Part shown: piece after piece, positions 1 through 46,417 of the stretch
How positions within the stretch are numbered: position 1 is the stretch's first letter
Layout: each line of letters starts with the position of its first letter
DNA from: Solirubrobacteraceae bacterium
GTDB taxonomy: Bacteria; Actinomycetota; Thermoleophilia; Solirubrobacterales; Solirubrobacteraceae
Length of the DNA stretch: 46,417 bases
NCBI GenBank assembly: GCA_017882375.1
Contig: JADGPP010000021.1
Span: forward strand, 1-46,417
Direction: 5' to 3'
Program-made: the position numbers and the translations under genes
Notes under the pieces: generated by a model
What the model was told of the DNA's origin: nothing
Databases searched by the model: none
The model's input: only the letters and a program-made list of their open reading frames with translations

Positions 1-69
1 CAGCGCACCTGGACAGGCTGGAGCATCCTCACCTACAACCTTGACACGCTCGCCATCCGCACCGGCTGA
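1..69 (+). CDS. C-terminal end of a transposase (partial)
   Basis: Frame 1 is open from the window edge to TGA at 67-69. It codes for the last 22 residues of a protein ending in NLDTLAIRTG. This tail resembles the C-terminus of DDE transposases of actinobacterial insertion sequences, but so short a piece cannot be assigned to an IS family. The gene body lies outside the window. A strong hairpin follows at 116-151, and a truncated gene lies beyond it, consistent with an IS end at the edge of the island. Confidence 0.5.
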   Translation, partial: QRTWTGWSILTYNLDTLAIRTG

Positions 70-115
70 GACACTGCAGCGGCTCTCTCGACCAGAGCAC
101 CACTCATGACACAGG

Positions 116-151
116 CGGCCGCGCCGGCTCCACACCGGCGCGGCCGTTCTT
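116..151 (+). terminator. Perfect 12-bp hairpin, likely transcription terminator
   Basis: CGGCCGCGCCGG (116-127) and its exact reverse complement (135-146) are separated by a 7-nt loop and followed by TTCTT. It lies 47 bases after the transposase stop. The T-tract is short, as is usual in high-GC genomes. Confidence 0.65.
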
Positions 152-195
152 ACGTCCACGACTTTTTCCGCGGCAAGTAGCTAGCTCGGCGTCAG

Positions 196-525
196 TCAGA
201 TGTGGAATCTTCTCGTGATGGGAGAAACGTTCACGATCGTGAACAGGAGCGCCCCTTCCCGATCAACATGTCTCAGCAAGGGAGCGCCGATGACCACATT
301 GTCGGTGAACCAAGTCGAACCATGCGGTTCGGAGGAGTGCTCGGTGCCGGCTCGCTCGCTCGCACGCATCAACGTGGAGCGAAGGCGCGGAAGTTCTGCG
401 GCGGCGAGCGGACCCGTTGCCATCGCGGTGATGCCGAGGACATCGAAGTACAGCACGCAGGACGCCGCGAACCGCGGGGTACCGTCGGCGTTCTTGTATT
501 GGTCGAATGCTTCCTGACGAGACAA
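196..525 (-). pseudogene. Truncated nucleotide-cyclase-like / FDVLG-family protein
   Basis: The 109-residue frame starts at TTG and shows CVLYFDVLG near residue 23 and STWFTDNVVIGAPL near residue 69. These two motifs are spaced as in a bacterial family of hypothetical proteins with a cyclase-like FDxLG...DNxV core. Complete members, as I recall them, continue for well over 100 further residues. Here the reading frame runs into an unrelated tail (ITRRFHI) and stops at 196, about 130 bases from the transposase end. I read this as a gene cut by an IS insertion or deletion. The start is uncertain because no good ribosome binding site precedes it. The family assignment is from motif memory only. 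Confidence 0.5.
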
Positions 526-665
526 CGTCGCACACGCTACTCATCGTGGGTGACTCGCGGGAACATCGGCCCTCGCGACGGGTGCTTGAGGCAACGAGTG
601 CCTGCAAGGCTGCATGACCGACCAGGGCCCGGCCGTCGCATCCCAGAGTGACCTCATGTCTCGAG

Positions 666-3047
666 CTACGCGAGTGGCGACTCGTCGGTGGTCGAGTCAA
701 TCGCGAGGATGCGCGCGGCGCTGAGGCGATCGGGATGATCGTCCTCGAGATGGCCCACGGTAAGCTCAAGCACTCGCTGGGCCTCCACACGGGCCAGAGC
801 AGCGTCCTGTTTCCGGTGGCTGACTTGGGCGCACGCCAGCCAAGCGCGCGCGACGTCGACGTGCCCCTCGCCCGCCGCTTGCCGAATTTGCAGCGCTTGC
901 CGTGCGTCATGTTCAGCCTCGTCGAGGCGATCGTGCGCGAGAAGGATCATGCTCCGCAGCTCGCGGGTCCACGCGAGGTTTCCGCGGGATCCGCCGTCTG
1001 GCCCGGAGAAGATTCGTATGGCCTCATCGGCGAACTCGAGTGCCTCCTCGTGCTCGCCTGCGCTGAGGAGGATTTCGGCGAGATTATGTGCACCCCAGGC
1101 TCGTGCTTCCGGAGCACCGTCCTTGCGGTGCTCCCAGACGCGGCGAGCCAGCGGCAATGCCTCTTGGGTGAGGCCGACATCGTTGAGCAGGCCAGCGAGG
1201 TTGGCGACGATCTTGATCGTGAGCGCGTGGTCAGGCCCGAATAGATCTTCGCGGGCGTGCAGCGCGTCGAGACGCGTCGTGATCGCGGTTTTGTAATCGC
1301 CGGTCTCAGCGCAGATGCTGGCGTAGTTCTCGAGGAATCTTGCGCGGTCCTCGTCGCGAAGTGGGGTGTCGCTTGGAGATGAGTCAGCCGCGGCCACGGC
1401 GCGTGCAAACAGCTCCCTCGCGAGCCGAAACGACCCTGTGATGCGCGCGAAGTTGCCGGCAGACGACAGCAGCCGTGCCGCGAGGAGCCGCGTGGAGTCG
1501 TGGTCGGCAGCGTGATCGGCGACGGCAAGCGCGTGGTCGACGAGCGGGCGCATCGCTGGTACGCCCTCGTGCTGGTCCATCCGAATAGGCAGGGCGGCGG
1601 ACACGATCTCGGCCGCTATCTTCACTGCGTTTGCCGGCGCCTCGACATGGGGGCCGCGCGCGATGATCTGCACCAGCCGGTGAACGTGCAGGTTGCGCAG
1701 CTCCGCATCGAAACTGACGAGGCTGAATGAGCTCAGGGCTGCAATAGCGTCGGCGAGGGCACTCTGCTGGCTCAGGTGCCCTGCAGCCGGTGCGCCGAAA
1801 ATCGAGATCGGAATTGGATCGGGAGCGAAGTATGCGACAACGGTCAGGAGGTCCCTTGCCAGTGGCTCGCGCGCGGCGGCCTGGTCCATCGACAAGCTCC
1901 ATACCGTCGCGACCGTGTGGCCGCTGGTGTGGTCCTCATCGCGTGCGAGTAGCTCGGCCGCGCGCTGCGCAAAAGCCCGCCGATAGTCGCTAACGGAGAC
2001 CGTCTGCCGTTGCTCTAGGTAGGCGCCGACCTGCACGAGTGCGAGTGGCAGCCCGCCGAGGTCTCGGCATGCGAGCGCCTTCAGGTGCTCGTCTTGGGTC
2101 CGTCCGCTGCGCCGCGCGAGGAGCTCCGCGCTGGCGGCGTCGCCTAGCGAGCGCAGCTCGATCGCTTCAATGCCTGCGTTGCGCCAGTGCGGGTTCAGGC
2201 TCGTGACGAGCACTCGGCCGTTTGCCGTTGGCCGCAGAAGCGGTGCGACGTCAGCGGGCTGGACAGCGTCATCGAGTACGAGTGCCCACGGGTAGTCAAG
2301 GGCCCGTAGCGCGTCGACGACATTGGCGACCACACAATCCTCGCGGAGCATCGCTGGTGTGAGCCCAAGGTCATGGCCGATTCGGCGTGCGCTGGCACGC
2401 AACGCCTCCACGTCGGAGGCGACGAGCCACCAGCACCTGCAGTTGTGGGCCGTCTGGCGTTCGAACCAGGCTGCCGCGAGCTCCGTCTTTCCCACGCCCC
2501 CGAGCCCGTGAACGACTGCGACCCCATGATTGCCGATGCAGCGTTCGGCAGCCGCAAGGTCGGGGTCGCGCCCGGTGAACCATGCGGACGCTTCGGGGCG
2601 CCTGAGATCGGCTTCGGTGCGTACTGCTGCAGGCCCCCCGACTAGGACGTCCCACTGTGGATAAAGCTCGAGCAGATTGCGGATCCGGGTAATTCCCCAA
2701 TAGTCGACGTCCGGCCCACGGAGGCGCTTGTCGAACACAAGCTGCTCGGGCCCCGAGAGGTCCGTCGGGAACACGAATGTGTAGCGCTCAACCGGGTATC
2801 GCTCTCGGGCTCTCGTCAGCGACGCTTCGCACTTCGCCCAGCCGATGGTCCGGGAGTGGCGCTTGCATTGCAGACCCCAATGCCGCGACGGAACCCAGAT
2901 GTCGACACCGCCGTCGTCTGCCCCAACGCGGACGGCGTCGGGGTAGTCCTCACTCACTAGCGCTGTAACTAGCTCCTCGAAGCGGCGCGAATCCAGGGAG
3001 TTGAGCTGAGCCGAGAGAACATGTGCCGCGTATGCCATGACTGGCAT
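666..3047 (-). CDS. Mrr-like nuclease / NB-ARC ATPase / TPR protein (STAND-type defence protein)
   Basis: A 793-residue three-part protein. Residues 15-70 carry a restriction-endonuclease (Mrr-like PD-(D/E)XK) core: FEELV with E25, GGVDI with D49, and QCK at 60-62. A STAND NTPase of NB-ARC type follows, with Walker A GLGGVGKTE (181-189), Walker B WALVLDD (254-260) and the GGLPLAL motif (331-337). The C-terminal third, from about residue 530, is alpha-helical with tetratricopeptide-like repeats (for example a segment with DEDRARFLENYASICAETGD). The architecture is sensor repeats, an oligomerising ATPase and a nuclease effector, as in antiphage STAND (Avs/bNLR-like) proteins. That role is inferred. 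MPVMAY offers two close ATG starts (residues 1 and 4). It appears to be monocistronic, on the same strand as the SIR2 gene upstream. Confidence 0.85.
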   Translation of the reverse strand: MPVMAYAAHVLSAQLNSLDSRRFEELVTALVSEDYPDAVRVGADDGGVDIWVPSRHWGLQCKRHSRTIGWAKCEASLTRARERYPVERYTFVFPTDLSGPEQLVFDKRLRGPDVDYWGITRIRNLLELYPQWDVLVGGPAAVRTEADLRRPEASAWFTGRDPDLAAAERCIGNHGVAVVHGLGGVGKTELAAAWFERQTAHNCRCWWLVASDVEALRASARRIGHDLGLTPAMLREDCVVANVVDALRALDYPWALVLDDAVQPADVAPLLRPTANGRVLVTSLNPHWRNAGIEAIELRSLGDAASAELLARRSGRTQDEHLKALACRDLGGLPLALVQVGAYLEQRQTVSVSDYRRAFAQRAAELLARDEDHTSGHTVATVWSLSMDQAAAREPLARDLLTVVAYFAPDPIPISIFGAPAAGHLSQQSALADAIAALSSFSLVSFDAELRNLHVHRLVQIIARGPHVEAPANAVKIAAEIVSAALPIRMDQHEGVPAMRPLVDHALAVADHAADHDSTRLLAARLLSSAGNFARITGSFRLARELFARAVAAADSSPSDTPLRDEDRARFLENYASICAETGDYKTAITTRLDALHAREDLFGPDHALTIKIVANLAGLLNDVGLTQEALPLARRVWEHRKDGAPEARAWGAHNLAEILLSAGEHEEALEFADEAIRIFSGPDGGSRGNLAWTRELRSMILLAHDRLDEAEHDARQALQIRQAAGEGHVDVARAWLACAQVSHRKQDAALARVEAQRVLELTVGHLEDDHPDRLSAARILAIDSTTDESPLA

Positions 3048-3342
3048 GGTCGCATCAACGATGCGAGGGAGGCTACCGTGCGCCTGGAGCGTCCCGAGCG
3101 CGGACCCCTCGACGAGGTGTGCGAGCAGAGCGTGTCCGCGACCAGCTAGATCCGCCCCCCAAGATCGCGATCCGCAGTGGCAGGAGCAAGCGCCGGACGA
3201 CCCCTCGTTCCGCGGCGTCTACTCGCTCGGCGGACGCATGCATTTCGCGAGCCGCCACGCTCACCCCTCGGGCGGCGCCTACCTAGAGTTGGTGGCCGAT
3301 AGCTCGATCGGACGGCCAGCCAGCCAGCCACGACGCAGCTGT
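3048..3342. other. Intergenic stretch without a supported gene
   Basis: This 295-base gap separates the NB-ARC gene from the 53-residue gene. Several frames are open for short distances, but none combines a start, a ribosome binding site and a recognisable product. It should hold the promoter of the NB-ARC gene. I see no clear -10/-35 pair. Confidence 0.4.
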
Positions 3343-3504
3343 TTAGGCAGCTGGACGCTTGGCCTTGATTTTTGCGGTCTCGCGTCTGGCTTGTTTGGCC
3401 AGACGATCGGCCGCTTTCTGGACGCGCGCCGGTGCCGGATAGGGATCCCGAGCGACGTGGATTCCTCCGGCGGTCTTTGCTTCGGCTACACGGACCTTCG
3501 GCAT
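3343..3504 (-). CDS. Small basic protein, 53 residues, unknown function
   Basis: An ATG at 3504 opens a frame that ends at TAA (3345-3343) and codes for 53 residues beginning MPKVRVAEAKTAGG and ending KIKAKRPAA. The product is strongly basic and lysine/arginine-rich, with a likely helix over its second half (about residues 28-45). Codon third positions look coding (mostly G/C). It lies 33 bases downstream of the SIR2 gene on the same strand, so it could be co-transcribed. No strong ribosome binding site is visible. I do not recognise the family. A nucleic-acid-binding or partner role is only a guess from charge. Confidence 0.5.
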   Translation of the reverse strand: MPKVRVAEAKTAGGIHVARDPYPAPARVQKAADRLAKQARRETAKIKAKRPAA

Positions 3505-3537
3505 GGCTTGAGTATCGCACGCAGCCCGGCGTTGGCG

Positions 3538-5118
3538 CTAGCCGCGAAAGAACTCGCCCACTTGCGCGTTGAGAAAGTCGTCGACGGCGCGCAACACGCC
3601 CGGCGGGGCCTTGTCCTTCGCGAGCGGAAAGTCTCGAAGTGGCGTTGTCGAGGTAAGCGTGACGGCGCCGACAGGGCTACGTTCGTTGTCGGGCTCGACG
3701 ATGACCGGTATGGCGCGCACAAAGCGCCAACGCGAGGCGTAGACCTTTGGGTCTTGCTCGACGGCGACCCCGCTTGCGATTGCGACAGCGGCTACCCACC
3801 GGCTTCGGACGTGCAGCGGGTTGCGGACGACCGCGTCGAGCTCCTGGTATGCGCGATCCGAGCTGATCCAGTTCATGATCTCGCCGGTGTCGTGGTCGAT
3901 CGCCCATATCGCGAGTCCGAGGTGATGGCTCGATAGATCGACCGCCGGTGTAGCTGCGGCGCAGATCGCGCGCACGTCGCGCAGGCGACCTCGCAGCCAA
4001 TCAGAACCTTCTCGTTGAGCCTCGGCGAACTGTGCCGGGTCCGGAGGGGCCAGTGACGCGGCACCGTTCGCCAAACGCAGGCGGGCCCGGGCAGCAAAGT
4101 CGTTCGCTGCGCCGCCTTCGCGGCGGAGCCCGATCTCGTGGATGAGCTGCGCGACTTCGCCGTAGTAGTTAGCCCAGACGGGGGTCACGTTGTAGCGCGC
4201 CCACCGCGCTGCCGCGGAATGTTCGAGCATCTCCTGCACCCGCTGGTCAGCGACCGTCGAGGCCTGGCGCACGAAAATGACGAACCGCGGGCCGCCCGAC
4301 TCATCAGCCGAGGTGTAAAGCCATCGAATGAAGTTCGGATCGGTCATGCTCAGCCCGACGAACACACAGAGAGAGCCGCGCAGTCGCTGCGCCACGAACC
4401 CCTGGGGAAAGGTGCTCGTCGTCGAGCGGACATAGCTACCCTCCGACAGCACGAGCTTGCCTTCGCGCTGCCAGCTCTTTCCTGAAGCGGCGCGAATGAG
4501 CCGGCCATGCAGATGCCAGATGGCCGCTTTTCCCAGCTGCTCCGATCGCGCCCTCACGTAGGACGCTGGTTCGAGGCCTCGCTCGGCAACGGCTGCCTCG
4601 AGGAGCCCGTCGTAGTTGACCGTCAGGAGCGCCAAACCTGCTCCCATGCGCTGCTTGAGCCAAGCGATCTGACCTGCCAGCGCGCCTGGAACATAGGTCC
4701 GCGGGTCACGGACGTACAGCGCGTCGCGGAGGGCACGTCGAAATGTGCCTTCGTCCGGGTAAAGCGCTTCGGCGACGGCGGCGGCGGCGAGCGGGCCCTC
4801 CTGAAGCACAGTGTCCGCCCACGCTGTGACGGCATCGTTGTCGGCTGTGGGACTGCTGGCCCCGATGAGAAGCTTTCGCACCAGCGCGTTCCAGGGCGGC
4901 AGCTCGGCCTCCATCGAGACGCCGGCGCCTACGAACATGGTGATCTCGCCGGCGTAGGCAGCGATCTCGGCGATCGCGTCCGTGATGCTACTCGCGGCAG
5001 CGTCAGCGAAGTACCCGACTCCCTCTGGCTCTGGCCGGGCGTCATCGCCGAGCTCATCTGCTGCCGCTACGGCATCAGCGAGCAGACCACGCAGGCGAGC
5101 GACCTCTGGGGTGGGCAC
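3538..5118 (-). CDS. SIR2-like NADase-type protein with C-terminal GAF-like domain
   Basis: 526 residues. The SIR2-like Rossmann domain (about 55-290) shows FVGAGVS (62-68), TVNYDGLLE (166-174, with N168 and D170), the HLHG box (202-205) and VGLSMTDPNFIRWL (254-267). These are the NAD-binding and catalytic elements of defence-associated SIR2 proteins (as in Thoeris ThsA, DSR and SIR2-Avs), which deplete NAD+ on infection. The last ~150 residues contain LAIWAIDHDTGEIMNW and a strand-rich block with RFVRAIPVIVEPDNERSPVG, resembling a GAF ligand-binding fold. The two zinc-binding Cys pairs of canonical sirtuins are not seen, so NAD hydrolysis is likelier than deacetylation. GTG start at 5118 with a weak ribosome binding site. 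An XRE regulator lies 124 bases upstream on the same strand. Confidence 0.8.
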   Translation of the reverse strand: MPTPEVARLRGLLADAVAAADELGDDARPEPEGVGYFADAAASSITDAIAEIAAYAGEITMFVGAGVSMEAELPPWNALVRKLLIGASSPTADNDAVTAWADTVLQEGPLAAAAVAEALYPDEGTFRRALRDALYVRDPRTYVPGALAGQIAWLKQRMGAGLALLTVNYDGLLEAAVAERGLEPASYVRARSEQLGKAAIWHLHGRLIRAASGKSWQREGKLVLSEGSYVRSTTSTFPQGFVAQRLRGSLCVFVGLSMTDPNFIRWLYTSADESGGPRFVIFVRQASTVADQRVQEMLEHSAAARWARYNVTPVWANYYGEVAQLIHEIGLRREGGAANDFAARARLRLANGAASLAPPDPAQFAEAQREGSDWLRGRLRDVRAICAAATPAVDLSSHHLGLAIWAIDHDTGEIMNWISSDRAYQELDAVVRNPLHVRSRWVAAVAIASGVAVEQDPKVYASRWRFVRAIPVIVEPDNERSPVGAVTLTSTTPLRDFPLAKDKAPPGVLRAVDDFLNAQVGEFFRG

Positions 5119-5242
5119 GTCCTGAAGGATGATCGACGCGACGGACCGAGCGCCATCACCGCACCATCCTCAGTGGGGCCCGGTCGCGGGCCTCAGCGTA
5201 GGAGTCGCGGGCCGGCCCGATATTGCTTTGCCGAGTTCGTCA

Positions 5243-5833
5243 CTAGGCTGCCGCGCTCTCCGTCTGGCTTTGCTCCAAAAACGCGTCGGCTAGGGCCCCC
5301 ACGTGGCTTCCTGCTGAGCCCTGAGTCCCATTGAGCCAGTCCGCAACCGCGAGGGCGTGTCCGGTCACAGCCGCGACCGTCTTCGTCTTGTCGGGGCTCT
5401 CATCCACCACGTAGACGTCGGCCGGCGCCCCGCCGGCCGCCTTCCAGGCGATGACTTCGGCAAATGCTGCCTCGAGCCACACAGGCACGACTCCGAGATC
5501 ATCGCGGGCCGTGAGCCTCCGCGCCGTACGGGCAGCCTCGCTGGCGATTCGAGAGTCCCGGTACACGCCGATCCGCGGTCCGTCTGAGAGCGCGAGGCCC
5601 ACGCTAGCGGCCGATCGGGTCGCGAGAGCAAACACGGGCTCGCTCTCTCCCTCGCGTGCCACGCCGAGCGCGAGAGCACGCTCCATGCGAGTCCAGTCGC
5701 CTTTCGTCGGCCGTCGCCCGCGACGCTCGTACAGCGAGACGCGCGGCTGGTTGATGCGGGTCGCGCCCGCCACGTCGGCCTGCGACCAGCCTTTGCCCTG
5801 TCGTAGGGGGTGAAGAAATCTAAGATCAAACAT
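5243..5833 (-). CDS. XRE-family helix-turn-helix regulator
   Basis: 196 residues. The N-terminal helix-turn-helix occupies about residues 8-55, with GWSQADVAGATRINQPRVS as the recognition unit. The remainder has no domain I can name; it includes a segment around GVYRDSRIASEAARTARRL and a predicted alpha/beta core with DVYVVDESPDKTKT. ATG at 5833. A TATAAT box ends 14 bases before the ATG, so the transcript leader would be very short. It lies upstream of the SIR2 gene on the same strand and is divergent from the PD-(D/E)XK-like gene, so it could control both from the shared 92-base region. Confidence 0.75.
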   Translation of the reverse strand: MFDLRFLHPLRQGKGWSQADVAGATRINQPRVSLYERRGRRPTKGDWTRMERALALGVAREGESEPVFALATRSAASVGLALSDGPRIGVYRDSRIASEAARTARRLTARDDLGVVPVWLEAAFAEVIAWKAAGGAPADVYVVDESPDKTKTVAAVTGHALAVADWLNGTQGSAGSHVGALADAFLEQSQTESAAA

Positions 5834-5847
5834 ATCCAGAGTCTAGC

Positions 5848-5853
5848 ATTATA
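5848..5853 (-). promoter_or_regulatory. -10 box TATAAT of the XRE gene
   Basis: A consensus TATAAT reads on the minus strand, with its 3' edge 14 bases before the ATG at 5833. The expected transcription start would leave a leader of only a few bases. No good -35 is seen at 17 bases. The box sits in the divergent spacer between the XRE gene and the plus-strand gene at 5926. Confidence 0.45.
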
Positions 5854-5925
5854 TCTGCGCTGCGGTTAGGCTGATAGCGCCGCCGGAAGTCCCGATCCGA
5901 TCGTGCCACCGAGGAAGGCGACCTC

Positions 5926-6909
5926 TTGGAGTTTGTAGATCCCGGCCTGCTGGACGTTGTGCCGTGGAGCTACGGCTACGCCCACTCGTGGGCACTCGCT
6001 GCGCTTCTGAACGACGAGCGCACTGCGGGTCCGATCCTCGAACTCCTGCGAGGGCTTCCCGGCCCGCTCCCGTATCGCGTCCTTGGTCCGGTTGAGCGCG
6101 AGCGCCGCGTGGGCTCCGCGCGAGCTGATCTTGCGTTTACGTTGCTCGACGCTGCTGGTGGGCAGTGGCAGATCGCGGCGGAGACGAAGGTCAACGACCC
6201 GTTCCGCGAAGAGCAGATGCTTGCCTACGGTCGTGCCGTCTATCAGCCCGTGCTCTACCTCCCTGGCCTCACGGGGCTCCTACTTGAGCCCACAGCGCAG
6301 ACGAGCGCGAGAGAGGTGCGCTTGCTCGGCGGCGATGTCATCGAGGCACTTGAGGGATTGGGCGTGGGGTTTGGGGCGCTCCTCGGCGGCTACCTCGACG
6401 CTGTGCGCGGCGAGACGCACCGGATGGCGCGCGCGTGCACCCATGCGCGCGACGAAACCGCCGAGCGACCGGGTCAGGGGCAGTGCGCCGAAGCAGACTT
6501 GATGGATGTCGCGTGGCTGGCCGAGACCTTTCGTGCGTTGCCGCACGCGTGCGTGGGCACCGGCGTCTCGCCAGACGCTTCGATGCGGGTCGAAGCTAAC
6601 GACCGCGGGTTCTTCTTCGACGGCTCATTCACCCGCGTCGCGCAGGACGGAGCGCTTTGGGTCGACGTCGTGGTCGACGTGCGCACGCATGCTCGCGGTG
6701 TCGCGATCAAGGCCGGCGAGCAGGATCTCGCCGGCGCGTGGGATCTCGCCGGTTCGCGGGCAGGCGGGCCCGGGAACGAGTGGCGACGCGCGTCGCGGCG
6801 ACTCGCAGGCAAGACCGCGACGGTGTGGAAGCGGCCGCTGGAGGGAGTGTGCGCCGAGCAGGCCGCCACCGTGGCTGTGCAGGCAGCTCGTTTCCTGCGC
6901 GAGCTCTAG
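5926..6909 (+). CDS. PD-(D/E)XK nuclease-like protein
   Basis: 327 residues. Residues 62-101 fit a PD-(D/E)XK core: D68 in SARADLAF, then E86 and K88 in AAETKVND, followed by a helix with REEQMLAYG. This pattern is seen in restriction-like nucleases. The C-terminal half (about 185-327) has a second strand-rich region of unknown type. The TTG start at 5926 is chosen because GAGGAAG lies about 7-13 bases upstream and the product begins at a sensible point before the fold. It is divergent from the XRE regulator and 224 bases from the next gene. Nuclease activity is inferred from motif spacing only. Confidence 0.65.
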   Translation: MEFVDPGLLDVVPWSYGYAHSWALAALLNDERTAGPILELLRGLPGPLPYRVLGPVERERRVGSARADLAFTLLDAAGGQWQIAAETKVNDPFREEQMLAYGRAVYQPVLYLPGLTGLLLEPTAQTSAREVRLLGGDVIEALEGLGVGFGALLGGYLDAVRGETHRMARACTHARDETAERPGQGQCAEADLMDVAWLAETFRALPHACVGTGVSPDASMRVEANDRGFFFDGSFTRVAQDGALWVDVVVDVRTHARGVAIKAGEQDLAGAWDLAGSRAGGPGNEWRRASRRLAGKTATVWKRPLEGVCAEQAATVAVQAARFLREL

Positions 6910-7133
6910 TACGTCGCCGAGTACGGCTGGGCTCGCGTTACTGACGCACTTTGTTCTGGACCGGCCCCGTATGTATGCACCGAACTTCCTTAGACCTCGA
7001 CGCACCAGATGTGCACTCCAGGTCCCTTGCGAAGTAAGATGTAACGGCCTCGAGGTTGCCTCGCCGAAAAGCGGGAGGCAGCAAAAACGCGGGGACACAC
7101 ACGCCGGGCTCACATCCCGGGGGAAGGATCAAT

Positions 7134-7655
7134 ATGAGTCAAACGTTCCGTGTGCCGGTCGGCGAAGTCGTCGAGCGCTGCCAGCATCACCTCACGCTCC
7201 TAGCGCCGGGGAGCGAGCCGGCAGCGATCACCGAGCACGCCATCTCGCTCGCCCTGAGCAGCAAGCGTACGCAGAAGGAGACTGAGCTGCTGCTCGGCGA
7301 CGTCCTGCGCGACTCGCGTCGCACGGTGTTGCGCTCGCAGGCGCGGCGCCTGCGGCTGGTCTCCGATCTTGGGCGTCTGGCCAGCGACGGTATCGCGACG
7401 GGCGGCCTGTCGGGGTTCGCCGACTACGAAACGCCCGAGCAGCGAGTGCTCGCACGAGAGTTCATCGCGCTCCTGCGAGCACGCGCCGAGGAGATCGGCG
7501 GAGCCACCCCACGAGTCCTCGCTGGCCTGCTCATTAGCGAGACCGAGTCCGAGACCGCGCAGGCCGTGGGAACGTCGCGCTCAACAGTCACGCGCGCACG
7601 TCGCGCTCTGCGGGCGTATGCCGCCGAGCAGGGTTATCAGCCGCTCGCCGCCTAG
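7134..7655 (+). CDS. Sigma-70-like / helix-turn-helix protein
   Basis: 173 residues from ATG at 7134, preceded by GGGGGAAGG. The open frame extends upstream to 7056, but that part is low-complexity and has no ribosome binding site. The middle is helical. The C-terminus (about 125-165) has a region-4-like helix-turn-helix with SETAQAVGTSRSTVTRARRA. It may be a divergent sigma factor or a DNA-binding adaptor. It lies 26 bases upstream of the GHKL ATPase, so the two form a likely operon. The 224-base spacer before it should carry the promoter. Confidence 0.6.
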   Translation: MSQTFRVPVGEVVERCQHHLTLLAPGSEPAAITEHAISLALSSKRTQKETELLLGDVLRDSRRTVLRSQARRLRLVSDLGRLASDGIATGGLSGFADYETPEQRVLAREFIALLRARAEEIGGATPRVLAGLLISETESETAQAVGTSRSTVTRARRALRAYAAEQGYQPLAA

Positions 7656-7681
7656 TCCATCCGAACGAGAAAGGAACTGCC

Positions 7682-9475
7682 ATGAGCACCACCGTTAGAA
7701 CCAAATCGATCCCCGTGATCCTCTCCGGGCATGCGCTGCGTTCGCTGCGCGAGTCCGGCTACACGCTGCCCGCCGCGCTCGGGGAGGTGATCGACAACGC
7801 CATCGAGGCCGACGCCAACGAGATAGACGTCTACTTCGAAGAGGCACCCGAGGGCAAACGCAAGGCCCACATCGCGCGCATCGCGGTCGCCGACGACGGG
7901 GTCGGCATGGGATCAGACAGTGAGGAGCGAGACATCCTGCAGCACTATCTGCAGCTGGGCTACTCAACCCGTTACATGTCGACCACGACGATCGGAAAGT
8001 TCGGTGTCGGGGCTAAGCTCGGCGCCCTGTCCTTCGCACGCCGTATCGACGTGTGGAGCAGAACTAGCGGCGAGACAGACTGGCGACACGTCCACTTCGA
8101 CCTCGACGAGGCGGTCGAGGCCGAGGAGCGGGCGGAGCTCGTTCTAATCGATGAGCCCAACTCCGTCCCGGTGCCTGAGGAGCTCGAGTTCCTGCTGCCT
8201 GAGGCGTCTGGCACGCTCGTGCTGTGGTCGAAGGTCGATCGCCTCGAGCACGGCCGCTGGGCCGAGGACGCCAACAAGCTGCGGGTCGATGTCGAGAAGG
8301 AGCTCTCGCGCATCTTCCGTTACTTCCTGAACGGCGGCATCGAGATCCGGATCAACGAGCAGGCGCTCCTCGCGCACGACCCGCTGATGCTGATGGAGCG
8401 CAGCTGGAGCGACAAGATCCTCACCGAGGAGACCCGGAAGCAGGCGCGGGCCGAGGCAAAGAACGCCGAGGCCGACGGCGAGAAGCCAGCGAAATCCAAA
8501 GGGGGGCCAACCCACTTCCCCGCCACTGTCATGGGTAGAGCGAAGCTGAAAATTGGCGGACATACCGCCGACGTCACCGTCACGCTCTACCCCCCCGAGG
8601 TGACGCGCAAGCGAGGAATCGGCGGTGACAGCGTTGCGAAAGCGCTGCGGGTCCCTGAAAACGAGGGCCGGATCTCCTTCGTGCGAATGAACCGAGAGAT
8701 CAACTACGCACTAGTCCCCTACTCCTACCCAACTCAGGTCACTGAGGGAGACCGCTTCATCGGGATCGAGGTCGCCTTCACCCCCGAGCTCGACGACTAC
8801 TTTGGCGTGCGCAACGTCAAGCGGGGCGTCGAGCCGCACGGGGAGCTCCGCAAGCAGCTCAAAGAGAAGCTCGCGGCCTTCATCGTGGAGGCACGCGCCG
8901 AGCGCGAGCGACGCTGGGGCAAGGTCGCCCGGGAGAGCCAGGAGACCGAGGGCGAGCATCGCCCCGTCGTCGACGCGGTGGACCGCGCCAACAAGCGGCT
9001 GCCAAAGAGCCGCGCCAAGACCGAGGAGGAGCCGGACTCAAAGCAGCAGGCGCTTGAAGACCTCGCCAGCGACGTCGGCAAGGACGCAAGCAAAGCCGAG
9101 GAACGCAAGGAGTACATCGAGGGCATCCAGGACAAGGCGATCATCGTCGAGTCCGTCGACTACCCCGGTCAGAGCTTCATCGACATCCAGCACGTCGCCG
9201 GACAGGTGATCATCCGCCTCAATACCCGCCACCGCTTCTACAGGGAGCTCTACCAGCCGATCAAGGCGATCTCCGAGCAGGAGCCCGGCACCGTCTCGGG
9301 GGTAGAGGCCGTCAAGACAGCCCGCCGCACCCGGGAGGCACTCACGCTGCTGCTGATGGCCTACGGCAAGGCCGAGTCAATGAACGAGAACCCGCGTGCC
9401 GCCTACGGCGAGCTACGCAACTACTGGGGCACGTTCCTCGACGCGATCATGGGGGACGTCAAGGAGGTCATCTAG
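7682..9475 (+). CDS. GHKL (MORC/Hsp90/MutL-type) ATPase
   Basis: 597 residues. The Bergerat ATP-binding fold is clear: N-box EVIDNAIEA (35-43), G1 box DDGVGM (71-76) and G2 box GKFGVGAKLGA (105-115). These match the HATPase_c_3/MORC-type group rather than histidine kinases; no H-box or receiver domain follows. A transducer-like S5 region covers about 270-400 (SFVRMNREINYALVPYSYP). Residues 400-470 are highly charged and probably coiled-coil. Prokaryotic MORC-like ATPases are known from comparative genomics to occur with restriction and defence genes. AGAAAGGAACTGCC precedes the ATG. It is probably co-transcribed with the sigma-like gene. Confidence 0.85.
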   Translation: MSTTVRTKSIPVILSGHALRSLRESGYTLPAALGEVIDNAIEADANEIDVYFEEAPEGKRKAHIARIAVADDGVGMGSDSEERDILQHYLQLGYSTRYMSTTTIGKFGVGAKLGALSFARRIDVWSRTSGETDWRHVHFDLDEAVEAEERAELVLIDEPNSVPVPEELEFLLPEASGTLVLWSKVDRLEHGRWAEDANKLRVDVEKELSRIFRYFLNGGIEIRINEQALLAHDPLMLMERSWSDKILTEETRKQARAEAKNAEADGEKPAKSKGGPTHFPATVMGRAKLKIGGHTADVTVTLYPPEVTRKRGIGGDSVAKALRVPENEGRISFVRMNREINYALVPYSYPTQVTEGDRFIGIEVAFTPELDDYFGVRNVKRGVEPHGELRKQLKEKLAAFIVEARAERERRWGKVARESQETEGEHRPVVDAVDRANKRLPKSRAKTEEEPDSKQQALEDLASDVGKDASKAEERKEYIEGIQDKAIIVESVDYPGQSFIDIQHVAGQVIIRLNTRHRFYRELYQPIKAISEQEPGTVSGVEAVKTARRTREALTLLLMAYGKAESMNENPRAAYGELRNYWGTFLDAIMGDVKEVI

Positions 9476-9495
9476 GTGCGACGCATGCCCTGTCA

Positions 9496-9535
9496 TCACG
9501 CGCCCCCAGGCGCTGTAGTGCTTGGGGGCGCGTGA
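9496..9535. terminator. Bidirectional terminator hairpin between convergent genes
   Basis: TCACGCGCCCCCA (9496-9508) is the exact reverse complement of 9523-9535, with a 14-nt loop. It lies between the convergent GHKL and DGQHR genes. There is no T-tract on either side. Confidence 0.6.
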
Positions 9536-9582
9536 AGGCAGCGTCGGCACATGGTGCGCCCGAACGCCTCGTAGTAGCGAAG

Positions 9583-11490
9583 TCAAGTCGCGCTCACCAC
9601 ACGCGCGAGCTGTAGCGCGGCATGCGCGACGCGGGCCTCAGCGCGCTGCTCGTCATCGAGGTCAGCGCCGGTCGCCTCGGCTTCGACCGTGACGACCTCC
9701 TCAACACTGTTGCGCCAGTGCCTACCGTTCACCGAGAAGAGTCCTGTGATTGGGTCGCGAGGCCCCGGTGCGATTGCCGCCCATCGTTCGCGCACCCAGT
9801 CTGCAATCTGCCCCTGATCAACTGCACCGTCCTCCCCCGAGCCTGCCGACCAGTCATCGACGGGCGCGAGCAGACAATAGGTCATGAACCCGGTGATTGC
9901 TCGTATTCGCGTCTTGCGGAAGTCGATGTTGCCGTCGGGGCGGATTCCCGCGCCGAGAAATGCCGAGTCAACGCCGGTCGTCTTCAGCGCGGGGACGAGG
10001 GTTGCGTTCAAGCGCTTAATGCAAGCCAGGAGTAGATCCGTTGGATTCTCGGACTCCTCGGGCCAGAGATACTCAGTCACTTGTTCGGGCCAGGACAGTA
10101 GCGCGTTGAGCGAGAAGATCATCGCCTTTTGGAACACGACCTGGAAGGCGAGGGGATGTGCCTCCTTGACCGGCTTCCAGGCACGGTCGACAGCCAGTGC
10201 CGGATCGTCGGTGTTGAGCTCGTCGATCAACGCACGGCGCTCGTCGCGGTTGAACGACAGCCACGGCTCGAGGTCGCTCGCTAGAACGCCAGCCTCTTCG
10301 AGTGCGTGCGTTAGCGCCGCGTACGGTGCGATCTCAGTGAGGGGCCGCACGATCCGGGGTCCGAAGCGTTCACGAAACGCCCCGCCGGCCGCGTCCACTG
10401 TGCTTGGCGATAGTTCGAACGGCCGCTCGTCGAGCTCGGCGCCGTCAATCTCGTCTAGTAGTCGCGGGCCGTCGAAACCGGGGACGCGCTCGAGGTCGAA
10501 CCGAGCAGTGAGCTTTTCCACGGCTTGCCTCGTCTTTTGGTAGTCGAGCGGGTCAGCTCGGGGCACGTCGGCGATGTGCTCGACAATGTCATGAAGGGTC
10601 ATCAGAGATGTGACGTAGGGGGTTTGGTCGAACTTTGCAGTACTCGCCCGCCAATCGATCAGACCGAGAGGGAGCCTTCCTGACTCCGACACGCGATCCG
10701 CGACGGTGCTTTTCTGAGGCGCGACTCCCGATGCAATTACCGCGCGCATCGATACACCGACCACATCGCGGTCGTCAAGCAAGAACAACCGGGTCCGCGG
10801 CACGGTTCGGGCGTGCTTGTTGATGTCGATGAAGATCTCCCTGCAGGCGCCAAGCACCGTAGTGCCTGAGGGTGCCCTGAACCCAGCGCGGGGGTCGATA
10901 ATGAGAAACAGCACCGATATTTGAGCGCGGTAGAGCTCGTCGCGCAGGCGGCCGGCCGCTTCGTTGAGGATCATCTGCATGGCGCGGAAGCGATGCTGGC
11001 CGTCGAGCACGACGGGCATCGTTTGATCGAGGTTCCATGAGAGATAGCCGACCGTTGGGGCATTGGGTAGGTGGGACAGGGCTATCGGCCCGATGCTCGT
11101 TCGTTCGAGATCCTCTTTGCTGGGCGGCGCGAGATCATCGGTGGGGTACTCTCGCGCGACGCGTCTCGGGTTCGTCGGGTCGGAGGGGAGCAGCACGACA
11201 GTAAGGGCGTTGAAGAACCGCAGTCGCTCGGGGCTACGAAGGTAGGGAACGATCTGCCTCTCGACGCGATCCATGTCCAGCTCGCGCTGAAAGAGCTCGT
11301 CCAGCATGATCGGGTTCGCGGGGTCTGCCGGGATCTGGCTCGGAAGCCTGAGCAGGCTGTTGAGCTGCCCGGCCTGCAGGCAGGTCGAGAAGAAGGGGAC
11401 TGCCGTCCCGTCGAAGTCGAAGCCGCCCTTGATGTAACTGATGCTCGGGCTCGAGTTGATGCCTGGAGGGCTGAGATCGAGTAGGCCCAC
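9583..11490 (-). CDS. DGQHR-domain protein, DndB-like, possible phosphorothioation regulator or sensor
   Basis: 635 residues. VVLDGQHRFRAMQ (161-173) is the signature of the DGQHR domain found in DndB and related ParB-like-fold proteins. The sequence around it (WNLDQTMPV before, FLIIDPRAGF and REIFIDINKHAR after) fits this family. In dnd loci DndB is a DNA-binding repressor and affects phosphorothioate (PT) frequency; SspE carries a similar DGQQR motif in its PT-sensing NTPase domain. The protein is clearly longer than typical DndB (about 360 residues), so the C-terminal ~300 residues are extra and of unknown role. GTG start 2 bases after the GIY-YIG gene stop, with AGCAGGA upstream. It is the last gene of the ssp-linked operon. 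Confidence 0.75.
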   Translation of the reverse strand: MGLLDLSPPGINSSPSISYIKGGFDFDGTAVPFFSTCLQAGQLNSLLRLPSQIPADPANPIMLDELFQRELDMDRVERQIVPYLRSPERLRFFNALTVVLLPSDPTNPRRVAREYPTDDLAPPSKEDLERTSIGPIALSHLPNAPTVGYLSWNLDQTMPVVLDGQHRFRAMQMILNEAAGRLRDELYRAQISVLFLIIDPRAGFRAPSGTTVLGACREIFIDINKHARTVPRTRLFLLDDRDVVGVSMRAVIASGVAPQKSTVADRVSESGRLPLGLIDWRASTAKFDQTPYVTSLMTLHDIVEHIADVPRADPLDYQKTRQAVEKLTARFDLERVPGFDGPRLLDEIDGAELDERPFELSPSTVDAAGGAFRERFGPRIVRPLTEIAPYAALTHALEEAGVLASDLEPWLSFNRDERRALIDELNTDDPALAVDRAWKPVKEAHPLAFQVVFQKAMIFSLNALLSWPEQVTEYLWPEESENPTDLLLACIKRLNATLVPALKTTGVDSAFLGAGIRPDGNIDFRKTRIRAITGFMTYCLLAPVDDWSAGSGEDGAVDQGQIADWVRERWAAIAPGPRDPITGLFSVNGRHWRNSVEEVVTVEAEATGADLDDEQRAEARVAHAALQLARVVSAT

Positions 11491-11492
11491 CG

Positions 11493-12200
11493 TTAGTCCT
11501 GCTTCTCGTTGAACATTGGCATCGCAAGGCGGATCAGTAGCGACTCGGCCGCCTTGAGCGTCTTGTCGAGCTCAGATCCGACGGCGAGCTGATCGTCAGG
11601 TGCCGGCGTATCGCCACCTTCGCCATCGTCGGCCTCCTGCGTGCCATCGGGTTCGTCTTCGTCCCCACCTGCCGCGGCGCCGACTTTAACGGGCGCTGCT
11701 ACCCAGGTGATCGCCAAGTCGAGCATGTCCACGGGGTTGGGCTTCGTGCTGCGCAGGCGCTCACGGAGATCCGATCTTCCATTGAGGTGTTCGTTGATCC
11801 TCTTGTGGAGGTTTAGGGCCATGCCGATGTATAGCGGCCGTTGTATCTGTGTGGCCAGGTCGGCGATCCAGACGCCGAGGTCGTCGCCCTGGTTGAGTCG
11901 ACTGTGGAGTATCAGTCGCTTCGCGTTGTGAATTTCGTGGCGTCGGTCGCTTACGGTGACCTCGTAGTACGGTCGAACGGTCTGCGTGCGAGGGCGGCCC
12001 ACGACAGCCAGGACATCGAGCAAGTGGCTTTGGATGGTCGGCTCGTCCGCTTTGACGAGTCGGCCGAGGTTGTGCGTCCAGACATAGAGCCCTGGGCGCT
12101 CAGGGATCAGCTGCCTTTGCACTTCGCCGTCCGAGCCCTGGTAGGCCTTAACGGTGACGATGGCGACATCTTCGGACGCTTGATGAGTGTCAAGAACCAC
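11493..12200 (-). CDS. GIY-YIG nuclease-like protein with a long internal insertion
   Basis: 235 residues. GLYVW (37-41) and PLYIGMALNLHKRINEHL (122-139) correspond to the GIY and YIG elements, with R134 at the catalytic arginine place. E219 in AAESLLIRLAMPMFN matches the metal-binding glutamate and the conserved Asn (N231). In ordinary GIY-YIG domains the two elements are about ten residues apart; here more than 80 residues intervene, and an acidic low-complexity insert (about 178-205) precedes the last helix. Nuclease activity is therefore plausible but unproven. GTG start at 12200, 127 bases after sspD and 2 bases before the DGQHR gene. The position suggests a role with DNA phosphorothioation, perhaps as its restriction partner. 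Confidence 0.65.
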   Translation of the reverse strand: MVLDTHQASEDVAIVTVKAYQGSDGEVQRQLIPERPGLYVWTHNLGRLVKADEPTIQSHLLDVLAVVGRPRTQTVRPYYEVTVSDRRHEIHNAKRLILHSRLNQGDDLGVWIADLATQIQRPLYIGMALNLHKRINEHLNGRSDLRERLRSTKPNPVDMLDLAITWVAAPVKVGAAAGGDEDEPDGTQEADDGEGGDTPAPDDQLAVGSELDKTLKAAESLLIRLAMPMFNEKQD

Positions 12201-12327
12201 GGTCAGCGTCTTTCTACAGGCAGTGCAGGAAAGGCGCGGAGGCGCCCTCCCATCCGCGTTCCAGTCGAGGGCTTCACTCTACAAACGAATAGTACGCAGG
12301 CTGCTGCGCACTCCCCGCCTGGGCGGC

Positions 12328-13149
12328 CTAGACGTGGCACATCGTGCACGCGTTGCTGTCGTCCTCGGCATCGAGCACGCCGCTCAGAACGTCGACGAGG
12401 GGTCGATTTGGCTGTGTCTTCTGCTCGCGGGCCATCGACTCTTCGTGTTGGCGGATGATCTCGTCTTTGCGGGCGATCAGCTGGCGTAGGCTCTCCCCCT
12501 GTGACCATGTGAAGTCGCGGCCGCTGGCCTTCGCTTCGAAGTTGACCTTGTCCTCGTACTCGATGGAGCGTTGGAATAGGTCGGGGTGCTCTTCGGCTAG
12601 ACGGACCCACTCGTACTTGCGCTGGAAGAAGCAGAAGAAGCAGCCGGAGCGGGTGCGCCATGTGTAGTAGCTAGGGAGCCCGACGCCGGCGTCCTCGAGG
12701 ATTTTCAGGATGTCGTCCTTGACGAGGCCGTCGGTCTTGAAGGGGAAGACGGGCTTGATGTTGGGCTTGCGTGAGATGTAGCCTTCGCGGTCCTCGTCGG
12801 CGCGGATGCCGATGTAGGTGGATGTGCGGTCCTCGCCGATCCAGGCCTCGAGCGGCTTGATCTTGAGGTTCTTGGTGCACCAGCGCATTTGCGGGGAGGG
12901 AAGTGCGCCGCCGAATACCCATAGCCAGTGGTCGAAGTCGCGGTCGGAGTTCAGTCGAGCGATCGGCTTGCCGAGGACGGTCTCAAGCCGGGTGAGGTAC
13001 TCGTAGGTCTCGGGCAACTCACGGCCGGTGTCGCAGAAGAAGTACTCCATCTCGGGTACGCGGTCGCGCATGTAGATCGCGAGGGCGGCGGAGTCCTTTC
13101 CCCCGGAGATGCCAAGGACGTGGCGTTCTGGTGTGGCGGTCTTGCTCAT
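12328..13149 (-). CDS. sspD: SspD, PAPS-reductase-family PP-loop protein of DNA phosphorothioation
   Basis: 273 residues. The PP-loop SGGKDS is at 15-20. C91 (RWCTKN) and C170/C173 (GCFFC) look like Fe-S cluster ligands, and a C-terminal CTMC (268-271) adds another pair. In PT systems this protein activates DNA with ATP and passes sulfur from the cysteine desulfurase to the backbone. The size is close to SspD. The ATGA overlap with sspC (13146-13149) indicates translational coupling. The alternative name DndC is less likely because DUF4007 (SspB) and the large SspC ATPase are present and DndD/DndE are not. Confidence 0.85.
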   Translation of the reverse strand: MSKTATPERHVLGISGGKDSAALAIYMRDRVPEMEYFFCDTGRELPETYEYLTRLETVLGKPIARLNSDRDFDHWLWVFGGALPSPQMRWCTKNLKIKPLEAWIGEDRTSTYIGIRADEDREGYISRKPNIKPVFPFKTDGLVKDDILKILEDAGVGLPSYYTWRTRSGCFFCFFQRKYEWVRLAEEHPDLFQRSIEYEDKVNFEAKASGRDFTWSQGESLRQLIARKDEIIRQHEESMAREQKTQPNRPLVDVLSGVLDAEDDSNACTMCHV

Positions 13150-16100
13150 CTGTTCGAAGCCTTTCGCTTGGGCTTGCTGGTCTCCTGCGGTATCGGCTCG
13201 CTCGCTGACAGGAGCCGGTTGGCGAGCACTCCGAGCAGGGCGCGTGATGCTTGCTGGGGGTTTAGACGTTGCTCGAGCTCGCTGAGGGCATTGTTGAGGA
13301 TGTCCCCGACGAGGTCCTCGGTGGCGGCGTCGACGCTCACGAGCTCAGCGGTCTCTGTGCCGTCGGGCGCTGTGAGGGTGACGCGTCGCGCGTCGAACGC
13401 TGTTCCGTGGAGGCTCTGCATCTGATGGTAGAGCAGCTCTAGGCGCTGGAACCATTGCGCGCGCTCAGCGACGAGCGCCTCGAACACGAGGAGGTCGTGA
13501 TCGGTCCAGCTGCCTGGGGGCTTGGAGCTGATCGTCATAGCGAGCGCTTCAAGCCAGTCATCATCGTCGAGGTTCTCATCGGCGGCGCTCATCAGGAATG
13601 AGCGCATCTTTGGCTCGATCACCTGCTTGAGCAGCCTTCGGCTGCGGCCGCGCAAATCCTCGCGGAGAAGGGCCTTTGAGCCAGCGACGGCGAAGCCTGC
13701 GTGCAGCAGGTCACCGATCTGCTCGAGCAAGAGCTGGTAGGCGGCTCCAAGCTCAGTGAGCGCGCGGCGCAAACGTTCTACGTACTCGGCGGCCTGCTTG
13801 TCTTCGCTTGCCTCTCCGTCGGCACGGAACGGCGCAAGCCCGCACGCAGTGGGAAGCGCAGTCAGAAGCAGCTCGTCAGGTTCGCGTGCGTCAAGGAGCG
13901 CCTTGCAGACAGCCTGCGCGGTGGGGCTCACACTCGTTGTGCCGCGCGTGTACTCGGGAAGCCCGGCGACGAAAGCAATTAGCGGCCGGACCACCGATAG
14001 GGTGGTTTCGTTTCTGGTTTGATTGCTCGAATGCGGTCGCTCGCCCGAGAGCGCGTCGCGCAGTTGCGCGAAGACGCTTGCCCGCAGACCGACGAATGAT
14101 GCTCGCTTGAGCGAGAAGCGCTCGGGCGTCTTGAGGAGGCGTTCGATGTGTGAGGCTTCGATAACCGGCTGGAAGCTTTGGTCCTGATAGAGGAACACGT
14201 CGTCGGCGCGGTACTGGAGCGCTGCCGAGAGCAGCACAGGGATCGCTCCGACCTTCATCCCAAACGGGGGTCCGACCAGCTCGCTGTAGAGCTCGGCGAT
14301 GTTCAGCGGCGTGTCGATCACGCCGTCGAGGCGGTCCATGAGATGGGTCCAGATGTCAGCGAGTTCGCTGTCCTTGGGCGGCGTTCCAAACCCCCAGGTC
14401 TCGCCGCGTTCGGCATGCAGCCCAGTGTGATGCAGGACGGCCTCATACATTGCGCGCTCGGGCCCGTAGCCGGTGATGCCAAGGCGCGGCTGAGGCTCGT
14501 TGGTGAACATCCGCTCGAGCAGGGTGCGGCGAGCCTTTGCTCCCTGGGAGGTGAGCTCACGGCGGTTGACCATCTCGTTGCGGATCACTGGGGTTCGCTG
14601 GTAGCGCGCATCGCAGAGCTCAGACAGTCGGCGTGAGAACTCGGCTGGACCTTGCGCGGGGGTGCGGCGGCCAGAGATGAACCAGTAGACACCCGCGCGG
14701 GCACCGCTAAACGCGTCCTCGATCTGCCGGGCGAGAGCCTGCTGGAGGGCAGCGACGCGGTGGCGGACCTCTCTGCGGGCGACTGGGTCGCGGTCGAGCT
14801 CTGGTGCTCCGGTGAGCACGGCGCTCGCCGCGGCGAAGTCCAGTGCGGCCTCCCGGACATCCTTGCCGTACGGTGACCAAACGACGATCAGCGGTCGGCC
14901 GCTGGCGGTCTGGGCCGGAGCCTTGGCTGGGGCACGCTTGTCAGCCAGTACGTGGAGCACGAGCCCATCGGGGCTGTCGGTGCTGACGTCGACGTCGCCG
15001 TCAGGTGCGGAATCTGCGTAGCGGGCCTCGAAGTAGCGGAGCACGTGGTTTCGCTGGCTGTGGCGCCGGGCGACCGCCGGGCGCAGGGGCTGTGCTTGGG
15101 CGAGGATCCCGAGGACGCTCTGCTCAGCAATGCCGCTGGTGGTGAGCTGCTCCCGCGCCGCCGCGATCTGTGCGGCGGTGTCGAAGTCCGACCCTTCCCA
15201 GACCCTGTACTCGCCCGCGAAGTCGCGGAAGGTGAGAACGCTTCGCTCGGAGAGTCGTTCAATCGCGGCCTGTATCTGGCTTCGCGCTTTTGCGCCAGCT
15301 CGGGGTCCGACCAGTGCCTGCTCGACGAGTGCTGCGCTGGCGACGAGCGATTGAGTCCCGCTGATCAGATTGAGTGTTCCGATCGTCTTTAGCACGCGAC
15401 GCTCGATATCGTCGATGCCCGAGGTCTGCTCGATGCGAGCGGCGATCTCACGGGCGCGCTCTCCGTCGGGTCCGGCTAGCGCAGTTGCCTCGCCGTCTTC
15501 GAAGAAATAGTCGTAAAGGTCGGCGAGTCGCATGAAGGGGATGTTGCCCGGGCCGAGTTCGTGCTTGGCGAGGAACGCGGGGAGCGCATGCGGTGCGTCA
15601 CTCGTTAGGAAGGCTACGAGTGACCGGTCGTGCTGGGCAAGCCTTGCTGCGAGAACAGGTAGCGCCAGGGCGACGGTGGGGTGCAGCGGGTAGGTTCCTG
15701 GCGAGGTGCCGGTGAGCGCGCCCGGTCCTTTGATCGCGAGTTTTCCCAGCGCTTCTTCGGCTAGCGCGGTGTCCTTGGTGATCGCCTGCAGATGCGAGGC
15801 CGTCCCGGTGAAGTGAAGCGCTTCGGTGAGGAGGCCAACGGCGTGGGCGCTGTCGGCGACGAAGGGGATGTCTTCGAAGCGTCCGTGGATCTTTCGCCAC
15901 TCTCGCCTGCGTATCTCGCGTGCGCCGAGGAGGTAGTCCTCGAATGCGAGATGCGCCAGCGTGAGGACGCCGCCGCGAAACGACGGGTTTGATGACAGGT
16001 GCTCGGCGAGCTGCTGTAGGACGTACAGGTCGCCGTCAGAGGTGCGGTCGGCGGCGTAGTCGAGGTTCTTGCCGAGCTCATCGACGATCACGAATACAGG

Positions 16101-16658
16101 CGCGTGGGCCTCAAGTTCGGCGAGTAGGTCGAAGATCACATCGGGCGAGACGTTCTTTTCGGCGGAGGCCTTACTGAGGCGGTGCACGACGTCGGGCTTG
16201 CGTCCTGGGCCGCTCCAATACCAGTTCGCGCCTTGGTGCAGGCCGCGCAGCAGGGCACGGGTGACGGGCTCGCGTTCGGCGACGACGGCTGCGCAGATGG
16301 CGCCGCGCTGCTCGATGCCGAGACGCCGGCGCTCGCGACTCAGGGTGTCAGAGAGCTGAGAATCGGCGCCGCGCAGAAGCTTCATCGCTACAGGGTGGGT
16401 GGGCTCCTGCTTTGAAGCGAGCACCGCGCAGAGTAGATGTGCGAAGGAGGACTTGCCGGCACCGTAGGGGCCAGTGATTGACCAGGCCCGTGTACGGGGT
16501 CCGTCTTGGAATGAGATGGCGATCCGGCGGAGCGCGTCGATGACGTGTGCGCCGGGGGAGTAGCCGCGTAGAACGTCTGGGTCACGCAGGTCGCTCTCCA
16601 AGCTGACAGCGCGGACTACCCGATGACGGACCTCGATGAGCTCGCTGAGATTGGTCAT
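13146..16658 (-). CDS. sspC: SspC, large P-loop ATPase of DNA phosphorothioation
   Basis: 1170 residues. Walker A GPYGAGKSS at 63-71 and Walker B VFVIVDELG at 188-196, in a context (GKNLDYAA, then LAHLAFEDY) typical of the large ATPases placed between the DUF4007 protein and the PAPS-reductase-like protein in ssp loci. The remaining ~900 residues are mostly helical with no other recognised domain. The stop overlaps the sspD start and the start overlaps the sspB stop, each by 4 bases. The assignment rests on gene order, size and the ATPase motifs. Confidence 0.85.
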   Translation of the reverse strand: MTNLSELIEVRHRVVRAVSLESDLRDPDVLRGYSPGAHVIDALRRIAISFQDGPRTRAWSITGPYGAGKSSFAHLLCAVLASKQEPTHPVAMKLLRGADSQLSDTLSRERRRLGIEQRGAICAAVVAEREPVTRALLRGLHQGANWYWSGPGRKPDVVHRLSKASAEKNVSPDVIFDLLAELEAHAPVFVIVDELGKNLDYAADRTSDGDLYVLQQLAEHLSSNPSFRGGVLTLAHLAFEDYLLGAREIRRREWRKIHGRFEDIPFVADSAHAVGLLTEALHFTGTASHLQAITKDTALAEEALGKLAIKGPGALTGTSPGTYPLHPTVALALPVLAARLAQHDRSLVAFLTSDAPHALPAFLAKHELGPGNIPFMRLADLYDYFFEDGEATALAGPDGERAREIAARIEQTSGIDDIERRVLKTIGTLNLISGTQSLVASAALVEQALVGPRAGAKARSQIQAAIERLSERSVLTFRDFAGEYRVWEGSDFDTAAQIAAAREQLTTSGIAEQSVLGILAQAQPLRPAVARRHSQRNHVLRYFEARYADSAPDGDVDVSTDSPDGLVLHVLADKRAPAKAPAQTASGRPLIVVWSPYGKDVREAALDFAAASAVLTGAPELDRDPVARREVRHRVAALQQALARQIEDAFSGARAGVYWFISGRRTPAQGPAEFSRRLSELCDARYQRTPVIRNEMVNRRELTSQGAKARRTLLERMFTNEPQPRLGITGYGPERAMYEAVLHHTGLHAERGETWGFGTPPKDSELADIWTHLMDRLDGVIDTPLNIAELYSELVGPPFGMKVGAIPVLLSAALQYRADDVFLYQDQSFQPVIEASHIERLLKTPERFSLKRASFVGLRASVFAQLRDALSGERPHSSNQTRNETTLSVVRPLIAFVAGLPEYTRGTTSVSPTAQAVCKALLDAREPDELLLTALPTACGLAPFRADGEASEDKQAAEYVERLRRALTELGAAYQLLLEQIGDLLHAGFAVAGSKALLREDLRGRSRRLLKQVIEPKMRSFLMSAADENLDDDDWLEALAMTISSKPPGSWTDHDLLVFEALVAERAQWFQRLELLYHQMQSLHGTAFDARRVTLTAPDGTETAELVSVDAATEDLVGDILNNALSELEQRLNPQQASRALLGVLANRLLSASEPIPQETSKPKRKASNR

Positions 16659-17626
16659 GCGATGCTGGCGACAGGGGCTTGTCGGCGGCTGTAGTAGTGC
16701 TCGAGGACACTCGCCTTCGCCGCATCGAGATCCTCGGGCAGGACGAGCTGGCGGCTGCCGGCAGCATGCGTGACGCCTAGGAGCTCATCGTGCGTATCCG
16801 TGTAGCGGGCGAGTGCATCGGCGAGTGCAGTCTCGGTGAGCGCAAACGCCCGTCCGGGTGCGCCCGGGTTTTGGGTGAGACCCGCCAAGCCGAGCAGCTT
16901 GGCGCTGCTATCGGTCATCGTTGCGTAGTCGAGGGCGGCGTAGGCGACGATCGCGTCAGGCAGGTGCCGCTTTGCGCCCACGTTGAGCACCCAGTGGCGC
17001 TTTGCGCCAGCGGCCGGGCGGATCAGGCCAAGCTCCAAGAACGGCGAGTCGACGGAGTCCTCGAGTAGGTCTCGGCCTTGTGTTCCGCCGCCGTACATCC
17101 GCAGTAGGCAGCGGACGTCCTTCTCGAGCGAGCTCTCGGCGACGTCGTCCCAGCCGCCTTGCTCGTCGCGGAAGCGGCAGAGCTCTTGAAGCAGAGCGTC
17201 GTCGCTGAATTCCGGTGAGCGCGAGCTGTTGAAGATCGCCCACCAGGCCGGCGCCTGGCAAGGCGAGCGCAGCAGCTGCCAGTGGAGCAGCCAAAGCGAG
17301 CCTGGATCCTCGAGGTATGGATCCCAGCCGCGCTCGGCGAGCAGCTGCTCGCCGAAGTCGGTTGGGCGGGCGTCGTAGAGGCGGAAGTTCTCTGCGCGGC
17401 GCTCGGGGCTCAGGATCTTGTAGGCAACGCACCAGTAGCGGATCGCACGGACCATGTTCTTGCCTACCCCGAGGACGGTTGTGGCGTCCTCGCGCAGGAA
17501 CACCGTGGAGTCCTCGCACGCACTGTCAAAGCCCTTCTTAAGCCATCCGTAGCGCGGGTGAAATGTCTCGTGGCGGGCGAAGGAGCCCAGGAGCTCAGGA
17601 TGCGAGGTCGTCGTCATGCTCGTCAT
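16655..17626 (-). CDS. sspB: SspB, DUF4007 protein of DNA phosphorothioation
   Basis: 323 residues. The N-terminus FARHETFHPRYGWLKKGFD (from residue 16) is the hallmark of DUF4007, the SspB family. SspB binds or nicks DNA in preparation for single-strand phosphorothioation. The sequence GVGKNMVRAIRYWC (about 53-66) continues the family pattern. The ATG at 17626 overlaps the sspA stop by 4 bases, and the gene end overlaps sspC by 4 bases. Length agrees with SspB homologues. Confidence 0.88.
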   Translation of the reverse strand: MTSMTTTSHPELLGSFARHETFHPRYGWLKKGFDSACEDSTVFLREDATTVLGVGKNMVRAIRYWCVAYKILSPERRAENFRLYDARPTDFGEQLLAERGWDPYLEDPGSLWLLHWQLLRSPCQAPAWWAIFNSSRSPEFSDDALLQELCRFRDEQGGWDDVAESSLEKDVRCLLRMYGGGTQGRDLLEDSVDSPFLELGLIRPAAGAKRHWVLNVGAKRHLPDAIVAYAALDYATMTDSSAKLLGLAGLTQNPGAPGRAFALTETALADALARYTDTHDELLGVTHAAGSRQLVLPEDLDAAKASVLEHYYSRRQAPVASIA

Positions 17627-18795
17627 CTTCCGACAGCTTCGACGGGCCGGGACACTCGGCGCAGGCGAGCGACGGCGGTGGCGAGCTCGTCAACGGCGGT
17701 ATCGATCTCCTCGGTACTCGTCGGGCGCCCGAAGCCAAAGCGCGCCGACTGCTCAGCCTCATCTGCGCTGAGCCCGATCGCGAGCAGAACACTGGAAGGC
17801 GTGGGTGTGGCCGCCGAGCATGCGCTCCCAGCGGAGAACGCCAGACCTTGGCAGTTGGCCATGAGCGCGTCAGCGTCGACTCCGGGGAAGCGCAGATTGA
17901 GGTTGCCCGGTAGACGGTCGACGGATGGGCCGTTGATCTCGACCTCCCCGATCGCCCCCTGGAGCTGTTCGAGGAAGCGACGGCTAAGAGTCGCGAGTCG
18001 TGGAGCCTCGGACGGTAGCTCGGCTTGCGCGATCTCGGCGGCCGCACCAAGCCCGACGATGCCCGGGACGTTGAGCGTCCCGCTGCGCAGACCGCGCTCG
18101 TGGCCGCCACCCGCGATGATCGGGCGCAGCCGGTGGCGGTGCTCCGGGCGGACGTAGAGCGCGCCCACCCCCTTCGGGGCGTAGAGCTTGTGTCCGCTGA
18201 GTGACAGCAGATCGATGCCGTCGCGGTCTACGTCGAGGTCGATCTTCCCGACGGCCTGCGCTGCGTCGGTGTGCAGGAGCGCGCCGCGCGCGTGCGCGAT
18301 CTCTGCGATAGCGCGTAGCGGGGGCAACGTGCCGATCTCGTTGTTAGCGGCTGCCGTGGTCACCATCAGGGTTCGGTCACTCACGAGGCCCTCGATCTCG
18401 GCTAGGTCGGGTTCGCCGTCCCGGTTCACGTTGAGGAACGTGATCTCGAAGCCGCGTTCAGCGAGAGTTCGTAGGGGATCGAGCACGGCTGGATGCTCGG
18501 TCGGGAGAGCGAGGACCTCGGTTCGTCCGTTTGCCGGCCCTGCGAAGCCTCCGAGGGCTAGGTTGTTGGCCTCCGTGGCGCCCGAGAGGAAGATGATGTC
18601 GCGCCGGTCGGCGGCGAGGATCCCCGCGACCTGCTCGCGCGCATGCTCTACGGCACTGGACGCCTCGATGCCGAACGCGTGGGCGCTCGCCGGGTTGCCG
18701 AAACGGCCCGTAAAATAGGGCAGCATTGCGCCTAGAACCCTCGGGTCTACGGGTGTTGTGGCCTGGTAGTCGAGGTAGATCGGGGTCACGGGCAC
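17623..18795 (-). CDS. sspA: SspA, cysteine desulfurase (IscS/NifS type)
   Basis: 390 residues, a PLP-dependent class V aminotransferase. K203 in SLSGHKLYAPKGVG is the PLP lysine, the NNEIG segment (151-155) contacts the cofactor, and C326 in SAGSACSA is the persulfide cysteine. It mobilises sulfur from L-cysteine for SspD. Its place as first gene of the four-gene coupled operon (GTG start 18795; stop overlapping sspB) marks it as the dedicated desulfurase rather than the housekeeping IscS. A second in-frame GTG lies two codons later. The integrase stop is only 66 bases upstream, so read-through from the element is possible. Confidence 0.9.
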   Translation of the reverse strand: MPVTPIYLDYQATTPVDPRVLGAMLPYFTGRFGNPASAHAFGIEASSAVEHAREQVAGILAADRRDIIFLSGATEANNLALGGFAGPANGRTEVLALPTEHPAVLDPLRTLAERGFEITFLNVNRDGEPDLAEIEGLVSDRTLMVTTAAANNEIGTLPPLRAIAEIAHARGALLHTDAAQAVGKIDLDVDRDGIDLLSLSGHKLYAPKGVGALYVRPEHRHRLRPIIAGGGHERGLRSGTLNVPGIVGLGAAAEIAQAELPSEAPRLATLSRRFLEQLQGAIGEVEINGPSVDRLPGNLNLRFPGVDADALMANCQGLAFSAGSACSAATPTPSSVLLAIGLSADEAEQSARFGFGRPTSTEEIDTAVDELATAVARLRRVSRPVEAVGR

Positions 18796-18861
18796 AGCAG
18801 CGATTGTTCCTTGGGGACCGGATGCCGCTGAGAGCAGCCGGGCTTCGCGTCGAGCGGCGTG

Positions 18862-20346
18862 CTAGACGAAGCTAGCATCGTGCGCGGGGCAGTCTTGAAC
18901 CTCGCGTAGTAGGCGATCGAAGCTGCGCCCGTGATCACGCTGAATCCGCTGCTCGAGCTGTGCGTAGACATCGAGCGTCATTTTGCTGTCGGCGTGCCCG
19001 ACTTGGCTCATGACCCACTTCACATCGAAGTTGTTCGTGACGAGCGCGATCGAGATGTAGGTCCGCCGCAGACTATGCGGCGTCACGTGCGGCAGCGGCG
19101 GCAGCCCGCGGGCCAGGCTTTCGACGGTGGCGAGGGTGGCGGCGTCTCCGACGATCTTGGCGACGCGTTGGCGGCTCATGCGACCGCCACGCATATTCGG
19201 TACGGCGTAATCGTCGGGTCCAGTCGGCTGGCCGGCCCGCTGAAGGCGGTCGAGGTGCTCAATGAAGGTCTCGACAAGGTCGGGGGTCATTTGGACCTCG
19301 CGGATCCCGGTGCTTGTCTTCGCGCAGCGGATGTGGAAGCGGGCGCCGTCGGGGTCGTGGAGCCTCACGTCACGTAGCCGCAGGTCGCAGAGCTCGCTGG
19401 CGCGCACCCCGCACCGGGCGAGGATCTCAACCACAGCACGCCGGCCTTGGTAGACCCCGCCGCCGGTAGCGCCGAGCCGGGTGGCGTGAAAGCTCACGGT
19501 CGCCTTGGAGAGCCCGAGCTCGTTGGCGATGTCGCCGGTGCGCTGGCCGGCCGCGAGGCGCCGTGCGACGCGCGCGCGGCTCCCGTCCCCAGCCATCTCC
19601 GCCGACGGGATGGCGGGCAGGGCGTCCTGGGTTGCGACGGCTTGGATGAGTGCCGCGAGCTCATCGAGCTCCAGGAACGTGCGGCTGGGCTTCGGTACGC
19701 GCAGGCGCAGGCGCTTGCCGCGGGCGGGGTTCTGCGCGATCAGCTCGTCTGCGAGTGCCTCGTCGAGGATCACGGCGAGCAGGCTGATCGCCTTGCGGAT
19801 CGAGCTGGCCGAGAGCGGCACCTGCCGGCGTCCCCGCCGGTCGCGTAGGTCAGCTCCGGCGGCGAGCGCCCGACGTAGCTCTGCGGCCTCGCGTACCTTC
19901 TGCGCCTTGAACGCGAGGCACAGCCGCGCGTCGATCTCATCCAGCCGGTGGGTGGCGAAGAACGGCAGCAGGTGGCACCTGAGCAGCCAGCGGTAGCAGG
20001 CCTCGGTGTTGGCTGCGAGGGGCTTCTCGCCGATCGTGCCGTCGAGCTTTCCCCGCAGCCAGGTTGAGGCGTACTCGTGGAAGGTTGGGGTCTCGGTGGG
20101 CGCAGGTTCGGGGGCTGGTGGCTGCGGTGGGCGCCACACGCCTGCGCGCACACGGGCTTGGATGTTTCCCAGCTCGGTGCGGGCGCTGCGCTCCTCCCAG
20201 CCGCCGCCGCAGCCGCAGCGGCAGCCGGGCCGCTCGTGCAGGAACACGTCGTGACGCTCGCCGCCCACGTGGAAACGCAGCCGGTAGGAGCGGGTGCCGT
20301 CCCCGAGGGCGCGGGTCAAGATCGAACCGGTCGCCTCGCGGGCCAT
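18862..20346 (-). CDS. Tyrosine recombinase (integrase) with an inserted helix-turn-helix
   Basis: 494 residues from ATG at 20346. Catalytic residues: R315 (CGVRASELCDL), K343, H424 and R427 (HSLRRTY), H451 (GHADS) and Y461. The N-terminus has a Cys-rich CRCGCGGG segment and the SAM-like core-binding domain lies around 88-235. Between the core-binding and catalytic domains sits an extra block (about 250-295) with ELGLSKATVSFHATRLG, a LuxR/sigma-region-4-like helix-turn-helix not present in ordinary integrases. The frame is open to 20487, but that upstream part overlaps the excisionase gene. The ATG at 20346 is preferred because a 13-codon leader ends in TGATG exactly there. It integrates and, with the excisionase, excises the element. 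Confidence 0.85.
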   Translation of the reverse strand: MAREATGSILTRALGDGTRSYRLRFHVGGERHDVFLHERPGCRCGCGGGWEERSARTELGNIQARVRAGVWRPPQPPAPEPAPTETPTFHEYASTWLRGKLDGTIGEKPLAANTEACYRWLLRCHLLPFFATHRLDEIDARLCLAFKAQKVREAAELRRALAAGADLRDRRGRRQVPLSASSIRKAISLLAVILDEALADELIAQNPARGKRLRLRVPKPSRTFLELDELAALIQAVATQDALPAIPSAEMAGDGSRARVARRLAAGQRTGDIANELGLSKATVSFHATRLGATGGGVYQGRRAVVEILARCGVRASELCDLRLRDVRLHDPDGARFHIRCAKTSTGIREVQMTPDLVETFIEHLDRLQRAGQPTGPDDYAVPNMRGGRMSRQRVAKIVGDAATLATVESLARGLPPLPHVTPHSLRRTYISIALVTNNFDVKWVMSQVGHADSKMTLDVYAQLEQRIQRDHGRSFDRLLREVQDCPAHDASFV

Positions 20347-20387
20347 CAGCCCGCCCGCCCATGCTCGGGGATACGCTTGTCTTGCAT
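20346..20387 (-). CDS. Putative 13-residue leader peptide coupled to the integrase
   Basis: An ATG at 20387 is preceded by GGGAGG at a good distance (spacer TACCCCG) and opens MQDKRIPEHGRAG, whose TGA overlaps the integrase ATG as TGATG. Such a minicistron could deliver ribosomes to the integrase start, which lacks its own strong binding site. The short length means chance cannot be excluded. Confidence 0.35.
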   Translation of the reverse strand: MQDKRIPEHGRAG

Positions 20388-20461
20388 CGGGGTACCTCCC
20401 GGTGTCACGGCCGGGGGCGTTCGTGCGTCGCCCGGCCACTTTGGTCTCGGTGGCGACGACA

Positions 20462-20809
20462 CTAGCTCTCGTACGGCAGGAGATCAAGTCGTGCCGCGGG
20501 GTGCGAGCGCCGCCGTGCCGGGCCGCAGGATCGCTTGTCCGCCACCCTGCCCGCAGGGGCGCCGGCAGGGGGCGCGGCGAGGGCGCGCGTGGCGTGCTGG
20601 ACGTCGAAGCGCAGCCGGCCCTTCGGTCCCCCGAGGCGGATCGCGCCGAGCCGGCCGGCGTGCGCGTAGACCCAGCCGGGCTCCACGCCGAGGATCCGCG
20701 CGAGCTGTGCCGCGTCGAGGTAGCGTGCCGCGGGCTCGGCCCGCTGGCCGGCGGTCAGCTCGGCGACGCGGCTTGCGATCGCCTCGATGTCGGCCGGGTC
20801 GAGCCTCAC
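20462..20809 (-). CDS. Excisionase-like helix-turn-helix protein
   Basis: 115 residues from GTG at 20809, which overlaps the methyltransferase stop by 4 bases (GTGA). The core ARYLDAAQLARILGV EPGWVYAHAG (residues 28-52) is a MerR/excisionase-type winged helix (HTH_17-like), followed by IRLGGPKGRLRF as the wing. Its place directly before the integrase gene is that of a recombination directionality factor. The C-terminal ~30 residues are basic and low-complexity. Confidence 0.75.
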   Translation of the reverse strand: MRLDPADIEAIASRVAELTAGQRAEPAARYLDAAQLARILGVEPGWVYAHAGRLGAIRLGGPKGRLRFDVQHATRALAAPPAGAPAGRVADKRSCGPARRRSHPAARLDLLPYES

Positions 20810-21891
20810 GCCCGCGCCTCACGCCGGCCGCTGCTGACGCGGCTCCAGTGTGCGATCCGTGCCCGGGCGATCGGGACGTAGCCTGCTTCGCGCTCGATCC
20901 CGAGGAAGCGGGCGCCCTCGAGGATGGCGGCGGCGCCGGTGCTGCCGCTGCCGGCGAACGGGTCGAGCACGAGCCCGCCGGGCGGCGTGAGGAGCCGTAC
21001 GAGCCAGCGCATCAGCTCGATCGGCTTGACGGTCGGATGGATGTTGGCGACGGGGCGAGCCAGAGCCTGCTGTTCGCTCTTCGCGCCGATCTTGAACGTC
21101 TGGACGACGCGTCTGGGTAGCTGCTCGCAGCCGGCCTCGCGCTCTCGGCGGGGGGCCTTCGCGGCGTAGAAGAAGCGGTGGCGCTCGCCGAGCAGCTCGA
21201 TCGGGCAGTCGCGTTCGCACCGGCTGCTGGTGCATCTGCGGCCGTGGGAGAGGAGCAGGTTGGCGGGCCAGCGCCCCCTCTCGCTTGCCGCAAAGCTGCG
21301 GGTGTGTGTGCGTCCTTCGCCGGGGCAGTCTTGCGGCGAGGGTTCGACGCGGCAGGCGTCGATGTTCATGGCGCCCGTGCCGTGCGCTGAGAGGTTGTGG
21401 TCGAGGGTGCCGTCGAGGGGCTTTCGAGCGAGGATGATCGGCTCATACGCTGGCTTCAGGCCGGTGCCCCACCCGCCGGGGAGTACGCGGGTGGCGGGGT
21501 AGCCTTGGCCTTGTATCCACATCAGGACGTCGCGGAGCTCGAACCCGGCTTCTTCGAGGCCGCACGCCAGTCGGTGGGCCGTTCGTGGCGCGGCGAACGC
21601 GGCGAGATGCGCGCCTGGCTTCAGACCGTGTAGGCAGGCACTGCTCCATTGCCTTGAAAACTCTTGGAACGCCTCGATCGGGTTTGTGTTCGGTCGCCGG
21701 CGCCGGCCCGGGACTCGCGCGGGGTCGAGCTTCGCGGGACGGTCCCATCCCATGCCGTTGAAGCTGATCCCATACGGCGGGTCGGTGATGAGCGCATCGA
21801 CGCTGGCGGGGTCGAGCTTGGGGAGCGCCGTTAGGCAGTCGGCGTGCCTGATCTGCCAGCGGCGATGAGGGGTATTTGGGGCCATGCTCAT
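20806..21891 (-). CDS. DNA methyltransferase, beta class (N4-cytosine or N6-adenine)
   Basis: 361 residues. Motif IV DPPYG at 37-41 precedes motif I DPFAGSGSTG at 310-319, the order of beta-class amino-methyltransferases. HPTVKPIELMRWL just before motif I is also typical. The frame is open to 22152, but ATG 21891 is chosen because it overlaps the relaxation gene stop (ATGA) and is preceded by AAGGAGGG. Several Cys/His pairs near the middle (RRCTSSRCERDC) may bind zinc. No restriction enzyme lies beside it, so it is probably an orphan enzyme protecting the element during transfer. Confidence 0.85.
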   Translation of the reverse strand: MSMAPNTPHRRWQIRHADCLTALPKLDPASVDALITDPPYGISFNGMGWDRPAKLDPARVPGRRRRPNTNPIEAFQEFSRQWSSACLHGLKPGAHLAAFAAPRTAHRLACGLEEAGFELRDVLMWIQGQGYPATRVLPGGWGTGLKPAYEPIILARKPLDGTLDHNLSAHGTGAMNIDACRVEPSPQDCPGEGRTHTRSFAASERGRWPANLLLSHGRRCTSSRCERDCPIELLGERHRFFYAAKAPRREREAGCEQLPRRVVQTFKIGAKSEQQALARPVANIHPTVKPIELMRWLVRLLTPPGGLVLDPFAGSGSTGAAAILEGARFLGIEREAGYVPIARARIAHWSRVSSGRREARA

Positions 21892-22811
21892 CCCTCCTTG
21901 GGTGGTGGTTGGCCGAGCCAGTTCACGGACTGCGCGGGGTGCTCGGCGGAGATGAAGATCGGCGCGAACGGTCCTTGCCGCGAGAGGTCTTCGAGCGTTA
22001 CGAAGCAGACGGGCACCGTGCCCTCGTGCTCTTTGGCGGGGTCGGATTGGTGCAGCGCGAGTGTTCTGTGGATGCGCTGGCGCATGCGCTCGCGGGTCTG
22101 GTCGGCGAGGACGATCAGCAGGTGCGGGAAGGAGCGGTAGTAGTTGCGCCACAGCGGCTTGCTGGGCACCTCGGCGGAGACGGAAGCGGCTGCGCCGCTG
22201 TAGTGGCGCAGCCTTGCGTAGCGTGTGATCTTGCTCGCGAGCTGCTCGGAGGGGCGGGCGGTGCCGCGGTCAAGCTCGATGAAGCGCTGGTGCAACACGA
22301 ACGACCCGTCCTCGGCGGCCTGGAGATAGGTCAGCAGCGCGTCAGCAACCAGCAACTCGGCGGGCCGTCGGCCCCGTGCCTGGGAGATGGGGTGCGCGAT
22401 CTCGTGCCGCCAGGAGTCCGGGCCACACTCGTCGCCGCGCTCGCAGGCCGCTTGGACGAACGCGATCCCGACGTCGTTGACCGCGAGGGTATGTGCGCGC
22501 AGCGGGCCTTCGGCTTGCGCCACGGTGCTCAGCCGCCTGCGGGGCTCAGCGCGGGGACCAGCAGTCTCGACCGTGTCCGCGCCGTACTCGGTGAGGAACC
22601 ACAGCGAGCGGGTGCGGGGGACCTGGACACGGTCGAGGAGCCCTCGGGCTGCGAGGCGTCCGAGCACGCGCCTTGTCCAGCGCAGCTGATGATGGGGGGT
22701 GTACAGCGCGTGAAGCTGCACGGTGGAGAGCAGCCGGTGCTGGTAGAGGCCCGCGAGCATCGCCGGCGCAACGGCGGGCAGCCGCCGCTCGTCTGCTCGC
22801 TGGACGCTCAC
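21888..22811 (-). CDS. Replication-relaxation family protein
   Basis: 307 residues. The N-terminus has a winged helix (YQHRLLSTVQLHALY, about 25-40, then RWTRRVLGRLAARGLLDRV) and continues with RTRSLWFLTEYG and LRAHTLAVNDVGIAF, the pattern of the Replic_Relax family in actinobacterial plasmids and ICEs. The family is thought to act in DNA processing for replication or transfer initiation. GTG start overlaps the coupling-ATPase stop by 4 bases. No HUH relaxase motif was seen anywhere in the module, so this may be the DNA-processing protein of the element. Confidence 0.8.
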   Translation of the reverse strand: MSVQRADERRLPAVAPAMLAGLYQHRLLSTVQLHALYTPHHQLRWTRRVLGRLAARGLLDRVQVPRTRSLWFLTEYGADTVETAGPRAEPRRRLSTVAQAEGPLRAHTLAVNDVGIAFVQAACERGDECGPDSWRHEIAHPISQARGRRPAELLVADALLTYLQAAEDGSFVLHQRFIELDRGTARPSEQLASKITRYARLRHYSGAAASVSAEVPSKPLWRNYYRSFPHLLIVLADQTRERMRQRIHRTLALHQSDPAKEHEGTVPVCFVTLEDLSRQGPFAPIFISAEHPAQSVNWLGQPPPKEG

Positions 22812-25504
22812 GACTTGCCCCCGGCACGTGCCGGCTCGGGTGCTGGTGCGCTGTAGGGCCGCTCGGCATCCTCACCGGAGCCCTCAGGGCTCGCCGTCTT
22901 CTCGCGTTGCAGGCTCTGCTTGATTCGCTCATCGAGGGTGTCCAGCGCCTTGACTGTCTCTGCGGCACTTGTTCTGCCGGACGCCGTGTCGATGGTGGGT
23001 TGAATACCGGGGATGGCCTCAGGCTTGAATGCGGTGGGGAAGTGCTCCTCCACGGATTCGTTGGCGAACAGGAACGGCCGTGTGAGCTGACCGTGGTGGG
23101 TGACCTGCGCGATGAACGTCCTGCGGGGTAGCCCCGTGATCGCGCTGGCCGGCGGGTCTGAGCCCCACTCCCTACAGATCAGACCGGCGGCGTGAGCGTT
23201 CAGCGCTGTCGTGATCAGGTGCGAGCGGTTGGTGGTCAGCGCGTTCAGCGTCTCGCGGGTCAGCCGCTCGGGGTTCTGGTTGAGCAGGAACCCCCTGATG
23301 CCGTACTTCGCTGTCTGCTCCAGCAGCGCCGCGAGGTTCCCTCCGGCCGCACCGTCATAGGTCTGCACCTCATCGAGGAAGACGTAGAACGGCTTGCGGT
23401 CCTCGGGAGGCATGTGCGCCCGGCCCTTCGCACCGTGCAGCAGGTCATAGACCAGGAGATTGGCGACGAGCCTGTCCTTCGCTCCCCCGGCGCCGGGGCA
23501 CGCGAGGACGATCTTCTCCTCGTCCATCGCACGCGCGATGTCGTAGGTGGAGGTCTGTGCGCCGAGCAGCGCCGCGAGCTGGGTGGAGGACCGCAACCGG
23601 TCGATCAGATTCGTGACGGGCGTAATCGCCTCTTCGCTGAGCCTCGGGAATCGCTCGGTGAAGAACTGGCGGCGCGCCGGGGACAGGAACGGGAGCGCCG
23701 CCGCTAGCCACTCGGGGTTCCCGAGGATGCTCGGGACCTGGAAGATCGTCGGCTGCAGATCCTCGGGCAGGACGGCGGCGAGCTCGATCAGCGCCGCGGT
23801 CGCCTGGGTGGTCAAGGTGAGCGCACGGTTGTTGCGCTCGGTCCACTGCAACGCCGAGGCGAAGGAGTCCACGATCGCCTCCACCCGCCGCTCTGCGGCC
23901 TCCGGGTCAAGACCGTGGGCGGCGAACAGGTTCCAGCCGGGCTGCCCTTCCCGAGAGCGCGGCCCGACCAGGTCCAGCTCGATCACCCGCTCGGCGAACT
24001 CCGGCTCGGTCAGGCAGCTCTTGATCCTCTGGATCGCGTCCTGGTGAGGGTCCAGAAACAAGCCGCCATGCCCTGAGCGGACAAGGTGCAGGAACTGCGT
24101 GAGCGCCAGCTCGGTCTTCCCCCACCTGCTGCGCCCGGCCGTGTACGTGAAGAAGGAGTCCTCGACGCGCAGGCCAACCCGTCGCTGCCCGCTCTCGCCC
24201 TCGACCCGGCCGAGCGGCACGAGGTCAGCTTGCCCGTTGAACGTCGGAAGGATCTTCGGCGCGGGGTACACCGCCGGGCCGAGGCGCAGCACGTCCGGGG
24301 CGGCGCAGTGAACGGTCGGGGGCTTGAGCAGCCCGGCCATCTCCCGTGCGCTCACGTAGTCCTTGCGTGCGGGTGCGAACAGTCCGGTCCTCATCCGCCG
24401 GTCAAACCAGCCGCGCCGCCCGGGTAGATCGGAGCCGAGGAACGCCAGGCCGAACAGGCGTACGCCGATCACCCGGAAGGAGTTGGCTGCCGCGAAAGCG
24501 TCGAAGCACCCGAGCAGACCCTGCAGGTGAGCGATGGCCCTGCCCTTCTCCGGGCTTGAGCAGCGGATCAGGATCTGCATCCGAAACAGCGGATCGGCCT
24601 GCAGCAGCTTCGCACCGATCTCCTCCCGCGCCGCTCTCTGCTCGACCATCTCCGCCGGGCGCGCTCGCCCCGTCGAGCGTCCGCCACCGAGGGCGCCGAG
24701 CAGCCCGCCATCCCCGCCCGCGCCCGCCTGCTCACCGCCCCGGCGGCGTGCCTCCCGAAGCAGCCGCCGGCGAAGACGTCTACGGGTCCCCGGGGTCGTA
24801 GGGAGAAGATCAACCGCGATCTCCGCCCGCTCACCATGCTTGCGATCCAGCCCAGCCAAGACCCTGGCGAACCCCTGAAGCGGATCGGGGCTCAGAGGAA
24901 GAACCGCCAGCGGCTCGCTGCTCGACCGCGCCAGCCGCAGCTCCGCGCGCACCACCTTCACCTCCCTCCTTGTCTCCTTCCCGGTCTTGTTCTCCTCGGC
25001 CTCCTTGCTATCGGGGGGGTCGGCGTCGGGTTCGAGGACGTGCGCCTGCACCCGGTCATACACCCCCAGCGCCGAGCGGACCGCCGGCAGCGCCCGCTCG
25101 GGCACGCTGAGCGAGTAGCGCATCCGGCCCTCCCCGTCGCAGTCGAGCAGCACCCGCACCGCCCGCGCGCGCGGGTCAAACCATCCGCCGACCAAACGCC
25201 GCACCCGAGAAAGCTGCGCGGCGCACCGCAGCACCGCGTCAACAGAGGGGTCAAACGAATCCGGGGCGAGCACCACGAGCCGCGTCCGGGAGGCAAGCGA
25301 GCGACGACTAGCGACGACACGACACGCGACCAGCACCGCCAGCGGCAGCGTCACCGGAATCGGGACGAGCGGACGCACGAGCAGAGCAGCAGCCCAGTGG
25401 GCGAGCCCCGACGGCGAGCGGGAGGCACCCAGCAGCGCCACGGCCACGAGCCCTGCCACCACAGCCACCAGCGGCCTAGCGTCCTGTGACGGCTGGCGGT
25501 TCAT
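22808..25504 (-). CDS. VirD4/TraG-like coupling ATPase (T4CP)
   Basis: 898 residues. Two N-terminal membrane segments (about 12-27 and 48-65) precede a cytoplasmic region. Walker A is AGRSRWGKTE (456-465), followed by GLFLDPHQDA; Walker B is FYVFLDEVQ (706-714), followed by a sensor-like LNQNPERL. This is the layout of type IV coupling proteins that bring DNA to the secretion channel. Residues 160-290 contain charged and glycine-rich linkers. ATG 25504 overlaps the stop of a small upstream frame (ATGA). The Walker A has W instead of the usual small residue before GKT, a variation noted but probably tolerated. Confidence 0.82.
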   Translation of the reverse strand: MNRQPSQDARPLVAVVAGLVAVALLGASRSPSGLAHWAAALLVRPLVPIPVTLPLAVLVACRVVASRRSLASRTRLVVLAPDSFDPSVDAVLRCAAQLSRVRRLVGGWFDPRARAVRVLLDCDGEGRMRYSLSVPERALPAVRSALGVYDRVQAHVLEPDADPPDSKEAEENKTGKETRREVKVVRAELRLARSSSEPLAVLPLSPDPLQGFARVLAGLDRKHGERAEIAVDLLPTTPGTRRRLRRRLLREARRRGGEQAGAGGDGGLLGALGGGRSTGRARPAEMVEQRAAREEIGAKLLQADPLFRMQILIRCSSPEKGRAIAHLQGLLGCFDAFAAANSFRVIGVRLFGLAFLGSDLPGRRGWFDRRMRTGLFAPARKDYVSAREMAGLLKPPTVHCAAPDVLRLGPAVYPAPKILPTFNGQADLVPLGRVEGESGQRRVGLRVEDSFFTYTAGRSRWGKTELALTQFLHLVRSGHGGLFLDPHQDAIQRIKSCLTEPEFAERVIELDLVGPRSREGQPGWNLFAAHGLDPEAAERRVEAIVDSFASALQWTERNNRALTLTTQATAALIELAAVLPEDLQPTIFQVPSILGNPEWLAAALPFLSPARRQFFTERFPRLSEEAITPVTNLIDRLRSSTQLAALLGAQTSTYDIARAMDEEKIVLACPGAGGAKDRLVANLLVYDLLHGAKGRAHMPPEDRKPFYVFLDEVQTYDGAAGGNLAALLEQTAKYGIRGFLLNQNPERLTRETLNALTTNRSHLITTALNAHAAGLICREWGSDPPASAITGLPRRTFIAQVTHHGQLTRPFLFANESVEEHFPTAFKPEAIPGIQPTIDTASGRTSAAETVKALDTLDERIKQSLQREKTASPEGSGEDAERPYSAPAPEPARAGGKS

Positions 25505-25824
25505 AGGAGGTCACCAGCGGACATAGAGATGTCGCACAGCGAACACCCGCGGAAAACCCACTGTGAGCAGCGCAAGCCCGGTGATCCAGCCGAACCGAGG
25601 GGGTCTCGCAGACAGTCCCGCAAACGGTCTCGCAAGCGGTCCCACAGACGGTCTCGCAAACGGTCCTCGACGTTCATGGCCGTCCCCCTCGTGCCGCGCC
25701 CGTGCGCGACTGTGCAGGGCGAAACGGGCGACTGCGCGAAAGCGGCGGGGAACCGCAGACGGACCCAGTGAAGGCACCTGAAGCGGTCCCTGAGACGGTC
25801 CCTGAAACGGTCCTTGCGCGTCAT
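25501..25824 (-). CDS. Putative 107-residue protein with RDRL/RDRF repeats
   Basis: ATG 25824 overlaps the PP-loop gene stop (ATGA) and the TGA overlaps the coupling-ATPase ATG (ATGA), the same junction style as most of the operon. The product begins MTRKDRFRDRLRDRFR and has a second repeat block at about 53-74 (EDRLRDRLWDRLRDRL), both encoded by 12-bp tandem repeats in the same frame. It has six cysteines (17, 37, 71, 86, 94, 97). Function unknown; the repeats would form highly charged helices. A rival frame (ending at 25511) has a hydrophobic C-terminus and similar codon statistics, so which is translated is uncertain. Confidence 0.4.
   Translation of the reverse strand: MTRKDRFRDRLRDRFRCLHWVRLRFPAAFAQSPVSPCTVAHGRGTRGTAMNVEDRLRDRLWDRLRDRLRDCLRDPLGSAGSPGLRCSQWVFRGCSLCDISMSAGDLL
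25601..25669. repeat. 12-bp tandem repeat array 1
   Basis: Five to six diverged copies of a 12-bp unit close to CGGTCTCGCAAA, in phase from 25601 (units at 25601, 25613, 25625, 25637, 25649, 25661). The period is a multiple of three, so it is compatible with coding (RDRL on the minus strand) as well as with iteron-like protein binding. Confidence 0.8.
25772..25819. repeat. 12-bp tandem repeat array 2
   Basis: Three copies of a related unit (CGGTCCCTGAGA, CGGTCCCTGAAA, CGGTCCTTGCGC at 25784-25819) preceded by a partial copy. The spacing from array 1 keeps the same reading frame. It ends directly beside the start of the 107-residue frame. Confidence 0.75.
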
Positions 25825-26837
25825 CGCTGCGCACTCCGCCTGCCTGCGCAACTCGCTCCCCGCCGTGATCGCCTCGACCGTGCGGGGCCACGCTGGCGGG
25901 CCTCGCACGATTCGCACAGCAGCCCCGGCCGCTCACGCGAGACCTCCCCCGCACGGTTGCCGTGAACGTCGTAGCCGCCCCACCGGCACCAGCGCACCCC
26001 GGCCGCCTGGGCTTCTACCTCGAGCGCTTCGATCCCGGCGAACCACTCCGGGTAGAGCGCCTTGAGCATCTCACGCTCGCCGGGTGCGGCGAACGCTCCG
26101 CAGTTGCACTCGCCGCTTCGAAACAGCAGAGCGGCGGCGGGCGACTCCGGGATCTCATGCCGGTGGCGATAGGCGAGCATCTCCTCGTTTGACCAGTCGA
26201 TGACCGGGCAGGCGAACACCGCCGCCCGCCCGGCCTCGCGGGTGATCGCCTCGCGCTTTGCCCTGCGCCTTGACTCCGCTCGTCTGATGCCGGAGAGGAA
26301 CAGGACACGAGCGCGGCGAGGGTGCCCGACCTTGCTCTCGCGGAGCAGAGCCATGATCTGGCGTTCCTTCAGTCGGTTGTATGCGCGGCCGTGCGCGCCA
26401 GGGCCAGGGAATCCGTGCGGGACCTGGCCGAGCTCGCCACCAGAAGCCCGGCCGTGCTCACGCTCGTCGCGAGCGATGAACGCGTCGACCGAAAGGCCAG
26501 GATCAGCGTCCGTCGCGGCGATGAACCTTGCCCACCACACGAGGTCGCCCATCACCATGTGGCGGTAGGTGTCCCCGGCGTGCAGAATCCGCAGAGGCTT
26601 CCCGAGCCACTTCGCGTAGTCCTCGACGAATTCAGCGACCCCGGGCACTGCGGTCCCGGTGTCGATCCAGGCGAGGCCGTCGTAGTGCTCGCGACAGCGA
26701 TGCGCGAGCACCGTCGAGTCGTTGCCACCGCTGAAGAGACACCACGCGGCGACCGGCTCGTGCTCGGCTCGCGCGAGGGCGACGATCTCGTCGGGATCAA
26801 CTACGAGGCTCGGGGCCTCGCCTACGCGGGCGCTCAT
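25821..26837 (-). CDS. PP-loop (PAPS-reductase-like) protein of the mobile element
   Basis: 338 residues. SGGNDS at 36-41 is a PP-loop variant (Asn for the usual Lys). DGLAWIDTGTAVPG and a later LSGIRRAESRRR follow the phosphoadenylylsulfate-reductase pattern. C-terminal CNC and CESC pairs could bind a metal or Fe-S cluster. Related proteins are common in actinophages and plasmids, where the substrate is unknown. ATG overlaps the cytosine methyltransferase stop (ATGA) and the stop overlaps the next frame. It is not closely similar to the SspD protein in this window and lacks a nearby desulfurase of its own. Confidence 0.75.
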   Translation of the reverse strand: MSARVGEAPSLVVDPDEIVALARAEHEPVAAWCLFSGGNDSTVLAHRCREHYDGLAWIDTGTAVPGVAEFVEDYAKWLGKPLRILHAGDTYRHMVMGDLVWWARFIAATDADPGLSVDAFIARDEREHGRASGGELGQVPHGFPGPGAHGRAYNRLKERQIMALLRESKVGHPRRARVLFLSGIRRAESRRRAKREAITREAGRAAVFACPVIDWSNEEMLAYRHRHEIPESPAAALLFRSGECNCGAFAAPGEREMLKALYPEWFAGIEALEVEAQAAGVRWCRWGGYDVHGNRAGEVSRERPGLLCESCEARQRGPARSRRSRRGASCAGRRSAQR

Positions 26838-28486
26838 TTATGACTCCTTCGTCGTGATCTGCGGACGCGTTTGCTGGGCGCGGTGGCTTGCTCGAGCACG
26901 CGGTGCGCGAGCGGCGGCGGGACCGCGTTGCCGACTTGCTCGAACTGGCGGGTCCGTGCTACCTGCCACGGGTAGCCGGGCGGGAAACCCTGGAGGGCCG
27001 CTGCCTGCTCGACGGTCACCCGGACGGCGTTGGCACCGCGGCGCCCCTGGTAGCGGCCGGGAGGATCTCCAGCGTTCTCCTTGTGGCCGGGAGGATGGAC
27101 TCGCCGGTCGCAAGCGACGGTCGTCGCGGGCCGCTCGCCCGCCCAAATCGGCGTGCCCTTCGCCGAGCGGGCTGCGAGCATCGTCGGCGCGGGCTGGCTG
27201 ATCCGTCGGGGCCGCGCGCGGCGCTGGCGAGTCTCATACGTGCAGGGCACCCACTCGACCTTGTTGGCCTGGTGCCCGAAATGAACAATCGGCGCGGGCT
27301 CCCCGGTCGCGCGGATCGAGGCGTTCGCTTGGGTGCCGTTGCGCCAGGCCCAGCCGCCGCGCTCGACACCCTGACCAGGCGGGAGCTGGCGGCCGACGAG
27401 CGCACCGCCCCTGGAGCGGCGCGTGGTGACGAGTGTCGGTGCTGGCCGCTCCGTCGTCCAATCCGGTGCAGCCGAAGGCTCCTTCGGGTTGACGTCGTGC
27501 GCTTGCCAGCGGTTGACTCTCGTCGTGACCGCTTGCGCCGGTGCCTCGGTCGGATCAAAGCCCTCCTCGATCCGCTGGCCGCTGCGGCGGATCTGCACGC
27601 ATGGCTTGCGTGTCCAGGACCGTGTTCGGGCTGTGAGCGTCGGTGCGGGATTGCAAGCAGGTCGGCGATCGCGCTTGCGGTACGGGCCGGTGTCCGTCTT
27701 GCTCGGAGCGTTGCTCGGCGTGTCGGTGCGGCGCGGGAACCCGACTTCCTCGCCGGTCGCCCAGCCGAGCGCCTCGGCCATGCTGACCCACGGCAGAAGC
27801 GCGGCCTCGTCCTCGGGGGTGTCTTTGCGGCGCGGGTTGTAAGAGCGGTGCGTCGGCTCGGGAAGGCTCATCGGCCCGTCGAGCGACGCGATCAGGAACG
27901 CCCGTTTACGGGTCTGTGGCACCCCGTAGCGCTCGGCGCTGAGAATCCCTGCGGCGGTGTGGTAGCCGTGAGCGGACAGGAGGCTCGCGAAGATCGTCCA
28001 CAGCTCCAACACGGCTGGGACCTGCTCCAGCGCGACCCACCTCGGCTTCAACCTCAGCGCGAATTGAGGCGGCTCGACCGTGAGAAGTGACCTGGAGTCT
28101 CGGCATTTCGCGAGCTGGGCGGCGCGGCTGTCGTGGCCGGAGGCGAGCTCGTGGGCACACGCGATCACCAGCGGCTTGTCCTCGCGACCGAGGCCCTTGC
28201 CCGCGGAGGAATACGCCTGGCATGGAGGGGAGCCAATGAGCCCCCATACCGGCTTGAACCGCAGCGGATCGAGCGCGGTCACGTCGGCCTGCAGGCACTC
28301 GTGCCCGGCGGCGCGAGCGGTCGCGCAGGCGTGAGGATCGGTCTCTATCCCGAGGGCGCTCAGGCCGAGCATGCGAAGCCCCTCCGCCCAGCCGCCCGCG
28401 CCAGCGAACAGGTCCAAGATCTTCCCGGGCTGCTTGCTGGCGCGGCGGCTCGTGCGAGAGGCCGTCGTCTTCCTTGACTTTGGCAT
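26834..28486 (-). CDS. DNA (cytosine-5) methyltransferase
   Basis: 550 residues. Motif I LDLFAGAGGW (24-33), motif IV GSPPCQAYS with C89, motif VI LEQV (E154; EQV instead of the usual ENV), motif VIII QTRKR (191-195) and motif X QVGNAVPP (517-524). The large region between motifs VIII and X (about 220-480) contains six PAPT-like repeats and must hold the target recognition domain. GAAAGGA precedes the ATG. The stop overlaps the PP-loop gene. No cognate nuclease is adjacent, so it is likely an orphan, protective enzyme. Confidence 0.88.
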   Translation of the reverse strand: MPKSRKTTASRTSRRASKQPGKILDLFAGAGGWAEGLRMLGLSALGIETDPHACATARAAGHECLQADVTALDPLRFKPVWGLIGSPPCQAYSSAGKGLGREDKPLVIACAHELASGHDSRAAQLAKCRDSRSLLTVEPPQFALRLKPRWVALEQVPAVLELWTIFASLLSAHGYHTAAGILSAERYGVPQTRKRAFLIASLDGPMSLPEPTHRSYNPRRKDTPEDEAALLPWVSMAEALGWATGEEVGFPRRTDTPSNAPSKTDTGPYRKRDRRPACNPAPTLTARTRSWTRKPCVQIRRSGQRIEEGFDPTEAPAQAVTTRVNRWQAHDVNPKEPSAAPDWTTERPAPTLVTTRRSRGGALVGRQLPPGQGVERGGWAWRNGTQANASIRATGEPAPIVHFGHQANKVEWVPCTYETRQRRARPRRISQPAPTMLAARSAKGTPIWAGERPATTVACDRRVHPPGHKENAGDPPGRYQGRRGANAVRVTVEQAAALQGFPPGYPWQVARTRQFEQVGNAVPPPLAHRVLEQATAPSKRVRRSRRRSHK

Positions 28487-28559
28487 CGAGATTCCTTTCT
28501 CGAATGGGCGCTGATGACTTCTCCGCGCACGGTTGACATGAGCTTGTAGGCCAGGTCCC

Positions 28560-29747
28560 TCATTTCTGGGCCGCTGGCGGCTGGGCGTAGCCGTAGATCG
28601 GGGCGCTCTGACCTGCGTTGGTCGCTTCGGCGGGCTTGAACGGGCCGACGACGGTTACGTGGTTTGAGTAGTTCCCGTCGATCGTGGTGATTCGCCCATC
28701 GCGGGAGACGCGACTGACGATCCCGACGTGATCGCTGGCTTCTGGCCCTTCGCCGTAGAAGACAAGGTCGCCCGGCGCAGGCGTCGCGGTAGCTGGGAGC
28801 ACCTTCCCGCCGTGTTCCTTGACCCATGTGTAAAGGGACCCGGAGTAGCCGTAGGTGGCGGTCGCGCCGGGCAACGGAACCCCGGCGTGCTGCCACACCC
28901 AGGCGGCGAACAGCGAGCACCATTCCTCGCACGGCCCGTACTTCGTGCAGTTGGACCTTTCGGGGCTCTCGCCCGTGCCGATCTGGCTTTCCGCGACCTT
29001 GACGATCTGCGAGCTGCTCGCGGCTTCAGGTGAGAATGTGCTTGCTTCGCAGCCGCCGGTGCTGACGGGTTCGGCGAGCGGCGGGCTCGTCGGCGCCGGG
29101 GCACCGTTGCCGGTGAATCCATACTGCACGGCCCTGGCCATCACCTCTTCGGCGTAGCTGACCGTCGCGTCGCCACACGCGCCGTAGTAGCTGCACGCGG
29201 CCTGGTGATATTCGGCGAACGAGCCGCCGGTCGCCGGTGCGCCCTTGTCTTCACGGAGGATTCGCGCCGCGGTGTAGATCGCGTCGGCGGGATCGTTGAT
29301 CGACGGCGCCTTGCCGGGGTGCGCGGAGACCTCGTACTGTTCCCAAAGCGTGGGGCCGCCACCCGGGCTGCACGCGCTGCCACGGACGTAAGCGATCTGC
29401 ATAGGCCCCGCGCACCCGGCCGAGTTCGTTCCGGCGCAGTCGCCGTTGCCGCACTCCTGCGCGCCGATCGATGCGAGAAAGCTCCAGTCGATATTGAACT
29501 TCGCGCCGGCCTGCTCATAAAGGCGCAGCCGTTGCGGTGGGATGTTCTGACGGGCATAGGCGGAGGGCGTCGGCCCTATGGACGGAAGTGCCGCTTCGGT
29601 GTTCGACTGGCAGGCACCGAAGCTCGCACCGACTATCGCGACGACGAGCCCGAAGATCGCGACCAGCACAAGGCCGCTGCTCCCGAACCCGGCCATCAGC
29701 CACAGCCACAGGGTCTTCCGCCCGCGTCGAGATGCGCCGCCGGACAT
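28560..29747 (-). CDS. SLT lysozyme-like + CHAP peptidoglycan hydrolase (VirB1-type)
   Basis: 395 residues. A membrane segment (14-42) anchors the protein. A lytic-transglycosylase-like domain follows (SFLASIGAQECGNGDC with E98; GCAGPMQIAY). The C-terminus is a CHAP/NlpC-type amidase: C277 in CEEWCSLFAAWVW, H340 in ASDHVGIVSRV, and DGNYSNHV. It opens the wall for the conjugation channel, a standard part of Gram-positive type IV systems (compare TcpG/TcpI and Tn916 Orf14). The start overlaps the upstream gene stop by one base (TGATG). A 73-base spacer separates it from the methyltransferase. Confidence 0.88.
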   Translation of the reverse strand: MSGGASRRGRKTLWLWLMAGFGSSGLVLVAIFGLVVAIVGASFGACQSNTEAALPSIGPTPSAYARQNIPPQRLRLYEQAGAKFNIDWSFLASIGAQECGNGDCAGTNSAGCAGPMQIAYVRGSACSPGGGPTLWEQYEVSAHPGKAPSINDPADAIYTAARILREDKGAPATGGSFAEYHQAACSYYGACGDATVSYAEEVMARAVQYGFTGNGAPAPTSPPLAEPVSTGGCEASTFSPEAASSSQIVKVAESQIGTGESPERSNCTKYGPCEEWCSLFAAWVWQHAGVPLPGATATYGYSGSLYTWVKEHGGKVLPATATPAPGDLVFYGEGPEASDHVGIVSRVSRDGRITTIDGNYSNHVTVVGPFKPAEATNAGQSAPIYGYAQPPAAQK

Positions 29748-30292
29748 CAGGCGCCGCCCAATCCGCTGACGAGCAATCGACTCCCGTGGCGTTCCAGAAG
29801 CAGCGCGATCGGATAATCGACGGGTCCGCCATCGTTGATGACGGCCGTCACTCCGATCAGGCCGGCTGGCGCCTTCGCCGTGTGCAGCTCAACCACACGC
29901 GGGTGGCTCGCTCTCATGCTCGGCGAGACTCGTGGCACGGAGCCGGCGAGTGAACGTGTGAGCGCGCTGGTCGCCTCCTTCACTCCCGTGGCCCGGCTGT
30001 GGCCGTAGATGTAGCCGAGATAACCGTGGAGGAACACACGGGCAGCACGCTCGGCCGCGCCGGTCGGGGCGACCGAGACGCGGCTCCCGCTGGGCGCCTG
30101 GGGCGTCTGTTGAGGGCGAGCACCGTTGCGGGGATCCGCGGCGGCGTGCGGTGACGGGGCGCCCGGCGCCGTGAAGGCGAGCAACAGCGTGGCGGCGATC
30201 GCCACCGCCGCGACAACGGCAAGAGCCGCGCCTCGCTCGTGCTCCACGATCGGGCGGTCGCGCTGCCGACGAATCCAGGAGCCCGTGCTCAT
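29747..30292 (-). CDS. VirB8/TcpC-like conjugation membrane protein
   Basis: 181 residues. A short cytoplasmic N-terminus and one membrane helix (about 22-42) are followed by a Pro-rich linker and a small alpha/beta domain with RAARVFLHGYLGYIYGH and IALLLERHGSRLLVSGL. This is the NTF2-like periplasmic/extracellular fold of VirB8 and TcpC. It is probably a channel scaffold. Start overlaps the methyltransferase stop by 4 bases. Confidence 0.6.
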   Translation of the reverse strand: MSTGSWIRRQRDRPIVEHERGAALAVVAAVAIAATLLLAFTAPGAPSPHAAADPRNGARPQQTPQAPSGSRVSVAPTGAAERAARVFLHGYLGYIYGHSRATGVKEATSALTRSLAGSVPRVSPSMRASHPRVVELHTAKAPAGLIGVTAVINDGGPVDYPIALLLERHGSRLLVSGLGGA

Positions 30293-31479
30293 CGCCCGAT
30301 CTCCCGGCCTGCCAGGGTCAGGCGCTTGCGCGCGAGCCGGGCCGTTTGCCCTCCTAGCTCGATCCCGAGGAAGTCACGTCCGAGGCGATGAGCGACAGCA
30401 CCAGTTGTCCCAGAGCCGCAGAACGGGTCGAGAACCAAACAGCGGCCCGTGCCGCTTTGGTGAACGCAGCTCGGTAGCCACTCAGTCTCGCCGCTTGATG
30501 CTGGGCGGCGCTCCCACGGCGAGCCGCAGACGCCGCACGCCCTCGGGGCGCTCCCGGCGAGGATGCACGGTTCGGCGAGCTTCTCGGGGAAGACGGCCTG
30601 CGCGCCGGGATAGCCACGGGCGGTGACTTGCCACCAGGATCGCCGTTGACGACCACGCCCGCCGCGCCACTGTTCGTGCTGGCCACGCTCGCCCCTTCGG
30701 TCTTGGTAAGTGAGACGACCTCGACGGGCATATCCGTTGCCTGAGCATCGGCCCCTGTCCGGTTCACGAATCGCGTCAGCGTCGTAGAAGTACCGAGGCC
30801 GCTTGGTAAGCAGGAACAGGTACTCGTGGGCGCGCGTGGGCCGGTCGCGCACGTTCTCGGGCATTGGATTCGGCTTGACCCACACCACGTCGGAGCGAAG
30901 CCACCACCCGCGCTGCTGCAGCGCGAACGCGACTCGCCAAGGAATGCCGACAAGGTCCTTCGGCTTGAGACCGAAAGGCGTCGCCGGTCGCTCTCCCATC
31001 TCACGGCTCGGGAGCTTGTGATCGCGCGCCCGTGAAGTTCGTCCACCGGAGGTGTATGAGTCACCGAGGTTCAACCACAGGGTCCCATCGGGCCGCAGAA
31101 CCCGTTGCACCTCGGCAAGGACGGTGACTAGATGCTCGACATACAGCTCTGGGGTCGGCTCGAGCCCGAGGCATCCTCGCCATGCCTCGCATCGCCGACA
31201 GAACCGGCCTCCATGTAGTCCGGCGTGACCCTGGCGCGCATCGACGCCCAGACGCGATCGCGAGCGGCTCTCGGACGCCGGGCGCATGTCGGCGCGGCGA
31301 CCGCGGCACACATCACCCCAGCGGTGCCGGCAGTCAGGCTTGCCGTCCCACGTAGACGCCGGCAGGCCATAGTCCCGAAGGCCCCAATAAGGCGGGCTCG
31401 TTACACAGGTTTGAGCCCAATTGTCAGGCAGCTCGCGTAGAAGTGTCAGTGCGTCTCCGTGTTCGATGCGCCAGCTCAT
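30289..31479 (-). CDS. DNA methyltransferase, beta class (SPPYW type)
   Basis: 396 residues. Motif IV TSPPYWGLRDYG (28-39) comes before motif I DPFCGSGTTG (351-360). SPPYW is frequent in N4-cytosine enzymes, but N6-adenine cannot be excluded. VLRPDGTLWLNLGDSY and the SDVVWVKPNPMPENVRDR block match site-specific enzymes found in actinophages and ICEs. It is embedded in the transfer operon between the VirB6-like and VirB8-like genes (4-base overlaps on both sides), so it is expressed together with the channel. Confidence 0.87.
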   Translation of the reverse strand: MSWRIEHGDALTLLRELPDNWAQTCVTSPPYWGLRDYGLPASTWDGKPDCRHRWGDVCRGRRADMRPASESRSRSRLGVDARQGHAGLHGGRFCRRCEAWRGCLGLEPTPELYVEHLVTVLAEVQRVLRPDGTLWLNLGDSYTSGGRTSRARDHKLPSREMGERPATPFGLKPKDLVGIPWRVAFALQQRGWWLRSDVVWVKPNPMPENVRDRPTRAHEYLFLLTKRPRYFYDADAIREPDRGRCSGNGYARRGRLTYQDRRGERGQHEQWRGGRGRQRRSWWQVTARGYPGAQAVFPEKLAEPCILAGSAPRACGVCGSPWERRPASSGETEWLPSCVHQSGTGRCLVLDPFCGSGTTGAVAHRLGRDFLGIELGGQTARLARKRLTLAGREIGR

Positions 31480-33794
31480 GGCGAGTCGTCTCCTTGGGTC
31501 GCGGGGTCAGAAGCGGCGTTGGTCTCGCGCGCTCGCAGGAGCACCTGGACGGGCTCATCTGCCGGAGGCTCAGCGGGGATCGACGACGGCGCGACGCGGC
31601 CGGAGTCCGGTGCGTCTCGCTCGGGCCGTGGTGCATCTGCCGCAGGCCACGGCGCGCTCCCGGTGTGCGGTGCTGGAGCGTCGGCGGAGGTCGCTGCAAC
31701 GCGCGGCGGTGGAGCGCTCGGCGCTGGCAGCGTTGGAAGCTCGACGACCTGGCCACCGGGACCTGTCGGCGACGTCTCTTCGGCTGGCGGCACGCTCGGG
31801 ATCGGCGACGCAGGCGGGCTCGCCTCGGCCGATGCAGGACCCGGCTGGCCTTGATCGGGCTCGCGCTCGGCCGCCGCTGGTATGTCGACCGCGGGAGCCA
31901 CCGATGTGCCTGGCGGCGAGCTGCCAGCCGTCTCGGCGTCGGGGTCGTCCGGGATCTCACCGGGCGCTTGTGCGTCGACGGGCGCGGGCGATTCGCCGCT
32001 TGGGCTCGGCGATGGTGAGCCCCCGCCTCCGGGCGGTGCATCCCCAGACGGCGGGGCTTCGCCGGAAGGCGGCGTTTCGCTTGGCGGGGGCGAACCCTCG
32101 CCTTCCGGTGGCGCTTCGTCTCCTGACGGCGGTTCGCTCTGCGATGGCGGAGCTTCACCCGGGGATGGCGAGCTCGGCGCGGCTGTGACTGGCGCGGGCT
32201 GATGGTGAGAGCGCGCCATCCTGGCAAGGCGCGTCGTGTAGTACAGGGTCTGCAGACGGTTCGTGGCGTCTTGGGCCGCCTTCGGACCGACCGTTGCCGC
32301 GAGGAAATCGGCGGTGAGACGATTGCGCTGCAGGAAGACCGTCCACATGAACGCGGCTTGCAGAGCGAACGCGAGCAGCCATCCGAGGTTGCTTGTGGCG
32401 TCCGCTAGCGCCTGAGAGACAGCGAGGAGCACCGCGAGAATGAGTGAGTAGACAGCCTTGCGTGCGAGGTATCCCGCGAGCTTCGACAGCCAGGTCCTGA
32501 AGAACTCGTGACCTCTGCCGGGGAATATCCCGATGAGCAACGCGACCGGCGCGAACCCGAGCGCCGTCAACAGGAGGATCTGCGCGAGGATGACGCTGAA
32601 CGCGAGTGCCCCCAGCAATAGGAACGCGCCCATCTCGCCGAGAAAGATCACGATTGAGAGCAGCAGCCGCTGGTACTGGCCGCCCTTGTCCATCGCTTCG
32701 GCGGCGGGCTTGTCCTGTTCGCCTAGTGGGTATGTGCCGTTCGTCTTTGCAGGGTCTGAGGCGGGGAGCGCTGCGGCGTCTCCCTTTTCGAGCGCTTCGT
32801 GCTCGCTGTTGCGGCGGTGTGACTGGTAGGGGAAGGCGAGGAAGTGAGGCGCGTACTTGTTCTTGTCGTTTACGCACGTCTTGCCCTGCGCGTGGACTTC
32901 GGTCGCGGTTTCCAGCTGGCTCGCCAGGCGCGAGTCTTCGGCCGGGCTGCTGCTGAGGGGCCTCACCGCCACGGAGCGCGCCTTGCCGTTCGTGGTGGTC
33001 GTGCAGTGCTCGAGCCCGCCGAAGTCAAGGACGGTCCAGGGGTTCAGGACCAGGAGTTCGAAGAGCTGGTTGCTTGCGCCGAGCTTTGCCTGGGATTCGT
33101 TGCCGACGCTGCCCTGGTTGGTCAGCGACAAAAGGGCGGTCGAGAGCTGGTTTGAGAGCCTGCTCGCCGGACCTATCGTGCGTTCGGGCTGGGTGACAAT
33201 CCCGATCGCCAGGACGAAGTACAGAAGCGACACGGCGAGCGCGCCGGCGGTCTCGGTATAGCGGCGCTGCACAAGCGCCTTCCACATCGCCCAGCAGCCG
33301 AGTACGACGACCATCGCGACGAGCCACGGGGCACCAAACGTGCTCGCGTACAGGTTGTGAATCGCGGTGGATACCGGCGTGAGCGCGCCCGAGCCGGGGG
33401 TCCCGTTGCCGTTGAGGAGATCGAGGTTGAACGCGAAAGCGAACACCGTGATCACCGCGTAGGCGAGGAACGCCGTGATCATCCAAATGACCTGCGCGAT
33501 GAAGTACGCGATCAATGGCGCGACACCAGAGACGTCGACGCCGCTGGTCAGCCCGACGCTGATCGCGGGGAAGTACTGGTCGAGCTGATAGTTGACGAGC
33601 GGGTAGCGTTCGAGCAGGCCACCCGCGGGGATCTGCGGCGCCGGGCCGATATTGCCGTACACGTCGTTCGCGACGGCGGAGGGGCCGGCGAGCAGCACCA
33701 GCAGCGCCGCGAACCCGAGAACGCCAAGGACCGTTTTCCGTCGCGGTCGCCTGGGCAGGAGCCGTTGGAGTGCCGGGCGGCGGGCGCTTTTCAT
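31476..33794 (-). CDS. VirB6/TrbL-like membrane protein with a proline-rich tail
   Basis: 772 residues. A basic N-terminus and signal-like helix (about 20-42) are followed by several membrane segments (around 88-118, 150-170, 185-200, and a cluster within 380-490), typical of VirB6/TrbL channel proteins. From about residue 533 to the end the protein is a 240-residue Pro/Ser/Gly/Ala-rich, acidic, disordered tail. The segment LVQRRYTETAG resembles LVNRRYTELAV in the VirB2-like protein. Overlaps of 4 bases at both ends tie it to VirB4 and the methyltransferase. Confidence 0.8.
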   Translation of the reverse strand: MKSARRPALQRLLPRRPRRKTVLGVLGFAALLVLLAGPSAVANDVYGNIGPAPQIPAGGLLERYPLVNYQLDQYFPAISVGLTSGVDVSGVAPLIAYFIAQVIWMITAFLAYAVITVFAFAFNLDLLNGNGTPGSGALTPVSTAIHNLYASTFGAPWLVAMVVVLGCWAMWKALVQRRYTETAGALAVSLLYFVLAIGIVTQPERTIGPASRLSNQLSTALLSLTNQGSVGNESQAKLGASNQLFELLVLNPWTVLDFGGLEHCTTTTNGKARSVAVRPLSSSPAEDSRLASQLETATEVHAQGKTCVNDKNKYAPHFLAFPYQSHRRNSEHEALEKGDAAALPASDPAKTNGTYPLGEQDKPAAEAMDKGGQYQRLLLSIVIFLGEMGAFLLLGALAFSVILAQILLLTALGFAPVALLIGIFPGRGHEFFRTWLSKLAGYLARKAVYSLILAVLLAVSQALADATSNLGWLLAFALQAAFMWTVFLQRNRLTADFLAATVGPKAAQDATNRLQTLYYTTRLARMARSHHQPAPVTAAPSSPSPGEAPPSQSEPPSGDEAPPEGEGSPPPSETPPSGEAPPSGDAPPGGGGSPSPSPSGESPAPVDAQAPGEIPDDPDAETAGSSPPGTSVAPAVDIPAAAEREPDQGQPGPASAEASPPASPIPSVPPAEETSPTGPGGQVVELPTLPAPSAPPPRVAATSADAPAPHTGSAPWPAADAPRPERDAPDSGRVAPSSIPAEPPADEPVQVLLRARETNAASDPATQGDDSP

Positions 33795-34990
33795 GAGTCA
33801 CTCCTTGGGCTCTGTGGGGTTGTGGTGAACGCTTGGAGGAGGTGCGGGTAGACGAGGTCGATCTGCACCTCGCCGACGCGGCCGTGCAGGTCGCGCATCA
33901 GGCAGCGGCCCGCTCTGAATTCGCGGATTCGCCCGACCAGCTCACGAGTGGGCGACAGGCCGACGAAGCGAAGGGCCGCGGCGGCGGCGTCGGCGGAGTC
34001 CTGCCCGAAGATGAACACGACGCCGATCAGGTCAGAGAGGTCCCCGAGGTCCGCGATCCTGTGCGTGCCGAGCAGGAGCGTCGCGTTGAAAGCGCGTCCG
34101 AGCCTGACCAGGCGGTTGACGATTTGTCGCCCCTGTGGGCTTGCCAGGAGGAACCAGATCTCGTCGAGGCCGACGATCTTGTGACGAGAGCGATCGCGGG
34201 AGATGAGCGCCAGCGCGTAGGCCGCAACCAAGGAGAGCGTCGCGACGGACACGCGCTCGGCTCGCGTGTAGGTGTCCCTCGCGGCCGAGGGTTCGGGAAG
34301 GCTCAAGCCAGGCATGCGGATCGTCGTCACCGGCTTGGCGACCTCGAGCGACGGGCTTTGTCCGTCACCGAATCCGAGACGGGCGAGTCCGAAGTCGCGG
34401 ATCACCTCGAGCGCCTCCGCTGCTTCTTTGGCCGGGCTGCGATCGCTGGCCCCCAGCAGCTCAACCGTGCGAAGGAGACTGCGTGAGCCCTCCCGGACTG
34501 TGTCCTTGACCGCGAGGGAGACAGCGTTCTCCCACGATCCGGTCGGGCCGGGCAGCAGCTCCAAAAGGTAGGAGCAGGCGAGCTCCTCGCGAAGATCCTT
34601 GAGGCCGATCGCTAGCGGATCCAGGCGCCCTTGCTGTGCGGGGTCGCCCGAGAGCTCAAGGACTTCCAGACGCTCGCCGAGCTCGGCCAGCTTGTGCAGA
34701 CCGTGGTCAGGCTTCGGGTCGAAGTCCACCACCAGGCTGCCGGCGCGCTCGGCCGCGTACTCGATCGCCTCCGAGGCGACGGTCTTGCCCGAGCCGAGGG
34801 TGCCGATGAGAAGCGCCGCGGAGGCGCGATCCTCGCGCGGCGCCTGGCTTGCGTCGAAGCGCACCGGCAACGGCGCTCCGGTCGGCGTATAACCGAGATA
34901 TGGGCCGCGCTGGGAGCCAAGCGTGCGGGTCGCCGTCGGGACCATCGCCCCGAACTGCTCGACCGTGAGCTGCTGGGTGTAGTCGCGCAT
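33791..34990 (-). CDS. VirB4 ATPase, C-terminal (motor) half
   Basis: 399 residues from ATG 34990; a GTG three codons earlier (34999) is also possible. It begins near LTVEQFGAMVPTATRTLGSQ, which in fused VirB4 homologues follows the N-terminal domain. Walker A is IGTLGSGKT (65-73 when counted from the GTG) and Walker B lies in IVGLDEIWFLL. C-terminal RecA-like motor of conjugative VirB4/TraC. The upstream gene supplies the N-terminal half, and the two overlap by one base (TGATG). Together they equal one normal VirB4. Confidence 0.85.
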   Translation of the reverse strand: MRDYTQQLTVEQFGAMVPTATRTLGSQRGPYLGYTPTGAPLPVRFDASQAPREDRASAALLIGTLGSGKTVASEAIEYAAERAGSLVVDFDPKPDHGLHKLAELGERLEVLELSGDPAQQGRLDPLAIGLKDLREELACSYLLELLPGPTGSWENAVSLAVKDTVREGSRSLLRTVELLGASDRSPAKEAAEALEVIRDFGLARLGFGDGQSPSLEVAKPVTTIRMPGLSLPEPSAARDTYTRAERVSVATLSLVAAYALALISRDRSRHKIVGLDEIWFLLASPQGRQIVNRLVRLGRAFNATLLLGTHRIADLGDLSDLIGVVFIFGQDSADAAAAALRFVGLSPTRELVGRIREFRAGRCLMRDLHGRVGEVQIDLVYPHLLQAFTTTPQSPRSDS

Positions 34991-36216
34991 CACACCCACC
35001 CGTCCGGTCGTGGGAGATGTGAGAAGAACAGCTCGTGCTGCAGCCCGGCCGGGCGGTGAAGGGTGATGTCGCCGTACTGCTCCTTCAGCGTGGCGACTCG
35101 GCGCTCCAGCTCCTCCTCGCTCGGTGCGCCGAGCGCGAGACCGATCTGGGCGTAGAGCATCGGGGGGTGCCCGCCCGCCTGAAGCTGCGCCTCATACTCA
35201 CGAGCAAGGACACGGTCGACGCCGGCAAGCACGCTCGGGCCGTGAGCGGCACCCTGGAGCTGCTCGTGGTAGGCGTGCTCCACATCGGCGATTCGCTTTC
35301 GCACCTGCGTCAGCGCCTGGCGGTTGCCGAGCCACCGGGCGTGAATCACAGCGTCGACCGGGAACCCGACCGCCTCCAGCGGCGAGAAGAGAACCTCTGC
35401 GGTAGCGCCCGGGAACTCGGGTGCTTCGGCGAGCGCGCCGAGGGCGAGCATCGCCTGGTGGCCGCGCCCCTCCTCGCAGTCAACGACCAGGGACTGCTGG
35501 TGCTCGGTGATCGCAGCGTTTACACAGCGCCGCAGGTCGTGGCCGAGCGGCTCGAACTCCACGCCGCCGGCCGCTGCGCTCACTACGAGAGCGTCCGGAG
35601 CCCAATGGCGGTCCAGCTGCGGCTCTGCGATGCCGCGACAGGCGGCGCGGCGCAGAAGCCACTGCAACTCAACCGTGTGGGCTCTGCGGGTGTGGATGAT
35701 CCCGTTCAGGCGCTCGTAGATCCGCTGCTCGCGAGTCTCAAGTTCCGACAGCTCCCCGCTTGAGATCGGGGAGGCGACGCCGATTCCTGCGACCTCCTCG
35801 ACCTTGCGCCGCACGCGGTCAACGCCGCGGACCAGTCCCGATCCGACACCCGTGGTTCTGCGGCCCGCGAGCGAGACGGCGAGGTAAACCTCCGGCGTGT
35901 GAGAGCCGAGTTCGTGCAGGCGACGCTCATGCCCGCAGAGGAACGCCCGCCACGCCTCTGGATCCTGGTGGCGGTCGTCGAGCAGACCTTCGGTGTGGCG
36001 CACGTACTGATCGGCCGGGTAGGCACGGTTGACGCGCCACAAGGAGAAATCCGCAGAGAGCGCGTGCGCGAGCCGCTGAAGGCGCCGCTGTAGCTGCCAC
36101 TTCTCACCCGACGGGAGGTATGGGTAAGACGTCATCCCCAGCCGATAAAGACCGGCGCTTGATCCACTACGGCCGACGAGGACGTTCCCTCTCGCGTAGC
36201 GCAGTGGGAAGCTCAT
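34990..36216 (-). CDS. VirB4-like protein, N-terminal half
   Basis: 408 residues without a P-loop. The sequence (SGEKWQLQRRLQRLAHAL; VYLAVSLAGRRTTG; ALTQVRKRIADVEHAYHEQL) has the form of the N-terminal domain of actinobacterial VirB4/TraC proteins, which contacts the membrane components. It ends with SHLPRPDGWV and its TGA overlaps the ATG of the motor half. Start overlaps the TcpE-like gene by 4 bases. A sequencing or natural frameshift of one gene is the alternative explanation for the split. Confidence 0.72.
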   Translation of the reverse strand: MSFPLRYARGNVLVGRSGSSAGLYRLGMTSYPYLPSGEKWQLQRRLQRLAHALSADFSLWRVNRAYPADQYVRHTEGLLDDRHQDPEAWRAFLCGHERRLHELGSHTPEVYLAVSLAGRRTTGVGSGLVRGVDRVRRKVEEVAGIGVASPISSGELSELETREQRIYERLNGIIHTRRAHTVELQWLLRRAACRGIAEPQLDRHWAPDALVVSAAAGGVEFEPLGHDLRRCVNAAITEHQQSLVVDCEEGRGHQAMLALGALAEAPEFPGATAEVLFSPLEAVGFPVDAVIHARWLGNRQALTQVRKRIADVEHAYHEQLQGAAHGPSVLAGVDRVLAREYEAQLQAGGHPPMLYAQIGLALGAPSEEELERRVATLKEQYGDITLHRPAGLQHELFFSHLPRPDGWV

Positions 36217-36917
36217 GGGCGCACCTCGACGACCTGGCCGTCTGATAGCTCGATCACTTCCGCGAGCCGCTCGCCGCGGCGCAGCTTGTGTCCCTCAGCC
36301 CGGCGGACGACGAGCCGGCCGCGGCCGGGGATCGCGACGACCGCGTGCGCGAATACGAGCCGCGCAGGGCCTCGCACCCGTCCGTGGTGAAGAACGGGCG
36401 AGTGCTGATCGGGCGCGACCCACACCTGCGGTGCCCAAACGTGGACCTCCCCCTCAGCAGGGATCGGAGCGTCGAGTGAGCGCCTCGCGGCGCGCATCTG
36501 CAGCGCGCTCCACGAGGTCAGGTAGCGGTGGGCAGGCCGCCCGTCCGGGGCTGCCTGCCCTGCCAGGGTCGCGATCATCCCTGGTGCGATCAGCAGCCGA
36601 AGCGGCCAGTCAAGCCAGCCCAGCAGCACCCCAGCAATCAGCGTGGCGAGGAACCCCACGGCTGCTGCCACGGCGCCGCCTCGCCAGCCGTGCGAGCTCG
36701 CGCCCAATACCCCGCCCATCCCGGCGAGTACGACCGCCAGCAGGATCGAGCGCTGGCTGAGCACCAGCACCCCGACCAGGGCGGCAAACGCCCAGCCAAG
36801 CCACTCCAGGGGGACTCCGCCGGGGATCGGCAGGCGACGACCGTCGATCTGGTAGATACGGCGGTCGGGCCTGAATATCCGCTGGTATGAGCGGATCGGG
36901 TGTGAGGAATCACTCAT
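36213..36917 (-). CDS. TcpE/VirB3-like conjugation membrane protein
   Basis: 234 residues. It starts with IRSYQRIFRPDRRIYQIDG, the conserved N-terminal stretch of TcpE-family conjugation proteins. Hydrophobic helices lie at about 35-75 and 83-122. The C-terminal ~90 residues are a soluble beta-rich domain (PARLVFAHAVVAIPGRGRLVV). AGAAGG precedes the ATG. The gene overlaps the VirB4 N-terminal gene by 4 bases. Confidence 0.7.
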   Translation of the reverse strand: MSDSSHPIRSYQRIFRPDRRIYQIDGRRLPIPGGVPLEWLGWAFAALVGVLVLSQRSILLAVVLAGMGGVLGASSHGWRGGAVAAAVGFLATLIAGVLLGWLDWPLRLLIAPGMIATLAGQAAPDGRPAHRYLTSWSALQMRAARRSLDAPIPAEGEVHVWAPQVWVAPDQHSPVLHHGRVRGPARLVFAHAVVAIPGRGRLVVRRAEGHKLRRGERLAEVIELSDGQVVEVRP

Positions 36918-36935
36918 CGCTCGCAGACCTTCTGC

Positions 36936-37241
36936 TCACCCGAAGATCTGTTTGCCGATGGCTTCCGCCGCTTTGGCGATGTCCGACGACGCGAACACCA
37001 TCCACGCGACGACGATCGCGGCGAAGAGGAACACCGCCAGCTCGGTGTAGCGGCGGTTTACGAGGAACATCAGGCTGACGACGCCAACGATCCCGCCATA
37101 CAGCTCGGTCGCGTAGCTCTTTAGAAGGCTTGCGACGTTCGCGCCGACATTGTTACCCGAGGCCAACGCGACTGCTGGGAACAGGACCAACACGCACCCC
37201 GCGAGTCCGAATCCGAGATAGATACGCTTCTTAGGTGACAT
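36936..37241 (-). CDS. VirB2/TrbC-like small membrane protein
   Basis: 101 residues from ATG 37241, which has GAGGAAG upstream; the longer frame to 37388 overlaps the preceding gene and has no such signal. Signal-like helix (6-27, ending AVALA), then two membrane helices (about 46-62 and 68-84) separated by NRRYTE. Size and layout match conjugative pilin-like VirB2/TrbC proteins. Confidence 0.65.
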   Translation of the reverse strand: MSPKKRIYLGFGLAGCVLVLFPAVALASGNNVGANVASLLKSYATELYGGIVGVVSLMFLVNRRYTELAVFLFAAIVVAWMVFASSDIAKAAEAIGKQIFG

Positions 37242-37246
37242 GCCGC

Positions 37247-37495
37247 TCACTTCCTCCGCGCTGTCGATGATTCGGTGTGAGCGGGCTGCGTCACAGTCAC
37301 CGTTACACCGCGTGTGGTCGTGACCATGTGAGAGGCGCTGAAGTAGGACGCAATGCCGCGAACAAGCAGCAAAAGCACACAGCCCCACAACAACACGCGA
37401 CCCACGAAACGGGCCAGTTGAGCGAAATTGTCGGCCCGGTCGGGACCGACACTCGACTGACTGTCACTGTTAGTCGTCCTACGGAAAGCACGCAT
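37247..37495 (-). CDS. Small single-pass membrane protein, first gene of the transfer operon
   Basis: 82 residues with a membrane helix at about 29-48 (FVGRVLLWGCVLLLLVRG) and a polar C-terminus. It stops 5 bases before the VirB2-like gene, so the two are co-transcribed. No strong ribosome binding site is seen before ATG 37495; it may be read from a short leader. Family not recognised. Confidence 0.5.
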   Translation of the reverse strand: MRAFRRTTNSDSQSSVGPDRADNFAQLARFVGRVLLWGCVLLLLVRGIASYFSASHMVTTTRGVTVTVTQPAHTESSTARRK

Positions 37496-37570
37496 AGGAC
37501 GACCGTACGCGACACTTCACAAAAACACCACAAGCGACGACGATGTGAAAACAACTACTTACATCAAACG

Positions 37571-37618
37571 TGAAAGCAAGCGCTTTCATACACCTGCAAG
37601 CAGGCGCGAGCATGCGCC
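37571..37618. promoter_or_regulatory. Cluster of three adjacent inverted repeats (operator or oriT candidate)
   Basis: TGAAAGC-AAGC-GCTTTCA (37571-37588), CCTGC-AA-GCAGG (37593-37604) and GGCGC-GAGCAT-GCGCC (37603-37618) follow each other within 48 bases, in a relatively AT-rich spacer upstream of the transfer operon. A looser pair (GATGT 37543-37547 and ACATC 37561-37565) lies beside them. They could be an operator, an attenuator or the transfer origin. Confidence 0.5.
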
Positions 37619-37666
37619 GAGACCGACATGCTGGGGGCGCGGTCCGACCGAACCGAGGCGTATGTG

Positions 37667-37999
37667 CTATGCGGCGAATCTCACGAGATCAGCGAGCTCG
37701 TCGATCTGCCCCCTGATGCTGGCGAGTGCCTGCTCAAGCAGCCGGCAGGCGGAGTAGTCAACCAGCGAGTAGTAGACAGACGTACCCTCGCGTCGTCGCG
37801 CGACGATTCCCGAGCGATGCAGGATCCCCAGGTGCCGCGAGACGTTCTGCGGAGTGCTCGTAACCGCGTCTGAAAGCTCCTGCACACTTTGCTCGTGTTG
37901 CTCAAGGAGCGCGAGCAGCCGGACCCGAGTTGGGTCGGCCAAGAGCGCGAGGCGTTGGGTCACGAGGTCCACTAGGGGCTCTGTCCACGACTGCGGCAT
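37667..37999 (-). CDS. ArsR-family winged-helix regulator
   Basis: 110 residues from ATG 37999, preceded by GAGGAAAG; the frame is open further but this start is best supported. RLALLADPTRVRLLALLEQH and TSTPQNVSRHLGILHRSGIVARRREGTSVYYSL are classic ArsR helices and wing. Only one cysteine is present (in YSACRLL), so a metal-sensing CxC site is absent. It lies 10 bases after the membrane-protein gene and probably shares its transcript. Confidence 0.85.
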   Translation of the reverse strand: MPQSWTEPLVDLVTQRLALLADPTRVRLLALLEQHEQSVQELSDAVTSTPQNVSRHLGILHRSGIVARRREGTSVYYSLVDYSACRLLEQALASIRGQIDELADLVRFAA

Positions 38000-38009
38000 C
38001 ACGCTTTCC

Positions 38010-38579
38010 TCATTGGCCGAGATAGCTGAACTGGTCTGCCGGAGCTTCCCGGCGGGGCTCTGCACGCGAGACGGCCGGAGGGCTTTCGGCCGGCGGGGGA
38101 GAAGCAGGCTCGCTCGGCGTGAATCGCCGTCGCGTAAAGACCGCTCGGTGGTGAATCGTTCCACGAGTCCGGTGCCGCGAGTGCTTTCCTCTTGCAGGAT
38201 GCGCGACGGTCGATCCAGGACTACCGCGCCGTGCCCGCGGCTCGACAGGAGACGAATGGCCAGTGGTCACCTTCGGCTCGATGCGTCGAGGATAATGACG
38301 AACGCTTGACCGGCGAGATCCGATCACCCGCCCGCCGGCCGCGGCCGCCGCGACCACCATCAGAAAGCTCGCCCACCAGCGCACAGTCCGCCAGCGTGAA
38401 TGGGCCGGCTCAAAGCGGATCGTTAGCCGCGTCGGCCTCTCGACGGTGCCTGGTGTCTCCCACTTAAACGCGTACTCGTCGAAGACATCAAGTTCCTGCG
38501 ATCCCGCAGCCTCGCACTTGGCGTCGGAGTTCAACTCTCCGAGACGGTCAACGGGCCAAGCGGGCGTCGAGACAGTCAT
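38010..38579 (-). CDS. Membrane protein of unknown function ending in FSYLGQ
   Basis: 189 residues. A soluble N-terminus with ERPTRLTIRFEP, one membrane helix (about 65-85, RWWASFLMVVAAAAAGG), then a basic, Pro/Ser/Arg-rich, disordered region and the C-terminus DQFSYLGQ. The stop codon overlaps the ribosome binding site of the ArsR gene, so they are one operon. The C-terminus resembles that of the sigma/anti-sigma fusion at 42799 (SLNYLGK). AAGGAG lies very close to the ATG. Confidence 0.6.
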   Translation of the reverse strand: MTVSTPAWPVDRLGELNSDAKCEAAGSQELDVFDEYAFKWETPGTVERPTRLTIRFEPAHSRWRTVRWWASFLMVVAAAAAGGRVIGSRRSSVRHYPRRIEPKVTTGHSSPVEPRARRGSPGSTVAHPARGKHSRHRTRGTIHHRAVFTRRRFTPSEPASPPPAESPPAVSRAEPRREAPADQFSYLGQ

Positions 38580-38776
38580 GCTCCTTATGCCGAGCTACCA
38601 CGCTCCTACGCAAGCAAATTACAAGCACTACTGCCGACCCGCACGCGCACCGGACCAATGGCCTTCGGCCCCAGAGCCGAGGGTAGCGCCACGAATGATA
38701 GAAATGGCGGTCGTGACTGACTCGCGCCCAGGATGTTCTGCACCCGTCCGGTCGCGGCGGTAGGAGTCGCCCTAGC

Positions 38777-39346
38777 ATGAGGCTCCTTCCCCGCAGAACT
38801 CGTCGACCCGAGCGACTACTGCGCAACGCCCTCAAGCGGGTGAACGCACACCCGGCCCGCACCGAGGGATCAGGAGTCGACGTACAACTGCTTGCGCAGG
38901 TTTCCGTCAGCGATGACTGGCCACATATCCGGGAGTATTGGACGCGCCGCGCCGGGATGACCGGCTCCTGGCCGGCCCGTGTGGCGCCTGACGAACTAGT
39001 GCTCAATCTTTGGCCGATCCCTCCAGGCCAATTGCACCTGACGACAGGTGTCGGCGTCAAGCCACAGAGGCGCCAGCCACGGAACCTCCTCGGCACGCCC
39101 GCACTGACGTGCTTTGAGCCGGCCCAAGATCGCGCCAGCGCGGATGCAGCGCTCGCGCGGGCCATCGCAGGCTGGGTCGACGACGTCCTGGCGCATGGTG
39201 AGTACAGCGCCGGACTTCGGCTGGCACCGCCGATACTCGAGGAATGGGCATCCAAAGGCCGGCTGGTACGCCGCAGAATCGTCACCTTCGATCTTGAGTG
39301 GCAGCTGGCCGGCGCCGAAGGCTTGACGTGGCCAGCATCAGCCTGA
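38777..39346 (+). CDS. Hypothetical protein, 189 residues
   Basis: A TAGGAG lies 11 bases before the ATG. Codon third positions are mostly G/C, supporting coding over the overlapping minus-strand frame (38548-39528). The sequence (DDWPHIREYWTRRAGMTGSW; VLNLWPIPPGQLHLTTGVG) contains no domain I recognise and no signal or membrane segment. Its 3' end converges on the secreted-protein operon, with only 4 bases between stops. Confidence 0.5.
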   Translation: MRLLPRRTRRPERLLRNALKRVNAHPARTEGSGVDVQLLAQVSVSDDWPHIREYWTRRAGMTGSWPARVAPDELVLNLWPIPPGQLHLTTGVGVKPQRRQPRNLLGTPALTCFEPAQDRASADAALARAIAGWVDDVLAHGEYSAGLRLAPPILEEWASKGRLVRRRIVTFDLEWQLAGAEGLTWPASA

Positions 39347-39350
39347 CTCT

Positions 39351-41084
39351 CTAGCGAACGCCCACCCTGACTGGCCGACTCGCCGCGGCAAGAAATGGGT
39401 AGGCGCGGCTGTACTGGATCAGCGCCCGGAACAGATAGGACGGGCGCCCCGGGCCTCCGGGGGTGAACGTATAGCGGTATGCGAACCGACCACGCGCGTT
39501 GGTACGCAGTGTTTCGATAGTCCGCCATCGACCAAGGAAGAAGATCTCCATCTGGATGATGCTGCGTTCCGGTGGGATGTAGCCTCCGATCAGACGGCCA
39601 CGAAAGTCAAAGGGCACGCCCATTCGCACGCGCCGCGGCGCGTCGAGTCCGATATCGGCGAAGACCCTCTCGTGATATTCAATCTGAGCCGCATACCCGG
39701 TGTCCAGCGCATGAGAGCGCCACGCGACCAAGAGACCGCGAGACGGACCCCTCCGCACGACAAACGCCCATTCTCCTGCGACATTGGTCTTGGTGGCGGC
39801 GATCGCGCGCAACGGCGCCCCGGTGTAGGCCGCCTGCTGTAGCAGTTCCATACTTGCCCCAGCCACAGGTGAGCCCGTCGGTTCCCGAAGAGTACCCGAC
39901 AACCTCAGCCCAGAGCGCGCGTAGCCACGGGTAATCGGCTTGAGGAGCCTCGCATCCCGCGCCGCGAGTCGCGCGTGATCGCCACACGTCCCGTTGCACG
40001 CGCCCCGACCCACGACGGCCTCACGGTTCAGCACAGTCGTCGCATTGCCGGCCGCATCGGTCACTTGCACCGCGAGGCGATGCGGTCCATCGGGTATTCC
40101 CGCCATGTTGAAAAAGACGTACTGGTCGTTAACTTCGAGCGCGCATGGCACGGCGTGAATAAATGCCGGTCGGCCATCGCGTGTCTGTCCCACATCTTCA
40201 CAGCGGCCGCTGTTGTTCTCAACGGCGGTGGTCTGCACGACCTTGCCATCTACTTCGAGAATCGCCCGAAACATCCCTGAGCCAGTATCTGTGCCCGTAA
40301 TCGCCAGGTTCTGCTCACCTTCTAGCTCGGTCCCGGTGGTGAGCGTCCCGCCAACAACGGTCACCTTTGGCGAGCTATTGTCTTCGAGCGTGATCCTGGC
40401 GCTCACCAGCCCCGCAAACGCGATAGGACCCGTAGTACCTCCTTCGCAATGTTCTTCGCTACCACCAAGGCCGCCCCAGCATCCGGCGACCATGTATATG
40501 CCGGGGGCCGGTCCGCCGGGTTCGGACAGAAGGTCCGTGGAGGGCACGTCACTTTCCGTATTGGGGGCGAGCCGTCCCATGAACCCGCCGGTTGTCGAGC
40601 AACTGTAGTGGTACACCGTACTCACGCCGCATCTCTCAAACGGCGATGAGAATCGATACGGGGCCTTCAGGTTCTCGAACGTGAAGGCGGCGCCCGTATC
40701 CTCGTTATCGACGTTGTTAAACGTGCGAAAGAGCGTCGCTTCGTCGATTTGGGTCCCGGCCGGCGGCACAAACGCCCACACGGCTTCAGATCCGACGGGG
40801 ACTGCTTTGTCGCCCATAACGGCAGCCCACATATAGCCGCCCTCCCCACATTCGTTTTCGGTCTCGACTTCGGAGTTGCCGGTGGTCGGCGTCCAACCGT
40901 CTATCGACGCCGCGGCGCCGTTCGGCTGTGAGCAGGAGAAGAAATCGTAGGCTCCGGCACTTGCGGTCGCTGGCTGGACCACTGGGGCGGCGAGCGCCAG
41001 TGCGATGACAGTCAGAAGGGGCCCTAGCGGGGTGGCCGCCCCGCGGCACGGCGTAGATGCGCGGGCGTTGCCAACCTTGGTCAC
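39351..41084 (-). CDS. Secreted beta-domain protein, paralogue 2
   Basis: 577 residues from GTG 41084, which overlaps the stop of paralogue 1 (GTGA). The frame is open to 41255, but the signal peptide (hydrophobic stretch LLTVIALALAAPVV, cleavage near ATASA) argues for the later start. The mature part has a Cys-containing N-terminal domain (GAYDFFSCSQPNG), an Ig-like middle (TVVGGTLTTGTELEGEQNLAITGTD), and two C-terminal beta-domains like the carboxypeptidase-regulatory fold (RLSGTLREPTGSPVAGA; VPFDFRGRLIGGYIPPE). Probably a surface or exported binding protein. Closely similar over its full length to the neighbour. Confidence 0.8.
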   Translation of the reverse strand: MTKVGNARASTPCRGAATPLGPLLTVIALALAAPVVQPATASAGAYDFFSCSQPNGAAASIDGWTPTTGNSEVETENECGEGGYMWAAVMGDKAVPVGSEAVWAFVPPAGTQIDEATLFRTFNNVDNEDTGAAFTFENLKAPYRFSSPFERCGVSTVYHYSCSTTGGFMGRLAPNTESDVPSTDLLSEPGGPAPGIYMVAGCWGGLGGSEEHCEGGTTGPIAFAGLVSARITLEDNSSPKVTVVGGTLTTGTELEGEQNLAITGTDTGSGMFRAILEVDGKVVQTTAVENNSGRCEDVGQTRDGRPAFIHAVPCALEVNDQYVFFNMAGIPDGPHRLAVQVTDAAGNATTVLNREAVVGRGACNGTCGDHARLAARDARLLKPITRGYARSGLRLSGTLREPTGSPVAGASMELLQQAAYTGAPLRAIAATKTNVAGEWAFVVRRGPSRGLLVAWRSHALDTGYAAQIEYHERVFADIGLDAPRRVRMGVPFDFRGRLIGGYIPPERSIIQMEIFFLGRWRTIETLRTNARGRFAYRYTFTPGGPGRPSYLFRALIQYSRAYPFLAAASRPVRVGVR

Positions 41085-42802
41085 TGGCGCACCCTGACTC
41101 TCACGGGCCGGCTCGTCGAGGCAAGAAATGGATAAGCGCGGGTGTACTGGATGACTGCTCGGAAAAGGTATGGGGACCCCGCTCCGGTGCTGAAGGTGTA
41201 GCCGTAGGCGAACCGGCCGCGATGGTTGGTGCGGAGAGTTTCGATCGTCCGCCATCGGCCGTTGAAGAAGATCTCCATCTGGATCGTGCCGCGTTCCGGT
41301 GGGATGTAGCCGCCGACCAGCCGACCGCGAAAGTCAAACGGCTGGCCCACGCGCACGCGCCGTGGTGCAGAGAGTGCGATATTCGCAAAGACTCTCTCGC
41401 GATATTCGAGCCGAGCTGCATACCCGGCGTCCAACGCATGCGAGCGCCACGCGACCGAGATGACGCGGGACGGTCCTCTCGGTACGGCGAAGGTCCACTG
41501 GCCTGCAGCGTTGGTTGTCGTGGTGGTGACAACTCGGACAGGAGCTCCCGTATAGGACGCCCGTTGCAGCAGTTCCAGACGCGCGCCCCCCACAGGCGAG
41601 CCCGTAGGGCTATCGAGAGTACCTGACAATCTGAGCCCGGAGCGCACGTAGACCCGGGTGATCGGCTTTAGGAGCTTCGAACTCCTCGCCGTAAGTTTCG
41701 CCTGATCGCCACACGTCCCGTTGCAGGCACCGCGACCGACGACCACTGCACGGTCCAGCACTGTCGTTGCGTTACCGGCCGCGTCGGTTACGAGCACCGT
41801 CAGCGTATGCGGCCCGTCGGGTACGGTGGCGAAATTAAAGCTAACGTACTGATCGTTGACTTCCAGCGCGCACGGCACGACATACAGAAATGCCGGTCGA
41901 CCGTCCGTGGTTTGCCCAACGTCTTCACAGTGACTGCCGTTGTTATCGACGGTCGTCGCCTGCGCTTCTTTACCATCGATCTCGAGAATGGCCTGGTAGA
42001 TGCCCGATCCGCTATCGGTGCCGGTAACTGCCAAGGTCTGCGTGCCCCCTAGCTCGGTACCCGTCGTGAGAGTACCGCCGACTACCGTCACTTTCGGGGA
42101 GGTGGCATCTTCCAGGGTTATCGTAGCCATGCTCAGCAGCGCCACCGCGGCATACTTGATCGTAGCGCCGTCACAGTAGTTGCCACCCCCGGAAGGATTC
42201 TCGCAGCCCGACACCATCGTAATGCCAGCGGGCGGGCCCGAGCCGCCCCCTTGTACTTGCTCAGGTTCGAGGTCCTGTTCCGGCACCGTGATGAGGTTGT
42301 GTGTCGAAACGCGCCCTTCAAACGGACCCGAGCAGCAGCAGGCTTCCGCGTGTACGCAGGTCTTAAAGGGACGTGAACCCCGATATGGCGCCTCTAGCGA
42401 CTCAAACGCCGTCGCGGTGCCGGTATCCTGCCAGTCACTGTTGTTGTACTCGTAGTGCAGGGTCGCTTGCCGGATTCGTGTGCCTGCTGGCGGCAAAAAG
42501 GTCCATCCCGATTCGGCGGCTACAGGGACTTCCTTCCATCCCAGCATCCCAGCTGCGAGCCAGCCACCCTGCGCACATTCGTTTTCTGCCACCATGTTTG
42601 CGTTATTTGAAAATGGCGTCCAGCCGTCGATCGGGGCTGGATCGCCGTTTGGTTGCGTGCATGAATAGACGTCAAAAGCGCCGGCGTGAGCGGGGGACGG
42701 CTGCACGGTGGGCACTGCTAGCAGTAGGGCCAACGTGGTCAATAGCAGTCCTACCCGGCTGCGCGAGGCGAGCGAGTGTGGTGTTACAGCCAGCGTGTTC
42801 AT
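41081..42802 (-). CDS. Secreted beta-domain protein, paralogue 1
   Basis: 573 residues from ATG 42802, which overlaps the sigma/anti-sigma gene stop (ATGA). Signal peptide about 1-40 (LLLTTLALLLAVPTVQ, cleavage near PAHA). The same domain series as paralogue 2: GAFDVYSCTQPNGD, then TVVGGTLTTGTELGGTQTLAV, then LRLSGTLDSPTGSPVGGA and FDFRGRLVGGYIPPERG. The main differences are in the N-terminal third, where a CVHAEACCCSG segment adds cysteines. Coupled translation with a membrane-anchored sigma regulator suggests the regulator responds to, or controls, export of these proteins. Confidence 0.8.
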   Translation of the reverse strand: MNTLAVTPHSLASRSRVGLLLTTLALLLAVPTVQPSPAHAGAFDVYSCTQPNGDPAPIDGWTPFSNNANMVAENECAQGGWLAAGMLGWKEVPVAAESGWTFLPPAGTRIRQATLHYEYNNSDWQDTGTATAFESLEAPYRGSRPFKTCVHAEACCCSGPFEGRVSTHNLITVPEQDLEPEQVQGGGSGPPAGITMVSGCENPSGGGNYCDGATIKYAAVALLSMATITLEDATSPKVTVVGGTLTTGTELGGTQTLAVTGTDSGSGIYQAILEIDGKEAQATTVDNNGSHCEDVGQTTDGRPAFLYVVPCALEVNDQYVSFNFATVPDGPHTLTVLVTDAAGNATTVLDRAVVVGRGACNGTCGDQAKLTARSSKLLKPITRVYVRSGLRLSGTLDSPTGSPVGGARLELLQRASYTGAPVRVVTTTTTNAAGQWTFAVPRGPSRVISVAWRSHALDAGYAARLEYRERVFANIALSAPRRVRVGQPFDFRGRLVGGYIPPERGTIQMEIFFNGRWRTIETLRTNHRGRFAYGYTFSTGAGSPYLFRAVIQYTRAYPFLASTSRPVRVRVRQ

Positions 42803-44169
42803 TTTCCGAGATAGTTGAGGCTCGTGCCGCCGCCACTCTGAGCTGGTTGTTGTGGGGCTTCGCTCGACGACGCTTCGCCAGATTGACCGACTGACGCCGC
42901 GGTAGCCCGGACAGGACTGGATGATCCTGGGGTTGAGGACGAGCTCTTTCCGGATGATCCGCCGACCGCGAGATATCCAAGGCTCTTGCTCGGTGGGGCC
43001 GGCGACATGTGAACCGTCCCGGGTTTTGATGGGTCCGCAGCCAGGCTCGAGGTGCGAGTCCACACTACTGGTCCGGTGGGAGCGCGCGGTCTCGTCGCCA
43101 GCCCAGCCCGTCCCTCCACCTGCCTCTTGACACGCGCCTGGTGCCGCGGGCTCGGTGCCGTTATTTCGTGAACGATATGGCCGGTAAGCGCGCCCCCCGC
43201 CGCAACGATTGCAGTCCCAGCGGCCGCGGCCTTGACGAGTCCTGCGCCGCCAAGCACCTCGGCCGTTCGCTCACCGCCGCCGCGCGGGATAGAGCTGACG
43301 CGCTGTTCGAGCCATATTGCGACCTTCCCGAAACCCCCTGCGTGCCCCGATGACACGGCGGGTAGGGGAAGGAACGCCGCCGATGCCGCGCGCTGCCACT
43401 CTCGCCCACGCATCTCCCGGCGTAGCCGGCGATAGACCCGACCGCAAGGGGCACAAGCCTGAACATGCGCCCGCGCTCGACGCGCCTCGTGGTCGCTGGC
43501 CTGCCCGGCTGCGTCGGCGGCTATGGCTCGGGACCGGAACTCGCACATGCGCCCGGCTGCCGCGATGGCCGCCACGCGATCGAGCTTTGCCGACGCACTT
43601 CGAGCGGCCGAGCGAACCTCGCCAAGAGGTAGGTGCAATAGGCGTGCCGTTGGGATCGGACCGACGCCGCAGGTGGCCATGATGGAGACGACTTCTCGCT
43701 CGCGTGGGCTTAGGTCCGCCATCAGATCGGCAGCCCGCGCGAAGCGGTCCCTGAGCTCCAGCCGATCAAACGGGTTGACGCTTCCGGTCGCTTGAGCAAG
43801 CGCAGCGTCAAGCTCCACCCTGACACGCGAGCCAAGTCGCGCGAAGTGCCGCCCTTCGCGGTAGCGACGACAGCGATGATCGACCGCGAGCCAAAATGCC
43901 CCGAGCAGATGGTGTTCGTTGGCGATCCGGCGCGGAGACATGACGACGGCCGTGATCGCGTCGTCTACGATTTCCTCCTGTGCCGAGACCGGCACGCCGC
44001 CGGACTCGCTCCGCCGGCGCAACTGCCCGACTAGCTCTGGGCGGCGCCTATGTAGCTCTCCTGCCGCCTCCTCCGGCGAACAACCACCGATCCGGTGCCA
44101 GGGCCGGGTCATGTGCCGTATCCCCGGCTTGCGCCGTAGCGGCAGATATGTCGAAAGCTGCTCATCCAT
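42799..44169 (-). CDS. ECF-type sigma factor fused to a zinc anti-sigma domain and membrane anchor
   Basis: 456 residues. Region 2-like helices at about 35-115 (HHLLGAFWLAVDHRCRRY), region 4-like at 150-200 (LSPREREVVSIMATCGVG; HLPLGEVRSAARSASAKLD). Then a zinc anti-sigma motif H235-x3-C239-x2-C242 (HVQACAPC), a membrane helix at about 311-336 and an exported Ser/Thr/Pro/Gly-rich tail ending LNYLGK. Ordinarily the sigma factor and its ZAS anti-sigma factor are separate proteins. Their fusion implies control by proteolysis or conformational release at the membrane. No strong ribosome binding site before ATG 44169. Overlaps the secreted-protein operon by 4 bases. Confidence 0.75.
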   Translation of the reverse strand: MDEQLSTYLPLRRKPGIRHMTRPWHRIGGCSPEEAAGELHRRRPELVGQLRRRSESGGVPVSAQEEIVDDAITAVVMSPRRIANEHHLLGAFWLAVDHRCRRYREGRHFARLGSRVRVELDAALAQATGSVNPFDRLELRDRFARAADLMADLSPREREVVSIMATCGVGPIPTARLLHLPLGEVRSAARSASAKLDRVAAIAAAGRMCEFRSRAIAADAAGQASDHEARRARAHVQACAPCGRVYRRLRREMRGREWQRAASAAFLPLPAVSSGHAGGFGKVAIWLEQRVSSIPRGGGERTAEVLGGAGLVKAAAAGTAIVAAGGALTGHIVHEITAPSPRHQARVKRQVEGRAGLATRPRAPTGPVVWTRTSSLAADPSKPGTVHMSPAPPSKSLGYLAVGGSSGKSSSSTPGSSSPVRATAASVGQSGEASSSEAPQQPAQSGGGTSLNYLGK

Positions 44170-44370
44170 GAGAAAGCCGTGCTAGAACCCTTCCGAGCAA
44201 CGAACTTTACGCCGAAACCGAGAACTGTGCCGCGGCTCTTGACGAGGCGGGGACATGGCTCGGCTTCGCCTCCGTCGGCCTCGACGCCGGGGCCTGCGCG
44301 GGTCGGCGGCTCGCGGCGAGGTCGCCGGCGCTGTCGGAGCGGATGTCGGCTCGCCTCACCGTCACGTACG

Positions 44371-44376
44371 TTGACA
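44371..44376 (+). promoter_or_regulatory. -35 box TTGACA of the winged-helix gene
   Basis: TTGACA at 44371 with TTATGA 17 bases downstream (44394-44399) could be a promoter; the -10 is weak. The transcript would begin just before the GTG start at 44416. The spacer 44170-44415 is shared with the divergent sigma/anti-sigma operon. Confidence 0.3.
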
Positions 44377-44415
44377 GCTGCGCCAAAGGGAAATTATGAA
44401 AGCGAAGGCTTGAGC

Positions 44416-44871
44416 GTGACCGACTTCCTACAGGAGAAGCGCAGCGAGATCGCAAAGCGGCTTTCTGAGCTGCAGCCGTCGGTGGATGAGTACAACCGTC
44501 TAGAGGCCGCCGAGCAGGCGTTGGCGGCTATCGACCGATCCGGGCCACGGTCCGCGAGAGTTGCCGCTCCCCGCCGACGTCGGGGTCCGGGCCGTCCACC
44601 TGGCTCCAGATCCAAAACGAACAGGCCCGCTGTGTCGAGCAGCGCGCCCAAAGCCGGATCGAGCAAGACTGGAATTCGCCGCGGCGGTAGCCGTAAAGGC
44701 AGCGCCCGTGGCGCCCAGGCGCTCTCGCTCATCCAGGATCAGCCCGGAATCACGATCCCGGAGCTCGCGGCGAAGATGGCGATCAAACAGAACTATCTCT
44801 ATCGCATCCTGCCCGCGCTTGAGGCAGACGGCAAGGTCACCAAGGACGGTCGAGGCTGGCACGCCAAATAG
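44416..44871 (+). CDS. Winged-helix protein with a basic AT-hook-like linker
   Basis: 151 residues from GTG 44416. The track of the frame extends to 44179, but the N-terminal part is low-complexity. Residues 1-40 form a charged helix (EKRSEIAKRLSELQPSVDEY), 53-67 contain RRRRGPGRPPGS resembling an AT-hook, and 100-148 form a winged helix (QPGITIPELAAKMAIKQNYL). A five-codon frame (ATG 44396 to TGA 44413) preceded by AAAGGGA lies immediately before the start and might couple to it. Likely a DNA-binding, nucleoid-type protein. Confidence 0.65.
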   Translation: MTDFLQEKRSEIAKRLSELQPSVDEYNRLEAAEQALAAIDRSGPRSARVAAPRRRRGPGRPPGSRSKTNRPAVSSSAPKAGSSKTGIRRGGSRKGSARGAQALSLIQDQPGITIPELAAKMAIKQNYLYRILPALEADGKVTKDGRGWHAK

Positions 44872-45147
44872 CCTGCGCGGCGGGGGCTCACGGATGTCCA
44901 TCGTTGTCTGACAATGGTCTGGGGCGGCCGTCGCATCGACCTGGACGCGACGTTCGGGGGAGCGCCGTGGGATAGTCGCTCCGCCTTGCCGCTGTGTGCC
45001 GGTCCAGGTACCGGGTTACGCGGGGGCGACAATCCGGCTGCTCACAAGCACGCTCTCGAGTCAGTGCACTGTGACTCGCTGATCCGCGAGGCATTCATGC
45101 TTTCATCGGCCTACACGTAGACGCGTAGCACCTGCGCATCGGAGTTA
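44872..45147. other. Intergenic stretch without a supported gene
   Basis: 276 bases between the convergent winged-helix and phosphopantetheinyl transferase genes. No frame has a start, ribosome binding site and recognisable product. No strong terminator hairpin was found by eye. Confidence 0.4.
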
Positions 45148-45879
45148 CTAGCGCCGCTCTTTTAGAATCCATCCCAGGTCGACTACGCGAGCCTGTGCTA
45201 GTGAGCGCGCGGGATCTTGCACGCGATCAGCTGCCACTGCTACTACCACTCCACAGCTCAAGACTCCGACCGCCCAATAATGCGCTGCTCGCTTTCCTGT
45301 TGCGGAGAGCCCAATCGGTGGCGGCGCGCGCAACATCGCCGGTAGCCCATTGCCATCCACCTTTGCACATGCCTCAGCGACTGTCCAAAGCTTTGTAAAC
45401 GCGCGATCTTGCTCACATTCTGGAAGTTGACCGACGGCCTTTCTGTCGGACTCGGCAAACACCCGCGCGCTGACCGTCGGCGCGAACGGGGCGACTGGCT
45501 CAAGATCCACGCCAACGCGACCTTGCGAAGCAACAGCCACGCCGATCCAACGTCCGGCATGAGTAATGCTGAAGCAAGGTGCGTTTTCACCAGTCGCTCG
45601 CGACACAGCATGCGGCTTGCCGTTCTGCCCGATGGCGAAGCGCACCTGTGTTGGCCGCAGCCCCGACAGCTCAAGTACGACACGTTGGGCCAACGCTCGT
45701 CCGAGCAACGAGTCGACGTTCATGTCGACCGTTCCGTTCCACGCTGCACGAGCCAGGGCGGCACGCTCTGCTGGAGCTATGTGCGTCACAAGACGGGTGA
45801 GCCAGACAGAGATTCGCGGCTCCTGCGCTGCGTACCCCGTGGCTCGCGACGCTGGCCGCAGCATGCGCCGCTCGTTCAC
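45148..45879 (-). CDS. 4'-phosphopantetheinyl transferase (Sfp type)
   Basis: 243 residues from GTG 45879, which overlaps the upstream gene stop (GTGA). FSITHAG (103-109), VGVDLE (122-127; D125 and E127 bind Mg2+) and WTVAEACAK (165-173; E169, K173) are the three signature motifs. It transfers phosphopantetheine from CoA to carrier proteins of fatty-acid, polyketide or peptide synthesis. Sfp-type length is normal. The adjacent flavin enzyme suggests a secondary-metabolism context, but no carrier protein is in the window. Confidence 0.9.
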   Translation of the reverse strand: MNERRMLRPASRATGYAAQEPRISVWLTRLVTHIAPAERAALARAAWNGTVDMNVDSLLGRALAQRVVLELSGLRPTQVRFAIGQNGKPHAVSRATGENAPCFSITHAGRWIGVAVASQGRVGVDLEPVAPFAPTVSARVFAESDRKAVGQLPECEQDRAFTKLWTVAEACAKVDGNGLPAMLRAPPPIGLSATGKRAAHYWAVGVLSCGVVVAVAADRVQDPARSLAQARVVDLGWILKERR

Positions 45880-46417
45880 GATTCTCGGCCGAGCTTCGCG
45901 ATGTCTGCCGCGATAGTCGAAGCCTCCTGACGGATCCGACGCAGCGTCCCACCGATGGAAGTTACAAAACCGACGAAATAGAGCCCAGGAGTCGCTATCG
46001 ATCCATGAGCCCCTGTGGTAGTTGGCGTGCCGCGCTCGCCCAGAACACCGAGATGTCCCACGAGCGGCTCTAGGCCAGAACCGTATCCGGTGGCCGCCAC
46101 GATCGCGTCGGGCGTGAGCCGACGCGCCCCTCCCACCAATACCTCGTCATCTGCCACGTTGTCTACCTCGGGCACGATCTCTATATCCCCTCGCTTGACC
46201 GCCGCGACGAATCCGACGTCGATGAGAGGCAACACGCCGTCCTCGATGACACGCGTATACATACCGCGGCTCGGGCGTGGGAGGCCGTACTCTGTCAAAT
46301 CGCCAAACGTTAGCCGCGCTAGCCCAGATCTTGCAGTAAGCCCGCCGGAGTGACTTCGGCCGTGTCGTCGGGGGTGAGTGGGGGTGTCAGCATCGAGGTG
46401 TGGGCGGGGAAGGCTTC
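45876..46417 (-). CDS. Flavin-dependent monooxygenase-like protein, C-terminal part (partial)
   Basis: The frame is open from 45876 to the window edge; the 140 residues from TTG 46298 are clearly family-like. RLTFGDLTEYGLPRPSRG (the first part read through the TTG), DAIVAATGYGSGLEPLVG and TPGLYFVGF are the C-terminal motifs of FAD/NAD(P)H monooxygenases of the FMO/CzcO type. The N-terminal FAD- and NADP-binding motifs lie outside the window. Just upstream of ARLTFGDL the residues look less family-like, and another frame is open to 46320, so a frameshift near 46320-46350 is possible. Overlaps the transferase gene by 4 bases. Confidence 0.75.
   Translation of the reverse strand, partial: SLPRPHLDADTPTHPRRHGRSHSGGLTARSGLARLTFGDLTEYGLPRPSRGMYTRVIEDGVLPLIDVGFVAAVKRGDIEIVPEVDNVADDEVLVGGARRLTPDAIVAATGYGSGLEPLVGHLGVLGERGTPTTTGAHGSIATPGLYFVGFVTSIGGTLRRIRQEASTIAADIAKLGRES

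What the first reader, a model, noticed from the sequence alone, without database searches (positions are those of the whole stretch)
9583..18795. Ssp phosphorothioation operon with an unfamiliar GIY-YIG + DGQHR partner pair
sspA-B-C-D is complete and fully overlapping. Known ssDNA phosphorothioate defence couples SspABCD to SspE or SspFGH; here the same-strand downstream genes are instead a GIY-YIG-like protein and a long DGQHR (DndB-like) protein. By position these could be a new sensor/effector module that restricts DNA lacking, or bearing, the modification. The GHKL ATPase and sigma-like gene converge on it and might also belong.
Basis: partly seen in the sequence, partly recalled or inferred. 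Interest (0 to 1): 0.85.

Follow-up and report, generated by a model that had tools for sequence, protein, structure and literature searches.

The report
Sulfur-DNA defence with new nuclease pair
A bacterium that appears to tag its own DNA with sulfur carries, in the same gene row, a GIY-YIG DNA-cutting enzyme and a partner protein that recur together beside sulfur-tagging genes in other phyla and even in a phage, which suggests an undescribed 'scissors plus sensor' pair that uses the sulfur tag to tell self from invader.

Summary
sspA-B-C-D (18795-12328, minus strand) is a complete Ssp phosphorothioation (PT) operon, followed by a GIY-YIG protein (12200-11493) and a 635-aa DGQHR protein (11490-9583). 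The pair is a real cassette. Of 80 ssp loci picked only by SspD similarity, 14 have a GIY-YIG gene directly upstream of a DGQHR gene. In genome searches with the DGQHR profile alone, all 8 newly met genomes with hits judged strong lie in PT loci: 6 Ssp, 2 Dnd. Distances within the pair track each other (r = 0.95), far more than either tracks SspD (about 0.5). The GIY-YIG active site (Y39, Y124, R134, H138, E219) is invariant in 17 long-type homologues. The modelled fold matches UvrC, T4 EndoII and Eco29kI. The DGQHR protein is DndB-superfamily by profile, not SspE, and no SspE-type domain was found in the host genome. Some loci are minimal: ssp plus the pair. Best reading: a split PT-dependent restriction effector, a DGQHR sensor with a separate GIY-YIG nuclease, working like SspE/DndI but built from other parts. 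Defence, PT sensing and cleavage are inferred, not shown. The convergent sigma-like/GHKL genes recur at other ssp loci and probably form a second module.

The parts
17623..18795 (-). sspA, cysteine desulfurase (sulfur donor)
   Evidence: PADLOC SspA 2.6e-140; Aminotran_5
16655..17626 (-). sspB, DUF4007 protein
   Evidence: PADLOC SspB 4.2e-104; PF13182 290 bits
13146..16658 (-). sspC, large P-loop ATPase
   Evidence: PADLOC SspC 1114 bits
12328..13149 (-). sspD, PAPS-reductase-like sulfur transferase
   Evidence: PADLOC SspD 6.6e-116; PF01507
11493..12200 (-). GIY-YIG family nuclease (235 aa) with an insert between the GIY and YIG motifs; start codon uncertain (frame open to 12278)
   Evidence: Invariant Y39, W41, Y124, G126, R134, H138, E219 in 17 of 17 long-type homologues; modelled fold matches UvrC GIY-YIG domain Z 8.8, T4 EndoII 8.2, Eco29kI 6.1
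9583..11490 (-). DGQHR (DndB-superfamily) protein, 635 aa; proposed PT sensor/NTPase partner of the nuclease
   Evidence: PF14072 39.9 bits, cut-off 29.1; family profile against DndB profile 99.0%, E 3.9e-18; QR, DGQHR and FxxxN motifs invariant in 29 homologues
7682..9475 (+). GHKL (MutL/MORC-like) ATPase, convergent with the operon; probable second ssp-associated module
   Evidence: HATPase_c_3 66.6 bits; homologues beside ssp in cyanobacteria, L025, L052, L076
7056..7655 (+). sigma-factor/HTH-like protein directly upstream of the GHKL gene
   Evidence: homologues upstream of GHKL genes at ssp loci L025 and L076
5926..6909 (+). unknown protein upstream of the sigma-like gene; sequence pattern RADLAF..AAETKV resembles a PD-(D/E)XK nuclease (weak, by eye); membership uncertain
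   Evidence: translation; no family match

Best explanation
This is a PT-based restriction-modification system whose effector is a two-protein cassette. SspABCD places phosphorothioates in host DNA (established for the family). The DGQHR protein, from the DndB/ParB-sulfiredoxin superfamily to which SspE's and DndI's DUF262 domains are related by motif, binds DNA, reads PT status near its QR pair and hydrolyses a nucleotide. That switch positions or releases the separately encoded GIY-YIG nuclease, which nicks or cuts DNA that lacks the proper PT context. It therefore works like SspE or DndI (a DGQQR sensor fused to an HNH nickase), but as two genes and with a GIY-YIG cutter. Shown here: gene identity, recurrent and co-inherited pairing, linkage to both Ssp and Dnd, and an intact nuclease active site and fold. 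Inferred: PT sensing, NTPase coupling, DNA cleavage, anti-phage role, and whether PT activates or restrains the nuclease.
For: (1) 14 of 80 ssp loci chosen only by SspD similarity carry GIY-YIG immediately upstream of DGQHR, 12 of the 68 with at least 3.5 kb of downstream sequence. (2) DGQHR profile searches not conditioned on ssp (396 Actinomycetota, 292 cyanobacterial and 317 acidobacterial genomes) met 8 new genomes with hits judged strong, all in PT loci: 6 Ssp, 2 Dnd. All 7 plasmid hits: 6 Ssp, 1 Dnd. (3) Pairwise distances GIY-DGQ r = 0.95 against 0.54 and 0.51 with SspD. (4) Loci with ssp plus the pair only: L142 and L145; also L107 and L004 as far as their flanks reach. (5) Catalytic residues invariant in 17 of 17, matching the Eco29kI active site Y49, Y76, R104, H108, E142 (PMC1952068); only GIY-YIG nucleases match the fold above Z 2.1. 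(6) QR, DGQHR and FxxxN invariant in 29 of 29, the motifs shared by DGQHR and DUF262 domains (PMC4619093). SspE reads PT with Y30-Q31 beside R32 (PMC9646914), and the DGQHR protein of a phage pair matches both DndB (5.7e-43) and, below the curated cut-off, GmrSD_N/DUF262 (6.4e-6). (7) No DUF262 protein found in the host genome.
Against: The DGQHR family profile does not align to SspE (hhalign 0.9%), so the link to SspE rests on short motifs and a weak bridging protein. Its AlphaFold model is poor (pLDDT 50), and nothing shows an NTP or PT site. Canonical DndB shares the same motifs and is described as a transcriptional regulator. 7 of 30 PT-linked DGQHR genes lack the GIY-YIG gene, so DGQHR has some role without it. 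Many of these loci also carry helicase, GHKL and PLD genes that could be the effectors. No biochemical or phage data.
Confidence: 0.58

Rival explanations
1. The DGQHR protein is a DndB-like regulator that limits ssp expression or PT density, and the GIY-YIG protein is a stand-alone back-up or suicide nuclease that merely travels with it.
For: DndB is described as a transcriptional regulator (PMC10853773). The same paper places stand-alone URI/GIY-YIG nucleases at the edges of Dnd loci and proposes suicide action. The DGQHR profile matches DndB. Some PT loci have DGQHR without GIY-YIG.
Against: In Dnd loci the pair coexists with another DndB-like gene (a PADLOC-confirmed dndB in L006; a 546-aa DGQHR gene beside dndC/dndD in L147), so it is unlikely to be the regulator there. 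Most ssp loci have no DGQHR gene. The two genes stay adjacent and co-diverge (r = 0.95), unlike a loose edge gene. The DndB equivalog cut-off is missed by far (16.5 against 328 bits).
Confidence: 0.2
2. The pair serves the modification step rather than restriction: a UvrC-like GIY-YIG nickase and a ParB-like protein open or repair the backbone during PT insertion or turnover.
For: The fold is closest to UvrC. Pairing with both Ssp and Dnd means it follows the mark, not one machinery.
Against: Most ssp loci lack the pair, and the published Ssp and Dnd systems modify DNA without it (PMC8092258, PMC11662687).
Confidence: 0.1
3. The real effector here is the convergent sigma-like/GHKL module (perhaps with the gene at 5926-6909), and the GIY-DGQHR pair only regulates or assists it.
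For: GHKL homologues lie at many ssp loci, with helicase and PLD nuclease (13 loci with GHKL plus helicase) or with a sigma-like gene and a short GIY-YIG gene (L025, L076).
Against: Minimal loci L142 and L145 have the pair without any GHKL, helicase or PLD gene nearby.
Confidence: 0.08
4. The GIY-YIG gene is a homing-type parasite gene inserted by chance.
For: GIY-YIG domains are common in homing endonucleases (general knowledge).
Against: Same position, strand and partner across several phyla; co-divergence with DGQHR.
Confidence: 0.02

Closest known systems
SspABCD-SspE (DUF262-DUF1524 PT-sensing nickase)
   Same: Same modification genes; effector has a related motif set (QR, DGQ[H/Q]R, FxxxN) and a nuclease.
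   Different: Two genes instead of one; GIY-YIG instead of HNH; DGQHR protein is DndB-like and does not align to SspE by profile; no DUF262 protein found in the genome.
IscS-DndBCDE-DndI (DUF262-HNH effector)
   Same: NTPase-type sensor plus nickase using PT as the self mark; our pair also occurs in Dnd loci.
   Different: DndI is one fused DUF262-HNH protein; the pair is DGQHR plus GIY-YIG.
SspABCD-SspFGH
   Same: Alternative effector for the same SspABCD modification.
   Different: SspFGH is a three-gene module with a Walker A ATPase and an FtsK-like protein; no similar gene in the window.
DndB (TIGR03233)
   Same: DGQHR superfamily; profile match over the N-terminal part.
   Different: 635 against about 360 aa, long extra C-terminal region, far below the DndB equivalog cut-off; coexists with a separate DndB-like gene in Dnd loci.
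URI/GIY-YIG nucleases noted near Dnd genes (Rakesh et al. 2024, PMC10853773)
   Same: GIY-YIG nuclease linked to PT modification.
   Different: That report puts them at locus edges as back-ups of Dnd; the passages read mention no DGQHR partner and no Ssp locus.

Membership tests
Ssp phosphorothioation module (sspABCD) | Cysteine desulfurase, DUF4007 protein, large ATPase and SspD in one operon | tested here: met
   PADLOC and Pfam matches; 4-bp overlaps
Ssp phosphorothioation module (sspABCD) | PT present in host DNA | not testable with these tools
   needs LC-MS of host DNA
SspABCD-SspE | DUF262-DUF1524 SspE effector | tested here: not met
   No PF03235 match in the 96%-complete own genome; DGQHR profile against SspE profile 0.9%
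SspABCD-SspFGH | sspF-G-H genes beside sspBCD | tested here: not met
   Profiles grown from an SspFGH-like set (L011) hit 11-15 loci, none of them the window; the seed set was judged by gene order and the FtsK annotation, not checked against the published proteins
GIY-YIG nuclease superfamily | GIY and YIG tyrosines, catalytic Arg and Glu | tested here: met
   Y39, Y124, R134, E219 (and H138) invariant in 17 of 17
GIY-YIG nuclease superfamily | GIY-YIG fold | tested here: met
   All rows above Z 2.1 are GIY-YIG nucleases, best UvrC Z 8.8 over 88 residues, rmsd 2.6; model confidence is modest (pLDDT 59)
GIY-YIG nuclease superfamily | Pfam curated cut-off | tested here: not met
   17.9 against 22.6 bits for the window protein; the phage homologue of the pair passes with 32.2
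GIY-YIG nuclease superfamily | DNA cleavage | not testable with these tools
   bench assay needed
DGQHR/DndB superfamily | DndB Pfam cut-off and DGQHR pentapeptide | tested here: met
   39.9 against 29.1 bits; DGQHR at 163-167; the separate NCBIfam DGQHR-domain cut-off is missed (37.2 against 58.85)
DndB (regulator) proper | TIGR03233 equivalog cut-off | tested here: not met
   16.5 against 328 bits
GmrS/SspE-type DUF262 domain | profile similarity | tested here: inconclusive
   Not significant for the family profile; weak for two homologues, E 0.006 and 6.4e-6, both below the curated cut-off
MZA system (GHKL part) | MzaB curated cut-off | tested here: not met
   75 against 850 bits; GHKL ATPase domain itself is met

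The most novel reading that the evidence does not exclude
The GIY-YIG/DGQHR cassette is a portable PT reader-cutter that follows the sulfur mark itself rather than one modification machinery: it serves both Ssp and Dnd loci, is used by at least one phage, and is one of the missing effectors for the many sspBCD loci that lack SspE and SspFGH.
Probability: 0.4. Interest if true: 0.85.

Novelty: new variant of a known kind. Interest (0 to 1): 0.68.

Why it matters
Wang et al. 2021 found 2,211 of 2,678 sspBCD loci with neither SspE nor SspFGH and asked whether other restriction partners exist (PMC8092258). A co-inherited nuclease-plus-sensor pair that occurs at 14 of 80 surveyed ssp loci, sometimes alone, is a direct, testable candidate. 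Its presence in Dnd loci would show that one effector can work with either PT machinery, and a split sensor and cutter would let PT reading and cleavage be studied apart.

Tried and rejected
Close relatives of the DGQHR protein in 146 family and 396 phylum genomes by single-sequence search: none besides the window; a profile was needed. Single-sequence viral scan: nothing. tblastn of the GIY-YIG protein in plasmids: nothing, although profiles later found it there. DUF4007 in 399 genomes of the class: only the window. PADLOC, Pfam, NCBIfam and PHROGs hold no specific family for the pair. Structure prediction of the DGQHR protein was too poor to use. PDB sequence search with the DGQHR profile: nothing meaningful. 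An SspE alignment grown from the loci hits SspE structures (E 1e-115), so the negative comparison with DGQHR used real SspE. A homing-endonuclease reading was rejected because of conserved position and co-divergence.
Full report
WHAT IS THERE. The minus-strand genes 18795-9583 are sspA, sspB, sspC, sspD, a GIY-YIG gene and a DGQHR gene. The four ssp products match their PADLOC families at E 4e-104 or better, and neighbours overlap by 4 bp. The GIY-YIG gene starts 127 bp after sspD, and the DGQHR gene starts 2 bp after the GIY-YIG stop. On the plus strand, convergent, lie a sigma/HTH-like gene (7056-7655) and a GHKL ATPase (7682-9475). A tyrosine recombinase (18862-20487) lies directly upstream of sspA, so the operon looks like cargo of an integrative element. 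The window lies in an Actinomycetota genome of 3.57 Mb, 96% complete; the phylum is inferred because the genome of L032, titled 'Actinomycetota bacterium', reappears in its phylum set with a hit at the same coordinates. In the class, DUF4007 was found only here among 399 genomes.

IS THE PAIR REAL? Single-sequence searches found only distant plasmid hits, so an SspD alignment (A1) was used to fetch the 80 ssp loci with the most window-like SspD. Profiles for each protein were then run on all frames. A GIY-YIG gene lies directly upstream of a DGQHR gene, same strand and overlapping or within a few bases, at 14 of the 80: L017, L030, L032, L034, L040, L043, L044, L049, L052, L055, L058, L059, L073, L094. 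They come from cyanobacteria, Actinomycetota, Acidobacteria, Planctomycetota, Desulfobacteraceae and the anammox bacterium Jettenia. The sample is biased towards window-like SspD, so 14 of 80 is not a frequency for all Ssp systems. Five of these (L032, L043, L044, L052, L073) are a shorter version, with 420-460 aa DGQHR and 155-217 aa GIY-YIG reading frames.

THE CONVERSE TEST. The DGQHR profile was searched without reference to ssp in 396 Actinomycetota genomes, 292 cyanobacteria and 317 acidobacteria. Leaving out the window and genomes already known, eight new genomes gave hits judged strong: G196, G512, G1031, G989, G972, G957, G903, G1261. All eight lie in PT loci: six beside ssp genes and two (G957, G903) beside dndC and dndD. 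G512 is much the weakest (E 6e-7, a 566-aa protein beside sspD with no GIY-YIG gene) and is counted only because it was one of four hits in its phylum. The weaker, about 540-aa cyanobacterial hits that were checked turned out to sit beside dndC/dndD, as cyanobacterial DndB would. All seven plasmid hits are in PT loci; two of them are near-identical pairs of records. Nonomuraea has GIY-DGQHR beside dndA and a separate dndB, dndC, dndD and dndE. So the pair follows phosphorothioation, not only Ssp, and it coexists with another DndB-like gene, so it is not simply the Dnd regulator.

CO-INHERITANCE. Over 18 ssp loci, pairwise protein distances of GIY-YIG and DGQHR correlate at r = 0.95; each correlates with SspD only at 0.54 and 0.51. 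Distances on a tree are not independent, so the Mantel p-values should not be over-read, but the contrast says the pair moves as a unit between ssp backbones. 23 of 30 PT-linked DGQHR genes have the GIY-YIG gene (plus the split L009 frame). No long-type GIY-YIG was seen without DGQHR in these loci. DGQHR is therefore the more constant partner.

MINIMAL LOCI. L142 and L145 hold sspB-C-D, GIY-YIG, DGQHR, sspA, with no other recognised effector nearby. L107 and L004 hold GIY-YIG, DGQHR, sspA-B-C-D, although their flanks are short and L004 has a DUF262 gene near its edge. Twelve of the 14 surveyed pairs have neither SspE-like nor SspFGH-like genes within reach; L044 has SspE and L073 has SspFGH-like genes.

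THE NUCLEASE. In 17 long-type GIY-YIG proteins, those in the first alignment being 16-22% identical to the window protein, Y39, W41, P122, Y124, G126, R134, H138 and E219 are invariant. The Tyr-Tyr-Arg-His-Glu set and the R-x3-H spacing match Eco29kI (Y49, Y76, R104, H108, E142), where mutants lose activity (PMC1952068). The AlphaFold model is modest (pLDDT 59), but all structural matches above Z 2.1 are GIY-YIG nucleases: UvrC 8.8 (88 residues, 2.6 A), T4 EndoII 8.2, Eco29kI 6.1, Hpy188I 2.8. The Asn seen in Eco29kI (N154) has no clear conserved counterpart here. An active nuclease is likely; its product is unknown.

THE DGQHR PROTEIN. Its family profile aligns to DndB (99.0%, E 3.9e-18) and not to SspE (0.9%). 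The QR pair, DGQHR and FxxxN are invariant in 29 of 29. Those three motifs are the ones shared with DUF262/GmrS (PMC4619093). In SspE the PT-reading residues are Y30 and Q31, beside R32 (PMC9646914), and in DndI an R87A change in DGQQR abolishes ATP hydrolysis (PMC11662687). That the QR of DGQHR proteins does the same job is an inference from motif order; the DndB alignment has it too. The structure model is unusable.

MECHANISM PROPOSED. SspABCD marks host DNA. The DGQHR protein scans DNA, reads PT and switches with nucleotide hydrolysis. The GIY-YIG partner nicks or cuts DNA that fails the test. Whether PT activates the nuclease (SspE type) or releases it from self DNA (DndI type) cannot be told from sequence.

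SECOND MODULE. The GHKL protein aligns over nearly its whole length (about 26% identity, E down to 2.8e-32) with the GHKL proteins that follow a helicase in cyanobacterial ssp plasmids, two of which also carry the pair. The sigma-like gene has homologues only at L025 and L076, in each case upstream of a closely scoring GHKL gene beside ssp, with a short GIY-YIG gene between them. L052 has GHKL with the short GIY-YIG. In the window that short gene is missing; the gene at 5926-6909 has a PD-(D/E)XK-like pattern by eye. So the GHKL/sigma genes probably belong to PT defence as a separate module, not as part of the pair.

PRIOR WORK. Full-text searches found no description of this pair. Rakesh et al. 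2024 mention URI/GIY-YIG nucleases at the edges of Dnd loci as possible suicide effectors. Wang et al. 2021 left 2,211 of 2,678 sspBCD loci without a known effector. The library holds open-licence papers only and no preprints, so an unseen description is possible.

Noticed in passing
L163 7622-9197 (phage contig IMGVR_UViG_3300033056_000008); L166 8181-9665: A phage contig with an endolysin gene carries a GIY-YIG gene overlapping or abutting a DndB-like DGQHR gene, followed by a dGTPase gene, and elsewhere a stand-alone DndC-like gene (PADLOC DndC 1e-74)..
   Followed up: partly
L025 2049-4852; L076 2056-4779; L052 10841-12990: A short (about 148 aa) GIY-YIG gene sits beside a GHKL gene next to ssp in Eisenbacteria, Pseudomonas and an acidobacterium; in the first two a sigma-like gene precedes it. 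Another possible PT effector unit..
   Followed up: partly
L017, L030, L033, L034, L040, L045, L051, L058 and others: Helicase + GHKL ATPase + PLD nuclease recurs at ssp loci (GHKL plus helicase in 13 of 80), with or without the GIY-DGQHR pair. The helicase has weak similarity to PbeA..
   Followed up: partly
L162 9523-12462: In an acidobacterium the gene directly upstream of DGQHR is a PLD nuclease instead of GIY-YIG, possibly a nuclease swap..
   Followed up: no
L062, L071, L075-L078, L088, L090-L093, L096 and others: A different, about 800-aa GHKL protein lies directly after sspD in many proteobacteria (24 loci hold it in all); its role is unknown..
   Followed up: no
L009 9329-10024: The GIY-YIG frame of this Trichormus plasmid is split by an in-frame stop, while the very similar Nostoc copy (L030) is open; DGQHR downstream is intact..
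   Followed up: no
window 18862-20487: The tyrosine recombinase upstream of sspA has a LuxR-type HTH match (residues 307-338) just before its integrase match, an unusual architecture..
   Followed up: no
window 666-3047 and 3538-5118: Two more defence-like genes: an Mrr-type nuclease domain fused to NB-ARC and TPR, and a SIR2-domain protein..
   Followed up: no
window 25821-26837: A second PAPS-reductase/PP-loop-like protein (SGGNDSTVL motif, seen by eye) lies in the element, away from sspD..
   Followed up: no
L008 213-2327; L009 1693-3792: Annotated 'DNA phosphorothioation-associated putative methyltransferase' genes flank cyanobacterial ssp loci on the opposite strand..
   Followed up: no
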